A stretch of 64,000 bases of DNA from Methanosphaera sp. ISO3-F5 (lineage in GTDB: Archaea; Methanobacteriota; Methanobacteria; Methanobacteriales; Methanobacteriaceae): assembly GCF_034480035.2 (NCBI RefSeq), contig NZ_CP118753.2, positions 457,001-521,000 on the forward strand, in the 5' to 3' direction. The position numbers were made by a program, and so were the translations under genes. Below, piece after piece: positions 1 to 64,000 of the stretch; within the stretch, counting starts at the first letter, position 1, and each line of letters starts with the position of its first letter. The notes beneath the pieces are model-generated. The model was not told the origin of the DNA. It saw only the letters and a program-made list of their open reading frames with translations, and searched no databases.

Positions 1-37
1 CTTCGATTTCTTCATTTATTTCTTCAAATTCTGCCAT
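1..37 (-). CDS. 5' end of an unidentified gene (runs off the window)
   Basis: Only the first 12 codons are inside the window. On the minus strand an ATG at 37 opens a frame reading MAEFEEINEEIE, which continues past base 1. The start is strongly acidic. No family can be named from this much. The 38-326 interval upstream is AT-rich and holds its promoter region plus the 3' end side of nadC. Confidence 0.45.
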   Translation of the reverse strand, partial: MAEFEEINEEIE

Positions 38-326
38 AATAATCACATTAATTTTTTTTTATATTATTAAAATCATTCACTGTTATTAATTATGTTATTT
101 TTTATTAATAAATGTAATGTTAATTTAATTACTTTTATGATTAATTTTTCATATGTTTCTCTTAACTGTACTGATTCTTATGAAATGACTATTTAATTTA
201 CTTAATTTTAATATTATTTTTTTTAAAAAAAAGTTAAAGAAATATAGGTAAAAAACACTTCTTTTCCTAAAATAAAGAAGATATGAATTTAATGAAAATA
301 CCACTAAAGAAAATATTTCAAAAAGT

Positions 327-1169
327 TTATAAAATATTCAAACTCAAATCAAGAGATTTTGCACTGTTTGTAATAAAACCACTGGAAATAACATCAACAT
401 CAAGCTTAGCATATTCCTCAATATTATCTGGATTAATACCACCACTAACCTCTATTAAAACATCTTCTCTTAATCTACGCTCTTTCAAAGTATTTAAAAC
501 AGATTCAATTTCATCAGGAGTCATATTATCTAACATAACAATATCTGCTCCAAACATACTAGCTCGAACAGCATCTTCTTCATTTTCAACTTCAATCTCA
601 ATCTTTTTAGTAAAACTAACATTTTCCTTAGCTAACTCAATAGATTCAATAACTCCTCCGACAACTTGGATGTGATTATCCTTAATTAAAACACAATCAT
701 CTAACTTAAAACGATGAGTATCTCCTCCACCTATTTCAACTGCTTTTTTCTCAAGTTTTTGAAGACCAGGCGTAGTTTTACGCGTACATGCTACTCTCAC
801 ATTAGGATTTATTTCCTTCACTTTTTCACAGGTTTTCCTTACAACAGTAGCAATACCACTTAAATGCATCATATAATTCAATATACTTCTTTCAACCATA
901 AGGACATCCCGTGCCTTACCTTCAAATTCAAGAATAACATCGCCCTTACGAATATCATCACCATCAAAAAAAGTACTGCTAATATTCAAACCAAATTCAT
1001 TTATAATATAATGAGCTACATCCATTCCTGCAAGAACACCATCTTCTTTACATAATATTTCCGCTTGAGCCCATTTATTTTCAGGAACAAGACTATTTGT
1101 AGTAATGTCCTCAAATCCAATATCATCATATATATTCTCGATAATCCTGTTATCACTAAATATTGTCAT
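327..1169 (-). CDS. nadC: Nicotinate-nucleotide pyrophosphorylase (quinolinate phosphoribosyltransferase)
   Basis: NadC makes nicotinate mononucleotide from quinolinate and PRPP in de novo NAD synthesis. The 280-residue length is normal. Visible family marks are the RKTTPGLQKLEKKAV stretch followed by GGGDTHRF (PRPP and quinolinate binding), KDNHI, the acidic run EIEVEN, and the C-terminal SGGI. It has an N-terminal open-faced sandwich and a C-terminal barrel. It is transcribed away from rnz, with 186 bp of shared upstream DNA. The ATG at 1169 is preceded only by a weak ribosome site. nadM, a later NAD gene, is about 15 kb away in this window. Confidence 0.96.
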   Translation of the reverse strand: MTIFSDNRIIENIYDDIGFEDITTNSLVPENKWAQAEILCKEDGVLAGMDVAHYIINEFGLNISSTFFDGDDIRKGDVILEFEGKARDVLMVERSILNYMMHLSGIATVVRKTCEKVKEINPNVRVACTRKTTPGLQKLEKKAVEIGGGDTHRFKLDDCVLIKDNHIQVVGGVIESIELAKENVSFTKKIEIEVENEEDAVRASMFGADIVMLDNMTPDEIESVLNTLKERRLREDVLIEVSGGINPDNIEEYAKLDVDVISSGFITNSAKSLDLSLNIL

Positions 1170-1344
1170 GTTATCATCAATTCCATTTTTTTAGTAAAAG
1201 TAACCATTTTTTCTGAATTTTTTTTTTTTTCATTTAATAAAATATATGTTACACGTTAATCAAAAAATATTCTATTTAAAATAGGAAATATAAATATAAT
1301 AATATATTGAATTTTATTGTTTCATTAATAAAAAAAATATTTAT

Positions 1345-1358
1345 GAGGTATTAATATA
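1345..1358 (+). promoter_or_regulatory. Ribosome site and non-canonical ATA start of rnz
   Basis: GAGGT at 1345-1349 is followed after six bases by ATA at 1356. The reading frame has a TGA at 1344-1346, and no ATG, GTG or TTG occurs before the conserved N-terminus (IELTFLGTASAIPT). The leader ATTAATATA matches the ATTAATATG leader of npdG (48101-48112) except that the G of the start is A. The same arrangement is seen at mdh (47029-47044). Confidence 0.6.
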
Positions 1359-2300
1359 ATAGAATTAACTTTTTTAGGAACTGCATCAGCTATTCCTACC
1401 AAAACCCGTAATCACACGTCTATTGTATTAAAAGTTTATGATAGAACAGTATTATTTGATTGTGGAGAAGGAACTCAAAAACAAATAATGGATGCACAAG
1501 TAAGTCCTATGAAAATAGATGATATTTATATCACACACTTACATGGTGATCACATACTAGGCTTGCCAGGAATTATACAATCACTAGCATTTCGTGGAAG
1601 AACCAGGCCATTAAACATTTATGGACCACCAGGAATAATAGAATTAATTGAACATATTAAAAAATTAGGTTTCTTCACAATTGCATATGAAATAGTAGTA
1701 CATGAAATAACACAAGATGATGAAATAATATATCAACAAAACAATTTCTTAATAAAAGCAATGAAAATGAAACACACAATAACAAATTATGCATATAAAA
1801 TAGAAGAAATCAAGCAACCTAAATTTTTAAGACCAAAAGCCATAGAACTGGGAATTCCTCCAGGACCGTTATTTGGGAAATTACAGGCAGGAATCCCAAT
1901 TACCCTAAATGGAAAAGAAATACTTCCAGAACAAGTATTAGGACCACCACGAGAAGGAGTTAAACTAGTATATAGTGGAGATACAATACCTCAAGAACAA
2001 ATGATTTACTTTGCTAAAGATGTTAAAGTTTTGATACATGAAGCAACTTTTGCCAAAGAATATCAAGATAAAGCAATCGAAAATGGACACACTATAGCTG
2101 CAGACGCAGCAAAAATAGCTAAAAATGCAAATGTAGAACAATTAATATTAACTCATTTATCGAATCGTTATACAAATTCAAAAACTTTGGAAGACGAAGC
2201 TAAAGAAATATTTGAAAACACAGTATATGCCGAAGATATGATGACAATAATAATTGAAAACAATAAACCAGTACAAATAATAAAAAAAGAATGGGTGTAA
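1356..2300 (+). CDS. rnz: Ribonuclease Z (tRNA 3'-processing endonuclease)
   Basis: RNase Z cuts the 3' trailer from tRNA precursors, a needed step because the tRNA in this window does not encode CCA. The protein is a metallo-beta-lactamase fold of about 314 residues, a normal length. It shows the zinc motif THLHGDH at residues 60-66, the GLPG that follows it, SGDT near 208, HEATF, and the late HLSNRY histidine. Conserved N-terminal sequence (FLGTASAIPT, FDCGEGTQKQI) lies upstream of the first ATG at 1488, so the gene must start earlier. The best start is ATA 1356. The next gene begins 4 bp after the stop. Confidence 0.93.
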   Translation: MIELTFLGTASAIPTKTRNHTSIVLKVYDRTVLFDCGEGTQKQIMDAQVSPMKIDDIYITHLHGDHILGLPGIIQSLAFRGRTRPLNIYGPPGIIELIEHIKKLGFFTIAYEIVVHEITQDDEIIYQQNNFLIKAMKMKHTITNYAYKIEEIKQPKFLRPKAIELGIPPGPLFGKLQAGIPITLNGKEILPEQVLGPPREGVKLVYSGDTIPQEQMIYFAKDVKVLIHEATFAKEYQDKAIENGHTIAADAAKIAKNANVEQLILTHLSNRYTNSKTLEDEAKEIFENTVYAEDMMTIIIENNKPVQIIKKEWV

Positions 2301-2304
2301 AATT

Positions 2305-3543
2305 ATGTCTTTATTTAGTAAAACAGAAATTAAACCAGAAATGGAATCATTTATAGCAAAAGGTGAAGGAGTAGGAATAGTTAAAGTCAACGATTACGGA
2401 AAAGCTTCCGCCAGATTAGAATCACATAAAATTATTTTAGAATCATATGATAACGAATATCCTATTATAGAATCAATATCATCAATAAGTTATCTAAGTT
2501 ATGATCCAGGAAATTTTTTCCAAGAACCAAAACTAGAAATAGGTTTAGGACAAAAAAAATACATCCTTGCAGGAGTAGACAATAATGATGATGAATTGGA
2601 AGCTTTTTATAAATCAGTACTTAATTTAAAAAATCAGGAAAAAAAACAATTAATCGATTCTAAAACAGATGCTCCAAAAATTCAAAACAAAACAAATAAT
2701 AACTATGATGAATTAGATGAATTTGAAGAAGAAGTTGAGTCTAAACAAGGAATTAAAGATACAACCAACAAAATCAAAGGATTTTTAAGTAAAAGATTCG
2801 TTATATCTGAAGAAAAAGAAGAACCAGCAACACCAATAAATAATCCAAATAATATTAACGAATTCATTGATAAAAAAACAGAAAAAACAAACGATTTAGA
2901 AACTGTTCTTGACGAAGAAGAATTTATTGATGAAGAAGACGATGAAGAAATTCTATTAATAGATGAAGAAATAGAAGAAAAACAACCTGAAACAACCAAA
3001 ACTCAGAAAAAACAGGAAATAGAAGAAATCAATGATTATGATGAGTTTGATGAGTTTGATGAAATAGATGACTTTGAAGAATTAGATGACTTTGAAGAAT
3101 TAGATGCATTTGAAGATGACGAACTAATTCTTGAAGAGGATATAGAAGAAGAAGTAATTGAAGAAAAACCATCCGAAGATAATGAAAACAGCAATGAAAA
3201 ACTCCAAAAAACACAACAACCTCCAGAAAATAAAGAAATAACACAACCAACAGCAAAAAATATTAAAGATACAGTAGAACAGCCAGAAGAACCACAAGCA
3301 ACACCTCAAAAAATCAACAATACAAAAACAGAATTAAATCAGGAAATAACACAACTAAAAGATGATGTTAATAATAACATAAATAAGGTAAATCAACAAG
3401 CAAAACAAAATGTTGACAATACGGGAACATCCGAAGAATTTGACCCTGTATATCAAATAAGAAGATACTATGAACTAAAAACGGATGGTATAATCACAGA
3501 AGAAGAATTTGAACAAAAGAAAAAACAATTACTAAATCTATAG
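2305..3543 (+). CDS. Acidic low-complexity protein with C-terminal SHOCT domain
   Basis: The 412-residue protein has three parts. Residues 1-100 look like a small folded beta domain, possibly PH-like (GIVKVNDYGKASARLE, then IGLGQKKYILAG). Residues 130-370 are a disordered linker very rich in Asp and Glu, with repeated DEFDE and DDFEELD runs. The last 30 residues (DPVYQIRRYYELKTDGIITEEEF) are a SHOCT domain, usually an oligomerisation module. The ATG lies 4 bp after rnz, so the two are probably cotranscribed. No transmembrane segment is seen. The function is unknown. Confidence 0.8.
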   Translation: MSLFSKTEIKPEMESFIAKGEGVGIVKVNDYGKASARLESHKIILESYDNEYPIIESISSISYLSYDPGNFFQEPKLEIGLGQKKYILAGVDNNDDELEAFYKSVLNLKNQEKKQLIDSKTDAPKIQNKTNNNYDELDEFEEEVESKQGIKDTTNKIKGFLSKRFVISEEKEEPATPINNPNNINEFIDKKTEKTNDLETVLDEEEFIDEEDDEEILLIDEEIEEKQPETTKTQKKQEIEEINDYDEFDEFDEIDDFEELDDFEELDAFEDDELILEEDIEEEVIEEKPSEDNENSNEKLQKTQQPPENKEITQPTAKNIKDTVEQPEEPQATPQKINNTKTELNQEITQLKDDVNNNINKVNQQAKQNVDNTGTSEEFDPVYQIRRYYELKTDGIITEEEFEQKKKQLLNL

Positions 3544-3554
3544 TTCTGATTAAA

Positions 3555-3644
3555 ATGAAATCATATAATATTGTTGGTATGATAATAGGATTTGTAATCA
3601 CACTAACAATATTATTAATATTAATAATTAAACTTATAATATGA
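3555..3644 (+). CDS. Possible 29-residue single-span membrane peptide
   Basis: A short frame between the SHOCT gene and rfcS reads MKSYNIVGMIIGFVITL and continues with about 12 Ile/Leu-rich residues ending KLII. Nearly the whole peptide is one predicted membrane helix. The ribosome site is poor. It is listed because it fits exactly into the gap and has a clean hydrophobic profile, but AT-rich DNA makes Ile/Leu codons by chance. Confidence 0.25.
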   Translation: MKSYNIVGMIIGFVITLTILLILIIKLII

Positions 3645-3665
3645 CATTAACATTTAGGTGAAACA

Positions 3666-4622
3666 ATGAATATTCCATGGGTAGAAAAATATAGGCCACA
3701 AACATTAGATGATGTAGTAGGACAAGAACAAATAGTGACTAGACTAAAAAGATATGTAGATGAAAATTCAATGCCGAACATAATGTTCACAGGCTCTGCA
3801 GGGGTAGGAAAAACAACATGTGCCCTTGCATTAGCTAAAAGTTTACTGGGCGAATATTGGCAACAAAACTTTCTAGAACTAAACGCATCAGATGCTAGGG
3901 GAATAGATACTGTAAGAAACGAAATAAAAAGTTTTTGTAAATTAAAAGCAGTAGGATCACCATTCAGAATAATATTCTTGGATGAAGTTGATAACATGAC
4001 TAAAGATGCACAACAAGCATTACGCCGAGAAATGGAAATGTACACAAAAACATCATCATTTATCCTATCATGTAATTATTCATCCAAAATAATAGATCCA
4101 ATTCAATCAAGATGTGCAATATTCCGATTTTCACCAATAAAAGCATTTCAAATAATAAACAGATTACAATACATATCAGAACAAGAAGGAATAGAAGCAG
4201 AACAATCCGCATTAGAAAACATAGTCTACTTTACTCAGGGAGACATGAGACGTTCTATAAATATATTGCAAGCATCAACAACACAAGACAATAAAATAAC
4301 AGAAGATGCAGTATATGAGGTAATAAGTAGAGCAAAACCAAAAGATGTTAGAAAAATCATAAACAAAGCATTAGATAAAGACTTTACAGGAGCACGAGAT
4401 TTACTAAGGGACATATTAATAGTAGAAGGAATAAGTGGTGATGACTTAATTACACAACTATATCAAGAAGTAACTGAAATGTCTTCAGCAGGATTAATAG
4501 ATGAAGAAAACTTTGTAAAAATAATGGAATATATGAGTGAATGTGATTATAGAATTAGGGAAGGAGCAAATCCAAGACTCCAACTTGAAGCTTTAATAAG
4601 TAAATTTTTATTAGTTAAATAA
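3666..4622 (+). CDS. rfcS: Replication factor C small subunit
   Basis: This is the AAA+ clamp-loader subunit that opens PCNA and loads it at primer ends. At 318 residues it is normal for archaeal RfcS. It has the RFC box I start ([17 protein letters not shown]), Walker [10 protein letters not shown] at 43-51, Walker B FLDEVD, sensor-1 region SCNYSSKII and the clamp-loader SRC motif ([10 protein letters not shown]). No intein interrupts it. The start follows AGGTGAAACA. rfcL begins 13 bp downstream. Confidence 0.97.
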
Positions 4623-4634
4623 GGTTGCATTAAA

Positions 4635-6179
4635 TTGAAATGGGTAGAAAAATATTCACCTAAAACATTGGGTGACGTACTTGGAAATGCTAAAATAAAA
4701 GCAGAAATAGAAGTATGGGCAAAAAATTGGACAAAAGGCATTGTTCAAAAACCATTATTATTAATGGGTCCTCCAGGTGTTGGAAAAACAACAATGGCAC
4801 ATTTAGTTGGAAAAGAATATTTTTCTGAAACGATAGAAGTAAATGCTAGTGATAAAAGATCATATGACATCCTAAAAAGAAGCATAGGCGAAGCATCACA
4901 AACAAGAAGTCTGTTCCAAGAAGGTTATAAATTATTAATTATGGATGAAGTTGATGGTATAAACGGACGTGACGATTCTGGTGGAGTAAGAGCAATTAAT
5001 GAAACAATAAAAAACACCAAACAACCATTAATTATGATGGCAAACGACCCATACAGTAAAAGATTAACTTCAATAAAAACAAAATGTCAAGCCATAAAAT
5101 TCTCAAAAGTTCATTCAAACACTATTAATGCACAACTAAAAAGAATATGTGCACAGGAAGATATTCAATATGATCCTGAAGCATTAAAAGCTTTAAGCAA
5201 ACAAAGCAATGGTGATTTACGTTCAGCTATTACAAGTCTTGAAGCAATAGTTGATTCAGAGAAAAACATTACGATGGACAGTATTAACGTAATATCAAAA
5301 AAAGACGGAGAACAAAACATATTTGATACTGTTAGAACAGTACTAAAAAGTAAAAACCCAGAACATGTAAAAGAGGCTATGAGGGTTGATGCACAACCAT
5401 CAATGTTGATAGAATTCATAGCAGAAAACATTCCAAAAGAATATGAACGAGTTGATGAAATAGCTAAAGCTTATGAAATGATTGCTTTAGCAGATTTAAA
5501 CCTTGGAAGAGCATTCAGAACACAAAATTATACTTACTGGAAATATGCATTCTTGTTTATGGGTAGAGGTGTTGCTGCTAGTAAAAAACAAACATATAAA
5601 AAATTTGCCAGATATTCTGGTTCCACCGTATTCCAAAAAATGTCAAAAAGTAGGAAAAGAAAAAATTTAGTAGAAGCAGTAACTAATAAAATGTCTCCTA
5701 AACTGCATACTTCACCAAAAGAATTAGAAAAACACATACCATTCTATGAAATATTATTCGAAGATAATGAACGGGCATATGACTTAAAAGAATATTTTAA
5801 ACTAGAAGATGATGAAGTTAAACTGTTCCGTTCCAGAAAAATACCTGCATCGATAGAAAAAAATCGTATTAAAATGCTTAAAAAACAACAAGAACAAGAA
5901 GAGAAAGAGATTCAGAAACAGAAAAAAGAACAAGAAAAAACAAAAAAACAAAAAACATCTGAAGAAAAAGTACTGGTTAACACAGAAAAATTAGATGAAA
6001 TTATAACTCCAAAACAGTCAAAACAGTCAAAACAATCTAAATCAAAGCAAAACATTAAAAATACAGATACATCTACAAAAAAAGAAAAGAATATTCCAAA
6101 AAATAACAATTCAGATAAACAAGATGAAGAAAAACCTAAAACAAAAAAATATAAACAAACAACATTATTCGACTTTTAA
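4635..6179 (+). CDS. rfcL: Replication factor C large subunit
   Basis: This is the partner of RfcS in the clamp loader. The 514-residue protein starts with TTG (KWVEKYSPKTLGDVLGN), has Walker A GPPGVGKTT at 45-53, Walker B LIMDEVDGI, and a C-terminal collar. From about residue 410 it turns into a Lys/Glu/Gln-rich tail that ends in a PCNA-interacting box, QTTLFDF, at the extreme C-terminus. TTG is chosen because it gives the conserved N-terminus directly after a GGTTG-type ribosome site. The stop codon lies inside a terminator hairpin. Confidence 0.97.
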   Translation: MKWVEKYSPKTLGDVLGNAKIKAEIEVWAKNWTKGIVQKPLLLMGPPGVGKTTMAHLVGKEYFSETIEVNASDKRSYDILKRSIGEASQTRSLFQEGYKLLIMDEVDGINGRDDSGGVRAINETIKNTKQPLIMMANDPYSKRLTSIKTKCQAIKFSKVHSNTINAQLKRICAQEDIQYDPEALKALSKQSNGDLRSAITSLEAIVDSEKNITMDSINVISKKDGEQNIFDTVRTVLKSKNPEHVKEAMRVDAQPSMLIEFIAENIPKEYERVDEIAKAYEMIALADLNLGRAFRTQNYTYWKYAFLFMGRGVAASKKQTYKKFARYSGSTVFQKMSKSRKRKNLVEAVTNKMSPKLHTSPKELEKHIPFYEILFEDNERAYDLKEYFKLEDDEVKLFRSRKIPASIEKNRIKMLKKQQEQEEKEIQKQKKEQEKTKKQKTSEEKVLVNTEKLDEIITPKQSKQSKQSKSKQNIKNTDTSTKKEKNIPKNNNSDKQDEEKPKTKKYKQTTLFDF

Positions 6180-6199
6180 TCTCATTAAAAGTCCTTTTT
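6171..6199 (+). terminator. Hairpin plus T tract ending the rfc operon
   Basis: GACTTTTAAT, loop CTC, ATTAAAAGTC make a perfect 10-bp stem that includes the rfcL stop codon. It is followed by CTTTTTC. The form is that of an intrinsic-type terminator. Confidence 0.7.
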
Positions 6200-6401
6200 C
6201 TCAATACCTTTTTTTATTAAATACATAACTAAGATTATAATCAGTATTCAAACATTTAAAACAATCATTTTAACCAATAGATAAGTTATTATAATTTATT
6301 TTTTAGTCACTCCCAAAATTTAATTATTTAAAAATCTAAAATATATATTAAATGAATAATATTTTTTATTATTTTCAATATATTACACGAGATTATCTAA
6401 A

Positions 6402-7289
6402 ATGTTTTTTTATACAGAAAATATGAATAAATTTGCTTTTTCAACTGAAATTCCTGAAAATGAAGAGATAGAATCAGGGTATGCTATTTTTGGAGTTGCA
6501 TTCGATAGTACAACTAGCTACAAATCTGGTGCAAGATATGGTCCAAAAGCAGTAAGAGAAGCATCATATAACTTTGAATCATTTAACTTAAAGTTTAACA
6601 CTTCCTTAACAGTTACTAATTATGATATAGGAGATGTGACTGTAAATTATGGTGATTATGAAAGTACGCATATGATGATAACAGATACTGTTTTATCTCT
6701 TCTTAATATGGGGCTTAAACCTATCATGATAGGTGGAGAACATACAGTAACAAATGGGGTTATACAAGCTATTCATGATTATGATGAAAATCTTTTTCAT
6801 GAACTAACCATAGTACATTTAGATGCACATTTTGATATGAGAAATGAGTATCTTGGAGAAAAATATTCTCATGCAACAGTTTTAAGACGAATTCATGAAT
6901 TAAATCCTAAAGAAATAATACAATTAGGAATAAGATCAGCAGAAAAAGAAGAATTTGATTATGTTAAAAAACAAGACAACATTTCATATTATACAAATTA
7001 TGATATTAAATATGACTTTACAACAGTAATTAAACATTTGGAGAAAATTAATACTCCAATATATGTTACAGTAGATATTGATGTGCTCGATCCAGCATAT
7101 GCTCCATCAGTTGGTACGCCAGCACCATGTGGTATTAATCCTTTTGAATTACAACAGATAATTGGCGTTCTAGCACAGAAAGATATTGTTGGATTGGATG
7201 TAGTTGAAGTTTCTGCAGATACAATAGGTGATTCAACCAGTATTAATGCAGCTCAAGTAATATATGATTTTTTATGTTTAAAAAATTAA
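6402..7289 (+). CDS. speB: Agmatinase-family ureohydrolase
   Basis: This arginase/agmatinase-fold enzyme probably hydrolyses agmatine to putrescine and urea. The binuclear manganese ligands are visible: GGEHT near residue 113, HLDAHFD near 142-148, and DIDVLDPAYAPSVGTP near 225-240. Length (295) is normal. The start at 6402 (MFFYTENMNKFAFS) is kept over the internal ATG at 6423 because related proteins have a similar short leader, but this is a judgement. hemB follows 15 bp downstream. Substrate specificity cannot be read from sequence alone. Confidence 0.85.
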   Translation: MFFYTENMNKFAFSTEIPENEEIESGYAIFGVAFDSTTSYKSGARYGPKAVREASYNFESFNLKFNTSLTVTNYDIGDVTVNYGDYESTHMMITDTVLSLLNMGLKPIMIGGEHTVTNGVIQAIHDYDENLFHELTIVHLDAHFDMRNEYLGEKYSHATVLRRIHELNPKEIIQLGIRSAEKEEFDYVKKQDNISYYTNYDIKYDFTTVIKHLEKINTPIYVTVDIDVLDPAYAPSVGTPAPCGINPFELQQIIGVLAQKDIVGLDVVEVSADTIGDSTSINAAQVIYDFLCLKN

Positions 7290-7304
7290 GGTGGCTAGAA
7301 AAAT

Positions 7305-8270
7305 ATGTTTCCTAATATAAGAATGAGAAGAATGAGAACAGATGAACGTATAAGGGCAATGTTTAGAGAAACTAACGTTGGGATAGAAGATTTAATATAT
7401 CCTATTTATATTAAAGAATCAGCTAAAGATGGTGAACCAGAAGAAATTCCAACCATGCCCGGCCAATACAGGTATTCTGTAAACGATGCTATAGAATTTG
7501 CAGGACTGCTCGAAGATAGTGGTTTAACATCAACTATTCTCTTTGGAATACCAGATCATAAAGATGAATATGCTAGTAGCGCATATGATTCAAAAGGTAT
7601 AATTCAACAAACTATTCGAGGATTAAAAGATCAGACAAATCTTGTAGTTCTAGGTGATGTTTGTATGTGTGAATACACAAACCATGGACATTGTGGAATA
7701 ATAAACAATCAATATGTACAAAACGATGAAACATTATACTATCTTTCAAAAATAGCCATAAGCTATGCTGAGGCAGGTGTGGATGTAATAGCTCCAAGTG
7801 ACATGATGGATGGACGAGTAAAAGCAATAAGGGAAGCTCTTGATACATACGATTATATTAATACTCCAATATTTTCCTACGCTGCTAAATATGCATCAAC
7901 ATACTACGCACCATTTAGGGATGCGGCAGATTCAACACCTAGCTTCGGAGACAGAAAATCATATCAAATGGACCCAGCTAACTTTAACGAAGCACTAAGA
8001 GAAGTGAGTTTAGATGTTCAGGAAGGAGCAGATGCTATAATAGTTAAACCTGCTTTAGCATATCTTGATGTATTAAGAGAAGTAAAACAACAATTTAAAA
8101 TGCCTACAATAGCATATCAGGTAAGTGGAGAATATTCTATGATTACTGCAGGAATAGAAAAAGGATACATAACTGAAGACTTACTTGATGAAACATTACT
8201 TAGCATTAAACGAGCCGGTGCTGATATGATAATTAGTTATTTTGTACCTCAATTACTTGGTATAGAATAA
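7305..8270 (+). CDS. hemB: Porphobilinogen synthase (delta-aminolevulinate dehydratase)
   Basis: HemB condenses two aminolevulinates to porphobilinogen, feeding cobalamin, F430 and sirohaem synthesis in a methanogen. The 321-residue protein shows the cysteine-type metal site [14 protein letters not shown] near 124-137, AAKYAS with the first active lysine near 196, and the Schiff-base lysine in [10 protein letters not shown] near 249. It is probably cotranscribed with the ureohydrolase gene. Cobalamin-related genes cbiZ and cbiMNQ lie elsewhere in the window. Confidence 0.97.
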
Positions 8271-8322
8271 TCATTACCCACATCTTTTTTTCCATAACTT
8301 AATAACCAATTAAAAATATAAA

Positions 8323-8332
8323 TTTATATATA
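8323..8332 (+). promoter_or_regulatory. TATA box for the 8390 gene
   Basis: TTTATATATA lies about 58 bp upstream of the ATG at 8390 and after the end of hemB. It predicts transcription from about 8355, with AGGAG at 8381 as the ribosome site. Confidence 0.5.
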
Positions 8333-8389
8333 CTAAATAATTACCTTTCTTTAATATATAATTATTAAACACTACAACAAGGAGATTAA

Positions 8390-9322
8390 ATGATATTAAA
8401 TTCTAGAAACATAGCACAACTAGGTGAAATAGCAACATTACTAGAAGTAAGTGCCTATCCAAAACCAGGAAATGTGCATAGAACACAAGATTTTAATGAT
8501 ATGATTTATGAAGATTTCTTAATCAGCGGAACAGTTCTAAGAGAAAGTCTAGAAATAGTAGCATACAATGCATCAAAATATTATCCAAATTTATTAGATA
8601 AAATTCAAATAGGTGATGCAATACTACAGTCAATCAGAACTACTAAAAAATTAGTTAACACAAACACTAATCTAGGCATATCAATGTTATTAATACCAAT
8701 ATCTGCTGGTTGTGGTGCATTAGAACATGAAGAATCTATATACAATCTGCCAAAAATGGTTGATATAATCATGAAGAATACACGGTCAGAAGATGCGGTA
8801 GCATTAACTAAAGCCATAATACTAGCTCAACCAGGCGGATTAGATAATAAAACCACGAAGTATGATGTAAATAATAAAAACACAATAGATGACATAATAA
8901 ATAATAATATTAACTTATATGATTTATTCAAATTATCATCAAAATATGATAAAATATCATACGAACTAATAAATGGTTTACCCATAATATCAGAAATTGG
9001 TTATCCAACATACTGTAAATATGAACAACAATACTCAAAAAATGATGTTACACTAGAAACTTATTTAACACTACTATCAAAAGTTCCAGATACACTAATA
9101 AATAGGAAGTATGGGGAAGAAGTAGCAAAAGACGTTACTCAAAGAGCAAAAGAAATACTCGAAAACACAGAAATAGCCACACCAGAAAGATTTGAAGAAA
9201 TAACAACTTTCGATAAATATTTAAGAGAAAATAAATACAATCCAGGAACAACAGCAGACTTCACAGCAGCTTCATTATTTGTAGGTTTAGTTGACAAATA
9301 CTCAAAAACAGGTTTATACTAA
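8390..9322 (+). CDS. CitG/MdcB-like triphosphoribosyl-dephospho-CoA synthase family protein
   Basis: The 310-residue protein has the family pattern VSAYPKPGNVHRTQDF near 21-36, the NTNLGISMLLIPIS stretch near 96-108 and GGLDNKTTKYDV near 150-161. The characterised bacterial members make the citrate lyase or malonate decarboxylase prosthetic group. A methanogen lacking those enzymes probably uses this protein for another nucleotide or CoA-like substrate, so the biochemical name is only a family label. It starts at an ATG after AAGGAG. pheS follows 20 bp downstream. Confidence 0.75.
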   Translation: MILNSRNIAQLGEIATLLEVSAYPKPGNVHRTQDFNDMIYEDFLISGTVLRESLEIVAYNASKYYPNLLDKIQIGDAILQSIRTTKKLVNTNTNLGISMLLIPISAGCGALEHEESIYNLPKMVDIIMKNTRSEDAVALTKAIILAQPGGLDNKTTKYDVNNKNTIDDIINNNINLYDLFKLSSKYDKISYELINGLPIISEIGYPTYCKYEQQYSKNDVTLETYLTLLSKVPDTLINRKYGEEVAKDVTQRAKEILENTEIATPERFEEITTFDKYLRENKYNPGTTADFTAASLFVGLVDKYSKTGLY

Positions 9323-9341
9323 GAATAGGAGATGAAAATTA

Positions 9342-10895
9342 ATGTTAGATAAAATAATAAACGAATTACATCTTTACGAAAAAAAATTACTTAAAGAATT
9401 ATCAAAAAATACTGAAATAACTCCTGAAGAAATAGCTAAAAATGAAAACATGCCTCTAAAAGCAGTAACTAGTGCTGCAGGAATGTTATCCAGTAAAGAT
9501 ATTATAACTGTAGATAAAAAATCAACAGATCAAATAAAATTATCTGAAGAAGGAAAAGACTATGTAAACCAAGGCTTACCAGAACACAGAATCCTTAAAG
9601 CTTTACAAGAATTTTCAGAACAAGAAAAAGACGAAGCCACAATAGATGAAATCATAGAAAAATCTGGTGTAACAAAACAACAAATGAACTTTTCTATAGG
9701 AGTAATGATGCGACATAGATGGGTTCGAATGAAAGATGGAAAATTATCTTTAACAGAAGAAGGTAAAACCACAAATATTGAAGAACTACCTCAAGTAAAA
9801 TTCCTAAAATTCATAAACGAAGCAAAAGAGGTTGCTAGTGACAAAATACCAGGGGAATATGATAAAGTCAGACAAGAATTCAAAAAAAGAAAAGAATTGT
9901 TTGATATCAAAACTTCACAAGAATTTAATTTTAAATTAAATGACTTAGGTAAACAAATACTAGATAAAGGAGTAACTATTCAAGAAGAAGCAACACAATT
10001 AACACACGAACAACTAAAAACTGGGTCATGGAAAAATCTACATTACCGAGGATATGATATTAACGCATCTGCTCCAAACACTTTTCCAGGTAAAATTCAT
10101 CCATTACAACAAACAATAGAAGAAATAAGAAGTATCTTCATAGACATGGGATTTGATGAAGCAAAAGGAACAATTCTAGAATCAGCATTTTGGAATTTTG
10201 ACATGTTATTCCAACCACAAGACCACGCCGCAAGAGAAATGCAAGATACATTCTACGTGAATAACCCACCAATTGCAGACTTACCAAATCAAGAATTAGT
10301 AGAAAAAACAAAAATAGAACACGAATGTGGTGGAAATACTGGAAGTACTGGATGGCAATACAAATGGGATGTGGAAATCGCAAAACAAATGGTTTTAAGA
10401 ACCCATACAACAGGTCTATCAGTAAGATACTTATCAGAACATCAACCTCCTCTTAAAATGTTTTCAGTAGGAAGAGTATTTAGACGTGAAACATTAGACT
10501 ACAAACACTTGCCAGAATTCCATCAAGTAGAAGGTATAGTTGCCGGAGAAGATATGAGCTTTAAAAATCTCTTAGGTATTCTCAAAGAATTCTATAGAAA
10601 ATTAGGTTTCAAAGTAAGATTCAGGCCAGCTTACTTCCCATACACATATTTATCAGTAGAATCAGAAATATATGTTCCAGAAAAGAAAAGTTGGATGGAA
10701 TTAGGAGGATCCGGAATGTTCAGGCCAGAAGTACTTGAACCGTTAGGAATAAAAACTCAAGTAGCAGCATTTGGTTTAGGAATTGAACGATTAGCAATGA
10801 TGCGTTGTAACGTCGAAGACATACGTATGCTATATCAAAGTGACATTGGATGGTTAAGAAAATTACCAGTAACAAAAAATGTTAAATCATTTTAG
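9342..10895 (+). CDS. pheS: Phenylalanyl-tRNA synthetase alpha subunit
   Basis: This is the catalytic subunit of the heterotetrameric class II enzyme. The archaeal-type protein (517 residues) begins with winged-helix modules (residues 1-150), followed by the catalytic core. Motif 2 is RVFRRETLDYKHLPEFHQVEG and motif 3 is GFGIER-like (AFGLGIERLAMM). The start follows AGGAGATGAAAATTA. No pheT gene is adjacent. A tiny coiled-coil gene follows 12 bp after the stop. Confidence 0.97.
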   Translation: MLDKIINELHLYEKKLLKELSKNTEITPEEIAKNENMPLKAVTSAAGMLSSKDIITVDKKSTDQIKLSEEGKDYVNQGLPEHRILKALQEFSEQEKDEATIDEIIEKSGVTKQQMNFSIGVMMRHRWVRMKDGKLSLTEEGKTTNIEELPQVKFLKFINEAKEVASDKIPGEYDKVRQEFKKRKELFDIKTSQEFNFKLNDLGKQILDKGVTIQEEATQLTHEQLKTGSWKNLHYRGYDINASAPNTFPGKIHPLQQTIEEIRSIFIDMGFDEAKGTILESAFWNFDMLFQPQDHAAREMQDTFYVNNPPIADLPNQELVEKTKIEHECGGNTGSTGWQYKWDVEIAKQMVLRTHTTGLSVRYLSEHQPPLKMFSVGRVFRRETLDYKHLPEFHQVEGIVAGEDMSFKNLLGILKEFYRKLGFKVRFRPAYFPYTYLSVESEIYVPEKKSWMELGGSGMFRPEVLEPLGIKTQVAAFGLGIERLAMMRCNVEDIRMLYQSDIGWLRKLPVTKNVKSF

Positions 10896-10907
10896 GAGGA
10901 ATATATT

Positions 10908-11057
10908 ATGGTTATAAGTCCTTTAGAATTAAATCTGGAAGCTATAACAAATACAATAACAATGCTTGAAAAAGAAAACAAAGATGAAAACAAAGAAAAA
11001 ATAGACAGTCTCAAAAAAGAACGAGACAAATTATTAAAAGAATTAAAAGTATTTTAA
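10908..11057 (+). CDS. 49-residue charged coiled-coil protein
   Basis: An AGGAGGA site sits 7 bp before the ATG, the strongest ribosome site in this neighbourhood. The peptide begins MVISPLELNLEAIT and then is a Lys/Glu-rich helix with heptad-like spacing to the end (ELKVF). It is placed directly behind pheS in the same direction. No known domain is recognised. The ribosome site and spacing make it likely to be real. Confidence 0.65.
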   Translation: MVISPLELNLEAITNTITMLEKENKDENKEKIDSLKKERDKLLKELKVF

Positions 11058-11106
11058 TTCATAAACTTATTTTTTTTTTTAATTATATTTATTTCAGAGT
11101 GATTAT

Positions 11107-11811
11107 ATGCAATTATTAGTAAGTGCAATAAATCTAGATGAAGCAAAAGAAGCAACAATGGGTGGAGCAGATATTCTAGATGTAAAAAATCCAAAAGAAG
11201 GTTCACTAGGAGCAAACTTTCCATGGATAATCAAAGAAATAAGTAACTATGCAAATAATAATATAATTGTTAGTACTACCATAGGTGATGTACCATATAA
11301 ACCAGGAACAGTATCTCTTGCAGCACTCGGAAGTGCTGTATCAGGTTCAAATTATGTTAAAGTAGGATTATATGGTACAAAAACATATGAAGAAGCATTA
11401 GAAGTTATGAAAGCAGTTGTTAAAACAATCAAAGAATATGATTCTTCAATTACTGTTGTAGCATGCGGATATGCAGATGCATACAAAACAGGCTCAATAG
11501 AACCAGAGTTCATACCAAAAGTAGCGAAAGATAGTGGTTCAGACTTAGCTATGTTAGATACTTACATTAAAGATGGTCACAGATTAACTGATCATATGAC
11601 TACCGAACAATTACAAAACTTTGTTAATACAAGTCATAACTATGGATTAAAAGTTGCATTAGCAGGTTCCGTAAACAAAAATGATGTAGCAATGCTTAAA
11701 AAAATAGGCTGTGATATCATGGGAGTAAGAGGTTGTGTATGTACTCAAGGGGACAGAAATAATGGAACCATCAACCGAGAATTAGTTCAGGATTTAAAAG
11801 ATAATATTTAA
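11107..11811 (+). CDS. mfnB: (5-formylfuran-3-yl)methyl phosphate synthase (4-HFC-P synthase)
   Basis: MfnB makes the furan precursor of methanofuran from two glyceraldehyde-3-phosphates. The 234-residue TIM-barrel protein opens with LLVSAINLDEAKEA and carries the conserved DVKNPKEGSLGANFPWII near 25-42, whose lysine is a catalytic candidate, and LDTYIKDG near 153-160. Methanofuran is the first C1 carrier of CO2 reduction, so this is a methanogen marker. It is a separate gene with its own AT-rich upstream region. Confidence 0.95.
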   Translation: MQLLVSAINLDEAKEATMGGADILDVKNPKEGSLGANFPWIIKEISNYANNNIIVSTTIGDVPYKPGTVSLAALGSAVSGSNYVKVGLYGTKTYEEALEVMKAVVKTIKEYDSSITVVACGYADAYKTGSIEPEFIPKVAKDSGSDLAMLDTYIKDGHRLTDHMTTEQLQNFVNTSHNYGLKVALAGSVNKNDVAMLKKIGCDIMGVRGCVCTQGDRNNGTINRELVQDLKDNI

Positions 11812-11893
11812 TTAGGATTTAAAATAAAAATAATACTAATATAAAATTTTATAAAAAAATGTTTAAAATTATAATAAATAAAGGGGTATTATA

Positions 11894-13384
11894 ATGAATA
11901 AATTTACAGACAAATTAACCAAAGCAGAAGATACTTATACATTTGATGATTTTCTAATAAAACCAGGTTTATCCAGCATAGAACCTAAAGATGTAACATT
12001 ACAAACCAAAGTATCTACCAATTTTGATTTAAACATACCAGTAATTAGTTCTGCTATGGATACAGTAACAGAATCTGACATGGCAATTTCACTAGCAAGA
12101 CAAGGTGGACTTGGAGTAATTCATAGAAACTTAACTATAGAACAAGAAGTAAAAGAAGTTAAAAAAGTAAAATATGCTAATGAACTAACAGTTAAAGAAG
12201 TAATAACCATATCTCCCGAAGAAACTGTATCAGATGCTCAAGAAATTATGGATATGGAAGGAGTAAGTGGATTACCAGTAGTCAATGAAAATAATATAGT
12301 TATTGGTATTATCAGTAGAAGAGATATCAAACCATTACAAGGAAAACATATGAATCGTAAGATTCAAGAAGCTATGACACATAACGTAGTAACTATAACT
12401 GAAAATACTGATTTAGAATCTGCATTGGATTTAGCATACGAAAACAAAGTTGAAAGATTACCAGTAGTTGCAGATAACAATGAACTAGTTGGTATTGTTA
12501 CAATGAAAGATATCCTTGAAAGAAAAAAATATCCTAACGCTGTTCGTGATAAAAAAGGAAGATACTTAGTTGCTGCAGCATGTGGACCCTTTGACATGGA
12601 TAGAGCAATGGCATTAAGTGATGCTGGAGCAGATCTTATAGCAATTGACAGTGCTCACGGACATAAAACAGATATTATAGAATCAGTACGTGAAATGAAT
12701 AAAAATGTAGAATCAGATATTCTTCTAGGAAATATTGCAACTGCAAAAGCTGCAGAAGATATTCTAAAAGCTGAAATTAATGGTATAAAAGTAGGTATAG
12801 GTCCAGGTTCTATTTGTACAACACGTATTGTTGCCGGGGTAGGAGTACCACAATTAAGTGCTGTAAGTAGTGTAGCAGATGTTGCTTCAGATTATGATGT
12901 TCCTGTTATTGCTGATGGTGGATTAAGATATTCTGGGGATATAGCTAAAGCTTTAGCTGTTGGTGCAAATGTTGTAATGGTAGGTAGTTTATTAGCTGGT
13001 ACCACTGAATCTCCTGGTGAAATGACTATTAGAAATGGTAGAAAATACAAACAATATAGGGGAATGGGTTCTCTAGGAGCTATGACTGGGGGAGTAGGTG
13101 CTGGTAAAGACAGATACTTCCAATCAGGTAGTAGTAATATGAATTCTACTAAATTAGTACCTGAAGGAATAGAAGGAGTTGTTCCATATAAAGGAGAAGC
13201 TAGTCAAATAGTTTATCAACTAATGGGAGGTTTAAAATCTTCAATGGGTTATGTTGGAGCTTCTTCTATAAAGGAAATGCATGAAAAAGCAGAATTAGTT
13301 CATATTACTCCTAATGGTATGTCTGAAAGTCATCCACATGATATAACCATAACTAATGAAAGTCCTAATTATCATCCTAGATAA
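11894..13384 (+). CDS. guaB: Inosine-5'-monophosphate dehydrogenase
   Basis: GuaB oxidises IMP to XMP, the committed step to GMP. The 496-residue protein has the barrel start ([12 protein letters not shown]), a paired CBS insertion from about 95 to 210 ([25 protein letters not shown]), and the active-site loop [15 protein letters not shown] with its cysteine near 305. The flap [15 protein letters not shown] lies near 385. The ATG follows AAGGGG. It ends 27 bp before a convergent gene. Confidence 0.97.
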
Positions 13385-13410
13385 TTAACATTTAAACCCC
13401 TTTATTTTTA

Positions 13411-14304
13411 TTAAGATTTTAATTCTTTAATATCTTCAGGATATTTACCAAGAATACGTTCCATTATTGACATCTTTTTGATTTCTGCGAACATAACATT
13501 GTACTTTTTATTTTCATTTTGAACATCATTGAATTCTTCATGTAATTTGTTTAAATTTTCTACTATATGTTTATAATCACTTCTTGCTGTTCTAGTGTCT
13601 TTTTGTTGTTGTTTTAATTCTTCTGTTAATGTTTTCAATGATTCATTTAAAACAGTATTTTCATTTTTTAAATTTTCATATAACTCTTCTAAGTTATCGT
13701 ACTGTTTTTGAAGTAATTCTTTTTCTCTTAGAGGTATATCAGAGTTTCCTTTTAATTTTATGTTTTCTTCGGTTAGTTTGTGATTGTTTTCTTCAATTGT
13801 TTTATTTTGATCTTCTAGTTTTTTGTTCTCTTTTTCTAGTTGTTCTATTTTTTCTAAGGTTTCATGTAATTTTGAATCAGTGTTTTCTTTATTATTTTTT
13901 ATAATTTTTAGTTGATTATTTTCTTCAGTAATTTTTTTATTTGCTTGTTCTGACTCATTTAACTTATTTTTGATATCAGAATTATTTGACTTTAATATTT
14001 TATTTTCATTATTTAATAGTGAAATCTTATTATTTAGGTCTGCTACTTCTTTATCTAAAATATTATTTTTTTCTTGTATATCATGTAACTTATTTTCGTC
14101 TATTTCTATCTTTTCTTTTAAAGTAGTAATTTCCTGTTTTAATATTTCATATTCGTTAATGTCTATTAACTTATCTTCATTATATGCTACTAATATACTT
14201 TCTAATGCTTCACCAATTTTAATTCCTTTAGTTTCAGCATTTTTTTTAAACTTATGCCATTCTTCAATATTTTTAATTCGTGCAGTAGCTTGACCAGATG
14301 TCAT
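13411..14304 (-). CDS. Predicted ribbon-helix-helix DNA-binding protein with long coiled coil
   Basis: Residues 1-45 (TARIKN, then EEWHKFKKNAETKGI and KIGEALESILVAY) have the strand-helix-turn-helix shape of a ribbon-helix-helix DNA-binding domain. From about residue 45 to 280 the protein is an almost unbroken Glu/Lys/Asn/Leu coiled coil (LKEKIEIDENKLHDIQEKN and similar). A short C-terminal segment ends GKYPEDIKELKS. The family was not recognised. The gene reads out of a 0.7-kb field of GTTAAC palindromes, which could be its own binding sites. DNA-binding domain plus long coiled coil is the plan of some plasmid-partition and chromosome-organising proteins, but that role is inference. Confidence 0.7.
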   Translation of the reverse strand: MTSGQATARIKNIEEWHKFKKNAETKGIKIGEALESILVAYNEDKLIDINEYEILKQEITTLKEKIEIDENKLHDIQEKNNILDKEVADLNNKISLLNNENKILKSNNSDIKNKLNESEQANKKITEENNQLKIIKNNKENTDSKLHETLEKIEQLEKENKKLEDQNKTIEENNHKLTEENIKLKGNSDIPLREKELLQKQYDNLEELYENLKNENTVLNESLKTLTEELKQQQKDTRTARSDYKHIVENLNKLHEEFNDVQNENKKYNVMFAEIKKMSIMERILGKYPEDIKELKS

Positions 14305-14346
14305 AATAATTCACCATTAGCTAAATTAATTATATTAAAAAATAGT

Positions 14347-15045
14347 GTTAACATATGTTTTACTTTTTGTTAACAGGAAATGGTATGTTAACAATTTGTT
14401 AACAATTATTTATCTTTTAAAGTATACTGATATTATATTGTATCTGTGAACCTTTGTTCTATCTGTACTCAATCTAGTTACCTTTTTTATAAATATTTTT
14501 TTAGTTAACATCTTGTTAACATTTCTTTCTTGTAACTAAGTTTGTGAGTACTACTATATAAATGTTGTTAACAAATGTTTTCAAAATGTTTTATAATATT
14601 AACATAACTTTTTATTTTTAAAACATCTTGTTATCATATGTTATCACTAAAATTATTGTTAACATTTTGTTAACATTATATTTTTAGATCTATTTTTAAT
14701 ACTTTATATCCTACTTACGTTCTATTTACTCTATTTACATAAAGTTAACTTTTGTTAACAATTAACTTTTTTTTCCATCATAACATATACTCTGATTTTA
14801 TATGCTCCATAATTGTTAACAAACTTAAAACGTTTTGTTAATCTTATTTAACTATTTGTAAACTTTTTTTAATATATGTTTTGATAAAATTATTTAGTTA
14901 ACATATTTGATGTCTTTGTTAACTTTTTAAAATATTTGGTTATCAATTTACATTGCAAATATACTAAAAATAACTTATATTTTAATATTTAAGGGGAGAT
15001 GATATTACAAAATGTCATGTTTTATTGATGTTTTCATTTGTTAAC
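14347..15045. repeat. Field of 15 GTTAAC palindromes (consensus TGTTAACA)
   Basis: Exact GTTAAC begins at 14347, 14369, 14387, 14398, 14504, 14515, 14567, 14658, 14669, 14744, 14754, 14815, 14897, 14918 and 15040. Eleven of these extend to TGTTAACA. Near matches GTTATC (14630, 14640, 14939) and GTTAAT (14836) add to the field. At about 20% GC, 0.2 copies would be expected in this length. Several neighbours are 10-11 bp apart, and others 21-22 bp, which is one or two helical turns. The 764-bp gap between 14304 and 15069 holds no gene. Confidence 0.85.
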
Positions 15046-15068
15046 ATAATAAAAAAAATAGTTAAATA

Positions 15069-16238
15069 TTAATTAGGTAAGGTTATATAATCTTCTAATT
15101 TAATATTTTTTGATATTGCTTTTTCTTTATTTTTTGGTGACATAAATAATGCTAAATCAGCATAATTATACTGAGCTTTTTTCAATGAATCAATTATTGT
15201 TGAAACTTCGGTTAAAGGTTTCAATCCATCTGATGTTTCTACTTGAACATTCATTTTTTTATAAGATAATTCTTCTGGCATATCTATTATAACTTCTTCA
15301 GGTTTTATATCTAATTTCTTAGCTATTTCTTCTTCTGCTTCTGTTAAATATTTTTCATCCATTTCTACTATTGCTGATGGATCATTGAATTGGGCTAAGT
15401 TTATAGTATCTGTTTTCTTATATAACTGTCGAGTATCTAAATTTTTCATAGTTTGTTCTGGTAATCCTTTTGTATTTCTAGTAATATTTATTAAATCACC
15501 ATCATCCAAATACCTTAATTCTTCCTCAGTAACAGTTCCATCTTCTAATAATCGTGACAATGACACTTTGAACATACTATTGACAATTCTTGTTGTATGA
15601 TGTTGGTATACTGTAGGATACATAAAATATCTTGCAAGTAATGTTGATTCAGCTGCTTGAACTCCTTTTGGTGTAAGTACAAGTTTGTCTTCATTATATG
15701 TTAAACTGTATATTAATCGTTCAGTATCTATTACGCCATATGCAACACCAGTATAATAGGAATCTCTTGCTAAGTAGTCCATTCGATCTACATCTAAATC
15801 TCCAGATATTATCTTACCAAATTTTGTTTTTCCATCAACAATATTGTTTATAAGTTTTACATCAAATTGTTCTTCAATAATATCGGTGATGCTTGAATTT
15901 GCTATTATTTCTTTGGTCACATATTCATGTTTGTGTTTTAATGCTTTTTCTGATACGTGTGAAAATGGTGAATGTCCTATATCATGTAATAATCCACATA
16001 CTCGTAGTAATGATATTACTTCATTGTCTAATCCTAATGTTTGTCCTACTTTGTTTGCTAAGTATAATGTTCCTATAGAATGTTCAAAACGTGTATGATT
16101 AGCACCAGGATACACTAAGTTTGTGAAACCTAATTGTTTTATTCTTCTTAGTCTTTGCATTTCAACAGTATCAATAATTTTTAATTCAAAATCGGTTAAA
16201 TGCAAGTCACCATGAATACTATCTCGTATAAATCCCAT
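15069..16238 (-). CDS. HD-domain phosphohydrolase (dGTPase-like)
   Basis: This protein of about 389 residues has the HD signature RFEHSIGTLYLANKV near 50 and LLHDIGHSPFSH near 84-95, with the later DLDVDRMDYLARD. Such proteins hydrolyse phosphate esters of nucleotides, often dNTPs. The exact substrate is unknown. The ATG at 16238 (MGFIRDSIHGDL) is preferred to an upstream TTG at 16247 because GAGAG is better placed and the family starts there. It is cotranscribed behind nadM with an 18-bp gap. Confidence 0.85.
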   Translation of the reverse strand: MGFIRDSIHGDLHLTDFELKIIDTVEMQRLRRIKQLGFTNLVYPGANHTRFEHSIGTLYLANKVGQTLGLDNEVISLLRVCGLLHDIGHSPFSHVSEKALKHKHEYVTKEIIANSSITDIIEEQFDVKLINNIVDGKTKFGKIISGDLDVDRMDYLARDSYYTGVAYGVIDTERLIYSLTYNEDKLVLTPKGVQAAESTLLARYFMYPTVYQHHTTRIVNSMFKVSLSRLLEDGTVTEEELRYLDDGDLINITRNTKGLPEQTMKNLDTRQLYKKTDTINLAQFNDPSAIVEMDEKYLTEAEEEIAKKLDIKPEEVIIDMPEELSYKKMNVQVETSDGLKPLTEVSTIIDSLKKAQYNYADLALFMSPKNKEKAISKNIKLEDYITLPN

Positions 16239-16256
16239 TTTAAACAACTCTCATGT

Positions 16257-16799
<543 letters not shown>

Positions 16800-17061
16800 T
16801 CACTTTTTCAGTTATTTCTATTATTTGTTATCTATTTTATGTTTTCTTATTATTTATACTTTTCAATGATTTTTAGACTATTTTTAATTATTTACACCTA
16901 TAAATTAAATTATATTAATTTTTATTTAAATATTCCTTAAGTTTTTTTTCTTTTTTCTTAATTTTGGATGTTTAAAATTTTATTTTCAAAAAATTTTTTT
17001 TTTTACTAAAAAACTTTAAATAGTTATTTGAAGATATATTAATATGTATTATTTTTCTCAT

Positions 17062-17133
17062 AGTCCTTTAGGGTAGTGGCAATCCTACGAGACTCTGGAT
17101 CTTGTGACAGCGGTTCGACTCCGCTAAGGACTA
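17062..17133 (+). tRNA. tRNA-Gln (anticodon CTG)
   Basis: The 72-nt sequence folds as a full cloverleaf. The acceptor stem AGTCCTT pairs with AAGGACT. The D arm carries GG and A21. The anticodon stem CGAGA pairs with TCTTG around the loop CTCTGGA, and the T arm is AGCGG/TTCGACT/CCGCT. The loop gives anticodon CTG (codon CAG). The first pair A1-T72 is the identity feature used by archaeal GatDE on tRNA-Gln. The discriminator is A, CCA is not encoded, and a T tract follows at 17134. A TTTAAATA box about 45 bp upstream is a likely promoter. Confidence 0.93.
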
Positions 17134-17155
17134 TTTTTCTTATTATGGTGTTTCT

Positions 17156-18217
17156 ATGACTACTAATTATTCTGAAGAAATATTCGAAACTAATTTTTTT
17201 AAAATAATAAAGAAAGATGATGCTTTAATTCTTAATTTAAAACAGGACAATAATGTGTTAATTTCATCCTGGTTAAATGGTGGATTAAAACATAATATGA
17301 AAAACATTGTTAATCAAAGTATTTCTGATGAAGATTATAATATGATGGCTAATGGTGACTTTGACAGTTTTCAAGAATATAAATTTCAAAAATTAAATTT
17401 ATCCCCACTAACATCTGCAGGTCTTATTACATCAGCATGTATGGATAATTATGCTATTTCAACAAAAAAATATGAAAAATTAGAAGTGACTAGTATCATA
17501 ACAGCTGGAGCTGATAAGAATGCTGTAAAAGCAGGTGATAAAGCATCTTTTTATGAATATAATAATCATTATTTCTCACATTTTGGTACAATAAACATCA
17601 TTACTATTATAAATGCAAACTTGGAAGATGGAGCATTAGTTACAGCATCCATAACTGCTACTGAAGCAAAATCCAGTATCCTCCAAGATTTAAAAATAGA
17701 AAGTCAATATTCTAATTTTATTGCTACAGGAACTGGAACAGATGGAATAGCAATAATTTCTAACAAAAATAGTGAAAATCATATTGAAAATGCAGGTAAA
17801 CACTCAAAATTAGGTGAACTAATAGCTACAAGTATCCGAGATGCATTAAAAAAAGCATTATATCTACAAACATTCATGTCAATAGACTATCAGAGTACAG
17901 TATTAAGTCGCTTATCACGTTTTAATATATTATTTGATGATTTCTATGAACAATCCTCTGAAACAAATAAAATCGCATATGCCAGCAAATTCTATCACTT
18001 TAATAACAATAAAGAAAATGTATCATTTATTAGTTCTATAGTTAACTTAATTGATGAAGTTCAATTACAATTATTGACATGGGATGATGTTGAAACAGTA
18101 ATAAAGCAATTAATTAAATATTATTTAAATGTTGAAGTACCTGAAAAAAAATTAAAAGAAAAAAATGATGTATTAAACTTGTTGATTAAATCAGTTAATT
18201 TACATCTATTTGATTAA
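17156..18217 (+). CDS. cbiZ: Adenosylcobinamide amidohydrolase (CbiZ)
   Basis: CbiZ removes the aminopropanol side chain of salvaged cobinamide so that it re-enters archaeal B12 synthesis. The 353-residue protein shows the family core LITSACMDNY, IITAGADKNAVKAGD near 120-134, INIITIINANLEDGALVTA and ATEAKSSILQDL, then ATGTGTDGIAI and GKHSKLGELIA. It starts at an ATG after GGTG, just behind tRNA-Gln. Its last 12 bp overlap the convergent usp gene. Methanol-using methanogens need much corrinoid, which fits. Confidence 0.9.
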   Translation: MTTNYSEEIFETNFFKIIKKDDALILNLKQDNNVLISSWLNGGLKHNMKNIVNQSISDEDYNMMANGDFDSFQEYKFQKLNLSPLTSAGLITSACMDNYAISTKKYEKLEVTSIITAGADKNAVKAGDKASFYEYNNHYFSHFGTINIITIINANLEDGALVTASITATEAKSSILQDLKIESQYSNFIATGTGTDGIAIISNKNSENHIENAGKHSKLGELIATSIRDALKKALYLQTFMSIDYQSTVLSRLSRFNILFDDFYEQSSETNKIAYASKFYHFNNNKENVSFISSIVNLIDEVQLQLLTWDDVETVIKQLIKYYLNVEVPEKKLKEKNDVLNLLIKSVNLHLFD

Positions 18218-18601
18218 AATTATTGGAAGTTTAATGTTTTTTAAAACATTCTGTGTGAAACTACCCAGTAAAGTACTGGTTATACCTGTTTTTCCATGTG
18301 TTCCTAACATTATACTATCAGCTTCACTCTTTCGGGTTAATGTCATTAAATCATATTTGGGACTGCCATAAATTATTTGACTTTCACATTCCACATCATT
18401 TTCTACAGCATAATCTACAATTGTTTTAATATATTGTTGGGCTTCACTTTCCAGTTCATCATAAGGTCTGGTTGAACCTTGATCAATAATATGTGTAACA
18501 ATTACTTTTCCACCAGTCTTTTTAGCTAATTTCACTGCTTCAAAACCAGCTTTTTCTGCCAATTTTGATCCATCTGTTGGAACTAATATTTTTTCAAACA
18601 T
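18206..18601 (-). CDS. Universal stress protein (UspA family)
   Basis: The 131-residue protein starts MFEKILVPTDGSKLAEKA and has the ATP-binding pattern LGTHGKTGITSTLLGSFTQNV near 99-118, typical of single-domain Usp proteins that bind ATP and dimerise. Its role is undefined. It follows atwA by 8 bp in the same direction and is probably cotranscribed with it. The 3' end overlaps cbiZ. Confidence 0.9.
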   Translation of the reverse strand: MFEKILVPTDGSKLAEKAGFEAVKLAKKTGGKVIVTHIIDQGSTRPYDELESEAQQYIKTIVDYAVENDVECESQIIYGSPKYDLMTLTRKSEADSIMLGTHGKTGITSTLLGSFTQNVLKNIKLPIILIK

Positions 18602-18609
18602 CTTTTCAC

Positions 18610-20292
18610 CTATATACTTTCCATTTCAATAAAATGATCTGTTACTTCTTCAGGGTTTCCTTCTTCAATGAGTTTTCCTTTATTTATAAGAATAGTTCTC
18701 GTAGATACTTCTTTTACAAATTCCATTGTGTGACTAACTAATATTATTGTGGTTCCAAGTTTTTCATTAATTTTTTTCAATGAATTAGCTACTTGTCTTA
18801 ATGTAACAGGATCTAAATCTCCGAATGGTTCATCAAGAATTAATATGTCTGGATTTGATGCAAGTACTGTTGCCATTGCAACTCGGACTTTTTGACCACC
18901 AGATAATTCAATGAACTGTCTTGAAAGGAGAGGTAAAGGTAAATCTAATGCTTCAAATACTGGTTTAGAGTATTCTATTATTTTTTCCACTTCTATTGTT
19001 GGGAATAATATGTTAAGAATTTCAGGACTTAAGTTTAATTTTTCTAATTTAATTATAGCTTCATTTTTTGATAAGTCTGTTAATTGATAGATAACATCTA
19101 ATGCTTCTTCACTTAACCCAAATTCTTTAGCTTTTTCAAGTGCATGTTCGTATGTTTCATCAGTTTTGGGTGAAATTTTGTATCCTAATTGTTCAATAAT
19201 TGGTGTATGTGGAGTTAATGCAAATTCCTGGTGCATAAAACCAAGGTTTTTTCGTATATTCATCCTGTTTTCGCCATATTCTGTCATGTTTATCCATTCA
19301 TCCTTGGCAAGAATTTCTATGCTTCCTTCATCAGCTTTTTCAAAACCAGCTATCATCCGCAATATTTCAGTTTTTCCAGAACCTGTTGGACCAATAATTG
19401 ATAATATTTCTCCTTTGTTGACTTCAAAATTTATATCTTCGATTGTTAATACGTGACCTCCCTTGTATAAGTAGAAATCTCTCATTAAATTTTTAACTTT
19501 AATAATTGGTTGTGTTCTGTCCATGTCTGCAATAGGATATTCTGGTTCTTCATCTTTTAAGAAATCAGTTATAATTTCCTCAGGTTCTCCAATTTTTTTA
19601 ACTTTACCGTTAAACATTAACATAATTCTATCTGCCATATATCTTTGAATTTCTGGCTGATGAGATACTATAATGACTGTTGTACCATATTTTTCATGAA
19701 TTCGTTTTATTGTATCAAGTACTTCTTTTCTTTTTTTAGGGCTGCTCATTGTAGCAGGTTCATCTAATAATAATATTTCAGGTTTTTTAGCAAGTTGTCT
19801 TGCAAGAACTAATCTTTGTTTTTCTCCACCACTAAGAACTGGGGCAAAATGGTTTGCTTTTTCTTTTAAACCAACAGTTTCCAGTATGTCTAATGCTTCT
19901 TCCATATATTCGTCTTTGATATCGTTTATGTCGGCTGTTGTTTCATCTCCAGTTTTTATACCGTATAATTTGTGTATAACATTTTCCACTGCAGTTTTTG
20001 ACCATAGTCCGAATGATCTTTGGAGGTGTATTGCTGTTTTTTCTTTTAATTCATTTTTGTAGTTATTATAAGTCTTTGGAGTAATTACCATGTCATCAAT
20101 TGTAATTGTACCTTCATCGAAGGGTTCTACTCCTCTTAGTATTCTCATTAATGTAGATTTTCCTGATCCACTTATTCCCATGATACCAAAGGTTTCATTA
20201 TCTTTTATTTCAAATGAAACATCATCTAATGCTTTAATCATGTTTCTGTCTTTGAGTTTGTAAATTTTTGTTAAATTTTCTATTTTAATCAT
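18610..20292 (-). CDS. atwA: Methyl-coenzyme M reductase system component A2 (ATP-binding)
   Basis: Component A2 helps ATP-dependent reductive activation of F430 in methyl-coenzyme M reductase. The 560-residue protein has two ABC ATPase domains in tandem. The first has Walker A GISGSGKST near 41, signature LSGGEKQRLVLAR and LLLDEPA. The second starts near 270, with Walker A GPTGSGKTE near 305, LSGGQKVRVAMA and ILDEPFGD. There are no membrane segments. The tandem layout and length match archaeal A2 rather than a transporter subunit. It is a methanogen marker. Confidence 0.93.
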   Translation of the reverse strand: MIKIENLTKIYKLKDRNMIKALDDVSFEIKDNETFGIMGISGSGKSTLMRILRGVEPFDEGTITIDDMVITPKTYNNYKNELKEKTAIHLQRSFGLWSKTAVENVIHKLYGIKTGDETTADINDIKDEYMEEALDILETVGLKEKANHFAPVLSGGEKQRLVLARQLAKKPEILLLDEPATMSSPKKRKEVLDTIKRIHEKYGTTVIIVSHQPEIQRYMADRIMLMFNGKVKKIGEPEEIITDFLKDEEPEYPIADMDRTQPIIKVKNLMRDFYLYKGGHVLTIEDINFEVNKGEILSIIGPTGSGKTEILRMIAGFEKADEGSIEILAKDEWINMTEYGENRMNIRKNLGFMHQEFALTPHTPIIEQLGYKISPKTDETYEHALEKAKEFGLSEEALDVIYQLTDLSKNEAIIKLEKLNLSPEILNILFPTIEVEKIIEYSKPVFEALDLPLPLLSRQFIELSGGQKVRVAMATVLASNPDILILDEPFGDLDPVTLRQVANSLKKINEKLGTTIILVSHTMEFVKEVSTRTILINKGKLIEEGNPEEVTDHFIEMESI

Positions 20293-20407
20293 ATATACAT
20301 CTTCTTTTTTTTCTTTCTTCTCTTAATAATATATTTAGGGATAATAATTATTAATAATAGTTAATTTTTATAACATTACAGTCTTTGAATTCTTTAATAA
20401 TTTATTT

Positions 20408-20956
20408 TTAGAGGCCTAACAAAATTTTGATACCTATTATTATTAATATTATTCCTCCGATTATCTGGAATTTATCACCAAATATGTTTCCTAATTTCTT
20501 ACCAATATATATTCCAATTATACTGAATAAGAATGCTACAATACCAATTAAGAATGAAGGAAATAGTGGGTTGGTATTAATGAATGCAAATGTTAAACCT
20601 ACTGCAAATGCATCAATACTTGTAGCAATTGCTAAAAGAGTTACTTCTTTAAAGCTGAATTTATCAGTAATTTCTTCTTCGTCATTACTTAAACTTTCTC
20701 GGATCATGTTTAAACCAATGATTAGAAGTAATATGAAACCAATAAGTGGTGCAATAAATGCTATGAATGAGCTGATTGTGCTTCCACAAAAATAGCCGAG
20801 TAGGGGCATTATTGCTTGGAATCCTCCAAAGAAAATACCATACCATAATATTTGAGTATTGGTTAATTCTTTTTGTGTAAATCCTTTAGTAATTGATACG
20901 CTAAAAGCATCCATAGCTAGGGCAACTGCGATTAAAAATACAGATATGAAATCCAT
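20408..20956 (-). CDS. mntP: Putative manganese efflux pump MntP
   Basis: The 182-residue membrane protein has six predicted helices in two related halves. Each half has an acidic motif, AVALAMDAFSVSITKG near 12-27 and AIATSIDAFAVGLTFA near 110-125, typical of MntP. The start ATG follows AGGTG. The substrate is assigned by family only. It is a single gene. Confidence 0.88.
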   Translation of the reverse strand: MDFISVFLIAVALAMDAFSVSITKGFTQKELTNTQILWYGIFFGGFQAIMPLLGYFCGSTISSFIAFIAPLIGFILLLIIGLNMIRESLSNDEEEITDKFSFKEVTLLAIATSIDAFAVGLTFAFINTNPLFPSFLIGIVAFLFSIIGIYIGKKLGNIFGDKFQIIGGIILIIIGIKILLGL

Positions 20957-21446
20957 TTTTTTTCACCTAAAAAAAATATTTAATATAATTCTAATTAATT
21001 ATTTTTAATCTATGATTTATACAGTTTTCAATTAGTGTGTTGATTGAATATTTTTCAGATATTTGTTGCATTATTTTTGTATGGTTATTATTTGATTTTA
21101 ATATAATTTTATGAAAATATGAATTTTTGAGTTTGGTTTTGGGATATTCCTTTAATATTTTATTTTTAGGACATTTTTTTATTATATGGTATATATGTAT
21201 TTGTTTAATTTTGTATTTCTTTCATGTTTTGTTTAGGTCTTTTTTTAAATTATTTTCTTTCACTTCGTTATATAAGGGTATAGCGAACTAAAATAGTAAT
21301 CATTTCAAACAAAAAAAAATAGCATCAGCAGAAAATCTTAACAAATAATTCAAATTCAATTCCATATAAATCCAAATTAGTAAGTATTAATATTTTAAAT
21401 AACATACATAACTGTAACATATAATAATAATTTGGGAGAAATTTTA
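20957..21446. other. 490-bp gap between divergent genes
   Basis: The gap is AT-rich and holds the promoters of mntP (left) and the 21447 gene (right). TTATATAA near 21269 is a possible TATA box, although far from the start. No open frame or known riboswitch was recognised. In particular nothing like the bacterial manganese riboswitch was visible before mntP. Confidence 0.5.
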
Positions 21447-21839
21447 ATGGAAATAAACAATATACTAGATGCATTAATTATGGACGGAGTTAGTGAAATA
21501 GTACAATATTGCGAATGTAAATATAATGATAAACTAATAGAGTTCAGGTTAATCAATGATGATATTGGAGTAGTTGATGAAATAGAATTCAAAATATCTG
21601 AAGACGAATGGGCATATGAATATGAAGGTAATGATGAAGATATGAAACTCATGGTAAATGCTATAAATGAAGCACCTTATGAAGTATTCCATAAAAGCGA
21701 TGTTGGCGCAGAACTAGTATTAAATCATGAAAGCATAAAACCACAAAATGTACCAAATCATATGAAAACAGGATTCTATGTAGATCAAGAAGGTCCTATC
21801 CAGTTTACCCTAATAAAAAATGTTGTAAAATTAGATTAA
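21447..21839 (+). CDS. Hypothetical acidic protein (130 residues)
   Basis: The frame begins MEINNILDALIMDGV and is acidic throughout, with a mixed alpha/beta pattern and no membrane segment. The ATG at 21447 is chosen because GGGAGA lies 8 bp before it. An in-frame TTG at 21432 overlaps that ribosome site. I do not recognise the family. It lies between mntP and an IS insertion. Confidence 0.7.
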   Translation: MEINNILDALIMDGVSEIVQYCECKYNDKLIEFRLINDDIGVVDEIEFKISEDEWAYEYEGNDEDMKLMVNAINEAPYEVFHKSDVGAELVLNHESIKPQNVPNHMKTGFYVDQEGPIQFTLIKNVVKLD

Positions 21840-22022
21840 TAAACTAATCACCATCTTTTTTTAAATAAAAAATAAATATAGGGTTTAAATTATATTATTT
21901 GTATGGATTAGAAGCAGTATATGCTTCACCATTAACATATAACGTATATGAACCATATTCTATATTACCATGATTTTCAAGACTTGAAACATGACAATCA
22001 CCCGTCAAAGTCCAACTACTTT

Positions 22023-23278
22023 TAGGGGTCTAGAAAAGTAATATATTTTTACGACCTATAAACGCTTATTTTTTAGTATTAAACATTTAATTAATCTTGG
22101 TTAAAAATAATACATTTGGTTTTTACTTGGATTTTTATGAAAGGTTTTTATTATCGAAATATTTAAATAAAACCTTTAATAAACATATTATTAGTGAAGA
22201 AAAATGTTATTAGGTTTAAATTTCGATAATTCCAACCCATATACTAGTTTGTTAGAAGAAATATTTAATATTATTGATTCTAGAAGAATCCAACAAATAA
22301 TAGCTTCAAATGGTATAAAACCATTGAATAAGTTTAATTTTACTTTAAAAGTTATATTTATTAGTCAATTTTTTAATTTAAAGGTTTCATACATCATTGA
22401 TGAGATAAATAGGAAACCAGAAGTTAAATCTTTTTTTAATGTTAAAACTGTGTTATCAGTTTCTCAGGTTACAGAACTGATTGGACGTTTTTCTGCCCAA
22501 ACAATAGAAAAAACTATCAATACAATACTCAGATATCTTAATAGAAATAATAGAGTTCAATCACATACTTATTTACTTGATGCAACTCCATTGGATGTTG
22601 ATTATAATTTTGATAGTAAGAAGATTTCCAAGAAAAATCTTGAAAATAAAGATCCAAAATGGGGTCATGGAACAAGTATTGGCTTCTATATAGGCTTTAA
22701 AGGAACTTTTGTACTGGATTACAATACTATGATGCCTGTTTTATTCATAATACACCCAGGTTCACCCCACGACAGTCAAATATTCCCAGAAATACTAGAA
22801 CAAATGAAAAAACACCACTTATTACACCACAATGATAAAATACTAGCTGATAGAGGATATTATAGTTATGAAAACTATGAAATAGGCTTAAAAAAATACC
22901 ACATACAACCATTAATCCTCACTAAATCTAATTTCAACATAGAAAAACTAAACAACGCATTAACCTGTCCATTAGAATATTTCAGACAAAACAAAAAAGA
23001 TAAAGAAAATAAAAGTAAATTCATAAAATTAGCAAACTCATTTTGTAAAAACATAATCAAAAGAAAAAGAATTAAATATGTAAGAAGCCATATCGAAGAC
23101 TTTTTTAAATTCCTTAAAGAAGGACTAAATTTAAAACATTTCCACAAATATACAACAGAATCTGTTAAAAAAACAACATTACTAACTGTATTATTAGCAT
23201 CCTTAATAATTAATCAAGGATACACAACAAAAACAGACTTACAAATGCTTTCTGAAGGACGAATAATCTAGACCCCTA
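22023..23278 (+). mobile_element. 1256-bp insertion sequence with 12-bp terminal inverted repeats
   Basis: The ends are TAGGGGTCTAGA (22023) and TCTAGACCCCTA (to 23278), perfect 12-bp inverted repeats. ACTACTTT at 22015-22022 is repeated at 23279-23286 as an 8-bp target duplication (up to 10 bp if the outer TA is counted differently). One transposase gene fills the element, and its stop codon lies inside the right inverted repeat. Confidence 0.92.
22204..23271 (+). CDS. DDE transposase of the 22023 IS
   Basis: The 355-residue protein has an N-terminal DNA-binding half and a DDE catalytic core: LLDATPLDVD near 126 (first D), ILADRGYYSYEN near 219 (second D), and YVRSHIEDFFKFLK near 302 (E with the downstream K). 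This is the IS4/IS5 superfamily pattern. The frame is intact. Codon composition changes from T/G-rich to A/C-rich about half way along the gene, as in the other IS of this window. Confidence 0.9.
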   Translation: MLLGLNFDNSNPYTSLLEEIFNIIDSRRIQQIIASNGIKPLNKFNFTLKVIFISQFFNLKVSYIIDEINRKPEVKSFFNVKTVLSVSQVTELIGRFSAQTIEKTINTILRYLNRNNRVQSHTYLLDATPLDVDYNFDSKKISKKNLENKDPKWGHGTSIGFYIGFKGTFVLDYNTMMPVLFIIHPGSPHDSQIFPEILEQMKKHHLLHHNDKILADRGYYSYENYEIGLKKYHIQPLILTKSNFNIEKLNNALTCPLEYFRQNKKDKENKSKFIKLANSFCKNIIKRKRIKYVRSHIEDFFKFLKEGLNLKHFHKYTTESVKKTTLLTVLLASLIINQGYTTKTDLQMLSEGRII

Positions 23279-23449
23279 ACTACTTTTATCATCGAGCTTC
23301 ACAGTTGTGTTTCCATAATCGTCACTAGGATTAACACTTCCAGTATAATCACTATCAACCATATTTAATTTTTAATAAAAATACTTGATTAAAAAATAGT
23401 TTTTGCATCGTTAATTAAAGGATGGGAAAAATGTAGGGGATAGATGGGG

Positions 23450-24121
23450 TCATTGTTTAGCAGCATATTCTTTAGCAATATCTTCTTCAAATTTAATTTT
23501 TCTAAGAACATTAATAAATTCGCTGGTTGGTAATGCTCCAGGTACTGCATGTCTATTATTGAAAATGAAGTAAGGAACTCCTCTTATACCTGTATCAACT
23601 GCAACTCTCTCATCAAGTTCTACTTCTTTATCAAATTTATCAGAATCAAGAACATTCTGAACTTCCTCTTTTTCTAAACCTGCTTTAATACTGAGATCTA
23701 GGAGAACGTCCTTATTAGCTAGTTCTAAATTTTCAACAAAATATGCTTCGTATAATAAGTTGCTGAATTTATTTATGATACTTTGGTTATTGCTCAGTAT
23801 TGCGAGTTTGGTTAAACGGTGTGCATCACGGGTATTAGTAAATTTTGTTGTCTCGTATTTTATGTTTAAATTATCTTCATTAGCCCATTTTGTAATTTTA
23901 TCTATTTCTTTTTGTGCATCTGTTTTGCTTAGATTATATTTCTCTGCAAATCTTTCTAATGTTGTGGTATTGGCAGTTGTTGGTGCATTTGGATCTAATT
24001 CAAAGGAATGAATATCCATTTTCACATCATTTAGTTTTAATTCATTTATGGCTTTGTTTAATCTGTTAATTCCAATATAACAGTAGGGGCAGTTGTAGTC
24101 AATCCAGTATGATATTTTCAT
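23450..24121 (-). CDS. DsbA-family (FrnE-like) thiol oxidoreductase
   Basis: The 223-residue protein starts MKISYWIDYNCPYCYIG with a CPYC redox pair at residues 11-14, then a helical insertion and the late thioredoxin-fold piece GIRGVPYFIFNNRHAVPGA with the cis-proline near 183. This is the FrnE/2-hydroxychromene-carboxylate-isomerase branch of the DsbA family. No signal peptide is seen, so it is cytoplasmic. The substrate is unknown. Confidence 0.88.
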   Translation of the reverse strand: MKISYWIDYNCPYCYIGINRLNKAINELKLNDVKMDIHSFELDPNAPTTANTTTLERFAEKYNLSKTDAQKEIDKITKWANEDNLNIKYETTKFTNTRDAHRLTKLAILSNNQSIINKFSNLLYEAYFVENLELANKDVLLDLSIKAGLEKEEVQNVLDSDKFDKEVELDERVAVDTGIRGVPYFIFNNRHAVPGALPTSEFINVLRKIKFEEDIAKEYAAKQ

Positions 24122-24289
24122 AATTGTTATGCTCCATTGATTTATTTTTTCATTTCATTTTCTTATTATATGATACTCTTTGTTAGTTGTGTTTAATCAA
24201 TTTTAAGAAATTAGATGGTATTGTTTTCATGTTGTTATAAAATTAATTAAAACATGATAAAAGAGCTATTTAAAAATAAAATGGGGAGT

Positions 24290-24550
24290 TTAAGTGTTGT
24301 TTCCCTTGGATGAGGAATCAGTTGGTTTTATGTTTTTTGTATCTTCTGATACTTCTTCAACAGGTTTATTATTATTGGTATCTTGTGTGTAATGGGTATT
24401 ACTTTCTTGGTGTACCTCTTGATTATTATTATTGGAATCATTCACCTGGTTATCTGGAATATTAAGGCTAAACTGGTTCATATTTGAAAAAAATAATAAA
24501 CCTACGAGGATAATTCCAACAATTAAAATTATTAAATTTCTTTCTTTCAT
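24290..24550 (-). CDS. Small signal-anchored protein with Asn/Ser-rich tail
   Basis: The 86-residue protein has one N-terminal hydrophobic segment (LIILIVGIILVGLLFF, residues 6-21) and a polar low-complexity tail rich in Asn, Gln, Ser and Thr. It is probably anchored with the tail outside the cell. It is divergent from the HTH gene at 24713. No family is recognised. Confidence 0.55.
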   Translation of the reverse strand: MKERNLIILIVGIILVGLLFFSNMNQFSLNIPDNQVNDSNNNNQEVHQESNTHYTQDTNNNKPVEEVSEDTKNIKPTDSSSKGNNT

Positions 24551-24712
24551 AAAATCATCTGTATTTATTTTTTCTTTCCAGGATTAATATTTCTAAATTT
24601 CAATATAAATACTTTTTAGTAAACTTGTTTTACTTTAATGGAAAATGTTTAAATAGTTCTAAAGCATAATAATATATAACATATTTTTAACAATATTATT
24701 GGACTTGGTACT

Positions 24713-25009
24713 ATGAAAAAGATTATACAATGGATCTTATTAGGAACTAAAGGTTCGGATAATAGGATTAAAATAATTAAAAAAATTAAGGAAAAACCAT
24801 ATAACATAAATCAATTATCAAAAGAATTGAATTTAAATTATAGGACAGTGAAACATCACCTTACTAAATTAAAAGAATTAAATATAGTGGAGTCTTATGG
24901 AGAGAAATATGGTAAACTATATTTCTTATCGGATTTCATGAGTGAACATTATGATGAATTCACTGAATTGATAGGACGAATTGAACCAAATAAAATGATA
25001 ATGGCATGA
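24713..25009 (+). CDS. Winged-helix (ArsR-like) transcription regulator
   Basis: The 98-residue protein has one winged helix: IKIIKKIKEKPYNINQLSKEL, LNLNYRTVKHHLTKLKEL, then a wing IVESYGEKYGKLYFLS. No metal-binding cysteines are present. It could control the divergent small membrane protein (24290) or the acetyltransferase immediately downstream. Both are guesses from position. Confidence 0.85.
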   Translation: MKKIIQWILLGTKGSDNRIKIIKKIKEKPYNINQLSKELNLNYRTVKHHLTKLKELNIVESYGEKYGKLYFLSDFMSEHYDEFTELIGRIEPNKMIMA

Positions 25010-25054
25010 ATACTCATGCTAACAATACTTTTTTTTTTTGAAATGATTATTATG

Positions 25055-25621
25055 ATGACAGAACTAGAAAAACTAAAAGCAGGTTTAGATTATTGTTATG
25101 ATGATGAAGTAATTATTGCAATCAAGGAAAATGCATTAATGCAATGTCAAAAATATAATAATATTGACCCTCTAGATAATCAGGAACGTGAAAAGCAATT
25201 AAATGCAATGTTGGGCTCTGTTGGAGAAAATGTTCTTATTGAACGATTTTTTAATTGTGATAATGGAAAAAACATTTTCGTTGGAAATAATTTCTTTGCA
25301 AATTATAATTTAACCATATTGGATGTAACTGAAGTTCATATGGGAAATGATGTTATGATTGGTCCAAATACTTTAATAACAACTGTTGGTCATCCTATAA
25401 GTCCTAAAGACAGGCGTAAACATTTAGAAAAAGCTTCTCCTATTGTTATTGGGGATGATGTTTGGATTGGTGGGAATGTAACAATTCTTCCTGGAGTTTC
25501 TATAGGCAGCAATGTTGTTATTGGGGCAGGAGCAGTTGTTAATAAGGATATCCCTGATAATTCTTTAGCTGTTGGTGTTCCAGCAAGAGTTATTAAAGAA
25601 ATTGAAAATGATTTAGAATAA
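25055..25621 (+). CDS. Maltose/galactoside-type O-acetyltransferase (left-handed beta-helix)
   Basis: The protein is about 188 residues long. The N-terminal helical part (KLKAGLDYCYDDEV) is followed by hexapeptide repeats (VHMGNDVMIGPNTLI, VWIGGNVTILPGVSIG, VVIGAGAVV), and TTVGHPI carries the catalytic histidine near 115. It transfers acetyl from acetyl-CoA to a sugar hydroxyl. The acceptor is unknown. ATG 25055 (or 25052) is chosen because the family begins there; 25016 would add a hydrophobic leader. It lies just behind the HTH gene. Confidence 0.88.
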   Translation: MTELEKLKAGLDYCYDDEVIIAIKENALMQCQKYNNIDPLDNQEREKQLNAMLGSVGENVLIERFFNCDNGKNIFVGNNFFANYNLTILDVTEVHMGNDVMIGPNTLITTVGHPISPKDRRKHLEKASPIVIGDDVWIGGNVTILPGVSIGSNVVIGAGAVVNKDIPDNSLAVGVPARVIKEIENDLE

Positions 25622-25778
25622 GTTAATTTTTTTTTTAGATTAGTAAGTTATTTGGAAGAAGATAGTGGTCTTCCATAAAACTTTTTTTTTGTTAAATATT
25701 TTTTATTTGATTTTTTTATATTATATTACTCAAATAATATCTGTATTTGATACATTTGATTTCGGAGGTGGAAAATTA

Positions 25779-25877
25779 TTATCCTCCTGTTAGAAGAATA
25801 GGTATGTAATATAATGCTGCAAATATTATTATTAGTTCAATGAATAATTTTAAAGCATCTTTTGTACCATTATCCAA
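25779..25877 (-). CDS. Possible 32-residue membrane peptide
   Basis: On the minus strand AAGGTGA precedes a TTG at 25877 that opens MDNGTKDALKLFIELIII, continuing FAALYYIPILLTGG. It is a single membrane helix with a short polar N-terminus. The ribosome site and clean stop make it a fair candidate in an otherwise empty 478-bp gap (25622-26099). No family is recognised. Confidence 0.4.
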   Translation of the reverse strand: MDNGTKDALKLFIELIIIFAALYYIPILLTGG

Positions 25878-26099
25878 TGTGTTCACCTTCCAATTTTAAC
25901 AAATATTTTCTTTTTATTTGTTATAATATAACATAAATTTTATGTGCATATATTTATATATTGTTTAATCTATATAAATTTTTGGTATACCTAAATCCTT
26001 ATCATTTAATTAATATTATTGTCAATAATTCTATATCGTTAATTATTAATTAAATACATTATAAATACTCTTATATAACAATGTAGAAGGTAAAAATAA

Positions 26100-26786
26100 A
26101 TGAACAAAGAAACACCATTAAAACTAATAGAAAAATGTCATGCACCAGAATATGGAATGCTGTACGCATTAAACAAGGAAATAACAGAAGAAGAATTTGA
26201 AAAAATAAAACCATACATGCAACACTTCACACCTGCAACATTCGAAGATATAATGGAAATATCAGGAGACCCACATGGCTGGATGTGCACAAGAGAAAAC
26301 GCACCAAAAGTGGAAGAAACACTAGGTATAACAGAAACACTAGACAAAATAGACCAAGACAGACTACAACAAAGAAAAGAATTCGACCAAAACAGGGGCA
26401 AAAAAGAAAAAGCACAACTAGAACTAGAAGAAATATTCTTCATGGGAAAAAGACCTAAACAAAAACTATCAAACCTACTAAAAGCAGCACAAACCGTATA
26501 TGACCCAACAAACAGTTTCAGAGACAACAACTACTACGGGGGAGGACACCTCTTCCTCATAATGAAAAACAGCATATGGTACGTGATGAACAATGGACGA
26601 GAAGAAAATAACTGGAACATGAACAACATCGAAATAGAAGAAGCAGGAGGAGCAATAGGATTCAAAGTACCATATGATGAACATGTCCATGAACTAATAA
26701 AAATAGTTTCAGAAGAAAACGAATACACTGGAGACACATACAAAGAACCCGAAATAGGTGCCAACGGTGGTTCATGTGGGATCTGA
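26100..26786 (+). CDS. Unknown protein, first of a tandem paralog pair
   Basis: The 228-residue protein is soluble and rich in Lys and Glu, with a central helical segment (TETLDKIDQDRLQQRK and on) between two conserved parts. Shared marks with the next gene are LYALN.EIT, GDPHGWMC, YDP..SF, the aromatic IWYVMNNGR and VPYDEHVHELIKIVSEEN. The tail ends in GANGGSCGI, absent from the paralog. A TTATAAATA box near 26058 and GAAGGT before the ATG support the start. The function is unknown. Confidence 0.75.
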   Translation: MNKETPLKLIEKCHAPEYGMLYALNKEITEEEFEKIKPYMQHFTPATFEDIMEISGDPHGWMCTRENAPKVEETLGITETLDKIDQDRLQQRKEFDQNRGKKEKAQLELEEIFFMGKRPKQKLSNLLKAAQTVYDPTNSFRDNNYYGGGHLFLIMKNSIWYVMNNGREENNWNMNNIEIEEAGGAIGFKVPYDEHVHELIKIVSEENEYTGDTYKEPEIGANGGSCGI

Positions 26787-27414
26787 AAAAACATTAAAAT
26801 TAGTGCTTAAATGCATTGACAATGAAGAATTCGGAAAATTATATGCATTAAATGAAGAAATAACAGATAAAGAAAAACAACTAGTTCAACCATACTTCCG
26901 GAAATACAAACCAGTAGACTTTAAAAATATAATGAACATTGAAGGAAATCCTCATGGATGGATGTGCAAAGAAAAAGATGTAACAAAAGTAGAAGAATTA
27001 CTGGAAATCACAGAAACACTAGAAAGACAAAAAGAAACACAAAAAAAAGTACAACAAGAATTAAATGAAAAAAGAAAAATAAAAGACGATGCAATGACTG
27101 AAATTGAAAAAATATTCAATAATGCACCAAGACCAAACAAATTTCTTAAAAAATTAATAAAAAAAGCAGATATAATCTATGATCCAAGAGACAGTTTTTT
27201 AACAGATTTTGAAATAGGTGAAGGACAATTATTCATCATAGAAAAAAATTATATATGGTACATAATAAATAATGGACGAAAGGATGATGATTACACATTA
27301 AATAATATTAAAACAACAGGTCCTGGAGCAGTAGGTTTCAGAATAGCATATGATGAACATGTACATGAACTAATAAAAATAGTTTCAGAAGAAAACACAT
27401 ATAAAGGAAAATAA
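26776..27414 (+). CDS. Unknown protein, second of a tandem paralog pair
   Basis: This protein of about 212 residues is clearly related over its whole length to the preceding one (GNPHGWMC, TETLERQ, IWYIINNGR, AYDEHVHELIKIVSEEN). GTG 26776 is chosen as the start. It aligns with the paralog's ATG, GGTGG lies upstream, and it gives an 11-bp overlap with the first gene. Earlier GTGs at 26758 and 26767 are possible. The overlap implies translational coupling and a joint role. No known domain is recognised. Confidence 0.72.
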   Translation: MGSEKTLKLVLKCIDNEEFGKLYALNEEITDKEKQLVQPYFRKYKPVDFKNIMNIEGNPHGWMCKEKDVTKVEELLEITETLERQKETQKKVQQELNEKRKIKDDAMTEIEKIFNNAPRPNKFLKKLIKKADIIYDPRDSFLTDFEIGEGQLFIIEKNYIWYIINNGRKDDDYTLNNIKTTGPGAVGFRIAYDEHVHELIKIVSEENTYKGK

Positions 27415-27454
27415 CATTTACAACCTGATAAAACTGTTTTTTCTAAAAAAAGAG

Positions 27455-27487
27455 AATGGAATTAAATCTATTTCAGATTATTCCATT
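27455..27487. terminator. Hairpin between convergent genes
   Basis: AATGGAAT and ATTCCATT pair around an inner AATCT/AGATT stem. It lies between the end of the paralog gene (27414, plus) and the end of the antiporter gene (27501, minus), so it may serve both. Confidence 0.5.
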
Positions 27488-27500
27488 TCATTTATATATT

Positions 27501-29450
27501 TTATTCACTATAAACCTGATTTATAAATTTTTCAATATTTTCTTCATTTCCCGTAAATAATATAAGATCATCTATTTCTAATGGGAAATTAGGACTAAAT
27601 CCGATTAATGTCTTATTGTTCCGAATGATTGAAGTTACAGTTAAATCATAATCAGCAAAGTCATATTCATCCAATTGTTTTTCTTCGGTAACATATATTG
27701 ATTCAACATTCAAATCAGTGATTCTTTCATTAAGCTTTGCAGTAATCTCTTCAGGTGAAACACATCTGAACGTATTATAATTATCAGAACGTAAAGTATC
27801 AATAGTATCAAGTATTTCATCAACATCCTTATTATAATAATCCATAACTCTACTAAACATGACAATACTGGTTTCAAACTCTTCCGGAATAACTTCATCA
27901 GCACCAAGTTCATATAATTCATCAACATTTTTAACATATCTTGTACGGACAATAATATGAACATCAGGATTTAACCTACGCGCAGAATCAACAGTTTTAT
28001 GAGTAGAATCATAAGTATTTGTAGCTATAACTATACATTTTGCAGAAGTAATCTTCAATTCTTTAAGAACACTTTCATTAGAAGCATTTCCATATATTAT
28101 AGGAATACCTAACGATTTTTCTTTTTTAACAATCAGAGGATTCATGTCTACAATTATGTATGGTATACTATAATGTTCACATGCTCGAGCCATATTTTTA
28201 CCATTTACACCAAAACCTACTATTATAACATGATCCTCTAATTCTTCCTCATAATGTTCTTCATGTTTTATCTGTGTTAATTCTTCATCTACCTGGAAAA
28301 AGGATATTTTCTTAAATAATTCCACTATTTTCGGGGTAGTTTTTTGTAAGAATGGTGTTGCAGACATTGTAATTATACTCACTGCCAGAAATGTTGTGAA
28401 CATTTCAGTGTTTATTAAACCATATTTCATACCTTCCCCTGCAAGTACGAATGAAAATTCTCCTATTTGACTTAAAAGGATTGAAATTGATATGATTGTA
28501 CGTACAGGTAGTTTTAGAACATAACCTGTTATGAATGTGGCAATAAATTTTACTAATAGTACTATTACTGCTAAAATGATTATTAATACAATATTGTAAA
28601 TGAAATATTCTACATTAATCATTAAACCTATTGATATTAGGAATATGCTCATGAATACATCTTGAAATGGTTGAATGTATCCTAATGTTTGATGACTGTA
28701 CTCTGTATTTGAAATAATCAGACCTGCAATGAATGCTCCTAGTTCCGGTGAAATTCCTAGGAATGAAGTTGAAAATGTTGTACCTAGACATATGAACAAA
28801 ACTAAAAGCATATACAAATCTCTATTTTTAGTATGGGCTGCTTCATGTAATGCTCTTGGAACTATCCATAACGCTCCTGCAAGTAAAATAGCAGTTAAGA
28901 TAATTAATTGCAGAATTGTGGATGGTAGTGTACTCAGATCAATATTTTGACCACCAAGAAGTGGTGTTAATAATAAAACTACAATAACTGCTATGTCTTG
29001 GAATATGAGAATACCCAGAGTTACTCTTCCTTGTATTGTATGTGTCAGATGAAGTTTTTGTATAAGTTTCATAACAATTGCAGTACTGCTGAAACATACA
29101 AGAAAACCTATGAATATTGCTTCATTCCATGGGATGCTTGAAGTTAGAGATAATATTGTGACTATTGCAGTTGTAAGGACTACTTGCAATAAACCTCCAA
29201 GTAGTGCATATTTTTTAATAGCTGAAAATTTTTCTATTGAAAATTCTAATCCTATAATAAATAGAAGGAATATTACTCCCAACTCGGCTATTTCTGTGAT
29301 TATATCTGTGGAATTAATTAGTTGTCCTAAAATAATTCCTGTTAAAAAAAGACCAATCATTGAGGGTAGTTTGAGTTTATTAAATATTAATAGGATTATG
29401 ACAGCTGTTATTAAAATAACTGATATGCTTTGTAATAAAATTAAATCCAT
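27501..29450 (-). CDS. CPA2 cation/proton antiporter with TrkA domains (KefB-like)
   Basis: The 649-residue protein has about 12 membrane helices in the first 380 residues (family pieces LIIGLEFS, SSTAIVMKL, ISPELGAFIAGL). A cytoplasmic TrkA-N Rossmann domain (HVIIVGFGVNGKNMARA, near 414-430) and a TrkA-C domain at the end follow. It exchanges K+ or Na+ for protons, gated by a nucleotide bound to TrkA-N. The ion cannot be told from sequence. Confidence 0.92.
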   Translation of the reverse strand: MDLILLQSISVILITAVIILLIFNKLKLPSMIGLFLTGIILGQLINSTDIITEIAELGVIFLLFIIGLEFSIEKFSAIKKYALLGGLLQVVLTTAIVTILSLTSSIPWNEAIFIGFLVCFSSTAIVMKLIQKLHLTHTIQGRVTLGILIFQDIAVIVVLLLTPLLGGQNIDLSTLPSTILQLIILTAILLAGALWIVPRALHEAAHTKNRDLYMLLVLFICLGTTFSTSFLGISPELGAFIAGLIISNTEYSHQTLGYIQPFQDVFMSIFLISIGLMINVEYFIYNIVLIIILAVIVLLVKFIATFITGYVLKLPVRTIISISILLSQIGEFSFVLAGEGMKYGLINTEMFTTFLAVSIITMSATPFLQKTTPKIVELFKKISFFQVDEELTQIKHEEHYEEELEDHVIIVGFGVNGKNMARACEHYSIPYIIVDMNPLIVKKEKSLGIPIIYGNASNESVLKELKITSAKCIVIATNTYDSTHKTVDSARRLNPDVHIIVRTRYVKNVDELYELGADEVIPEEFETSIVMFSRVMDYYNKDVDEILDTIDTLRSDNYNTFRCVSPEEITAKLNERITDLNVESIYVTEEKQLDEYDFADYDLTVTSIIRNNKTLIGFSPNFPLEIDDLILFTGNEENIEKFINQVYSE

Positions 29451-29561
29451 AAATATTTATCTTCCATTAATCATTATTTCTATATTATTGTTTTTGTTAC
29501 TTATTTTACTTAACATTTATATAGATTTTATTGGAAAATTTTGTTGTAAAAAAAAGTGAGT

Positions 29562-29588
29562 TTTTTTTGGGAACAATTCCCAAAAAAA
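29562..29588 (-). terminator. Hairpin downstream of the PepSY gene
   Basis: TTTTTTTGGGAA and TTCCCAAAAAAA form a 12-bp stem with a 3-base loop just after the stop of the 29601 gene on the minus strand. A further T run follows on that strand. Confidence 0.45.
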
Positions 29589-29600
29589 TAGGAAAAAAAT

Positions 29601-30293
29601 TTAAACTGTTGGTGCTTCGCCTCTCATAGCTCCACCAGTTACGTTACCATTTGATGAATCAATCTCTGAATATGCTATAATGTCACCATTTTTGTATAGG
29701 TTTACTTCATAGTATTTTTTACCATCTATGGTAGTTTCAGAAACTTTTTGGTAATCACTGGTTACACCATTTGGTAAACTATTTTTTGCAATGGACATTG
29801 CTTGAGCTTCAGAGATTCCGGATTGTTGGCCTGGATTGTTCTGATTGTTGTTAGTAGAACCATTTTGTTGTGGATTTGTATTTATAGGAGTATTTGATGG
29901 TTTTTCATTGTTTCCATTGTTTCCGTTGTTTCCACTGTTACCATTACCGTTACTGTTGCTTCCAGGATTACTTTCAGTGTTTCCAGTATTGCTTGAAGAA
30001 CTACTGGATACAGGTGTTTGTGAATGTTGGTTGTCATTGGATGATTTTGGTGTTGTATCCACTTTTGTATTAACACTGGAATCTGGTTGTACTATACTTT
30101 CATCCACCTGCACTGAATTTGATCCATCACTGCCTGCTTTTGCAAGGTCTGTTACACTTTCTGCTGCTTGTGAATCTTCAGTAGCCACATTAGCTAATGA
30201 ATTCATAACATTTCCGGTTTCACCTTGATATGTTGCAGCTACAATACCTATTAAAGCTACAATAAGTACTGCTAATATTATTTTTGAATCCAT
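29601..30293 (-). CDS. Secreted or anchored PepSY-domain protein
   Basis: The 230-residue protein has an N-terminal hydrophobic segment (IILAVLIVALIGIVAATY, residues 4-21), a Ser/Asn/Gly-rich disordered linker with NGN and NNGNN runs (residues 60-150), and a C-terminal PepSY-like domain (ISEAQAMSIAKNSLP, then KKYYEVNLYKNGDIIAY). PepSY domains often inhibit peptidases or stabilise the cell envelope. It probably faces the cell wall. Confidence 0.75.
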   Translation of the reverse strand: MDSKIILAVLIVALIGIVAATYQGETGNVMNSLANVATEDSQAAESVTDLAKAGSDGSNSVQVDESIVQPDSSVNTKVDTTPKSSNDNQHSQTPVSSSSSSNTGNTESNPGSNSNGNGNSGNNGNNGNNEKPSNTPINTNPQQNGSTNNNQNNPGQQSGISEAQAMSIAKNSLPNGVTSDYQKVSETTIDGKKYYEVNLYKNGDIIAYSEIDSSNGNVTGGAMRGEAPTV

Positions 30294-30420
30294 TTATACA
30301 CCCCTTATTATATAATAGACTTATTTTATAATATGTTTAACTCTTTGTAAATGATTAAATATATAATTGATTAATTAATTTCAATTATATTAAATAATGA
30401 TTTTAAATATAACTATATTT

Positions 30421-31575
30421 ATGCAAAGAAAAGGAATCACTAACTTACCATTACACACAGATCATACGCCTCCATGGTTGTGGAAACGTATGGTAAAATT
30501 GTCTGGAGCATTAACAGAGGTAATACTTGAAGAATATGGTCATGAAGAGTTTTTAAATAGAATATCAAATCCGTACTGGTTTCAAGGATTTTCATGTGTC
30601 ATAGGTTTCGATTGGCATTCCTCTGGAACAACAACAACTACTTGTGGAGCATTACGTGCTAGTTTAAATCCTGAGGAACATGGAATAGCAGTATTAGGTG
30701 GAAAAGGAAAAAATTCCCTAAAAACACCTAAACAAATAATGGAAGTTACAGATACTTTTAATATTTCAGAAAAAGATAAGGATAATCTTATTAAATCATC
30801 TAAATTGTCTGCGAAAATTGATAATTCATGTATTCAGGATAATTATACATTATATCAGCATAATTTTTTCTTAACAGAAAATGGTTCATGGGCTGTAGTA
30901 CAACAAGGTATGAATTTATCTAACAAATATGCGAGAAGATATCATTGGATGAATAGTAATTTGGATGATTTCTTAAAAGATCCACATACGGCAATTGAGT
31001 GTGATAAGAAGAATGATGAAACATTGAATATGGCCTCAAAGAAGAGTGAAGAAGTGCAAAAAATTAGTGTGGATTTAATTAATGATAATCCTGAACATTT
31101 AAGAACATATTTCAGAAGAAAAGATCCTAAGCAAACGTTATTGTCTGATTATTTTGATTTTGGCAGTGATGAATCTGATCCTACTGGTTTTTTAAAACAG
31201 AAATCATTTACTATGCCTAATCATCATGAAGTATTGGATATGGATTTGAGTGATCATGACTTTAAAGTTTTAAAAAATGCTTATGAATTACAACCTGGTG
31301 ATTATAAAGAGTTAATTTCTTTAAAGGGTATTGGTCCTAAGAAGATTAGGGCGCTTGCATTAATTAGTGATTTGGTTTATGGTAAGGAAGCTAGTTGGGA
31401 GGATCCTGTTAAATATAGTTTTGCTCATGGGGGTAAGGATGGTTTTCCTTATCCTGTGGATAAAGAGGTTTATGATTATTCTATTGAAACTATTAAAGAT
31501 TCATTAAAGCAGTCAAAACTGGATAGTAAGGAAAAATATGATGCTATTAAAAGATTAAATAAGTATATTCATTGA
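30421..31575 (+). CDS. DUF763 family protein
   Basis: The protein is about 384 residues long. It opens MQRKGITNLPLHTDHTPPWL, the usual DUF763 start, and continues with GFDWHSSGTTTTTCGALRASL. The C-terminal part has a helix-hairpin-helix (LISLKGIGPKKIRALALIS, near 305-322), suggesting contact with nucleic acid. ATG 30421 is preferred over 30397 on homology, and no ribosome site is seen for either, so the message may be leaderless. The molecular function is not established. Confidence 0.82.
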   Translation: MQRKGITNLPLHTDHTPPWLWKRMVKLSGALTEVILEEYGHEEFLNRISNPYWFQGFSCVIGFDWHSSGTTTTTCGALRASLNPEEHGIAVLGGKGKNSLKTPKQIMEVTDTFNISEKDKDNLIKSSKLSAKIDNSCIQDNYTLYQHNFFLTENGSWAVVQQGMNLSNKYARRYHWMNSNLDDFLKDPHTAIECDKKNDETLNMASKKSEEVQKISVDLINDNPEHLRTYFRRKDPKQTLLSDYFDFGSDESDPTGFLKQKSFTMPNHHEVLDMDLSDHDFKVLKNAYELQPGDYKELISLKGIGPKKIRALALISDLVYGKEASWEDPVKYSFAHGGKDGFPYPVDKEVYDYSIETIKDSLKQSKLDSKEKYDAIKRLNKYIH

Positions 31576-31636
31576 ATGAAAAATATTTTATTTTTGTGTT
31601 GATAAATATATAATAAAGAACTGGAGGTATTTTCAT

Positions 31637-32194
31637 ATGCAATCAACAATTGATGTTTTAAAAACAAGAAGGAGTGTTAAAAAATTTAATGATAAACAGG
31701 TTTCTAGGGAAGATTTAAACACTATTTTGGAAGCCGCTGTAAATGCACCTTCAGGTATGAATGCTCAATCTCCTAAAATTCTTGTATTACAAAGAAAAGA
31801 TATTATTAAACGTTTTTCTGAATGGAACAAGTCTTTTTATCCTAAGGAAGTTTTAGATAATTTGCCTGAAGATTTTGACCCATTTTATAATGCTTCTACA
31901 TTAATCATAGTTTTAGCAGATAAAAATATTCCTACTTATGTGGAAGATGCTTCATTGGTTATTGGTAATTTGTTAAATGCTGCTAGTAGTATAGGTTTAG
32001 GGTCTTGTTGGATTCATAGGGCTAGAGAAGAATTTGATTCTCTTCAAGGGAAGGAATTACTTAAGGTTTGGGATTTATCAGAAGATTATGTTGGTGTGGG
32101 ACATGTTGTTTTAGGTTATCCTGCTGATGATTTTGTTGTTTCTGATAAAATTATTAAGGATGATTTTGTTGTTTTCCTTGATGATATTATTTAA
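31637..32194 (+). CDS. Nitroreductase-family flavoprotein
   Basis: The 185-residue protein has the FMN-binding start TRRSVKKFNDKQVSREDL near 10-27, AVNAPSGMNAQSPKI near 35-48, LGSCWIHRAR near 115 and the late VGHVVLGYPADD. Members reduce nitro compounds, quinones or flavins with NAD(P)H. The substrate is unknown. The start follows TGGAGGT. The last 8 bp overlap the convergent coiled-coil gene. Confidence 0.9.
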   Translation: MQSTIDVLKTRRSVKKFNDKQVSREDLNTILEAAVNAPSGMNAQSPKILVLQRKDIIKRFSEWNKSFYPKEVLDNLPEDFDPFYNASTLIIVLADKNIPTYVEDASLVIGNLLNAASSIGLGSCWIHRAREEFDSLQGKELLKVWDLSEDYVGVGHVVLGYPADDFVVSDKIIKDDFVVFLDDII

Positions 32195-32447
32195 ACATTG
32201 ACTTTATTTTCCAGCTTGTTGATTTTTCAACTTCTTCTTTAAATTTTTTTAATTCGTGATTTTCTTGTTTTAGTTCTTCTATTTCTCGTTTTAGTTTTCT
32301 ATTTTCAAGGTCTAGATCTTCGTTTTCGAATATGCTTTGTCCTAATTCGGTGGATAATTGTTTGTAGTTTGATTTTTGTATTTTTATTTCTTCTTCTAGT
32401 TGTTTTATTTCATTTGTTAATTTTTTTATTTCTTGGTCTTTGTCCAT
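32187..32447 (-). CDS. Small coiled-coil protein (86 residues)
   Basis: Residues 1-75 form a continuous charged coiled coil (MDKDQEIKKLTNEIKQLEEE and on) with leucines at heptad spacing. The end reads STSWKIKSMFK. ATG 32447 follows GAGTGAT; a GTG at 32456 is an alternative. The tail (WKIKSMFK) resembles the linker after coiled coils in some glycosyltransferase or surface proteins, but no function can be given. Confidence 0.6.
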   Translation of the reverse strand: MDKDQEIKKLTNEIKQLEEEIKIQKSNYKQLSTELGQSIFENEDLDLENRKLKREIEELKQENHELKKFKEEVEKSTSWKIKSMFK

Positions 32448-32509
32448 TTTTATCACTCTTGGTATTATCTTTGTTTTTTGATAATTAAATTTTTTTAAAA
32501 CAATATAAA

Positions 32510-32525
32510 TTTAGGTTGGCCTAAA
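32510..32525 (+). promoter_or_regulatory. Candidate metal-regulator operator before the ABC/FtsX genes
   Basis: TTTAGGTTGGCCTAAA has 6-bp inverted arms around a 4-base centre. It resembles DtxR/IdeR-type boxes (TTAGGTTAGSCTAA). It abuts the TATA box AAATATATAG at about 32525-32534, so a bound repressor would block transcription of the ATPase gene at 32593. Confidence 0.4.
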
Positions 32526-32592
32526 AAATATATAGTTGTTATTACAAATATCGAAATAAACATTACATAACCTCAAAAAAAGGATGAAAATC

Positions 32593-33297
32593 ATGACAAA
32601 ATTAATAGAATTTTCCAATGTATATAAGGAATATAAAACAGGAGAAAACACATTAAAAGCAGCAGACAACTTAAATTTCACAATAAATCGAGGAGAATTA
32701 GTAATAATATTAGGACCATCAGGTTCAGGAAAATCCACATTACTAAATTTACTTGGAGGATTAGATTCAGTCACAAAAGGAAAAATCACAGTAAACTCAA
32801 AAGAAATAACAAAACTAAATGATGAAGAACTAACAAAATACAGAGCTCAAGAAATAGGATTCATATTCCAATTTTATAACTTAATACCAAACCTCACAGC
32901 ACTAGAAAATGTAGAATTAATAAATGATATAACAAATGAACCAATAGATGGAATAAAATATTTAAAAAAAGTAAATTTGGAAAAACATGCAAATAATTTC
33001 CCATCAGAACTATCCGGAGGAGAACAACAAAGAGTTTCAATAGCCAGAGCAATATCTAAAAAACCATCAATGTTATTATGCGATGAACCAACAGGAGCAT
33101 TAGACTCAAAAACAGGATATCATGTAATAAAAATATTAATGGATTTATGTAAAAATAACAAAACAACAGTAATCATAGTAACACACAACATTGAACTATC
33201 AAGATTAGCAAACAAGGTAATACACCTAAAAAATGGTCAAATCGAAAAAATAGATATCAATGAAAACCCAAAAAATATTGATGAAATAAACTGGTGA
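32593..33297 (+). CDS. ABC transporter ATP-binding protein (LolD/MacB type)
   Basis: The 234-residue ATPase has Walker [10 protein letters not shown] near 38, the Q-loop [18 protein letters not shown], signature [14 protein letters not shown] and Walker [15 protein letters not shown]. The signature and GALDSKT run are typical of the LolD/FtsE/MacB group that works with FtsX-type permeases, as here. ATG 32593 ([10 protein letters not shown]) is chosen with GGATGA upstream; 32584 is possible. The permease gene starts 6 bp later. Confidence 0.93.
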
Positions 33298-33303
33298 TTC
33301 TAA

Positions 33304-35568
33304 ATGTTATTTAGGAAAATGCTCAGGGATATGAATGAACATAAAATGCAATTTCTAGCGATATTTCTAATGTCCTTCTTAACATTATGGATATTTACAG
33401 GAGTAGGTTCTGAAGTTGCCGGAATTCAGCAAACCTCTTCAGAATACTATAAAAACACAAATATGGCTGATATATGGGTTTATTCAGAAAATATTAACAA
33501 TGAAACAATAAATCAGATCTCACAAATAACTTCTACAAAAAATATGGAAAGACAATTAGTACTACGGACAACAGCCGATTTAAAAGATGATCCTACTGTA
33601 ACAATACATTTTGTAGAAAATAACACATTATCAAAATATTATCCGATTGAGGGAGGTTCAATAGATCTCAATGATGAAAATGGCATATGGCTAGATAAAC
33701 GATTTGCAGATGCCAAAAATTTGAAAATTGGGGACAAAATTAAATTAGAATTTGATGGAATCACTATAGAAAAAACAATTAGAGGTTTAGGATATTCTCC
33801 GGAATATGTTTATGCTCAAGGGGATAGTTTAATTCCAGATTTTAATATGAATGGTTTCGGATATCTTTCATATAAAGCATTTGACATTAAGGATATTCAA
33901 TACAATGTGGTGTTAATTGATACTGAGGAGAATTCTGATACATATCAAGAAAAATTGGATGAAAAAATAAATTATGACTCTTATGTACCCTTCAAAGATC
34001 ATGTTAGTGTAAGTCAGTTTCAAGCAGAAATAGACCAACATGCTATGATGGGATCAATGTTTCCAATAGTTTTTGTCATAGTTGCATTATTAACTTTGTT
34101 AACAACAATGACTAGGATAGTTAATCATCAAAGAACACAAATAGGAACATTAAAAGCATTAGGTTTCACGGATAAAAAAATAACATTACACTATATTTCA
34201 TATGGATTTTATTTAACCTTGTTTGGTTGTGTATTGGGATTAATTATTGGACCATCAACTATGCCTTACCTATTTTTCCCTTCAATGAGTGCATTTTATA
34301 CATTACCTGAATGGAAAGCAGGATGGGATATTTCATTCTTTATTGTGGCAATAGTCTTATTGATGTTATCCGTATTATTCACTTTTCTTGCAACAAAAAA
34401 TATTTCAAAAGAGTCTCCATCACAGATACTTTTACCAAAAGCTCCTAAAATATCAAGAAGGGGTTTAATTGAAAAAACAATGATTTGGAACAAAATTGGT
34501 TTTAATGGAAGGTGGAATTATAGGGACATACAAAGAAACAAGATTCGATCATTAGTGACAGTAATAAGTATTATTGGATGTACTTTACTATTAATTTCTG
34601 CTTTTGGCATGAATGATGGTATGAATGATTTAAAAACATGGCAATATGGTGGTATAAATCATTATGAATCACAATTGGTATTTGAAGATAACATTACTCA
34701 AGAACAAATAGATAATTTAACAAAGATATATGATGGTACACAGGTAATGAATCAAAAAATAGAAATTCGGGCAGAAAATATTAAAAAAACAACTAATTTA
34801 ATGGTTTATAATGAAACTGGTTTGATAACACCAACTGATAAAAATATGCATGAAATCAAACTTCCTAAAGATGGGGTAAGTTTAACAGAAAAATCTGCTG
34901 AATTACTTGGGGTGAAAAAGGGTGATGTTATTGAATGGCATTTGTATGGTGAAGATGAGTGGATAAAATCTACTATTGATGAAGTATATGCTGATCCTGC
35001 TACACAGGGGATAACTTTATCTCAGGAAAAACTGGAACAAGTAGGCTATAATTTCACACCTAATTATATTGTAACTAAAGAGTCGGTCAATGGTCCTGTT
35101 GAGGGTATAAGTTCAATTAATTCTTTCACTGATTTGCAGAGTAGTTGGGATGAATTGATGGAATCAGCAAATTTACTGATTGGTATATTATTAATATTTG
35201 CATTTGCTTTGTCTCTTGTAATGTTGTATAGTTTGGGTATTTTGGCGTTCACTGAGGTTGAACGTGATTTGGCAACATTAAAAATAATTGGTTTTAAGAC
35301 TAAATCTATTCGGAGATTATTTTTGGTTCAAAATTTGATTTTATCAATAGTTGGATTTGTATTTGGTGTTCCGATAGGTTATTATGTTTTGAGGGTGATG
35401 ATGGATTCTTCTGGTGATACTTTTTATTATCCTATAAATTATTCCTTTGAAACGATTTTAGTGACATTTTTAATAGTTGTTGGTTTATCTGTTGTTGTAA
35501 ATGTATTATTTTCTAGAAAAATAAGGGATATTGATATGGTTGAATCTCTTAAGAAAGCAAGAGATTAA
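33304..35568 (+). CDS. FtsX-like ABC permease with two FtsX domains
   Basis: The 754-residue protein has an N-terminal membrane helix, a large outer domain (residues 45-245), three helices (near 255-365), a fourth crossing near 405-430, a second outer domain, and three C-terminal helices. The repeated pattern QIGTLKALGFTDKKI and DLATLKIIGFKTKSI marks the two FtsX modules. It pairs with the upstream ATPase. Such systems move lipids, peptides or antimicrobials, or transmit force to wall enzymes. The substrate is unknown. Confidence 0.92.
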   Translation: MLFRKMLRDMNEHKMQFLAIFLMSFLTLWIFTGVGSEVAGIQQTSSEYYKNTNMADIWVYSENINNETINQISQITSTKNMERQLVLRTTADLKDDPTVTIHFVENNTLSKYYPIEGGSIDLNDENGIWLDKRFADAKNLKIGDKIKLEFDGITIEKTIRGLGYSPEYVYAQGDSLIPDFNMNGFGYLSYKAFDIKDIQYNVVLIDTEENSDTYQEKLDEKINYDSYVPFKDHVSVSQFQAEIDQHAMMGSMFPIVFVIVALLTLLTTMTRIVNHQRTQIGTLKALGFTDKKITLHYISYGFYLTLFGCVLGLIIGPSTMPYLFFPSMSAFYTLPEWKAGWDISFFIVAIVLLMLSVLFTFLATKNISKESPSQILLPKAPKISRRGLIEKTMIWNKIGFNGRWNYRDIQRNKIRSLVTVISIIGCTLLLISAFGMNDGMNDLKTWQYGGINHYESQLVFEDNITQEQIDNLTKIYDGTQVMNQKIEIRAENIKKTTNLMVYNETGLITPTDKNMHEIKLPKDGVSLTEKSAELLGVKKGDVIEWHLYGEDEWIKSTIDEVYADPATQGITLSQEKLEQVGYNFTPNYIVTKESVNGPVEGISSINSFTDLQSSWDELMESANLLIGILLIFAFALSLVMLYSLGILAFTEVERDLATLKIIGFKTKSIRRLFLVQNLILSIVGFVFGVPIGYYVLRVMMDSSGDTFYYPINYSFETILVTFLIVVGLSVVVNVLFSRKIRDIDMVESLKKARD

Positions 35569-35954
35569 TCTTTTATTTTATTTTTTTTGATTCTTTTTTT
35601 TGGTGTTTGTGTCTTTTATTTTTCTTTTGTTTAATTATTTTAAATAGGTTTATTATCTACTTCTAATAAAATATTATTTGTTTAATGTTGAATTAAACAC
35701 CAAGATATTATGTTAAATTTATAGAGATACATTTTGTAAATTAATATATATCTAATATTATGGTCTAACTTTTAGTTAGAATAACTTATGATTTCTTTTT
35801 TATTTAAAGAATGATTAAGGTGAATTATATCCTATATTGAGATGAATTGAGTATTTTTTGGAGAATACTCATATTTGTCTTTTATCTGTTCTGGTTTTTC
35901 TTTTATAACAATATATAAGTAATACTTTTTTTATAAATATTAATAATATTTATT
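35569..35954. other. 386-bp gap before the helicase gene
   Basis: No gene was seen. The gap has two small hairpins, CTAAC..GTTAG near 35765 and GAGTATT..AATACTC near 35848-35870. An ATATATAAG TATA-like box near 35910 is suited to a leaderless or short-leader message for the helicase gene. Confidence 0.45.
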
Positions 35955-37820
35955 ATGAATTACAAAAACACTCATTTTATCAAAGAATTTAAATCACTAA
36001 TAGAAAAAGAAAAAAAATCAAACAAAACAATAACAGGAAAAATAACTGATATAAATAACAATACTTTAAAAATATCCACAAAATATTCGCACAACCTCTC
36101 AAAAAACATATCTGTAGAAGTAAATAGAGTAAAAGCTATTGTGACTTCAGCTAAAAATAAAAATATAGAATTAAAAATAGAAAATAAAAATATTTTTAAA
36201 ATAAATGAAGAAGTATCTATTAAAAATATACAGAAAGATATCATAATTCAAAAACTCCAAGAAACATATGATAATATTAAAGACAATAAGATTAGTGAAG
36301 AAAATAAAGAAACATTAAATATTATTTTTGGAAATGAAAAGATTAATTATGTAAATAAAAAGTTTTCTGTTAATAATTTGAATAAGAATCAGAAGGAAGC
36401 TGTAAAAAAATCTTTACAAACAGATAAATTTCATTTAATTCAAGGACCTCCCGGAACTGGTAAAACACATACTATTGTTGAAATTATCAGACAGTTATAT
36501 AAGAATAATAATAGAATATTAATTACCACCCATACTCATATAGCTCTAGACAATATTATTGAACGGTTAACTGATATTGATGATGAACAAATACTTCGTA
36601 TTGGACAAAAAAGTCAAGTTACATCAAAAGTTATTAAATACACGATGGAAAATCAAATTAAACAGCATAATATGTTCGATGAAATTATTGAAAAAGAAAA
36701 ATTGATAGCTGATTTATCAAAAAATAGTCTTAACTTTTCAGCTACTTCAAATGTTAGTGATACTCATGAAAGTATTATAAGTAAAATTTTTAGTCAGATA
36801 ATCAAAATTAAAAATAATAAAATAACTGATGATAATCTTGTCAGTGATGGGCATACTATTGATAATACTGATCGGATAAATGAATTAAAATTAGAGATTG
36901 AAAATATTAAAAAAAATATACAAAGTGATATACTTCATACAACTAAAATTTTTGCATCAACAGTACTCTCCTCTTCTAGTTATTTAACAAAGGATATTGA
37001 TTTTGATTATGTAATAATGGATGAAGCTAGCCAAGTTCCAGTATACCTTGCATTGATACCATTAATGAAGACAACTAAATTTATTTTGATTGGAGATAAT
37101 AAACAGTTACAGCCAATACAAAACAATAATTCATCTTATCTATTAAATAAATCTATATTCAACTTATTAATAGATAAATATCCTGATAATTTTACTTTCC
37201 TAAATATTCAATATAGAATGAATCAGGAGATAAGTGATATAGCAAGTAAATTATATTATGATGGACGATTATTAACTGGAGATAATGTTAAGAATCAGAA
37301 AATTATCTTAAATAATCATAAATCATTTCTTTTAGATGATAATCCTCTAAGCATAATTGATACTTCAAATATAAATTTTGATGAATCTAATGTGTCTGGT
37401 GGTTGTTGTAATAAGTATGAATCAGAAATTATTCTAAATTTGCTTTCTAATTTAAAATGTAATGGGATTTCATTGGATGAAATAGGGATTATAACTCCTT
37501 ATAAGAAACAGAAATTGTATATTCAGAAATTATTAAGAAAAAATGAGTTAAATGTAGAATGTGATACTATATATAGATTTCAGGGTAGAGAAAAAGATGT
37601 GATACTGGTTAGTTTTTGTAAGAGTTCTCCAAAATCATTAACTAAATTTCAAAAGAATTTTTTGGCTGATGAAAATCAATTAAATGTTTCAATAACTAGA
37701 TCTAGAAAAAAATTGATATTGATCGGTAATTTTGATATGATTAAATCTGCGGATAATATTAAAAAGCTAATTGATAGGATTTCTGAAGAAAATATTTTAT
37801 ATTTGCAGGATATCCTGTGA
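35955..37820 (+). CDS. Superfamily 1 (UPF1/SMUBP2-like) DNA or RNA helicase
   Basis: The 621-residue protein has all SF1B motifs: GPPGTGKTHTIVE (I, near 163), ITTHTHIALDNI (Ia), VIMDEASQV (II), LIGDNKQLQPI (III), LNIQYRMNQEIS (IV), YRFQGREKDVILVSF (V) and LNVSITRSRKKLILIGN (VI). The N-terminal 110 residues are a small beta domain like the UPF1 1B region. It translocates 5' to 3' on nucleic acid in known relatives. It is a single gene. Base composition moves from A/C-rich to T/G-rich along its coding strand. Confidence 0.92.
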   Translation: MNYKNTHFIKEFKSLIEKEKKSNKTITGKITDINNNTLKISTKYSHNLSKNISVEVNRVKAIVTSAKNKNIELKIENKNIFKINEEVSIKNIQKDIIIQKLQETYDNIKDNKISEENKETLNIIFGNEKINYVNKKFSVNNLNKNQKEAVKKSLQTDKFHLIQGPPGTGKTHTIVEIIRQLYKNNNRILITTHTHIALDNIIERLTDIDDEQILRIGQKSQVTSKVIKYTMENQIKQHNMFDEIIEKEKLIADLSKNSLNFSATSNVSDTHESIISKIFSQIIKIKNNKITDDNLVSDGHTIDNTDRINELKLEIENIKKNIQSDILHTTKIFASTVLSSSSYLTKDIDFDYVIMDEASQVPVYLALIPLMKTTKFILIGDNKQLQPIQNNNSSYLLNKSIFNLLIDKYPDNFTFLNIQYRMNQEISDIASKLYYDGRLLTGDNVKNQKIILNNHKSFLLDDNPLSIIDTSNINFDESNVSGGCCNKYESEIILNLLSNLKCNGISLDEIGIITPYKKQKLYIQKLLRKNELNVECDTIYRFQGREKDVILVSFCKSSPKSLTKFQKNFLADENQLNVSITRSRKKLILIGNFDMIKSADNIKKLIDRISEENILYLQDIL

Positions 37821-37889
37821 TATTATTATATTTTGTTCATTTTTTTAGGACTAATTTTAATATTCTTTAGTATATTTTTCATTTTTTTC

Positions 37890-39547
37890 CAATGCTGTCA
37901 AGTTAAGATAGTTTTTGTGTGAAATTTTTTTTGTCTCGTGTTTTTTTTTAAAATGATCTTTTATTGTTGTCTGAGAATTTGTGTCCGTAATCTACTGGTT
38001 CTCTGTTGGTTGATTTGATTTCTTTTTTTATGGGTATTAGGTGTTTTTGTAGTATTTTGATTATTTTTGTTATTGTTTGTTGTTGTTTTTCTTTATCAGT
38101 GTTTATGAGGTTTAGTAATTCTTTTTTTACCAGTCCTACTGCGATGTTGAAGTTTGCTTGGTAGTCCTTGTATTTGTATTTTTTATTGTTTCTTCGTTTT
38201 TGTTCTATTTCTTGGTTTACATCATGTTTTACTATTGTTGCTATGTTGAATACGTATATATCTGAGTAGAAGTCTTGTTCTATTATGATTTTTCTTCTTC
38301 CGCTGAAGTTTTCAGTTTGTAGTTTGTTTTTTAGTTTGTCATAACTGGTTTCAATTCCCCATCTTTTGTTGTATATCATTTTAAAGTCATCTATTGTAAT
38401 TGTTTTATCAAAAACATTTGTTGCAAGGGTTTCTATTTCTCCAGATGATAAGGGGATGGTTATTATTCGTATTTTTATTTTATCTTGCTTTTTTGCTAAT
38501 TCTTTTATTTCATTATCTGATATTCTTCTCAGGTAATCTTTATCAATTGGTACTTCTATTATTTCATCATCAGTAGTTATATTTTCTCTTTGTTCTATGA
38601 ATGTGTCTTTTTTAAGACGTATTATAAAAAATGAGTTTAAATCCATTGTTTTTAAAATTAAATCTTTGGAAGGATATCCTCTATCATATATTGTTATTGT
38701 CTTCTTAAGATCTATTTTATCTTTAGCATCTTCCAAATGGTTAATAGCATGCTTAACTTCACCATATTTTCTGTTACTAATAGCAGAACTAATGATAAAT
38801 TCATTAAGTACATCAACCATAGTGGAAACCCTAGCTGTAGAAGTATGGTGGGAATGATTATTATCTTCAATATCAAAATCTTCACGAACAGTAGGATAAT
38901 TAGGTAAATCAAATATCGAACCATCACCAGCAGTTAAATAAAAACCTTTGAAAGTTTTCAACTCTTCAGGTCTCCTATAAATTTCCCGTATTAACTCATC
39001 ATTAATATCAATATATGCTTGAGGATTAATAATCATCCTCCTTTGAGAAATAGCTTGCTTAGAAACATCCATATCCAATTCACCCCAATATTCCTCCATA
39101 AAATACAAAGCTTCCAAAGCAGTCGTACGGCCACGATTCCAAAGAATATACTTCATAATACATTCCGGAGGCAACTTACGATTACGAAGTTTATTATCAA
39201 CTAAAATATATTTATCACAAACATAACTATTAAAATTTCCCATACTATCTAATAAAACATTACCTAAAGACATTAAAAACACCAAAATACTATCAATCAA
39301 ATCCACATAAATTAATAATAAAAAATAAAAATAAATCATGTGTAAATTAATTAAACAATATTATATAGTTCATAATATATAAAAATAACTATAATTAATA
39401 CTTAAAAACTAGTATAGACAAATAGATACTTATAATATTTAATATAATTAAATAATAAATAGAATTAAGTAAATTTAAAGTAAAAATAAGTTATAATATA
39501 AAAATAAAAGAAAATTATGTTAGAAAAACCTTAACTTGACAGCATTG
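37890..39547 (-). mobile_element. IS4-family element, copy 1 (1658 bp)
   Basis: The ends are 18-bp perfect inverted repeats, CAATGCTGTCAAGTTAAG. ATTTTTTTC at 37881-37889 is repeated at 39548-39556, a 9-bp target duplication. The same element, same length and orientation, is at 52993-54650. Confidence 0.95.
37948..39339 (-). CDS. IS4-family transposase, copy 1
   Basis: The 463-residue transposase has DDE residues (GDGSIFDLP near 135; IYDRGYPSKDL near 218) and the exact IS4 signature Y-x2-R-x3-E-x6-K in YNKRWGIETSYDKLK near 330. The N-terminus is hydrophobic (MIYFYFLLLIYVDLIDS), so the true start could be the internal MGNFNSYV. Its protein is identical to copy 2, so transposition or gene conversion was recent. 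The frame is intact. Confidence 0.95.
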   Translation of the reverse strand: MIYFYFLLLIYVDLIDSILVFLMSLGNVLLDSMGNFNSYVCDKYILVDNKLRNRKLPPECIMKYILWNRGRTTALEALYFMEEYWGELDMDVSKQAISQRRMIINPQAYIDINDELIREIYRRPEELKTFKGFYLTAGDGSIFDLPNYPTVREDFDIEDNNHSHHTSTARVSTMVDVLNEFIISSAISNRKYGEVKHAINHLEDAKDKIDLKKTITIYDRGYPSKDLILKTMDLNSFFIIRLKKDTFIEQRENITTDDEIIEVPIDKDYLRRISDNEIKELAKKQDKIKIRIITIPLSSGEIETLATNVFDKTITIDDFKMIYNKRWGIETSYDKLKNKLQTENFSGRRKIIIEQDFYSDIYVFNIATIVKHDVNQEIEQKRRNNKKYKYKDYQANFNIAVGLVKKELLNLINTDKEKQQQTITKIIKILQKHLIPIKKEIKSTNREPVDYGHKFSDNNKRSF

Positions 39548-39574
39548 ATTTTTTTCTCAGTTTTGTTGGAAACA

Positions 39575-39622
39575 TTTATATACTACATAAAATATAACTA
39601 TTGTTATATCCTTAAGGATATA
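39575..39622 (+). promoter_or_regulatory. Promoter with perfect 18-bp palindrome before metY
   Basis: TTTATATA (39575-39582) is a TATA box. About 25 bp on, where transcription should start, is the perfect palindrome TATATCCTTAAGGATATA (39605-39622), a likely operator. The rest of the 39623-39968 leader is A-rich, repeats ATTGTTATAT-like sequence near 39742, and shows a small AATCCT/AGGATT hairpin near 39701. No known riboswitch was recognised. Confidence 0.5.
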
Positions 39623-39968
39623 CTTAAATTCAATTAATATAATAAACATAATATTCTGATGTTATATTTTAAATACATTCATGTATTACTTTTCAAAAAA
39701 ATCCTCTTAGATAAAGGATTATTTTTAATAATAAAAACTATAACATTGTTATATATTATTTTCATTAAAAATTACCAAAAAAATAATAAAATACACACGG
39801 AAAAATAAAAAACAGGACGTGAAACACACAAAATAAAAAAAAGAGAAAAGAAAATAAAAAAAAACCAAATAACAAGAAAAGTTAAATTAAAAGAATAACA
39901 AAAACAACAAACAGAAAAGAAAAATCAAATCAAAAAAAAAATAACATATAATAAAAGGAAGTGAAAAC

Positions 39969-41255
39969 GTGGCATACGAAGTAAAAAATAAAAAAAATAT
40001 AGCAACAATAGGATTACATGTCGGACAAGAAGAAACAGATGAAACAGGCTCAAGAGCAGTACCAATATACCAGACAACATCATACGTATTCAACGACACA
40101 GATCAAGCAGCAAACCGATTCGCATTAACAGAACCAGGAAACATATACACAAGACTAACAAACCCAACAACAGAAGCATTCGAAAAAAGAATCGCAGCAA
40201 TAGAAGGAGGAACAGCAGCATACGCAACATCATCCGGAATGTCCGCAATATTCTACACAATAATCAACCTAACAGAAGTAGGAGACAACATAGTATCAGC
40301 AGATAACCTATACGGAGGAACATTCGAATTATTCGAAAACACACTTCCAAACCTCGGAAGAACAGTAAAATTCGTAGACTCACAATCACCAGAAGAATTC
40401 GAAGCAGCAATAGATGAAAAAACAAGAGCAATCTATGTAGAATCCATAGGAAACCCAAAACTAGACATACCAGACTTTGACGTATTATCCGAAATAGCCC
40501 ACAAAAACGGAATACCATTAATAGCAGACAACACCGTAGGAATAGGATCAGTAAGACCATTCGACCATGGAGCAGATATAATATCAAGCAGTGCAACAAA
40601 ATATATAGGAGGACACGGAACAACACTAGGTGGAGTCATCATAGAAAAAGGAGACTTCAACTGGGACAATGGAAAATTCCCTGGATTAACCGAACCTGAT
40701 GAAACATACAACGGATTAAAATTCTATGAAGCACTAGGCCCAGTAGCATTCACAACAAGAATAAGAGCAGTACTTGGAAGAGACACAGGAGCAGTACCAA
40801 GCCCATTCGGTTCATTCCTATTACTACAAGGACTAGAAACATTAAGTTTAAGAATTGAAAAACATGCAGAAAACGCATTAGCAGTAGCAAAACACTTAGA
40901 AGCACATCCAAAAGTAGCATGGGTGACCTACTCTGGTCTAGAAAGCAGTCCAAACCACGAAATAGCAAAAAAATATGCTGAAAAAGGTTATGGTGGAATA
41001 GTATCATTCGGACTAAAAGCAGGATATCAGGGAGCAGTAGATTTCATAAATCACACAGAACTATTATCCCTATTAGCAAACATAGGCGATGCAAAATCAC
41101 TAGTAATCCACCCAGCATCAACAACACACTCACAATTAACAGAAGAACAACAAAGAGCAACAGGAGTAACACCAGATCTGATAAGATTTTCAGTAGGAAT
41201 AGAAGATTTAGAAGATATATTAGCTGATGTAGACCAAGCATTAGATAAAATATAA
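39969..41255 (+). CDS. metY: O-acetylhomoserine sulfhydrylase (aminocarboxypropyltransferase)
   Basis: MetY makes homocysteine from O-acetylhomoserine and sulfide with PLP. The 428-residue protein shows family marks GLHVGQEETDETGSRAVPIYQTTSY near 15-39, SSGMSAIFY, ADNLYGGTFELF, and the PLP lysine in SSATKYIGGHGT near 207. It begins with GTG after AAGGAAGTGA. Codons are strongly A/C-ending. metX, which makes its substrate, follows 155 bp downstream. Confidence 0.95.
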   Translation: MAYEVKNKKNIATIGLHVGQEETDETGSRAVPIYQTTSYVFNDTDQAANRFALTEPGNIYTRLTNPTTEAFEKRIAAIEGGTAAYATSSGMSAIFYTIINLTEVGDNIVSADNLYGGTFELFENTLPNLGRTVKFVDSQSPEEFEAAIDEKTRAIYVESIGNPKLDIPDFDVLSEIAHKNGIPLIADNTVGIGSVRPFDHGADIISSSATKYIGGHGTTLGGVIIEKGDFNWDNGKFPGLTEPDETYNGLKFYEALGPVAFTTRIRAVLGRDTGAVPSPFGSFLLLQGLETLSLRIEKHAENALAVAKHLEAHPKVAWVTYSGLESSPNHEIAKKYAEKGYGGIVSFGLKAGYQGAVDFINHTELLSLLANIGDAKSLVIHPASTTHSQLTEEQQRATGVTPDLIRFSVGIEDLEDILADVDQALDKI

Positions 41256-41410
41256 TCATCTAAACATCCACTTAACCCCCCATTTCAAACCTATTTTTCA
41301 TAAATATAATTCAATTTAAATTTAAACAGATTACCTATTTTGATAACAAATATTAAATGTAACAAGAAATATATAACAAAATATTATAAAAGACTAAGGG
41401 AGGTAAAAAG

Positions 41411-42886
41411 TTGGCACTTTTAAAATCAATAGGTACAGTAGAAACACAATATTATACATTAGAAGAAGACCTAAAATTAGAAACAGGAAACATATTAAAA
41501 ACTCCAACAATTGCCTATGAAACATACGGGACATTAAATGCACAAAAAAGTAATGCAATATATGTTTGTCATGCACTAACAGGTGATGCACACGCAGCAG
41601 GTTGGCATGACAATGATAAAAAACCAGGTTGGTGGAACATAATAATCGGTCCAGGAAAACCATTAGATACAAATAAATATTTCATCATATGTTCTAACGT
41701 AATAGGAAGTTGTAAAGGTTCCACAGGACCTAGCTCAATAAATCCAGACACAGGAAAAGAATACGGATTAGACTTTCCAATAGTTACCATAGCCGACATG
41801 GTATCCGCTCAAAAGAAACTAATGGACCATTTAGAAATCACCCAATTATATGCAGTTATTGGAGGATCAATGGGGGGAATGCAAGTACTCGAATGGACAA
41901 TTTCACACCCTGAAATGATAAGAAATGCAATAATGATAGCATCCGGAGCATACTCTACACCACAACAAATAGCATTTAATGCAGTTGAACGCAGATCAAT
42001 AACAGAAGATCCAAACTGGAACAAGGGAAATTATTATCATACAGACAAAATACCAGAACAAGGATTATCAGTTGCCCGAATGATAGGACACATCACATAC
42101 TTAAGCAACGAATCAATGTACGAAAAATTTGGAAGACGACTCCAAGACAAAAACGATTTCAGCTATGATTTCAGCAATGAATTCCAAGTAGAAAGTTATC
42201 TTGAATATCAAGGATTTTCTTTCACAAAAAAATTTGATGCAAACAGTTACCTATACTTAACAAAAGCATTAGACTACTTTGATGTCAGAAAAAACAATTC
42301 ATTAGAAGAAGGATTAAAATCAGTAAGAGCAAAAATGCTCATAATGTCCATAACTTCAGACTGGTTATACACTCATGAACACATGGAAGAAATAGTTCAA
42401 GCATTAAGAGCAAATAATGTTGATGTAACCTATTCTAAACTAAATTCAGAATACGGACATGATGCATTTTTAATAGAAAATGGTCAAATGAACTACATTA
42501 TCAGCAACTTTTTATCTAAAGCAACAGTAAAAGATGTTATGAGTAAACACGTTGTAACACTACACGAATCAAAAAGTGTTAAAAATGCAGCAGAAGTAAT
42601 GCTTACAAAAAATAAAACACATCTTCCTATAGTCAATTCAAACAATGAAATAATCGGAATCATCACTGCATGGGATTTATCTAAAGCAATAGCTATGAAC
42701 ACGGACAATATAGAAGAAATCATGACAAAGGACGTTGCCACATGTTTTGAAGACGATTCAATTTATGAAGTTGCTCATAAAATGGAAGAAGAACGCATAT
42801 CCGTTTTACCAGTAATTAATGAAAAACACCAAGTAATTGGTAACATATCAACTAATCATTTATCAAACTTATTAGATTTAGAATAA
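41411..42886 (+). CDS. metX: Homoserine O-acetyltransferase with C-terminal CBS pair
   Basis: Residues 1-365 are the alpha/beta-hydrolase MetX enzyme ([21 protein letters not shown], nucleophile serine in [14 protein letters not shown] near 150-163, late [12 protein letters not shown] and YGHDAFL). Residues 375-490 are two CBS motifs ([15 protein letters not shown] and [16 protein letters not shown]). CBS pairs usually bind adenosyl ligands, so feedback by SAM or ATP is plausible. TTG start with GGGAGG before it. Together with metY it makes homocysteine. Confidence 0.95.
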
Positions 42887-43016
42887 TCAAACATTCTTTT
42901 TTTTAGAAAGACTTGGTTCTCTTCTTTTTATCTTATTTTTATAAATTTTCATCTCCATTTACAGTATTCCTCTATTGAAATAAGAGTAAATAGTTTTAAC
43001 AACATATGTTATTGTA

Positions 43017-43790
43017 ATGTTTAAAAAAGATATTAATTATAAAGTTGAAGGAAAAGGTAAACCATTAATTCTTATACATGGATTATCGGATAGTTTGGAG
43101 TACTGGGAACCTCTAAGCAGTATTTTAAAAAATAAGCATAAAATAATACGCTATGATATAAGAGGTCATGGTAAAAGTCCATTAAGTAGGGAAGAAATAA
43201 GTATTGATTTACTTGTAGATGATTTAAACATTTTATTAAATAATTTAAAGGTTGATGAATGTATAATAGTAGGATTTTCGATGGGAGGACTAATTGGATT
43301 AAGCTATGCTATAAAATATCCTGAAAAAGTTTCATCAATCATATTAATGTCTACTTTTGCAAGATGTTCATCATATGTTGAAAATATTTTTCTACAATTA
43401 AGAAATGCTGTTAAATCATCCTATGACGATTTTTATGAATATATACTGCCAATGGTATTATGTCCGAATATAATTGAAGAAAACAAAAAGGAACTTGAAA
43501 TGATAAAAGAATATGCTTCTAATAATGTAAACACTATGGCGATTGAAAAAGCTATTAATGCAATGCTAGGATTTGACATTATCTATGACTTAGATCAATT
43601 TGATATTCCAACATTAATATTGTGTGGAAAATATGATACTCTAGTTCCACCTTCTTTACAAGAAGAAACACATAAAAAAATTATTAATTCTGAAATGATT
43701 GTTTTGGATAATCTTAAACATAATTTACTGGTGGGTAAAAATATTTCTAAGATAAGTGATATAATTGTGGATTTTATCTTAAAACAATAA
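43017..43790 (+). CDS. Alpha/beta-fold hydrolase
   Basis: The 257-residue protein has the fold's marks: oxyanion LIHGLSDSLEYW near 18-30, YDIRGHGKSPLS near 46-58, nucleophile elbow VGFSMGGLIGLSYA near 82-95, an Asp in GKYDTLVPP and the final histidine in LKHNLLVG. The substrate is unknown. The start lacks a clear ribosome site, so the message may be leaderless. Confidence 0.88.
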   Translation: MFKKDINYKVEGKGKPLILIHGLSDSLEYWEPLSSILKNKHKIIRYDIRGHGKSPLSREEISIDLLVDDLNILLNNLKVDECIIVGFSMGGLIGLSYAIKYPEKVSSIILMSTFARCSSYVENIFLQLRNAVKSSYDDFYEYILPMVLCPNIIEENKKELEMIKEYASNNVNTMAIEKAINAMLGFDIIYDLDQFDIPTLILCGKYDTLVPPSLQEETHKKIINSEMIVLDNLKHNLLVGKNISKISDIIVDFILKQ

Positions 43791-43845
43791 CCCTTTTTTC
43801 ATTAATGAATATAGCGTGTACTAAAACTAGTTTTTTTTTATAAAT

Positions 43846-43855
43846 GGGGGGGGGG
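43846..43855. repeat. Ten-G homopolymer tract
   Basis: Ten consecutive G residues lie in the gap between two convergent genes. This is rare in DNA of about 27% GC and prone to slippage or to sequencing error. Confidence 0.8.
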
Positions 43856-43885
43856 TTATGTTGAAGTAAATATTATAATTAATAT

Positions 43886-44980
43886 TTACATATCTTCGAA
43901 TCTGTCTTCAAGTTTTGTAAGAACACCTGGAAGACTTGTGTATTCCATTTCGTCTGCAGGTAATCTGTGTGGTTCGAATGGTCCGTGTCTTCTCATGTAG
44001 TTTGCTACTTTTGTTGCAGTTGTTCTTGCTTCATCAAATGCAGGGTCTGCGAACATGTCAACTGGTCCAACAAGTTCTGCGTTGTTTACTTGGAAACCTA
44101 GTCCGATTACACGAGGAGGTCCGTCGAATCTTACAGGTCTTGCATCTGCTTCACCAACAGGCATTAAAGGTCCGTTATGTGATCCTCTCATCCATCCACT
44201 TACTAAGTGTGGGAATGCGAATGGTTCTGTTGTTTCTCCACCAGCTGGGAATCCTGATTGTGATCTTACAATTGCTACTGGGTCATCTTTACCTATGTAT
44301 TTTCCTGCCATGAGGTTAAGTCTGTCAGTACTTACTGCAGCTGCTATTTCACCATCTGATCTTCTGAATATTCTTTTTATTACATATCTTCCTGTTGAAC
44401 CGATTAAAGCTAATAAATCGTACATTTCATCTGGACAGGACATTGTTACTTTTCTGTTTTCAATTACATCGTATACTTCGAAGTCGAATCCACCGTGTAA
44501 TGTTGGGTCGATTACTAATCCTGCAGTGTTGAAAGGGTCTGCAAACATTCTGAATAATGGTAAGTTGAATGCTCCTGGTTCTGTTTTATCACAGCAGTAT
44601 GCGAATACTGGGTCTGATCCTCTTTCTTCGAATTCTATTTCTGCACTACCTGGTCCCATACCTTTAATGTTTCCACTGAATGTATCAGATAATAAGTCTT
44701 GACCTGCACCGTATAATTTAAGTCCTTTTGCTACTTCTGCTCCTGCCATGAATGTATCAAATGCGAGTTTGTGTACTTCTTCATTGTCTGGACCGTTTGT
44801 GTGGGTCATAATCATGTCTATGTCGTCACCACAATTGGTTATATAGAAATCTTTTAATAATCCTTCTTCTTTTGCTTTTGATAAATATTCGTTACATTTA
44901 TCTTTTAATAATTGGTGTGTTACTGCGTGTCCACCAACACTACCAATATCTGCTTTAATTATACTTACAGTAGTTTTCAT
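43886..44980 (-). CDS. fbp: Bifunctional fructose-1,6-bisphosphate aldolase/phosphatase (class V)
   Basis: This archaeal enzyme converts triose phosphates to fructose 6-phosphate in gluconeogenesis. The 364-residue protein starts KTTVSIIKADIGSVGGH, has CGDDIDMIMTH near 51-60, YGAGQDLLSDTFSGNIKGMGPG near 90-111 and GGETTEPFAFPHL near 248. The start follows GAGGTA. Heavy use of T-ending codons on the coding strand differs from metY. It is monocistronic. Confidence 0.96.
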   Translation of the reverse strand: MKTTVSIIKADIGSVGGHAVTHQLLKDKCNEYLSKAKEEGLLKDFYITNCGDDIDMIMTHTNGPDNEEVHKLAFDTFMAGAEVAKGLKLYGAGQDLLSDTFSGNIKGMGPGSAEIEFEERGSDPVFAYCCDKTEPGAFNLPLFRMFADPFNTAGLVIDPTLHGGFDFEVYDVIENRKVTMSCPDEMYDLLALIGSTGRYVIKRIFRRSDGEIAAAVSTDRLNLMAGKYIGKDDPVAIVRSQSGFPAGGETTEPFAFPHLVSGWMRGSHNGPLMPVGEADARPVRFDGPPRVIGLGFQVNNAELVGPVDMFADPAFDEARTTATKVANYMRRHGPFEPHRLPADEMEYTSLPGVLTKLEDRFEDM

Positions 44981-45169
44981 TTAAAATACCTCCTCGGTAA
45001 AATATAATATCATTTTATTCATACTCATAATGAGTATTATTAGTTAATCACAATTTTTTTTGTATACGATTGTTTTTCTCAAAAAATTGTATGAATAAAA
45101 AAATTTAATAGTTAGTTTTATTTTTCTATTTATAAGTTTATAAATTTATTCATTGTTTGAATGTTGCCT

Positions 45170-46141
45170 TTACAGTTTTTTGATAATTTCATCACACATT
45201 TCCTGAGTATTCTGAGTACCACCCATATCTGGTGTTTTAATTTTTCCTTCTCTTATTATTTCTTCAATAGTGTTCTGAATGTTTTGTGCCTCTTTTTCCA
45301 TGTTAAGGAATTCTAACATTAAACAACTAGACAGTATCATTGCAATAGGGTTTGCTTTATTTTTTCCAGCTATGTCTGGTGCAGATCCATGTACTGGTTC
45401 AAATAGTCCATTGTCATTTCCAATGTTTGCTGAGGGGATTAATCCTAAACTTCCTAATAATCCTCCTCCCTCGTCGGATAAAATATCTCCGAATAAGTTT
45501 GTTGTTACAATCACATCAAATTGTGATGGTTTGGTTATCAGGTACATTGCCATTGCATCTATGTAGTAGTCGTTTGGAATTATGTTAGGGTATTGGTTGG
45601 CAATTTTATAAAATGCTGTTTTAAACACTCCATCTGTAATGGGCAGTACGTTTGCTTTATGTGCTGCGGTCACAGTTTTTTTCCCTATTTTTTCTGCGTA
45701 TCTGAATGCATAATCACATATTCTTTCTGATGCTTTATGTGTAATTTTTCTTATTGCAATGGTTTCTTCACCATTATCTTCTTCCATATGTGAATATAAT
45801 CCTTCCGAATTTTCTCTTATTATTGTAAAATTAATTTCTGGGTTGGTGTATGATTTTATTGGTCTTTGGTTTATGTATAGATTTAATTCTTTTCTTAGTG
45901 TAACTATTGCACTTTTTTGTTGGGGGATAGATGTTACTGCTCCGAACAATGTTGAATCACTTTCTTTGCATGAGTTTATTGTTTCTTGGGGTAAATTGGT
46001 TCCGTATTTTTTGTAACATTCTTTTCCTGCTTCTTGTGGTATGAAATCAAAATTTGCATTTGTTGTTTCCAGGATTTCTAATGTTGGTTTCATTACTTCT
46101 TGTCCTATTCCGTCTCCTGGAATAGTTGTTATTTTAAACAA
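45170..46141 (-). CDS. Beta-decarboxylating dehydrogenase (homoisocitrate or isopropylmalate type)
   Basis: The 323-residue enzyme has the family start ITTIPGDGIGQEVM, the substrate loop IIRENSEGLYSHME near 108-121, AHKANVLPITDGVF near 161, and TTNLFGDILSDEGGGLLGSLG near 212-232. Such enzymes work in leucine synthesis (LeuB) or in 2-oxosuberate synthesis for coenzyme B (AksF). Both types share this REN.EGLY loop in archaea, so I do not choose. No neighbour settles it. Confidence 0.88.
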   Translation of the reverse strand: MFKITTIPGDGIGQEVMKPTLEILETTNANFDFIPQEAGKECYKKYGTNLPQETINSCKESDSTLFGAVTSIPQQKSAIVTLRKELNLYINQRPIKSYTNPEINFTIIRENSEGLYSHMEEDNGEETIAIRKITHKASERICDYAFRYAEKIGKKTVTAAHKANVLPITDGVFKTAFYKIANQYPNIIPNDYYIDAMAMYLITKPSQFDVIVTTNLFGDILSDEGGGLLGSLGLIPSANIGNDNGLFEPVHGSAPDIAGKNKANPIAMILSSCLMLEFLNMEKEAQNIQNTIEEIIREGKIKTPDMGGTQNTQEMCDEIIKKL

Positions 46142-46255
46142 ATTCGTATTCTCCTTGTTTTTGTTATAGTATATTATTAGATGATTAATTATTTATATAA
46201 TTTGATGCTAAATATTATTAAGATAAATGAACATAAAAGAATTTTCGTGATGATT

Positions 46256-46828
46256 ATGAGTAAAGAAGAAATTGTTAACGCTATCCAAAATTTAAATGAT
46301 GAAGATGATTTTGTAAGATTAGAAGCAGAAAGTACGATTTCTATGTATATGCCTGCAGAGATTGATGTTTTACATGAAGAAGTGTTGAATATTGATTATC
46401 CTAAAAATACTCGTTTAACAATGGTGGAATTATTAAGGGATTTAAAAGATCCTAGTTCTATGGATGTTTTTGTTAAATTATTAAATGATAGGAATAAATG
46501 GATTAGAAGACAATCTAGTTCAGCTCTTGCTGATTATGGTGAAGATGCAGTGGAACCTCTATTAACTCTTGTTGATGATGAAAATTGGAGGGCTAGGGGT
46601 GGAGCTGTTTGGGCTTTAGCTAAAATTGCAAGACCTGATACTTTGGATGTTTTCCTCAAGGCTTATAAGGATGAAAAAAGTTTTGTCCGTTCCGGTGCAG
46701 TATTTGGTTTAGGAAATATTGGTGGGGATGAAGCTGTTGAAGCTTTAAAATATCTTGCTGAAAATGATGAAAGTGGTTATATTAAAGCTAATGCATTAAC
46801 TTTCCTGGATAAATTAAGTGGGGAATAA
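46256..46828 (+). CDS. HEAT-repeat (PBS lyase-like) protein
   Basis: The protein is about 190 residues long, built of roughly five HEAT-like helical repeats: DDFVRLEAESTI, PKNTRLTMVELLRDL, NKWIRRQSSSALADYG, NWRARGGAVWALAKIA and KSFVRSGAVFGLGNIG. These repeats form a curved binding scaffold. ATG 46256 (MSKEEIV) is preferred, with CGTGAT upstream; an in-frame ATG at 46181 would add a hydrophobic leader. The partner is unknown. Confidence 0.82.
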   Translation: MSKEEIVNAIQNLNDEDDFVRLEAESTISMYMPAEIDVLHEEVLNIDYPKNTRLTMVELLRDLKDPSSMDVFVKLLNDRNKWIRRQSSSALADYGEDAVEPLLTLVDDENWRARGGAVWALAKIARPDTLDVFLKAYKDEKSFVRSGAVFGLGNIGGDEAVEALKYLAENDESGYIKANALTFLDKLSGE

Positions 46829-47028
46829 TTGTTAGTTTTTTTAATAACTTTTTTTTTATTTTTAAACATTTTTTATTTTTTAATCCGATAATTTAATATA
46901 CACTGTATTTTTTTCATATTTTCCATAATTTTCTATTCATATTTTCAATCCTATTTTTAGAAATCTTTTAATATTATAAACTAAATAAATAAATATTGAT
47001 ATATAATAAAAAAATCAATAATTTTTTT

Positions 47029-47044
47029 AGGAGGGATTAATATA
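47029..47044 (+). promoter_or_regulatory. Ribosome site and non-canonical ATA start of mdh
   Basis: AGGAGG (47029-47034) is followed after seven bases by ATA at 47042, giving VKISIIGASGTIGKN after the initiator. The frame has no ATG, GTG or TTG between the upstream stop (46997) and 47135, which lies inside the enzyme. The leader ATTAATATA is the same as at rnz. Confidence 0.65.
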
Positions 47045-47992
47045 GTTAAAATCTCAATAATAGGTGCTTCAGGAACAATTGGAAAAAATGTAGCATTTAC
47101 GTTAGCAAGAGAAGATGTAATTGATGAAATAGTAATGTACTCACGTGAAAGTAGTCATAACAGGGTTAAAGGGGAAGTTCTGGACATGTATGATGCTCTT
47201 GCAGCAGAAGATATAGAGAGTGTATTAACAGCATCCAGTAATCTTGAAGACATATCCGATTCAAAAATTGTTTTAATTACTTCTGGAGTTCCACGTCAAC
47301 CAGGATATACTAGACTTGACTTAGCAGTACCTAATGCCGAAATAATAAAAGAATATTCACAAGCAATAGCAAAATATGCTCCGAATTCAATTATATTAAT
47401 AGTTACAAATCCGGTTGATGTAATGACATCTATAGCTTTACAATATTCAGGTTTTGAAAAAAATAGAGTAATAGGGCTTGGAAATCACTTAGATTCTCTA
47501 AGATTAAAAACAATTCTTGCAAAACATTTTAAAATTCATAATGGTGAAATACACACAAGGGTAATCGGGGAACATGGAGATCACATGGTGCCTTTATTAA
47601 GTTCATCTACTATCGGTGGTATTCCACTTAAATATTTTGTACAATCTACTGATTTAGAACCAGATGAATTAGTTAGTAGAATTAGAAATGCCGGTGGAAA
47701 TATTATTTCTAAAAAAGGAGCAACAGAATATGGTCCATCCTATGCTATTAGTAATCTTATACGAACAATAATAAATGATAGCAGGAAAATTCTTACTGTA
47801 AGTACTTATCTTGAAGGAGAAGTAGAAGGAGTATATGATGTTTCATTAGGTGTGCCAGTAATTCTTTGTAAACGAGGAATTCAGAGAATTGTCCCTGTTC
47901 GAATGAATGATTATGAAAGATCTGAATTTTTTGATGCAGCAAGAACTGTTAAGAAATGCACTTATAAGATTCGTGAATTATTAGAAGAGTAA
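47042..47992 (+). CDS. mdh: Malate dehydrogenase (lactate-dehydrogenase-like)
   Basis: It interconverts malate and oxaloacetate with NAD(P) in the incomplete reductive citrate branch. The full protein is about 316 residues. It has the Rossmann start KISIIGASGTIGKNVA, ITSGVPRQPGYTRLDL with the substrate arginines near 80-92, TNPVDVMT, and the catalytic histidine in GEHGDHMVPL near 175. The N-terminal 31 residues including the nucleotide-binding glycines lie before the first ATG, so ATA 47042 must be close to the start. Confidence 0.92.
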   Translation: MVKISIIGASGTIGKNVAFTLAREDVIDEIVMYSRESSHNRVKGEVLDMYDALAAEDIESVLTASSNLEDISDSKIVLITSGVPRQPGYTRLDLAVPNAEIIKEYSQAIAKYAPNSIILIVTNPVDVMTSIALQYSGFEKNRVIGLGNHLDSLRLKTILAKHFKIHNGEIHTRVIGEHGDHMVPLLSSSTIGGIPLKYFVQSTDLEPDELVSRIRNAGGNIISKKGATEYGPSYAISNLIRTIINDSRKILTVSTYLEGEVEGVYDVSLGVPVILCKRGIQRIVPVRMNDYERSEFFDAARTVKKCTYKIRELLEE

Positions 47993-48109
47993 ATATCTAC
48001 TTTTTTTTAAACATTTTTTTTAATATTAATACCAAAAATTGTATATATTACATAATATATATGTAATGATTAATCATGATATATTATTTATAAATTAAGA
48101 GGTATTAAT

Positions 48110-48787
48110 ATGAAAATAGGAATAATTGGTGGAACAGGTTCACAAGGATTAAACTTAGGAAAAAGATTAGCAATAGCTGGAGAAGATGTAATCATCGGAA
48201 GCAGAAAAGAAGATAAAGCATTAACTAAAGTAGAAGAAACATTAGAATTACTAAAAGACTACGAAAATATTAATATGGTGGGAATGTCTAATGAAGACGC
48301 AGCCAAAGAAGGAGAACTTCTCATTCTAACAGTACCATTAGCAGCACAAAAAGCAACATTACAATCCATAAAAGAATTTGTAGGAGAAAAAATATTAATC
48401 GATGCAACAGTACCACTGGAAACAGCAATTGGAGGATCACCAGCAAGATTTGTTGATTTAATGGAAGGATCCGCTGCAGAAAGAACAGCTAAAATCCTTA
48501 AAAAAACAGGAGTAAAAGTAGTAGCAGGATTCAATAATATAAGTAATTCACATTTAGAAAACATACCAGAACCAATAGACTGTGACTGTCTCATTGCAGG
48601 AGACGATAATGAAGCTAAAGCACAAGTAAAAGAGTTAGTAGAAAAAATACCTGGAATAAAATGCATAGACTGTGGTAAACTAGAAAAAGCACGAATGATA
48701 GAAAAAATCACGCCATTACTAATAGGTTTAAACATAAAATATAAATCCCATTACGGTGGATTAAGAATTACTGGAATAGACTTCTAA
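48110..48787 (+). CDS. npdG: F420H2:NADP oxidoreductase
   Basis: NpdG passes hydride between F420 and NADP, supplying NADPH to biosynthesis in methanogens. The 225-residue protein shows the NADP site IIGGTGSQGLNLGKRLA near 4-20 with IGSRKEDKA, LTVPLAAQKATL, and DATVPLETAIGG. C-terminal residues GLRITGIDF complete the F420 pocket. ATG after AGAGGTATTAAT. It ends in a terminator hairpin. Confidence 0.95.
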   Translation: MKIGIIGGTGSQGLNLGKRLAIAGEDVIIGSRKEDKALTKVEETLELLKDYENINMVGMSNEDAAKEGELLILTVPLAAQKATLQSIKEFVGEKILIDATVPLETAIGGSPARFVDLMEGSAAERTAKILKKTGVKVVAGFNNISNSHLENIPEPIDCDCLIAGDDNEAKAQVKELVEKIPGIKCIDCGKLEKARMIEKITPLLIGLNIKYKSHYGGLRITGIDF

Positions 48788-48808
48788 TAAGTCTATTTCT
48801 TTCTTTTT
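48776..48808 (+). terminator. Hairpin ending npdG
   Basis: ATAGACTT, loop CTAAT, AAGTCTAT form an 8-bp stem over the stop codon, followed by TTCTTTCTTTTTC. Confidence 0.6.
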
Positions 48809-49019
48809 CTTTAATAATTCATTACTATTTTTTAAATCAAAAATAATTACCTTTTATAACTCTTCTAAAAATTTGAACATATATTTTCTTTTCAATAATA
48901 TTATTTCAAAAAAAATAGAATATGGAAAAACCCATATTAATAAGAGAAAGGAGATTAAAAAATTATTATAAGATAAGCATATTTTATCTAAAAATCCTAA
49001 ATGTCATAGGGACTACAGT

Positions 49020-49358
49020 TTATAATGCATCATCACCGCGTTCGCCAGTCCTAATTTTAATAACTTCTTCAACGTTAGTTATGAAAATTTTTCCATCTCC
49101 TATATTTCCAGTTTTTGCTGCTTCTACAATTGCATTTACAACCTCTTCAACTGCAGAATCATGAACAACTGTAACAAGTTTAACTTTAGGTAAAAGATCT
49201 ATACGATAACTTTTTCCACGATATTTTTCTTCTATACCTAACTGTTCTCCTCTACCTTTAACATCACTAACTGTGATTCCACGACTGTCCACTTTTTCCA
49301 GAGCATCCTTAACTGCATCTAATCTTTCTGTACGTATAATAGCTGTTATCTGTTTCAT
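49020..49358 (-). CDS. glnK: Nitrogen regulatory PII protein (GlnK type)
   Basis: The 112-residue protein starts KQITAIIRTERLDAVKDAL, has the T-loop region GRGEQLGIEEKYRGKSYRIDL near 36-56, and the late DGKIFITNVEEVIKIRTGE. PII senses 2-oxoglutarate and ATP/ADP and blocks the AmtB channel when nitrogen is plentiful. It lies 15 bp behind amtB in the same operon. Confidence 0.96.
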   Translation of the reverse strand: MKQITAIIRTERLDAVKDALEKVDSRGITVSDVKGRGEQLGIEEKYRGKSYRIDLLPKVKLVTVVHDSAVEEVVNAIVEAAKTGNIGDGKIFITNVEEVIKIRTGERGDDAL

Positions 49359-49373
49359 AGTATCATATTCCTA

Positions 49374-50597
49374 TTATATTCTGTAACCAAGTTCTTCATG
49401 TTCTCTAACATCTAAACCTTCTGTTTCTGTTTGTTCATCTACTCTTATTCCCATTATTTTATCTAAAACTTTTGCTATACCATATGTTAATATAAATGAG
49501 TAAACTCCTACTGCTACTATACTAATTATTTGTATTATAACCTGTTCTGGATTACCATATATTAACCCAGAAACTCCTCCAATGGCTGGTGTTGCAAATA
49601 CTCCTGTAAGAATTGCACCCCAGGTTCCTGATAAACCATGTACTCCGAATGCATCTAATGCATCATCGTATCCTAGTTTTGGTTTTAAGTATGATATTGC
49701 AAAGTAGGATATGAATACTGTGGTGAATCCTATTATCATGGAAGATGGTATGTCTACAAATCCTGCTGCTGGTGTTATAGCTACTAATCCTGCTACTGCT
49801 CCGGTTGTTGCACCAAGTACTGTTGGTTTTCCAGATTTCCAGAGGTCTATTAGTATCCATCCAATCATTGCTGTTGCTGCAGCTACGTTTGTTGTTATTA
49901 GTCCGTTTGCTGCTAGTCCGTTTGCTGCTAATGCTGATCCACCATTAAATCCGAACCATCCGAACCATAGTAATGCTGCTCCTATTACTACATATCCTAG
50001 ATGGTGAGGGAGTAATCTTTGATCTTTTCTTGGTCCTAGTATTAATATTAATGCAAGTGCTGCTATACCTGAGTTAAGATGTACTACTGCTCCTCCTGCG
50101 AAGTCTAATGCTCCTAGTTGGTATAGCCATCCTCCTCCCCATACCCAGTGTGCTACTGGGATGTATACTAGTGTTAACCATATTATTATGAATATTAGCC
50201 ATGCTTTGGCTTTCATTCGTCCTACTACTGCTCCTGAAATTAATGCAACGGTTATTGCTGCAAATGTTGCTTGGAATGCAACAAATAATAATTCTGGTAT
50301 TCCTGTGTCTGGATGAAGCATATCCAATCCGATTCCTGTTAAGAAGAAATTTGTTGGTATGCCTATAAATCCGTTTAATGTTTCTCCAAATGCAAATTGA
50401 TAACCAAATGATACCCAGATTATGCTTGCAATGGCGAATGCTGTTAAAGATAGAAACATTGTGTTTAAAACGTTTTTCTTTTTGCTCATTCCTCCATAAA
50501 ATAATGCTAATCCGGGTAATGTCATTATCATGACTAATGCTGTGGAGATTAAAATCCATGCTGTGTCTCCCGTGTTCAGTAACGTTTCTGCTACCAA
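49374..50597 (-). CDS. amtB: Ammonium transporter
   Basis: The 407-residue channel has 11 predicted helices. Family marks are GLALFYGG near 29-36, [10 protein letters not shown] near 146-155, [13 protein letters not shown] with a pore histidine near 163-175, and [12 protein letters not shown] with the second pore histidine near 315. TTG start after GGAGGAATACAA. The operon amtB-glnK is preceded by a candidate NrpR operator. Confidence 0.96.
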
Positions 50598-50704
50598 TTG
50601 TATTCCTCCAATATTTTTTTTTTATTGTTACCTTTTTTTTGATATGCTTCTTTTTATTTTATATTTTTTATTTTATTATATCATTATATTTTTTTATAAT
50701 AAGA

Positions 50705-50759
50705 CGGAAGTAGGAAATACACTTCCGATAATAATAGTATAAAACATAAAGTATATAAA
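50705..50759 (-). promoter_or_regulatory. amtB promoter with NrpR-type operator (GGAA-N6-TTCC)
   Basis: On the minus strand TTTATATA (50752-50759) is the TATA box. About 25 bp downstream is GGAAGTGTATTTCC (50713-50726), an exact GGAA-N6-TTCC site, the operator of the archaeal nitrogen repressor NrpR. A longer CGGAAGT/ACTTCCG inverted repeat overlaps it (50705-50727). The site sits at the expected transcription start, so binding should repress. Confidence 0.75.
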
Positions 50760-50832
50760 TGTTTTTAAAATTATCAAAAATAATAATAAAATAAAGCTAA
50801 ACATTCTAAAAAACAGAAAAACTTCATCAAAC

Positions 50833-50861
50833 AAAAAAAATAGGAAGTTCCAAACTTCCTA
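50833..50861 (-). terminator. Hairpin plus T tract after the aminotransferase gene
   Basis: On the minus strand TAGGAAGTT, loop TGG, AACTTCCTA make a 9-bp stem followed by eight T residues. It lies 14 bp after the stop of the 50876 gene. Confidence 0.75.
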
Positions 50862-50875
50862 CAAAAAAATAATAA

Positions 50876-52018
50876 TTAATTTTTAAGATATACATCTTGT
50901 AAAGCTGCAACACCGGCTCCAGCTTCAAAGTCAAATCCAAATTCTTTTAATGTCATTTCTAGACAGGTGAAAGTCATAGCTAATTCCTGTAAACCAGTAA
51001 TACCCATGTGACCTATTCTGAAAATGTTACCACTAAGGTGATCTTGACCACCAGCTAATTCAATTTGATATTTATCCCTCATAGTTCCGCGTAACTGTTT
51101 ATCAGTAACACCTTCAGGCATTTTAATACCAGTAAGAGTATTTGAATAATCACCTTCACGTGCAAATAATTCAAGACCTAATGCTTTTGCAGCTTCACGT
51201 GTAGCTTCAGCACCAGTGTGATGACGTTTGATACGAGCATCTAAGCCTTCTTCTAATACCATACTTAATGCTTCATTCATTGCATATGTCATTGATACAC
51301 TAGGAGTGTAAGGAGTTTGAGATTTAGCTCCACTTTTTCTCATTTTTTTCATATCAAGATAATAAGTAGGAGATTCTACTTTATCAACAACATTCCATGC
51401 ATCATCACTTAAAGTTAACATACTCATTCCAGGTGGTGCAGCAAGACATTTTTGTGAACCACTTAAACAAATATCCAAACCATATTCATCTACTTTAACA
51501 GTATCACCAGCAAGAGAAGAAACAGTGTCAACAACAAATAATGTATCATGATCTTTCATTATTTCTCCAACTTCTTTAATTGGATTAACTACAGCTGTTG
51601 AACTTTCATTGTGTATCATTGTTAAAGCTTTAGCATCATCGTTTTCTTCTACTACTCTTTTTATTTCAGCCGGATCTGCTGCTTGGCCCCAAGGTACAGT
51701 AACTTCGATAGATTCTCCACCAAATACTTCTGTTAATTGCTGAAGTCTTTCTCCAAATTTTCCTCCAACAACATTGATTACTTTATCACCTTTTTCAACA
51801 ATGTTTGCTATTGCAGCTTCCATTGCACTAGTACCGGAACCTGTTAATAAATATGATTTATTATCAGTTTGGAAAACTTCAGATAACATTGCTGTTGTTT
51901 CATCTAAAATTTCACCATATGCTGCTCCTCTATGATTTGTTATAGGTTGTGCCATTGCATCTAAAACCCTTTTTGGAACAGTTGTAGGTCCAGGAATCAT
52001 TAATAATATGTCTTCCAT
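50876..52018 (-). CDS. Class V aminotransferase (alanine-glyoxylate/serine-pyruvate type)
   Basis: The 380-residue PLP enzyme begins LLMIPGPTTVPKRVLDAM, has TGSGTSAMEAAIANI near 60, DTVSSLAGD with the PLP aspartate near 177, and the Schiff-base lysine in SGSQKCLAAPPG near 193. In methanogens such enzymes may make serine or glyoxylate-linked amino acids. The exact amino donor is not decided by sequence. The ATG follows GGAGGAATATTCCC. Confidence 0.9.
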   Translation of the reverse strand: MEDILLMIPGPTTVPKRVLDAMAQPITNHRGAAYGEILDETTAMLSEVFQTDNKSYLLTGSGTSAMEAAIANIVEKGDKVINVVGGKFGERLQQLTEVFGGESIEVTVPWGQAADPAEIKRVVEENDDAKALTMIHNESSTAVVNPIKEVGEIMKDHDTLFVVDTVSSLAGDTVKVDEYGLDICLSGSQKCLAAPPGMSMLTLSDDAWNVVDKVESPTYYLDMKKMRKSGAKSQTPYTPSVSMTYAMNEALSMVLEEGLDARIKRHHTGAEATREAAKALGLELFAREGDYSNTLTGIKMPEGVTDKQLRGTMRDKYQIELAGGQDHLSGNIFRIGHMGITGLQELAMTFTCLEMTLKEFGFDFEAGAGVAALQDVYLKN

Positions 52019-52742
52019 TGGGAATATTCCTCCAAAAATATATTTTCATAAACGTTTATTAAAATATAATAAGAATAGTAAAACATACTTAGTATATCTT
52101 AAGTATAACTAAACTTACTATAATTATACTTATGTCTTTAATACTTTTTTAATTTATCATAAGATTGTTCGCTAAAACTCATTTTTATTAAAAAATTTAC
52201 ATTTTAAAACATACTTTATTTTAACTAATTTTAAACATTATATTTTAACAACATTTAATTCTACTTAAATTCAGTTCACATCTCTTAAATTTTATAATAA
52301 TCACAGTTTAACTTTCTATATCTCATAAAAATCCTATTAAATTAAGTATAAACTTATATGCTACATATAACATAATTAACATTAAAAACAGAAATTATCA
52401 TGTTATTCATTTCTAATTATAGATAGTAAAAAGTAACAATAAGACAAAATCAATAGTTAAAACTAATGAATTGCATAAATTTTTCCCGTACTTTATTTAA
52501 TAAATTTAATTCTACTTCGAAAGTACTAAATCCAATTATACAACAATTCAAAATTGAATCTCAGCTTACTTTCACATAAAATATTACAAGTTGAATTCAC
52601 ATCCTCATTAATAAATATTCCGGCACCTGATTTCTATAATCCTCTTTTGATCTGATTCCTTAGAATTCACACTTCTTTTTGTTTATAATGGTTGTATAGT
52701 GTTGTAAGGGAGTTTAGGGAACTATTATATGATTCGAATTTT
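52019..52742. other. 724-bp C-rich, gene-free stretch before the repeat array
   Basis: No open frame, RNA or known motif was seen. The first part holds the promoter of the 50876 gene. From about 52261 to 52680 the plus strand has roughly 70 C to 26 G by hand count, and the bias reverses at about 52680 where the G/T-rich array begins. Confidence 0.5.
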
Positions 52743-52992
52743 GTATTTACATATACTATTTTCTATTAATTTTGGGTAAGTGTATTTACACTTTTTAATT
52801 TTTGATATTATTAGTAAAGTGTATTTACATTATTGAAATATTTGGTATTTTCTATTATTGTATTTACATATGTGTTGTATTTACACTTTTATCAATTCAG
52901 CATATTTGTTTAAGTGTATTTACATTTTATTAAAATAGGTATAATTCTTAAAGTGTATTTACATATTGTATTTACATTATACTATTTTCTAT
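52743..52992 (+). repeat. TGTATTTACA box array, part 1 (before the IS)
   Basis: Boxes GTATTTACA start at 52743, 52782, 52821, 52860, 52877, 52916, 52955 and 52968. Steps are 39, 39, 39, 17, 39, 39 and 13 bp. Joined across the IS the next step is 40 bp. The box is preceded by T in every case, giving TGTATTTACA, whose outer TGTA/TACA arms are inverted. No gene is present. Confidence 0.9.
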
Positions 52993-54650
52993 CAATGCTG
53001 TCAAGTTAAGATAGTTTTTGTGTGAAATTTTTTTTGTCTCGTGTTTTTTTTTAAAATGATCTTTTATTGTTGTCTGAGAATTTGTGTCCGTAATCTACTG
53101 GTTCTCTGTTGGTTGATTTGATTTCTTTTTTTATGGGTATTAGGTGTTTTTGTAGTATTTTGATTATTTTTGTTATTGTTTGTTGTTGTTTTTCTTTATC
53201 AGTGTTTATGAGGTTTAGTAATTCTTTTTTTACCAGTCCTACTGCGATGTTGAAGTTTGCTTGGTAGTCCTTGTATTTGTATTTTTTATTGTTTCTTCGT
53301 TTTTGTTCTATTTCTTGGTTTACATCATGTTTTACTATTGTTGCTATGTTGAATACGTATATATCTGAGTAGAAGTCTTGTTCTATTATGATTTTTCTTC
53401 TTCCGCTGAAGTTTTCAGTTTGTAGTTTGTTTTTTAGTTTGTCATAACTGGTTTCAATTCCCCATCTTTTGTTGTATATCATTTTAAAGTCATCTATTGT
53501 AATTGTTTTATCAAAAACATTTGTTGCAAGGGTTTCTATTTCTCCAGATGATAAGGGGATGGTTATTATTCGTATTTTTATTTTATCTTGCTTTTTTGCT
53601 AATTCTTTTATTTCATTATCTGATATTCTTCTCAGGTAATCTTTATCAATTGGTACTTCTATTATTTCATCATCAGTAGTTATATTTTCTCTTTGTTCTA
53701 TGAATGTGTCTTTTTTAAGACGTATTATAAAAAATGAGTTTAAATCCATTGTTTTTAAAATTAAATCTTTGGAAGGATATCCTCTATCATATATTGTTAT
53801 TGTCTTCTTAAGATCTATTTTATCTTTAGCATCTTCCAAATGGTTAATAGCATGCTTAACTTCACCATATTTTCTGTTACTAATAGCAGAACTAATGATA
53901 AATTCATTAAGTACATCAACCATAGTGGAAACCCTAGCTGTAGAAGTATGGTGGGAATGATTATTATCTTCAATATCAAAATCTTCACGAACAGTAGGAT
54001 AATTAGGTAAATCAAATATCGAACCATCACCAGCAGTTAAATAAAAACCTTTGAAAGTTTTCAACTCTTCAGGTCTCCTATAAATTTCCCGTATTAACTC
54101 ATCATTAATATCAATATATGCTTGAGGATTAATAATCATCCTCCTTTGAGAAATAGCTTGCTTAGAAACATCCATATCCAATTCACCCCAATATTCCTCC
54201 ATAAAATACAAAGCTTCCAAAGCAGTCGTACGGCCACGATTCCAAAGAATATACTTCATAATACATTCCGGAGGCAACTTACGATTACGAAGTTTATTAT
54301 CAACTAAAATATATTTATCACAAACATAACTATTAAAATTTCCCATACTATCTAATAAAACATTACCTAAAGACATTAAAAACACCAAAATACTATCAAT
54401 CAAATCCACATAAATTAATAATAAAAAATAAAAATAAATCATGTGTAAATTAATTAAACAATATTATATAGTTCATAATATATAAAAATAACTATAATTA
54501 ATACTTAAAAACTAGTATAGACAAATAGATACTTATAATATTTAATATAATTAAATAATAAATAGAATTAAGTAAATTTAAAGTAAAAATAAGTTATAAT
54601 ATAAAAATAAAAGAAAATTATGTTAGAAAAACCTTAACTTGACAGCATTG
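52993..54650 (-). mobile_element. IS4-family element, copy 2 (1658 bp), inside the array
   Basis: Same 18-bp inverted repeats (CAATGCTGTCAAGTTAAG), length and orientation as copy 1. ATTTTCTAT at 52984-52992 is repeated at 54651-54659 (9-bp target duplication). The uninterrupted target is present in the duplicate at 55096-55337, which proves the insertion point. Confidence 0.95.
53051..54442 (-). CDS. IS4-family transposase, copy 2
   Basis: The protein (463 residues) is identical to the 37948 copy, including the DDE residues and the Y-x2-R-x3-E-x6-K signature in YNKRWGIETSYDKLK. The frame is intact. The coding strand is T/G-rich in its 5' half and A/C-rich in its 3' half. Confidence 0.95.
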   Translation of the reverse strand: MIYFYFLLLIYVDLIDSILVFLMSLGNVLLDSMGNFNSYVCDKYILVDNKLRNRKLPPECIMKYILWNRGRTTALEALYFMEEYWGELDMDVSKQAISQRRMIINPQAYIDINDELIREIYRRPEELKTFKGFYLTAGDGSIFDLPNYPTVREDFDIEDNNHSHHTSTARVSTMVDVLNEFIISSAISNRKYGEVKHAINHLEDAKDKIDLKKTITIYDRGYPSKDLILKTMDLNSFFIIRLKKDTFIEQRENITTDDEIIEVPIDKDYLRRISDNEIKELAKKQDKIKIRIITIPLSSGEIETLATNVFDKTITIDDFKMIYNKRWGIETSYDKLKNKLQTENFSGRRKIIIEQDFYSDIYVFNIATIVKHDVNQEIEQKRRNNKKYKYKDYQANFNIAVGLVKKELLNLINTDKEKQQQTITKIIKILQKHLIPIKKEIKSTNREPVDYGHKFSDNNKRSF

Positions 54651-54659
54651 ATTTTCTAT

Positions 54660-55846
54660 TAATTTTGGGTAAGTGTATTTACACTTTTTAATTTTTGATA
54701 TTATTAGTAAAGTGTATTTACATTATTGTTATAGTTAATGATTCTATCCTGTTTATTGTCTATGTTGTGTTATGTGGTACTTCGTGTTGATGATTATGGT
54801 ATGTATTTACACTATTGATTTTTATGTTAATTTTCTTAGGTGTATTTACAATAGTGATGTATTTACATTATTGAAATATTTGGTATTTTCTATTATTGTA
54901 TTTACATTATTAGTGTATTTACATTTTCTTAAAATAGGTGTAATTCTTAATGTGTATTTACATCATGTATGTATTTACACTTTTTAATTTTTGATATTAT
55001 TTGTGAAGTGTATTTACATTATTGTTGTTGTGGGTATTTCATGTTTTATTTGGTGGTGTTGTCTTCTGTATGTGTTTATCATTTATTGTTTAAATGTGTA
55101 TTTACATTATTGAAATATTTGGTATTTTCTATTATTGTATTTACATATGTGTTGTATTTACACTTTTATCAATTCAGCATATTTGTTTAAGTGTATTTAC
55201 ATTTTATTAAAATAGGTATAATTCTTAAAGTGTATTTACATATTGTATTTACATTATACTATTTTCTATTAATTTTGGGTAAGTGTATTTACACTTTTTA
55301 ATTTTTTATATTATTAGTAAAGTGTATTTACATTATTAGTGTATTTACATTTTCTTAAAATAGGTGTAATTCTTAATGTGTATTTACATCATGTATGTAT
55401 TTACACTTTTTAATTTTTGATATTATTTGTGAAGTGTATTTACATTATTGTTGTTGTGGGTATTTCATGTTTTATTTGGTGGTGTTGTCTTCTGTATGTG
55501 TTTATCAATTATTGTTTAAATGTGTATTTACATTATTGAAATATTTGGTATTTTCTATTATTGTATTTACATTATTAGTGTATTTACATTTTCTTAAAAT
55601 AGGTATAATTCTTAATGTGTATTTACATCATGTATGTATTTACACTTTCTAATTTTTGATATTATTTGTGAAGTGTATTTACATTATTTGTGTATTTACA
55701 TTTTCTTAAAATAAGTATAATTCTTAAAGTGTATTTACACAGGTATTGTATTTACAATTTATAGTATGTTGAATTGGTTAAAATGTATTTACAGTGTATT
55801 GTATTTACACTTTGTAAACTTATTTTAATTTTAATTTTGTATTTAT
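54660..55846 (+). repeat. TGTATTTACA box array, part 2
   Basis: Thirty-three GTATTTACA boxes run from 54675 to 55801, with a degenerate one at 55838. Steps are nearly all 39 (rarely 37 or 40) or 17 (rarely 16 or 13) bp, often alternating, with three longer gaps of 88-89 bp (54714-54803, 55010-55098, 55436-55524). The 30-bp stretches between boxes come from a small set that recurs. All boxes point the same way. The plus strand is rich in T and G. Confidence 0.92.
55096..55337 (+). repeat. 242-bp direct repeat (copy of 52819-54727 without the IS)
   Basis: This segment matches 52819-52992 joined to 54660-54727 with one visible mismatch. It holds the same eight boxes at the same steps (39, 17, 39, 39, 13, 40, 39). 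It carries the empty target of the IS. A second, overlapping duplication relates 54898-55145 to 55324-55571 (248 bp, offset 426, one visible mismatch). Confidence 0.9.
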
Positions 55847-55904
55847 ACTAATGTTGATCCTTATTTATTTAACAAATCTATAAAATGTATTGGACCGGTA
55901 AATT

Positions 55905-56785
55905 GTATATACATTGTTGGTTGTTGTGCTTTTTTTTGGGTTTTGTATATACGGTATTGTTGTGTATATACATTACTCTATTGTTTGTTGTTTTGTGGTG
56001 TTTGTATATACAGTTTTGTTGTGTTCATGAAATTGTTGTATATACAGTGTTGGTTGTTGTGATTTTTTATGGTTTTTGTATATACAGTGTAATTTGTATA
56101 TACATTATCTGTTATGTGATATTTTGTGGTTGTTGTATATACAGTTTTGTTGTGTTCATGAAATTGTTGTATATGCAGTGTTGGTTGTTGTGCTTTTTTT
56201 TGGGTTTTGTATATACAATATTGTTGTGTATATACATTAATCCTTTGTTTGTTGTTTTATGGTTGTTGTATATACATTTGTATATGATTTTTTCTTTATT
56301 GTATATACAATGCTACTTGTTGTTCTTTTTATGGGTTTTGTATATACGGTGTATTGTGTATATACGTTAAGGTGTTGTTTTGTTGTTTTGTTTTGTTGTA
56401 TATACAAAATTTTCTTTATGTATATACAAAAAACTTATTGTCTAGTTTTGTTATTATTGTATATACGGTGTAATTTGTATATACATTATCTGTTATGTGG
56501 TATTTTGTGTTTGTTGTATATACAGTTTTGTTGTGTTCATTAAATTATTGTATATACAATGCTACTTGTTATTCTTTTTTATGGGTTTTGTATATACGGT
56601 GTATTGTGTATATACATTAATGTTTTGTTTGTTGTTTTATGGTGGTTGTATATACAGTAGGGTCCTGTCTGTAATTGTTGTATATATATTATTGCTTGTT
56701 ATTTTTTTTATGGATATTGTATATATAGTGTAATTTGTATATACATTAATCTGTTATGTGATATTTTGTGGTTGTTGTATATACA
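55905..56785 (+). repeat. TGTATATACA box array in seven about 131-bp units
   Basis: About 29 boxes, 20 of them exact GTATATACA and the rest mostly one-base variants (GTATATACG, GTATATGCA, GTATATATA). Unit starts are 55905, 56038, 56169, 56301, 56420, 56550 and 56680. Within a unit the steps are about 40, 18, 40 and 33 bp. Each of the four spacer types is similar from unit to unit, for example the spacer after the first box contains GTTGGTTGTTGTG in units 1-3. The plus strand is strongly G/T-rich and gene-free. Confidence 0.92.
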
Positions 56786-56859
56786 AAATTTCACTCATGT
56801 TAAAAAATATGTTGTAAAATAAGGTATGTCTAATTTATGGAATGTGTTATATTATGATT

Positions 56860-57074
56860 GTATTTACAGTAATGCTATTTTATTAAATTGTTTAAAGTGT
56901 ATTTACAGCGTATCGTATTTACATTTAGTATATTTTGTAGTAGTTTTAATTTCTGTATTTACACTATACTGTATTTACACTTATGAACTTAGTTGTATTA
57001 TTTTCTTATTGTATTTACAGTTTCTTGTAAATACACTTGCCATAAATCTTTAAAATTAGTAAAGTGTATGTACA
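56860..57074 (+). repeat. TGTATTTACA box array, part 3
   Basis: Boxes start at 56860, 56899, 56915, 56955, 56971 and 57011, then GTAAATACA at 57027 and GTATGTACA at 57066. Steps are 39, 16, 40, 16, 40, 16 and 39 bp. The last two variants keep the spacing, which shows that the conserved element is the palindrome GTAnnTAC and not one fixed string. Confidence 0.88.
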
Positions 57075-57253
57075 CTAGTATATGTGCTGTGTTGTGTGTT
57101 GGTTTTTATAAATATTTGTTTAATGAAAAATAGTGTTGTTGTTATAAGTTAATGTAGATTATGATTTAAAAATAGTTTTTTTATGAAAGGGAATAAATAT
57201 ATGTTATTTTCTCTTCAATATAACATATACTTAATCGTGTTGTGTGACGAATA

Positions 57254-57451
57254 TTATAATGCTAATTTAATATCGTCGGCAGTGACTGTTTTACGTCCTG
57301 CGTGTTTTGTAAATTTATTAGCTTGAGCAGCTACTTCTTCTGCATATTCTTCAACAGCATCTGCTAGTGCTACTGCTGCATCGTCACTTACTCTTTCTGC
57401 ACCTGCTTCTTTGATGATTCTTTTTAGTGGTGCGATTGGTAATTCTGCCAT
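57254..57451 (-). CDS. Archaeal histone
   Basis: The 65-residue histone fold ([20 protein letters not shown], then [18 protein letters not shown]) is of HMf type. It dimerises and wraps DNA in extendable 30-bp steps. ATG after GGAGATAATGATATATT. The gene ends about 180 bp from the repeat array and is read towards it. It has no tails, as is normal. Confidence 0.97.
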
Positions 57452-57919
57452 AATATATCATTATCTCCTATAATTTTATTACTTATAATTATGAAAATAA
57501 GTCAGATTTTATAGTTTCTTTTTAATTATAATGGTTAATAAGGGTAATAATAATAAAAATAGTGATTTTTTTTTAAATTGGTTTTATTAGGATGATAAAT
57601 ATTATTATTCATAGATAATTCTATATATACACTTAACAAGTACAGTTTGTCATTAACATTTTAATATGGTTTATCAATGTTTTATCTTTTATTATATTTC
57701 ATCCAGTATAAAACATTAATTCTTTGGATATTGGTATATTTTAACTTTATAGTTTCATATTGGTGTTATTTTCATATATTGATCTTTTTAAACTAATGCT
57801 CTTTTTGAAAATAGTTTCTGAATGAAATGATTTATTTTTTCATTTTTTTAATAAAATCTAATAGTTTTGAATGAAAGAAATAGTATTGTTATTTTAATTT
57901 TTTTTTATGGTGGTTTGGA
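57452..57919. other. 468-bp promoter gap between histone and mptE
   Basis: The genes are divergent. The gap is AT-rich with the histone promoter near 57480-57530 and the mptE upstream region on the right. No open frame or repeat box was seen. Confidence 0.5.
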
Positions 57920-58645
57920 TTGTATAATGATTGGGAAATTTGGTATGATTTAATTGTTGATGATTTTTCATTTAGTAAAGATGATGATATTGTGTCGGCT
58001 CAACTTTTGGATGAGAAAATTGATAAAGTTGGAAAATATGATTTGTCACATATAGATTTAGCACATAAATCAATAGTGTTTGGGGCAGGACCTTCAATTA
58101 AAAAACATATATCTTATCTTAAACGTAATGTTAACTTTAAAGATTATATTTTAATTGCAGCTGATGGTGCAACAACGGCATTACTTGAAGAGGATATAAT
58201 TCCTGATATGATAGTTACTGATTTGGATGGCAAAATAGAAAGTATTATTGATTCAAATAAAAAAGGATCAGTATTGTATGTTCATGCACATGGGGATAAT
58301 ATGGAAAAAATTGAGGAATACTTGGATAAATTGGATAAAATAATACCTACCTGTCAATGTAAACCTTTTGGAAACTTGGAAAATTATGGTGGTTTTACGG
58401 ATGGGGATCGTGCAGTGCATATAGCAACATATTCTTTAAAGTCAGAACAGATAATTCTTGCAGGTATGGATTTTGGTAATATTATAACTAATTATTCTAG
58501 GCCGGAAATAGGTGTTAAATTACAAAAAGCTGATTCTTTTAAAGAAAAAAAGTTATGTTATGCTGAAAAACTGGTTAATTCATTAAAAAAAGAAAATGTC
58601 CAAATTGAATATATTAATTTGAATTCATCAATTTGGATTCCGTAA
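57920..58645 (+). CDS. mptE: 6-hydroxymethyl-7,8-dihydropterin pyrophosphokinase (archaeal MptE type)
   Basis: MptE activates the pterin for tetrahydromethanopterin synthesis. The 241-residue DUF115 protein shows VFGAGPSIKKHI near 53-64, IAADGATTALLEEDIIPDMIV near 80-100 with VTDLDG, VHAHGDN near 120 and FTDGDRAVH near 162. It begins with TTG after GGTGGTTTGGA. It is a single gene and another methanogen marker. Confidence 0.93.
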   Translation: MYNDWEIWYDLIVDDFSFSKDDDIVSAQLLDEKIDKVGKYDLSHIDLAHKSIVFGAGPSIKKHISYLKRNVNFKDYILIAADGATTALLEEDIIPDMIVTDLDGKIESIIDSNKKGSVLYVHAHGDNMEKIEEYLDKLDKIIPTCQCKPFGNLENYGGFTDGDRAVHIATYSLKSEQIILAGMDFGNIITNYSRPEIGVKLQKADSFKEKKLCYAEKLVNSLKKENVQIEYINLNSSIWIP

Positions 58646-58860
58646 CACGTAAATATGAAAATGTTTAATTATTTTTTATTCCAAAACTTTTCTTAATCAT
58701 ATACTTTTTTTTTATTAACAATTAATACTCAGAGTTGTATATTTTAATATCTAGTTAATAGTTAATAAATACTACTCTAAAATTATTAATAATTACTTTA
58801 AAAACATTACACCAAAAATTAATAAATACTAAAATTAGGTAAAAATATTAAAAATAAAAT

Positions 58861-58931
58861 AACTGTGACTAGTGAACAAAATTATTCACTTCACAATTTA
58901 AAACAATTATATGTGTTTGTGGGTACAATTA
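58861..58931 (+). ncRNA. Candidate structured RNA element, copy A
   Basis: The element shares three blocks with copy B at 59124: AACTGTGACT, TCACAATTTAAAA and GTGGGTACAATTA. TGTGA (58864-58868) pairs with TCACA (58891-58895), and inside it AGTGAA pairs with TTCACT. It lies in a gap between convergent genes, so it is not a leader of either. The strand is not certain. Confidence 0.45.
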
Positions 58932-59123
58932 GTTCTTTGTACTAATACTAATATATAAATTAACATATATTCTGTTAATATTTGATTAATTTTGATAAGG
59001 TAATTTTAAAAGTTATCCAAACTACGAACAACTCATTTATCATGATACAACTTCAAATATACTTTATAACATATTAAAAAAATGATTGCTTTAAACTAGA
59101 AAAAATCTCAAATAAAAAAAAGT

Positions 59124-59209
59124 AACTGTGACTCTATATAATTTTGTTATATAGAAATTATATGTTCAATCACAATTTAAAAATAAATTTTGTTCTGTGG
59201 GTACAATTA
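59124..59209 (+). ncRNA. Candidate structured RNA element, copy B
   Basis: It has the same three blocks as copy A (59124-59133, 59170-59182, 59197-59209). The inner hairpin is different in sequence, CTATATAA pairing with TTATATAG (59134-59154), but in the same place. Conserved flanks around a hairpin that changes on both sides fit a conserved structure. A TTTATAA box near 59073 could drive it. The rest of 58646-59299 is empty. Confidence 0.45.
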
Positions 59210-59299
59210 AATATTATGTTTCTATCAAATATATACTCTTACATAATTTCATTAAATTTTACATTAATTTGATTAAATTTTTTTGTAATTCTGAATTTA

Positions 59300-60406
59300 T
59301 TATTTTTTAATAATAATCCTGACAATATCATGATCCATTAAAACATGTTCCAATCCAACTTTCTGACCAGGGAATTTAACTGAATCACCCCAAACTTTAG
59401 CATATTTAAAGTTTTTAACAAAGTCCCTATGTAACTTATGTGCAACATCTTCAATAGTTGAACCTTTACGAATAATTAAAGGTTCATCCATATCAGCCTT
59501 TTTACCCTGAGGTTTCAGATATAATCTAATCAAATCAAGATCAACAAAAATCCTTTCTTTTAACTCTTCCATCATTATACCATCATCAGCAGATACAAAC
59601 AAAGCATTAGGTAACTTCTCTCTTAACGCTTCAAGTTGTGCCTGACTAGCAAGATCAATCTTATTAACAACAATAGTCATAGGAATATATGCACGGTTAG
59701 GTTCCATAGCATCAATAAACCTGTCTATTGTAACATCTTCCCTTAGCACAACATCCGCACTATGAATACCATATTCACTTAAAATGGAATGAATTGTTTT
59801 TTCATCTAAATGAGTTAATTCAACAGTTGAAACAATGTTTAATCCACCCATTTTTTTCCTAGATACTTTAACTTCCGGTTTTTTCTCATTTGGACGCACA
59901 CCAATATTTCTTACCTCTTCAAGGATAACTTCCATATGTTCCGGTTGGAATACATCTAAAACCATTATAATTAAATCAGCGTTACGTGTTGCAGATAATA
60001 TTTCCCTACCTTTACCTTTTCCTTTACTTGCACCTTTAATAATACCAGGAATATCCAATATCTGAATTTTTGCATCTTCATACTCCATAATCCCTGGAAC
60101 TATGTCTAATGTTGTAAATTCGTATGCTCCTACTTTTGAGTTTGCATTAGTTAAGTAGTTAAGAATAGTTGATTTACCTACTGATGGAAATCCTAATAAT
60201 ACAGCAGTTGAATCTCCACTTTTTCTAACTAAAAATCCTTCTCCTTTGGTTGAAGAACTGTTACGTTTTTCTATTTTTTCTTTAAGTTGTGCAATCTGTG
60301 CTTTTAGTTTACCGATATGGTGTGATGTTGCTTTATTTTTTTGAGTCTTTTTAATTTCCTCTTCTATCTGTTTAATTCTATCTTCAGCTGCTGACATATT
60401 TTTCAC
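59300..60406 (-). CDS. DRG-family GTPase with TGS domain
   Basis: The 368-residue protein has an N-terminal coiled coil ([20 protein letters not shown]), G1 GFPSVGKST near 73, the G3 region DIPG near 118, G4 VVNKIDLA near 247, and a C-terminal TGS domain with [26 protein letters not shown] split near 315-340. DRG proteins bind ribosomes and help translation. It ends shortly before the two ncRNA-like elements. Confidence 0.93.
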
Positions 60407-60783
60407 ACCATCTATTTTTTTTATAAAATTTTTATACTATTTATTACTCTGTTTTTAATTGTTTTTATTGTTTTTGTTCTGAAAACTTATTTGAGGGTAT
60501 GATTTGAATAATTTAAAAAATAGTTCTTAATTTTATGAATTTAGTATAATACTTATTAAAAATTGTTGATAATATTCATATAATATATGTCCAGATAACA
60601 AAACAATGTCTACTTTGTAATATAACTTAACATTCAATTAAAGATACAATGTCAATAGTATAACAATAAAACAAGAATTTACAGAAAATACAGTTAAACC
60701 TGGAGGTTCTAAAACAAGGACATTGATAACACGAAAATATTTTTTGGAATTATATTAAAAAAAAGATTTGAAGAATTAATAGT
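60407..60783. other. 377-bp gap with a possible gene remnant
   Basis: The gap holds the promoter of the GTPase gene on its left. On the plus strand, codons at about 60643-60756 read without a stop (YNVNSITIKQEFTENTVK, then GGSKTRTLITRKYFLELY) but have no ATG, GTG or TTG start and no ribosome site. It may be a gene remnant or chance. Confidence 0.3.
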
Positions 60784-61527
60784 TTAAGCAACTACTTTCT
60801 TCCAAGGTGTAACATAAACACCAGATAATAATCCATTATCAACAGAACTGTTGGTGATTAATGTGGAATAGATGTAAATAAGGTTCATAAAACCAATTTT
60901 TTCCTCATTATAATCTACAAAACCTGGACAAAACTTGTTTTCATCCATTTCAGTATATAAATCTTCAGTAATTTTAATATATTCATCATAACTAAGCAAC
61001 ATATCTTCTGTAATGGTTTCACTAGAAACTGAAGGTGTTTGTACCCATTTAAGTTCAATATCATCTTTATTATTTTCACTGAGATTTTTCACGGCTGTAA
61101 CAAGTAAGTTAAATAAATTACCTATAGTTACTTCATGTTTGTCAATTAAAATTTTGCCCGGAACTTTCTTATTAACTTCTATCCATTTTTTTAATCTGTA
61201 GCATGCATTTTGTAACTCTTTAATTGAAATAAATATTGGATCAGCTTTTTCAACAATAATCTTAGCAGTCTGCATAGATGGAGCACATTCAGCATTACCA
61301 CCATAGATAACATCTAACCGGTACTCTTTATTATGGTATGAACTAAAATCCATGACTTCAGAAAATTTTCCATCTTTAACTTTTGTATTAAAATGAGTTT
61401 TCTGATTAATTTTCACTGCAATTCTACCATCAATAGGATTGCCATTTTCATCAGTAACTTCAAACTCAATTTTTGCTGTTCCCCATTCTTTAACTTTAAT
61501 ATCTTCTAATTTAATTATGGAATCCAT
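60784..61527 (-). CDS. Ig-like plus pseudomurein-binding-repeat protein without signal peptide
   Basis: Residues 1-95 look like an Ig-like beta-sandwich (WGTAKIEFEVTDENGNPIDG, then YRLDVIYGGNAECAP). Residues 100-145 match the pseudomurein-binding repeat (ACYRLKKWIEVNKKVP, then ITIDK-like ILIDKHEVTIGNLFNLL). A further helical C-terminal part may be a second, diverged repeat. Pseudomurein is the wall polymer of Methanobacteriales. No signal peptide or membrane segment is seen, so export is unexplained. Confidence 0.7.
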   Translation of the reverse strand: MDSIIKLEDIKVKEWGTAKIEFEVTDENGNPIDGRIAVKINQKTHFNTKVKDGKFSEVMDFSSYHNKEYRLDVIYGGNAECAPSMQTAKIIVEKADPIFISIKELQNACYRLKKWIEVNKKVPGKILIDKHEVTIGNLFNLLVTAVKNLSENNKDDIELKWVQTPSVSSETITEDMLLSYDEYIKITEDLYTEMDENKFCPGFVDYNEEKIGFMNLIYIYSTLITNSSVDNGLLSGVYVTPWKKVVA

Positions 61528-61702
61528 TATTTTTCACCGTCGTTTTCAATTAATTTATTTTTAATTCTGAAAAATATGATAAATGATAATTATAAATAAC
61601 TAATATATTATATGTTTTTACTCAGTTAAAATAGTATGGATATTTAATTGACTTTACTTGATATTTTTAATTTTATTCTAGTTTTTCATTAAAAGAATAA
61701 TC

Positions 61703-62497
61703 TTATATTATTCTTAGGTATTGTAATGTTATTAATATGATGATTAATATTATTGGTATTATTAAGTATAGTTTGCTGTTTGTGGATAGTTTTTCTTTTG
61801 AATAATATATTGTACTTTCTGAATTGTAGCCTCTGCTCGCCATACTAGCATAAACAGTTTCTCCCCTTTCATAAGCTCTTAAGAACATCATTAAGAATAA
61901 ATATCCTATTTGTTTTACTTTCCACATGTATGGTGTGTTGTTTGAAAGGGCAAAGCATCTGCTTGCCTGTGCCTGTCTTATACTGTTTAGTTCATCATAG
62001 AATAAGAAAATGAATCGAACAAATAATGAGAAAATCATAGCAAATTCATTTGGAACATGTAATCTTCTGAAAGCTTCTGCTATGTCTTTCATTGGTGTTA
62101 TATAAGAGAATAGCACTATTGAGGTAACGCTTATCGTTAATCTTGCCATTAATAGTTCAGCAAATTCTATTCCTTCTAGTGTGATATTTATTCCCAGGGG
62201 AAGTGTGTATAATACCTGACCGGGATGTACAAATGGTTGAAATATTGCTATGAATAGTCCAAAGGGTAATATTAGAAGTACTCGAATTAATGCATCTTTT
62301 ATGGATATTCGGCTTATTGCGATTAAGCTTATTAAATATATTTCCAGTATTATGAATACTATGTAGTTTGAGGATGTAACAGCAAATAATATTGTAATAA
62401 TTAATACGATTAATTTTATTCTACTGTCTATGTTGTGTAATATACTGTTTTGGTTGGATAAGTATTCCTGTTGTCTTAGTTCATTTATGCTTACCAC
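61703..62497 (-). CDS. cbiQ: Cobalt/nickel ECF transporter, T component
   Basis: CbiQ is the membrane scaffold coupling ATPases to the CbiM substrate unit. The 264-residue protein has five or six helices and the two coupling motifs seen as QASRCFAL near 182 and YASMASRGYN near 222. It follows cbiN by 126 bp. No ATPase gene cbiO follows within the window; the next gene downstream is the pseudomurein-binding protein. Confidence 0.88.
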   Translation of the reverse strand: MVSINELRQQEYLSNQNSILHNIDSRIKLIVLIITILFAVTSSNYIVFIILEIYLISLIAISRISIKDALIRVLLILPFGLFIAIFQPFVHPGQVLYTLPLGINITLEGIEFAELLMARLTISVTSIVLFSYITPMKDIAEAFRRLHVPNEFAMIFSLFVRFIFLFYDELNSIRQAQASRCFALSNNTPYMWKVKQIGYLFLMMFLRAYERGETVYASMASRGYNSESTIYYSKEKLSTNSKLYLIIPIILIIILITLQYLRII

Positions 62498-62623
62498 AAT
62501 ATTATCTCCAAAAGTTTCGCTATGTTTTTTTATGTTCTTTTTTTGTATTAATAATTGTTAAAAGAATAATGGAAAAGTAATCATATTTATATGATTTTTT
62601 TTCCTTAATTTTAAAAAATAGTT

Positions 62624-62911
62624 TTATTTGTTTTTACTAACTAATTTGAATACACCATAGGCTAGACAAACAGTTAGTACAGCACCAATTATTAAACATA
62701 CAACACCTACTAATGGGTTGTCTTCCATACCTGGTAATGTGTAATCAGGCATCATTGGTTCAATTACTTGTTTTGCTTCTAATACTTGAGGGTTGATATG
62801 TTCTGCTGATGCTTCAAGTCCGTCTGGATCTCCTGATGCTAAAAATGGTGATAAGACACATACTATTAATGCTATTACAAAGATTCCGATATAAATATTT
62901 TTCTTTTCCAT
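62624..62911 (-). CDS. cbiN: Cobalt transporter accessory protein CbiN (PDGLE)
   Basis: The 95-residue protein has two membrane helices (IGIFVIALIVCVLSPFLA near 7-24, and VGVVCLIIGAVLTVCLAYGV near 68-87) with the diagnostic PDGLEASAE loop between them near 29-37. CbiN is needed with CbiM for metal uptake. It begins 4 bp after cbiM. Confidence 0.93.
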   Translation of the reverse strand: MEKKNIYIGIFVIALIVCVLSPFLASGDPDGLEASAEHINPQVLEAKQVIEPMMPDYTLPGMEDNPLVGVVCLIIGAVLTVCLAYGVFKLVSKNK

Positions 62912-62915
62912 GTTA

Positions 62916-63539
62916 TCACCTGTTGTATGCTAATAAATCAGGTCTTACTGATTCGATTCCTTTAATAATTATAACAGTGATTACTGCTTCAATTAATCCA
63001 ATCATTGCATGGTATCCTCCCATGAAGAATAATCCTTCAGTTATAGGGAAGGTTCCACTTAATGCCATTTCTAATGCTGCTACTAATGCTGCTATGAAAC
63101 ATCCTGCCCATGCTGCTATGAAGATACTTGGATATTTTCCAATTTTGTCTTGTAATCCTGAAAATCCGTAGTATCCTACGAATCCTCCAACTATTGCCAT
63201 GTTTAGAATGTTTGCTCCTAATGCAGTTATTCCTCCATCTCCGAAGAATAATGCTTGTAGTACTAATACAATTGATAATACTATTATTGCGGCATATGGG
63301 CTACAGAATATTATTGCAACTAATGCTGCACCTAATAGGTGTCCACTTGATCCGAATGGAACTGGCAAGTTGAATGATTGAATTGCGAAGATACCTGCAG
63401 CTAATACTGCTAGAAGTGGTACATATTTTTCGTCTAAATTATCTTTACTCCATTTGACGGAGAGGTATAAAAAGATTATTGCTATAATGTATAATATAGC
63501 ACAAAGTGGTAATGAGATAAAACCATCTGGTATGTGCAA
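62916..63539 (-). CDS. cbiM: Cobalt/nickel ECF transporter substrate-binding unit CbiM
   Basis: CbiM binds Co2+ (or Ni2+) through its N-terminus. The 207-residue protein begins [11 protein letters not shown], where His2 is the known metal ligand, so processing at the TTG start (63539) is important. AGGAGG lies 7 bp upstream. It has six or seven helices with [14 protein letters not shown] near 76. The TATA box TTTATATA lies near 63630-63637. Confidence 0.94.
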
Positions 63540-63718
63540 TTTTTTGCCTCCTTATTATTTTTTTTAATTAAAATGTAATACATTTTTAATAATTTTTATG
63601 ATTCTCATATATATGTTTGTTTTAATATTATATAAACATATTGAATTTTGGGGGATTATCTCTTCTTTATTTGAGATTTATATAAAAATTTAAGTGTAGT
63701 ATTTGAAATAAAGTTTAA

Positions 63719-63806
63719 ATAAGTATTACTTTATCAATTAAAAATAGTAGGATGGTAATAATTTAATACTGCCTTATATATGATAGTTTAAAAAAGTAAT
63801 ACTTAT
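63719..63806. promoter_or_regulatory. Paired 14-bp inverted repeats upstream of cbiM
   Basis: ATAAGTATTACTTT (63719-63732) and AAAGTAATACTTAT (63793-63806) are exact reverse complements, 60 bp apart. Each holds an 11-bp near-palindrome AAGTAnTACTT. They could be two operator sites for a metal-responsive regulator of cbiMNQ, or a stem after the 63894 gene. They lie 90-170 bp before the cbiM TATA box. The rest of 63540-63893 has no gene. Confidence 0.4.
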
Positions 63807-63893
63807 ATGGTGTATTGTATTATTAAATAAAATTTTAAAATATATAAACTTCTTTTAAATTAAAATAATAAAATAAAAAAAAGTATAAGGAGA

Positions 63894-64000
63894 TTATTTA
63901 ACGTTTAATTCATCTTCAGAAAACTCTTCAGACTGTCTGGAAACAAGATCCCCCATTTCCTTTTCCTTTTCAGCATAGAAATCAGGGTCATGTATAGGAC
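63894..64000 (-). CDS. 3' end of an unidentified gene (runs off the window)
   Basis: The last 34 codons are inside, reading PIHDPDFYAEKEKEMGDL and ending SEDELNVK at a TAA (63894-63896). The tail is acidic and probably helical. It is too short to name. Confidence 0.6.
   Translation of the reverse strand, partial: PIHDPDFYAEKEKEMGDLVSRQSEEFSEDELNVK

Follow-up and report, generated by a model that had tools for sequence, protein, structure and literature searches.

To our knowledge, the way in which chromosomes and megaplasmids are segregated in most archaea, gut methanogens included, is largely unknown, and we found no described archaeal counterpart of the kilobase-scale palindrome array reported here. 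The closest described systems are the following. KfrA of the IncU plasmid RA3, an alpha-helical coiled-coil protein without an NTPase of its own, polymerises, has a repetitive operator as its target and is required for the plasmid to be maintained stably (PMC7783346). In plasmid R388, the DNA-binding protein StbA and the cis repeats stbDRs give segregational stability without need of the ATPase StbB (PMC3098194). Type II partition systems (R1, pSK41, pCW3) use the RHH adaptor ParR on parC, a repeat array that varies from plasmid to plasmid and serves as the centromere (PMC9426499). In archaea, the SegAB system includes an RHH protein that binds palindromes in segregation, and its 13-bp motif TCTAGASTCTAGA occurs at 46 scattered chromosomal sites (PMC12284271).

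The locus described here lies in the chromosome of Methanosphaera sp. ISO3-F5 and consists of TGTAnnTACA palindromes, relatives of which stand beside genes for coiled-coil proteins. The related loci share with KfrA the plan of a coiled-coil protein and a repetitive operator near its gene; KfrA, however, is bacterial and has a single operator region rather than kilobase arrays, and RA3 also carries the ParA/ParB pair IncC/KorB. In architecture and linkage, the proteins RHH198 and P458 of the related loci resemble KfrA in having an N-terminal DNA-binding-like domain, a long coiled coil and a linked array; because the comparison is one of architecture and not of sequence homology, it means that they may work like KfrA and not that they belong to its family. 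The stbDRs are 9-bp direct repeats with 2-bp spacing, as against palindromes at 39/17 bp here, and for R388 StbA the part of the source available describes no long coiled coil. The repeats bound by ParR of R1 are 11 bp long, as are those ahead of the P324 gene on the ISO3-F5 megaplasmid C2, but ParR works with the actin-like motor ParM on direct repeats, whereas the boxes here are palindromes. SegB works with the ParA-type SegA at scattered sites and not on an array, and its motif TCTAGASTCTAGA is not the array box, TGTAnnTACA. The deviant Walker A motif of ParABS- and SegAB-type ATPases, KGGxGK[ST], was absent in a motif search from the ORFs of at least 80 aa on C2 and from the Walker-motif ORFs of loci L018, L090, L019 and L020. 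No ParM was identified among the ORFs read in contigs C7, C66 and C177 and in the 100-121 kb region of C2, selected ones of which were profile-searched.

Results

The window, by which we mean the whole 64-kb stretch of chromosomal DNA that was analysed, contains the following features.

52157-57890, no strand: inserted segment between AGT aminotransferase and mptE-like genes, about 5.7 kb, ends approximate
52742-52977, + strand: left part of the array, eight TGTATTTACA boxes (sequence, box search)
52993-54650, - strand: IS element that splits one 40-bp array unit and carries a DDE_Tnp_1 transposase ORF at 53051-54442 (TIRs; Pfam PF01609, E 9.4e-14)
54674-55810, + strand: TGTATTTACA block with segmental duplications, units of 39+17 bp
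55904-56785, + strand: TGTATATACA block, 39-40-bp pairs joined by 18-19 or 33-34 bp
56859-57075, + strand: right end of the array, TGTATTTACA boxes at 39-40/16 bp, the last boxes being TGTAAATACA and TGTATGTACA
57254-57451, - strand: archaeal histone gene (65 aa) within the insertion; it shares 82% identity with the histone of megaplasmid C2

Between 52742 and 57075 there are 68 TGTAnnTACA boxes (74 if one end base is left free). The remainder of the window has 2, and dinucleotide shuffles of the IS-free array yield 0.6 on average and 4 at most. In pattern searches of the 2.68-Mb ISO3-F5 genome, the box-pair pattern occurred nowhere but in this array. Among adjacent intervals of at most 60 bp, 58 of 65 measured 16-19 or 38-40 bp, whereas random placement of the boxes brought on average 17%, and at most 45%, of intervals into these classes; when all intervals were counted with the IS subtracted, 59 of 73 fitted. 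The regular array proposed in the sequence-only reading is therefore real, with a box count far above that of shuffled sequence and a spacing far more regular than that of randomly placed boxes, and is the sole such array in its genome. A lattice of about 19 bp fits the spacing better, and a 10.5-bp phase does not; spacers in the window gave no consistent signal of a hidden box midway in the 39-bp interval.

The spacing rule had been stated for 52743-55801 and 56860-57066, where it holds; the middle block between 55904 and 56785 keeps it as well, with extra 33-34-bp steps, so that a single array extends over the whole of 52742-57075. It also extends across the IS, as claimed. This element is 1658 bp long, has an 18-bp terminal inverted repeat and a second copy, and is flanked by a 9-bp target duplication, ATTTTCTAT, read from the sequence; subtracting 1667 bp leaves a spacing of 40 bp. 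The description of the array as gene-free is correct outside the IS, with the transposase ORF as the exception within it. Similarly, the two-fold symmetry of the box stands but a wholly free centre does not, since TT and TA dominate the window array (TT 46, TA 20, AA 1, TG 1) and arrays in relatives have mostly AA.

Rfam gave no match over 52000-58500, and the strong predicted RNA fold over the array (z -6.5), which is expected because palindromes are repeated, was accompanied by no further sign of an RNA. The array differs from a CRISPR in its 10-bp palindromes, two spacing classes and duplicated spacers, and no cas gene occurs among the ORFs around it.

The AGT aminotransferase and mptE-like genes are adjacent and divergent in 15 other Methanosphaera genomes, with some 200-300 bp between them, and the orthologous site is without an array; homology to these empty sites stops near 52156 and restarts near 57890. 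The array and the histone gene in the ISO3-F5 chromosome are an insertion. In a conspecific MAG, the insertion runs on into the histone gene and then a 69aa-AbrB-PriL-PriS series, and the 174,118-bp megaplasmid C2 of ISO3-F5 has homologues of PriL, PriS, AbrB and the histone arranged in that order, with 65-75% identity in PriLS. The best reading is that the chromosome carries, in the window array, a truncated copy of a locus of the megaplasmid type. The earlier reading had taken the array without noticing either the insertion or this probable origin, both of which emerge from the comparison of flanking genes and the synteny with C2.

The array is neither absent nor scrambled in every close relative: it is present in the conspecific MAG, in contig C66 of G010 (a MAG) and in contig C7 of G017. 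C7 and C66 have the same box and spacing as the window, with spacing enrichment in each main array, while their spacers are unrelated to one another and to those of the window; box and spacing are therefore the conserved element. Boxes diverge by 9-12% and spacers by 36-37% between array copies, a comparison biased by alignments that were seeded partly on boxes. The gene order in both contigs is histone, array, RHH198, array, P458, in which RHH198 and P458 are both RHH-like coiled-coil proteins and the RHH198 gene is divergent. A dimer-type two-fold site with conserved spacing is well supported by this recurrence, in two loci, of box and spacing beside RHH-like coiled-coil genes amid unrelated spacers. 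RHH198 is present in 2 of 139 family genomes, in both with an array within 3 kb (Fisher p 3e-4, a value that rests on three related genomes). It was not found in ISO3-F5, although the largest array is there, so the cognate protein in this genome is missing or different. PLSDB plasmids gave no match by DNA or by RHH198 or PriL protein, and IMG/VR gave no relative of RHH198, P458 or PriS.

On C2, the order is histone, array, a gene for a 192-aa RHH-like coiled-coil protein, 11-bp tandem repeats, P324, array. The arrays lie at 112-121 kb, and their box is TGTGCTACA on an 18-20/38-40-bp lattice, in which many 38-39-bp steps hold a weak central box. The proteins beside the arrays of C7, C66 and C2 have N-termini with an RHH-like pattern followed by coiled coils, and it is on this sequence pattern that their putative RHH assignment rests. 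No Pfam RHH model scored above cut-off (best NikA-like, E 0.0014), the AlphaFold2 models of the N-termini were of low confidence and without a strand, and that of RHH198 was a long helix with no PDB match in Foldseek. In G001, the gene for a distant RHH198 relative has 12 TGTAWWACGTWWTACA palindromes, paired at 31 bp, at a distance of 2 kb, and the 18-kb locus has none elsewhere. On phage contigs, TGTAGCTACA boxes at 38-39/18-19 bp stand ahead of a gene whose match is to the PHROG family of Arc-like (RHH) repressors, a further case of such boxes beside an RHH-type gene.

Discussion

With confidence that is about evenly balanced, we propose that a centromere-like maintenance locus, borne by the megaplasmid-type elements of Methanosphaera, is represented in the chromosome by a truncated copy, the array, whose boxes are predicted to bind RHH coiled-coil dimers. 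This proposal builds on what was observed: the insertion and its synteny, a box and spacing that are kept while the spacers vary freely, and the linkage to the proteins. The full locus would comprise a histone gene, an array of two-fold palindromes, a divergent RHH198-type gene, more repeats and a P458-type gene. Every palindrome would hold a single RHH dimer, and the alternation of 39 and 17 bp would set how adjacent dimers lie to one another, while their long coiled coils would reach outward and connect boxes, sister copies or further DNA. Such an assembly might pair, cluster or anchor the replicon and so secure its inheritance, as KfrA or StbA do in bacteria. Since replication and protein genes are missing from the inserted piece, the ISO3-F5 array may be an orphan or be bound by a protein supplied in trans. 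That the proteins are RHH and bind the boxes, and the partition role, we infer; segregation as the outcome is the least certain part of the explanation.

A partition or anchoring site was one of several options in the sequence-only reading and is now the best of them. A role as operator array, in which the coiled-coil proteins repress or silence the genes that encode them, that of the histone or long tracts of the element, possibly with the histone in a xenogeneic silencer-like complex, is unlikely but is the most credible competitor. The arrays do flank the divergently oriented promoters of the genes for RHH198, P458 and the histone, and the phage TGTAGCTACA boxes stand immediately ahead of the Arc-like repressor gene; yet some 20-70 boxes over 1-3 kb far exceed what autoregulation needs, the array persists in the window and in G010:C177 without an adjacent regulator gene, and C2 has a third box block beyond the P324 gene. 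Somewhat less probable is an iteron-like array for replication control or initiation, with boxes that bind an initiator or copy-control protein and a chromosomal copy captured from a plasmid origin. Tandem repeats are typical of plasmid origins, PriL and PriS adjoin the array in G010:C177 and lie near it on C2, and a second Orc1/Cdc6 gene (C1:537962) is 24 kb to the right of the window array (C1:509742-514075). However, neither this gene nor the first one, far away at C1:862, adjoins the array, the genes between the arrays encode coiled-coil proteins and no initiator-type protein, and on C2 the cumulative GC skew is lowest near 164 kb, in the neighbourhood of the MCM gene (position 1 of the record) and away from the arrays.

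The idea of a satellite generated by unequal recombination or an IS-related process alone, with no bound protein and a spacing inherited from an ancestral repeat unit, we regard as improbable. It would account for the recent segmental duplications in the window array (up to 300 bp, 94% identical), for its 74 boxes as against about 22 in the conspecific MAG and for the block-wise box variants, but not for a box and spacing that hold in C7 and C66 amid unrelated spacers, for box divergence about one quarter of spacer divergence (in alignments seeded partly on boxes) or for a different box with similar spacing on C2. The origin or terminus and satellite-only options of the earlier reading are thus weakened, the former by GC skew and Orc1/Cdc6 positions and the latter by the unrelated spacers. 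Its suggested histone link holds as far as adjacency is concerned: each of the five loci of this kind (window, C177, C66, C7 and C2) has a histone gene next to its array, which goes beyond coincidence, whereas a reading of the spacing by histones stays speculative. A histone-phased chromatin element, in which the 29-bp gap between boxes seats one histone dimer and the boxes position archaeal nucleosomes, is very improbable. A histone dimer is usually credited with some 30 bp, close to this gap, but archaeal histones bind with little sequence specificity, a 10-bp palindrome is no known histone signal, the spacing differs in G001 (31-bp pairs), and 11 of the 13 histone loci of G000 have no known array beside them.

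Should these arrays serve as centromere-like sites for coiled-coil proteins that act without a ParA motor, they would provide a DNA target and candidate proteins for segregation tests in Methanobacteriales, as well as cis-elements for stable plasmids in this order. More tentatively, Methanosphaera may have a family of RHH-like coiled-coil proteins, each with its own palindrome array of replicon-specific box and spacing, that forms a ParA-independent system of replicon identity and segregation in archaea with one chromosomal member besides those on plasmids. Its arrays would include TGTAnnTACA at 39/17 bp, TGTGCTACA at 18-20/38-40 bp, TGTTAACA in helical phase on the chromosome and ATGTnnACAT in other species, and a box sequence that co-varies with replicon type would be a natural code for replicon identity and incompatibility.

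A match in Clostridium psychrophilum (L017), with two boxes before a citrate-synthase-like gene, was set aside as an ordinary operator doublet.

Results

Boxes of the form TGTAnnTACA number 68 at window positions 52742-57075 (74 with one end base left free) as against 2 in the rest of the window, and dinucleotide shuffles of the array contain at most 4. Their spacing is quantised: 58 of the 65 intervals of up to 60 bp measure either 16-19 or 38-40 bp, whereas random box placement puts a mean of 17% and a maximum of 45% of such intervals into these two classes. The spacing is out of phase with the helical repeat, and a lattice near 19 bp fits it. The insertion sequence (IS) that interrupts the array lies within a single unit and has duplicated 9 bp; the sequence-only reading was therefore right that the spacing rule continues across the IS once this element is removed, upon which 59 of all 73 intervals fall into the two classes.

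Window 37890-39547: second full-length copy of the array-interrupting IS, 1658 bp
Window 52993-54650: IS in the array, 1658 bp, inside one 40-bp array unit, 9 bp duplicated
Window 55904-56785: TGTATATACA block of the array, with the same spacing rule as the rest

The array locus of ISO3-F5 is an insertion between two conserved neighbours.

Window 50876-52018: aminotransferase gene, one flank of the insertion
Window 57920-58645: mptE-like gene, the other flank

In 15 other Methanosphaera genomes, these genes are divergent neighbours approximately 200-300 bp apart (the gap is smaller still in one); in ISO3-F5, approximately 5.7 kb, comprising the array, the IS and a histone gene, lies between them. 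The conspecific MAG G010 (L020) has the same left junction, with 91% identity through window 52019-52976, and its insertion extends further: the histone gene is followed by a gene for a 69-aa protein, an AbrB-like one and the primase genes PriL and PriS, so that the ISO3-F5 insert appears to be a shortened form of a longer one. The deletion in ISO3-F5 would then have come after the insertion.

The genome carrying the window (G000:C1:457001-521000) comprises 2,680,162 bp in two contigs, a main contig of 2,506,044 bp and C2 of 174,118 bp; since it has been described as a chromosome and a megaplasmid (PMC11008217), C2 is the megaplasmid. When the G010 insertion is read backwards, its gene order matches that of C2, PriS(-) PriL(-) AbrB(+) ... 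histone(+) - array. The C2 proteins share 65% (PriL), 75% (PriS) and 56% (AbrB) identity with those of G010, and the histones of C2 and the window share 82%. On G010:C66 and on G017:C7, a contig of another family genome, a longer block with TGTAAATACA boxes is arranged as histone - array - RHH198(-) - array - P458(+) - P64/P193/RHH206, where RHH198 and P458 are coiled-coil proteins with ribbon-helix-helix (RHH)-like N-termini. At the equivalent positions, C2 has the gene for a coiled-coil protein of 192 aa that begins in an RHH-like way and is weakly related to P193 (BLASTP E 3e-4 in a single comparison), then 11-bp tandem repeats, and the gene for a 324-aa P458 relative (P324). Judged from this shared order, the window array represents the array of a conserved locus that has been truncated, with the break falling within the array itself. 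C2 uses TGTGCTACA or its complement as its box, and in the clearest block, at C2 120.1-120.7 kb, successive boxes are 18-20 or 38-40 bp apart. A weak box sits in the middle of several of the wider steps, which leaves few lattice positions on C2 empty. Similar 11-bp repeats were also seen near the relative in G006 (L029).

G000:C2 112.4-116.7 and 120.1-120.7 kb: arrays on the megaplasmid, made up of TGTAGCACA/TGTGCTACA boxes on an 18-20/38-40-bp lattice and surrounding histone and coiled-coil genes
G000:C2 118125-118720 (L045): ATCTTACCTCA-like repeats of 11 bp in tandem, immediately preceding the gene for coiled-coil protein P324

G017:C7 and G010:C66 have boxes of the window's sequence class at the same 38-40/16-19-bp spacing, but the spacers between them, 28-30 bp long, share no relationship either across these two loci or with the window. 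The spacing therefore cannot have come about simply through inheritance of a tandem repeat. Copies inside the window array diverge by 9% in boxes and 36% in spacers, and the window and G010 chromosomal arrays by 12% and 37%, contrasts that are upper estimates because the alignments were seeded partly on boxes. Among 139 family genomes, three carry a TGTAnnTACA array; RHH198 occurs in two of these, both times within 3 kb of the array, and in no array-free genome (Fisher p 3e-4, uncorrected for relatedness). G001 encodes a distant relative of RHH198 approximately 2 kb from palindromes of another type, none of which occur elsewhere in the 18-kb locus.

G001:C31 (L052:6376-7200): TGTAWWACGTWWTACA palindromes of 16 bp, twelve in all, strictly paired at 31 bp; tyrosine integrase and ERF-family recombinase genes in the same region

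Of the 17 genomes that match the P458 family, 16 are Methanosphaera, so that the family is almost confined to this genus. One member is encoded on the chromosome within the window.

Window 13411-14304: P458-family coiled-coil protein, chromosomal, 297 aa

The 765 bp before this gene (locus at window 13411-15069) contain 15 GTTAAC sites, mostly TGTTAACA. The protein and the palindromes before it recur in five or more Methanosphaera species, and in five the intervals between the sites are multiples of approximately 10.3 bp (mean cosine 0.73 versus a null maximum of 0.35); the corresponding loci of G002, G003 and G016 have 8, 9 and 12 ATGTnnACAT boxes, respectively, instead. A palindrome scan of the loci of P458 relatives in G008 and G004 gave no enriched palindrome. 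Chromosomal P458-family loci with palindromes of their own support the notion that such coiled-coil proteins may generally be paired with dedicated arrays.

Discussion

Insertion, synteny, a conserved box and spacing, and linkage to coiled-coil genes are all observed at this locus, and the array is most likely a centromere-like nucleoprotein platform. RHH-like proteins are predicted to bind the boxes: their dimers would be seated on them, the coiled coils would bridge the bound dimers, and the replicon would thereby be paired, clustered or anchored, with segregation as the presumed effect. The N-termini of the array-linked proteins are putatively RHH by sequence pattern, an assignment that checks with a Pfam profile, AlphaFold2 and Foldseek did not confirm. 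Their RHH nature is supported by two contigs, probably from actinobacterial phages, in which TGTAGCTACA boxes at 38-39 and 18-19 bp precede a gene, that of L074 matching an Arc-like repressor family (E 7.5e-7).

L073:1683-1795 and L074:5715-5827 (IMG/VR): five TGTAGCTACA-type boxes (spacing 38-39/18-19/12/34 bp) immediately preceding an RHH-like gene, which in L074 is a PHROG Arc-like repressor match

Coiled-coil DNA-binding proteins are already known to go with centromere-like or maintenance arrays. By analogy, KfrA of plasmid RA3 (PMC7783346), ParR/parC (PMC9426499) and StbA of R388 (PMC3098194) serve as functional precedents for such a platform. New are arrays of this kind in this archaeal group, with a two-class spacing rule, of which we found no description: the literature searched, outside which most subscription papers lie, held nothing joining Methanosphaera and ribbon-helix-helix and, on archaeal plasmid partition, no match to such arrays. 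A motif search of C2 found no ParA-type motif; partition, if real, may thus work without ParA, with ParM and TubZ as possibilities. Since RHH198 is absent from the ISO3-F5 genome, the array there is a relic, serves as a decoy or has a different protein bound to it. The size of this array, 74 boxes compared with approximately 22 in G010 (a number that may be too low if repeats were collapsed when short reads were assembled), suggests recent expansion rather than decay.

A replication origin is less likely than the centromere-like platform, because the skew on C2 reaches its minimum at about 164 kb, in the vicinity of the MCM gene with which the record begins. The positions of the Orc1/Cdc6 genes on the chromosome, C1:862 and C1:537962, also weaken this reading, although the second gene (G000:C1:537962-538165), 24 kb right of the array, may count in favour of an origin. 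Spacers unrelated between loci disfavour a pure satellite, and an operator or silencer array is possible. The 29-bp gap between boxes is near the commonly quoted footprint of a histone dimer (roughly 30 bp), and a histone-phasing element can be imagined on this ground; this explanation is speculative, and 11 of the 13 ISO3-F5 histone loci (matches 44-100% identical to the window histone) lie away from the arrays found here.

On the 30-kb array-bearing contig G017:C7 (L090), CRISPR-Cas-like genes at 8649-14545 and a large restriction-like gene at 14961-17930 were named from sequence only. In Clostridium psychrophilum (L017:4488-4515), two TGTAAATACA boxes precede a citrate-synthase-like gene and are probably an ordinary operator.
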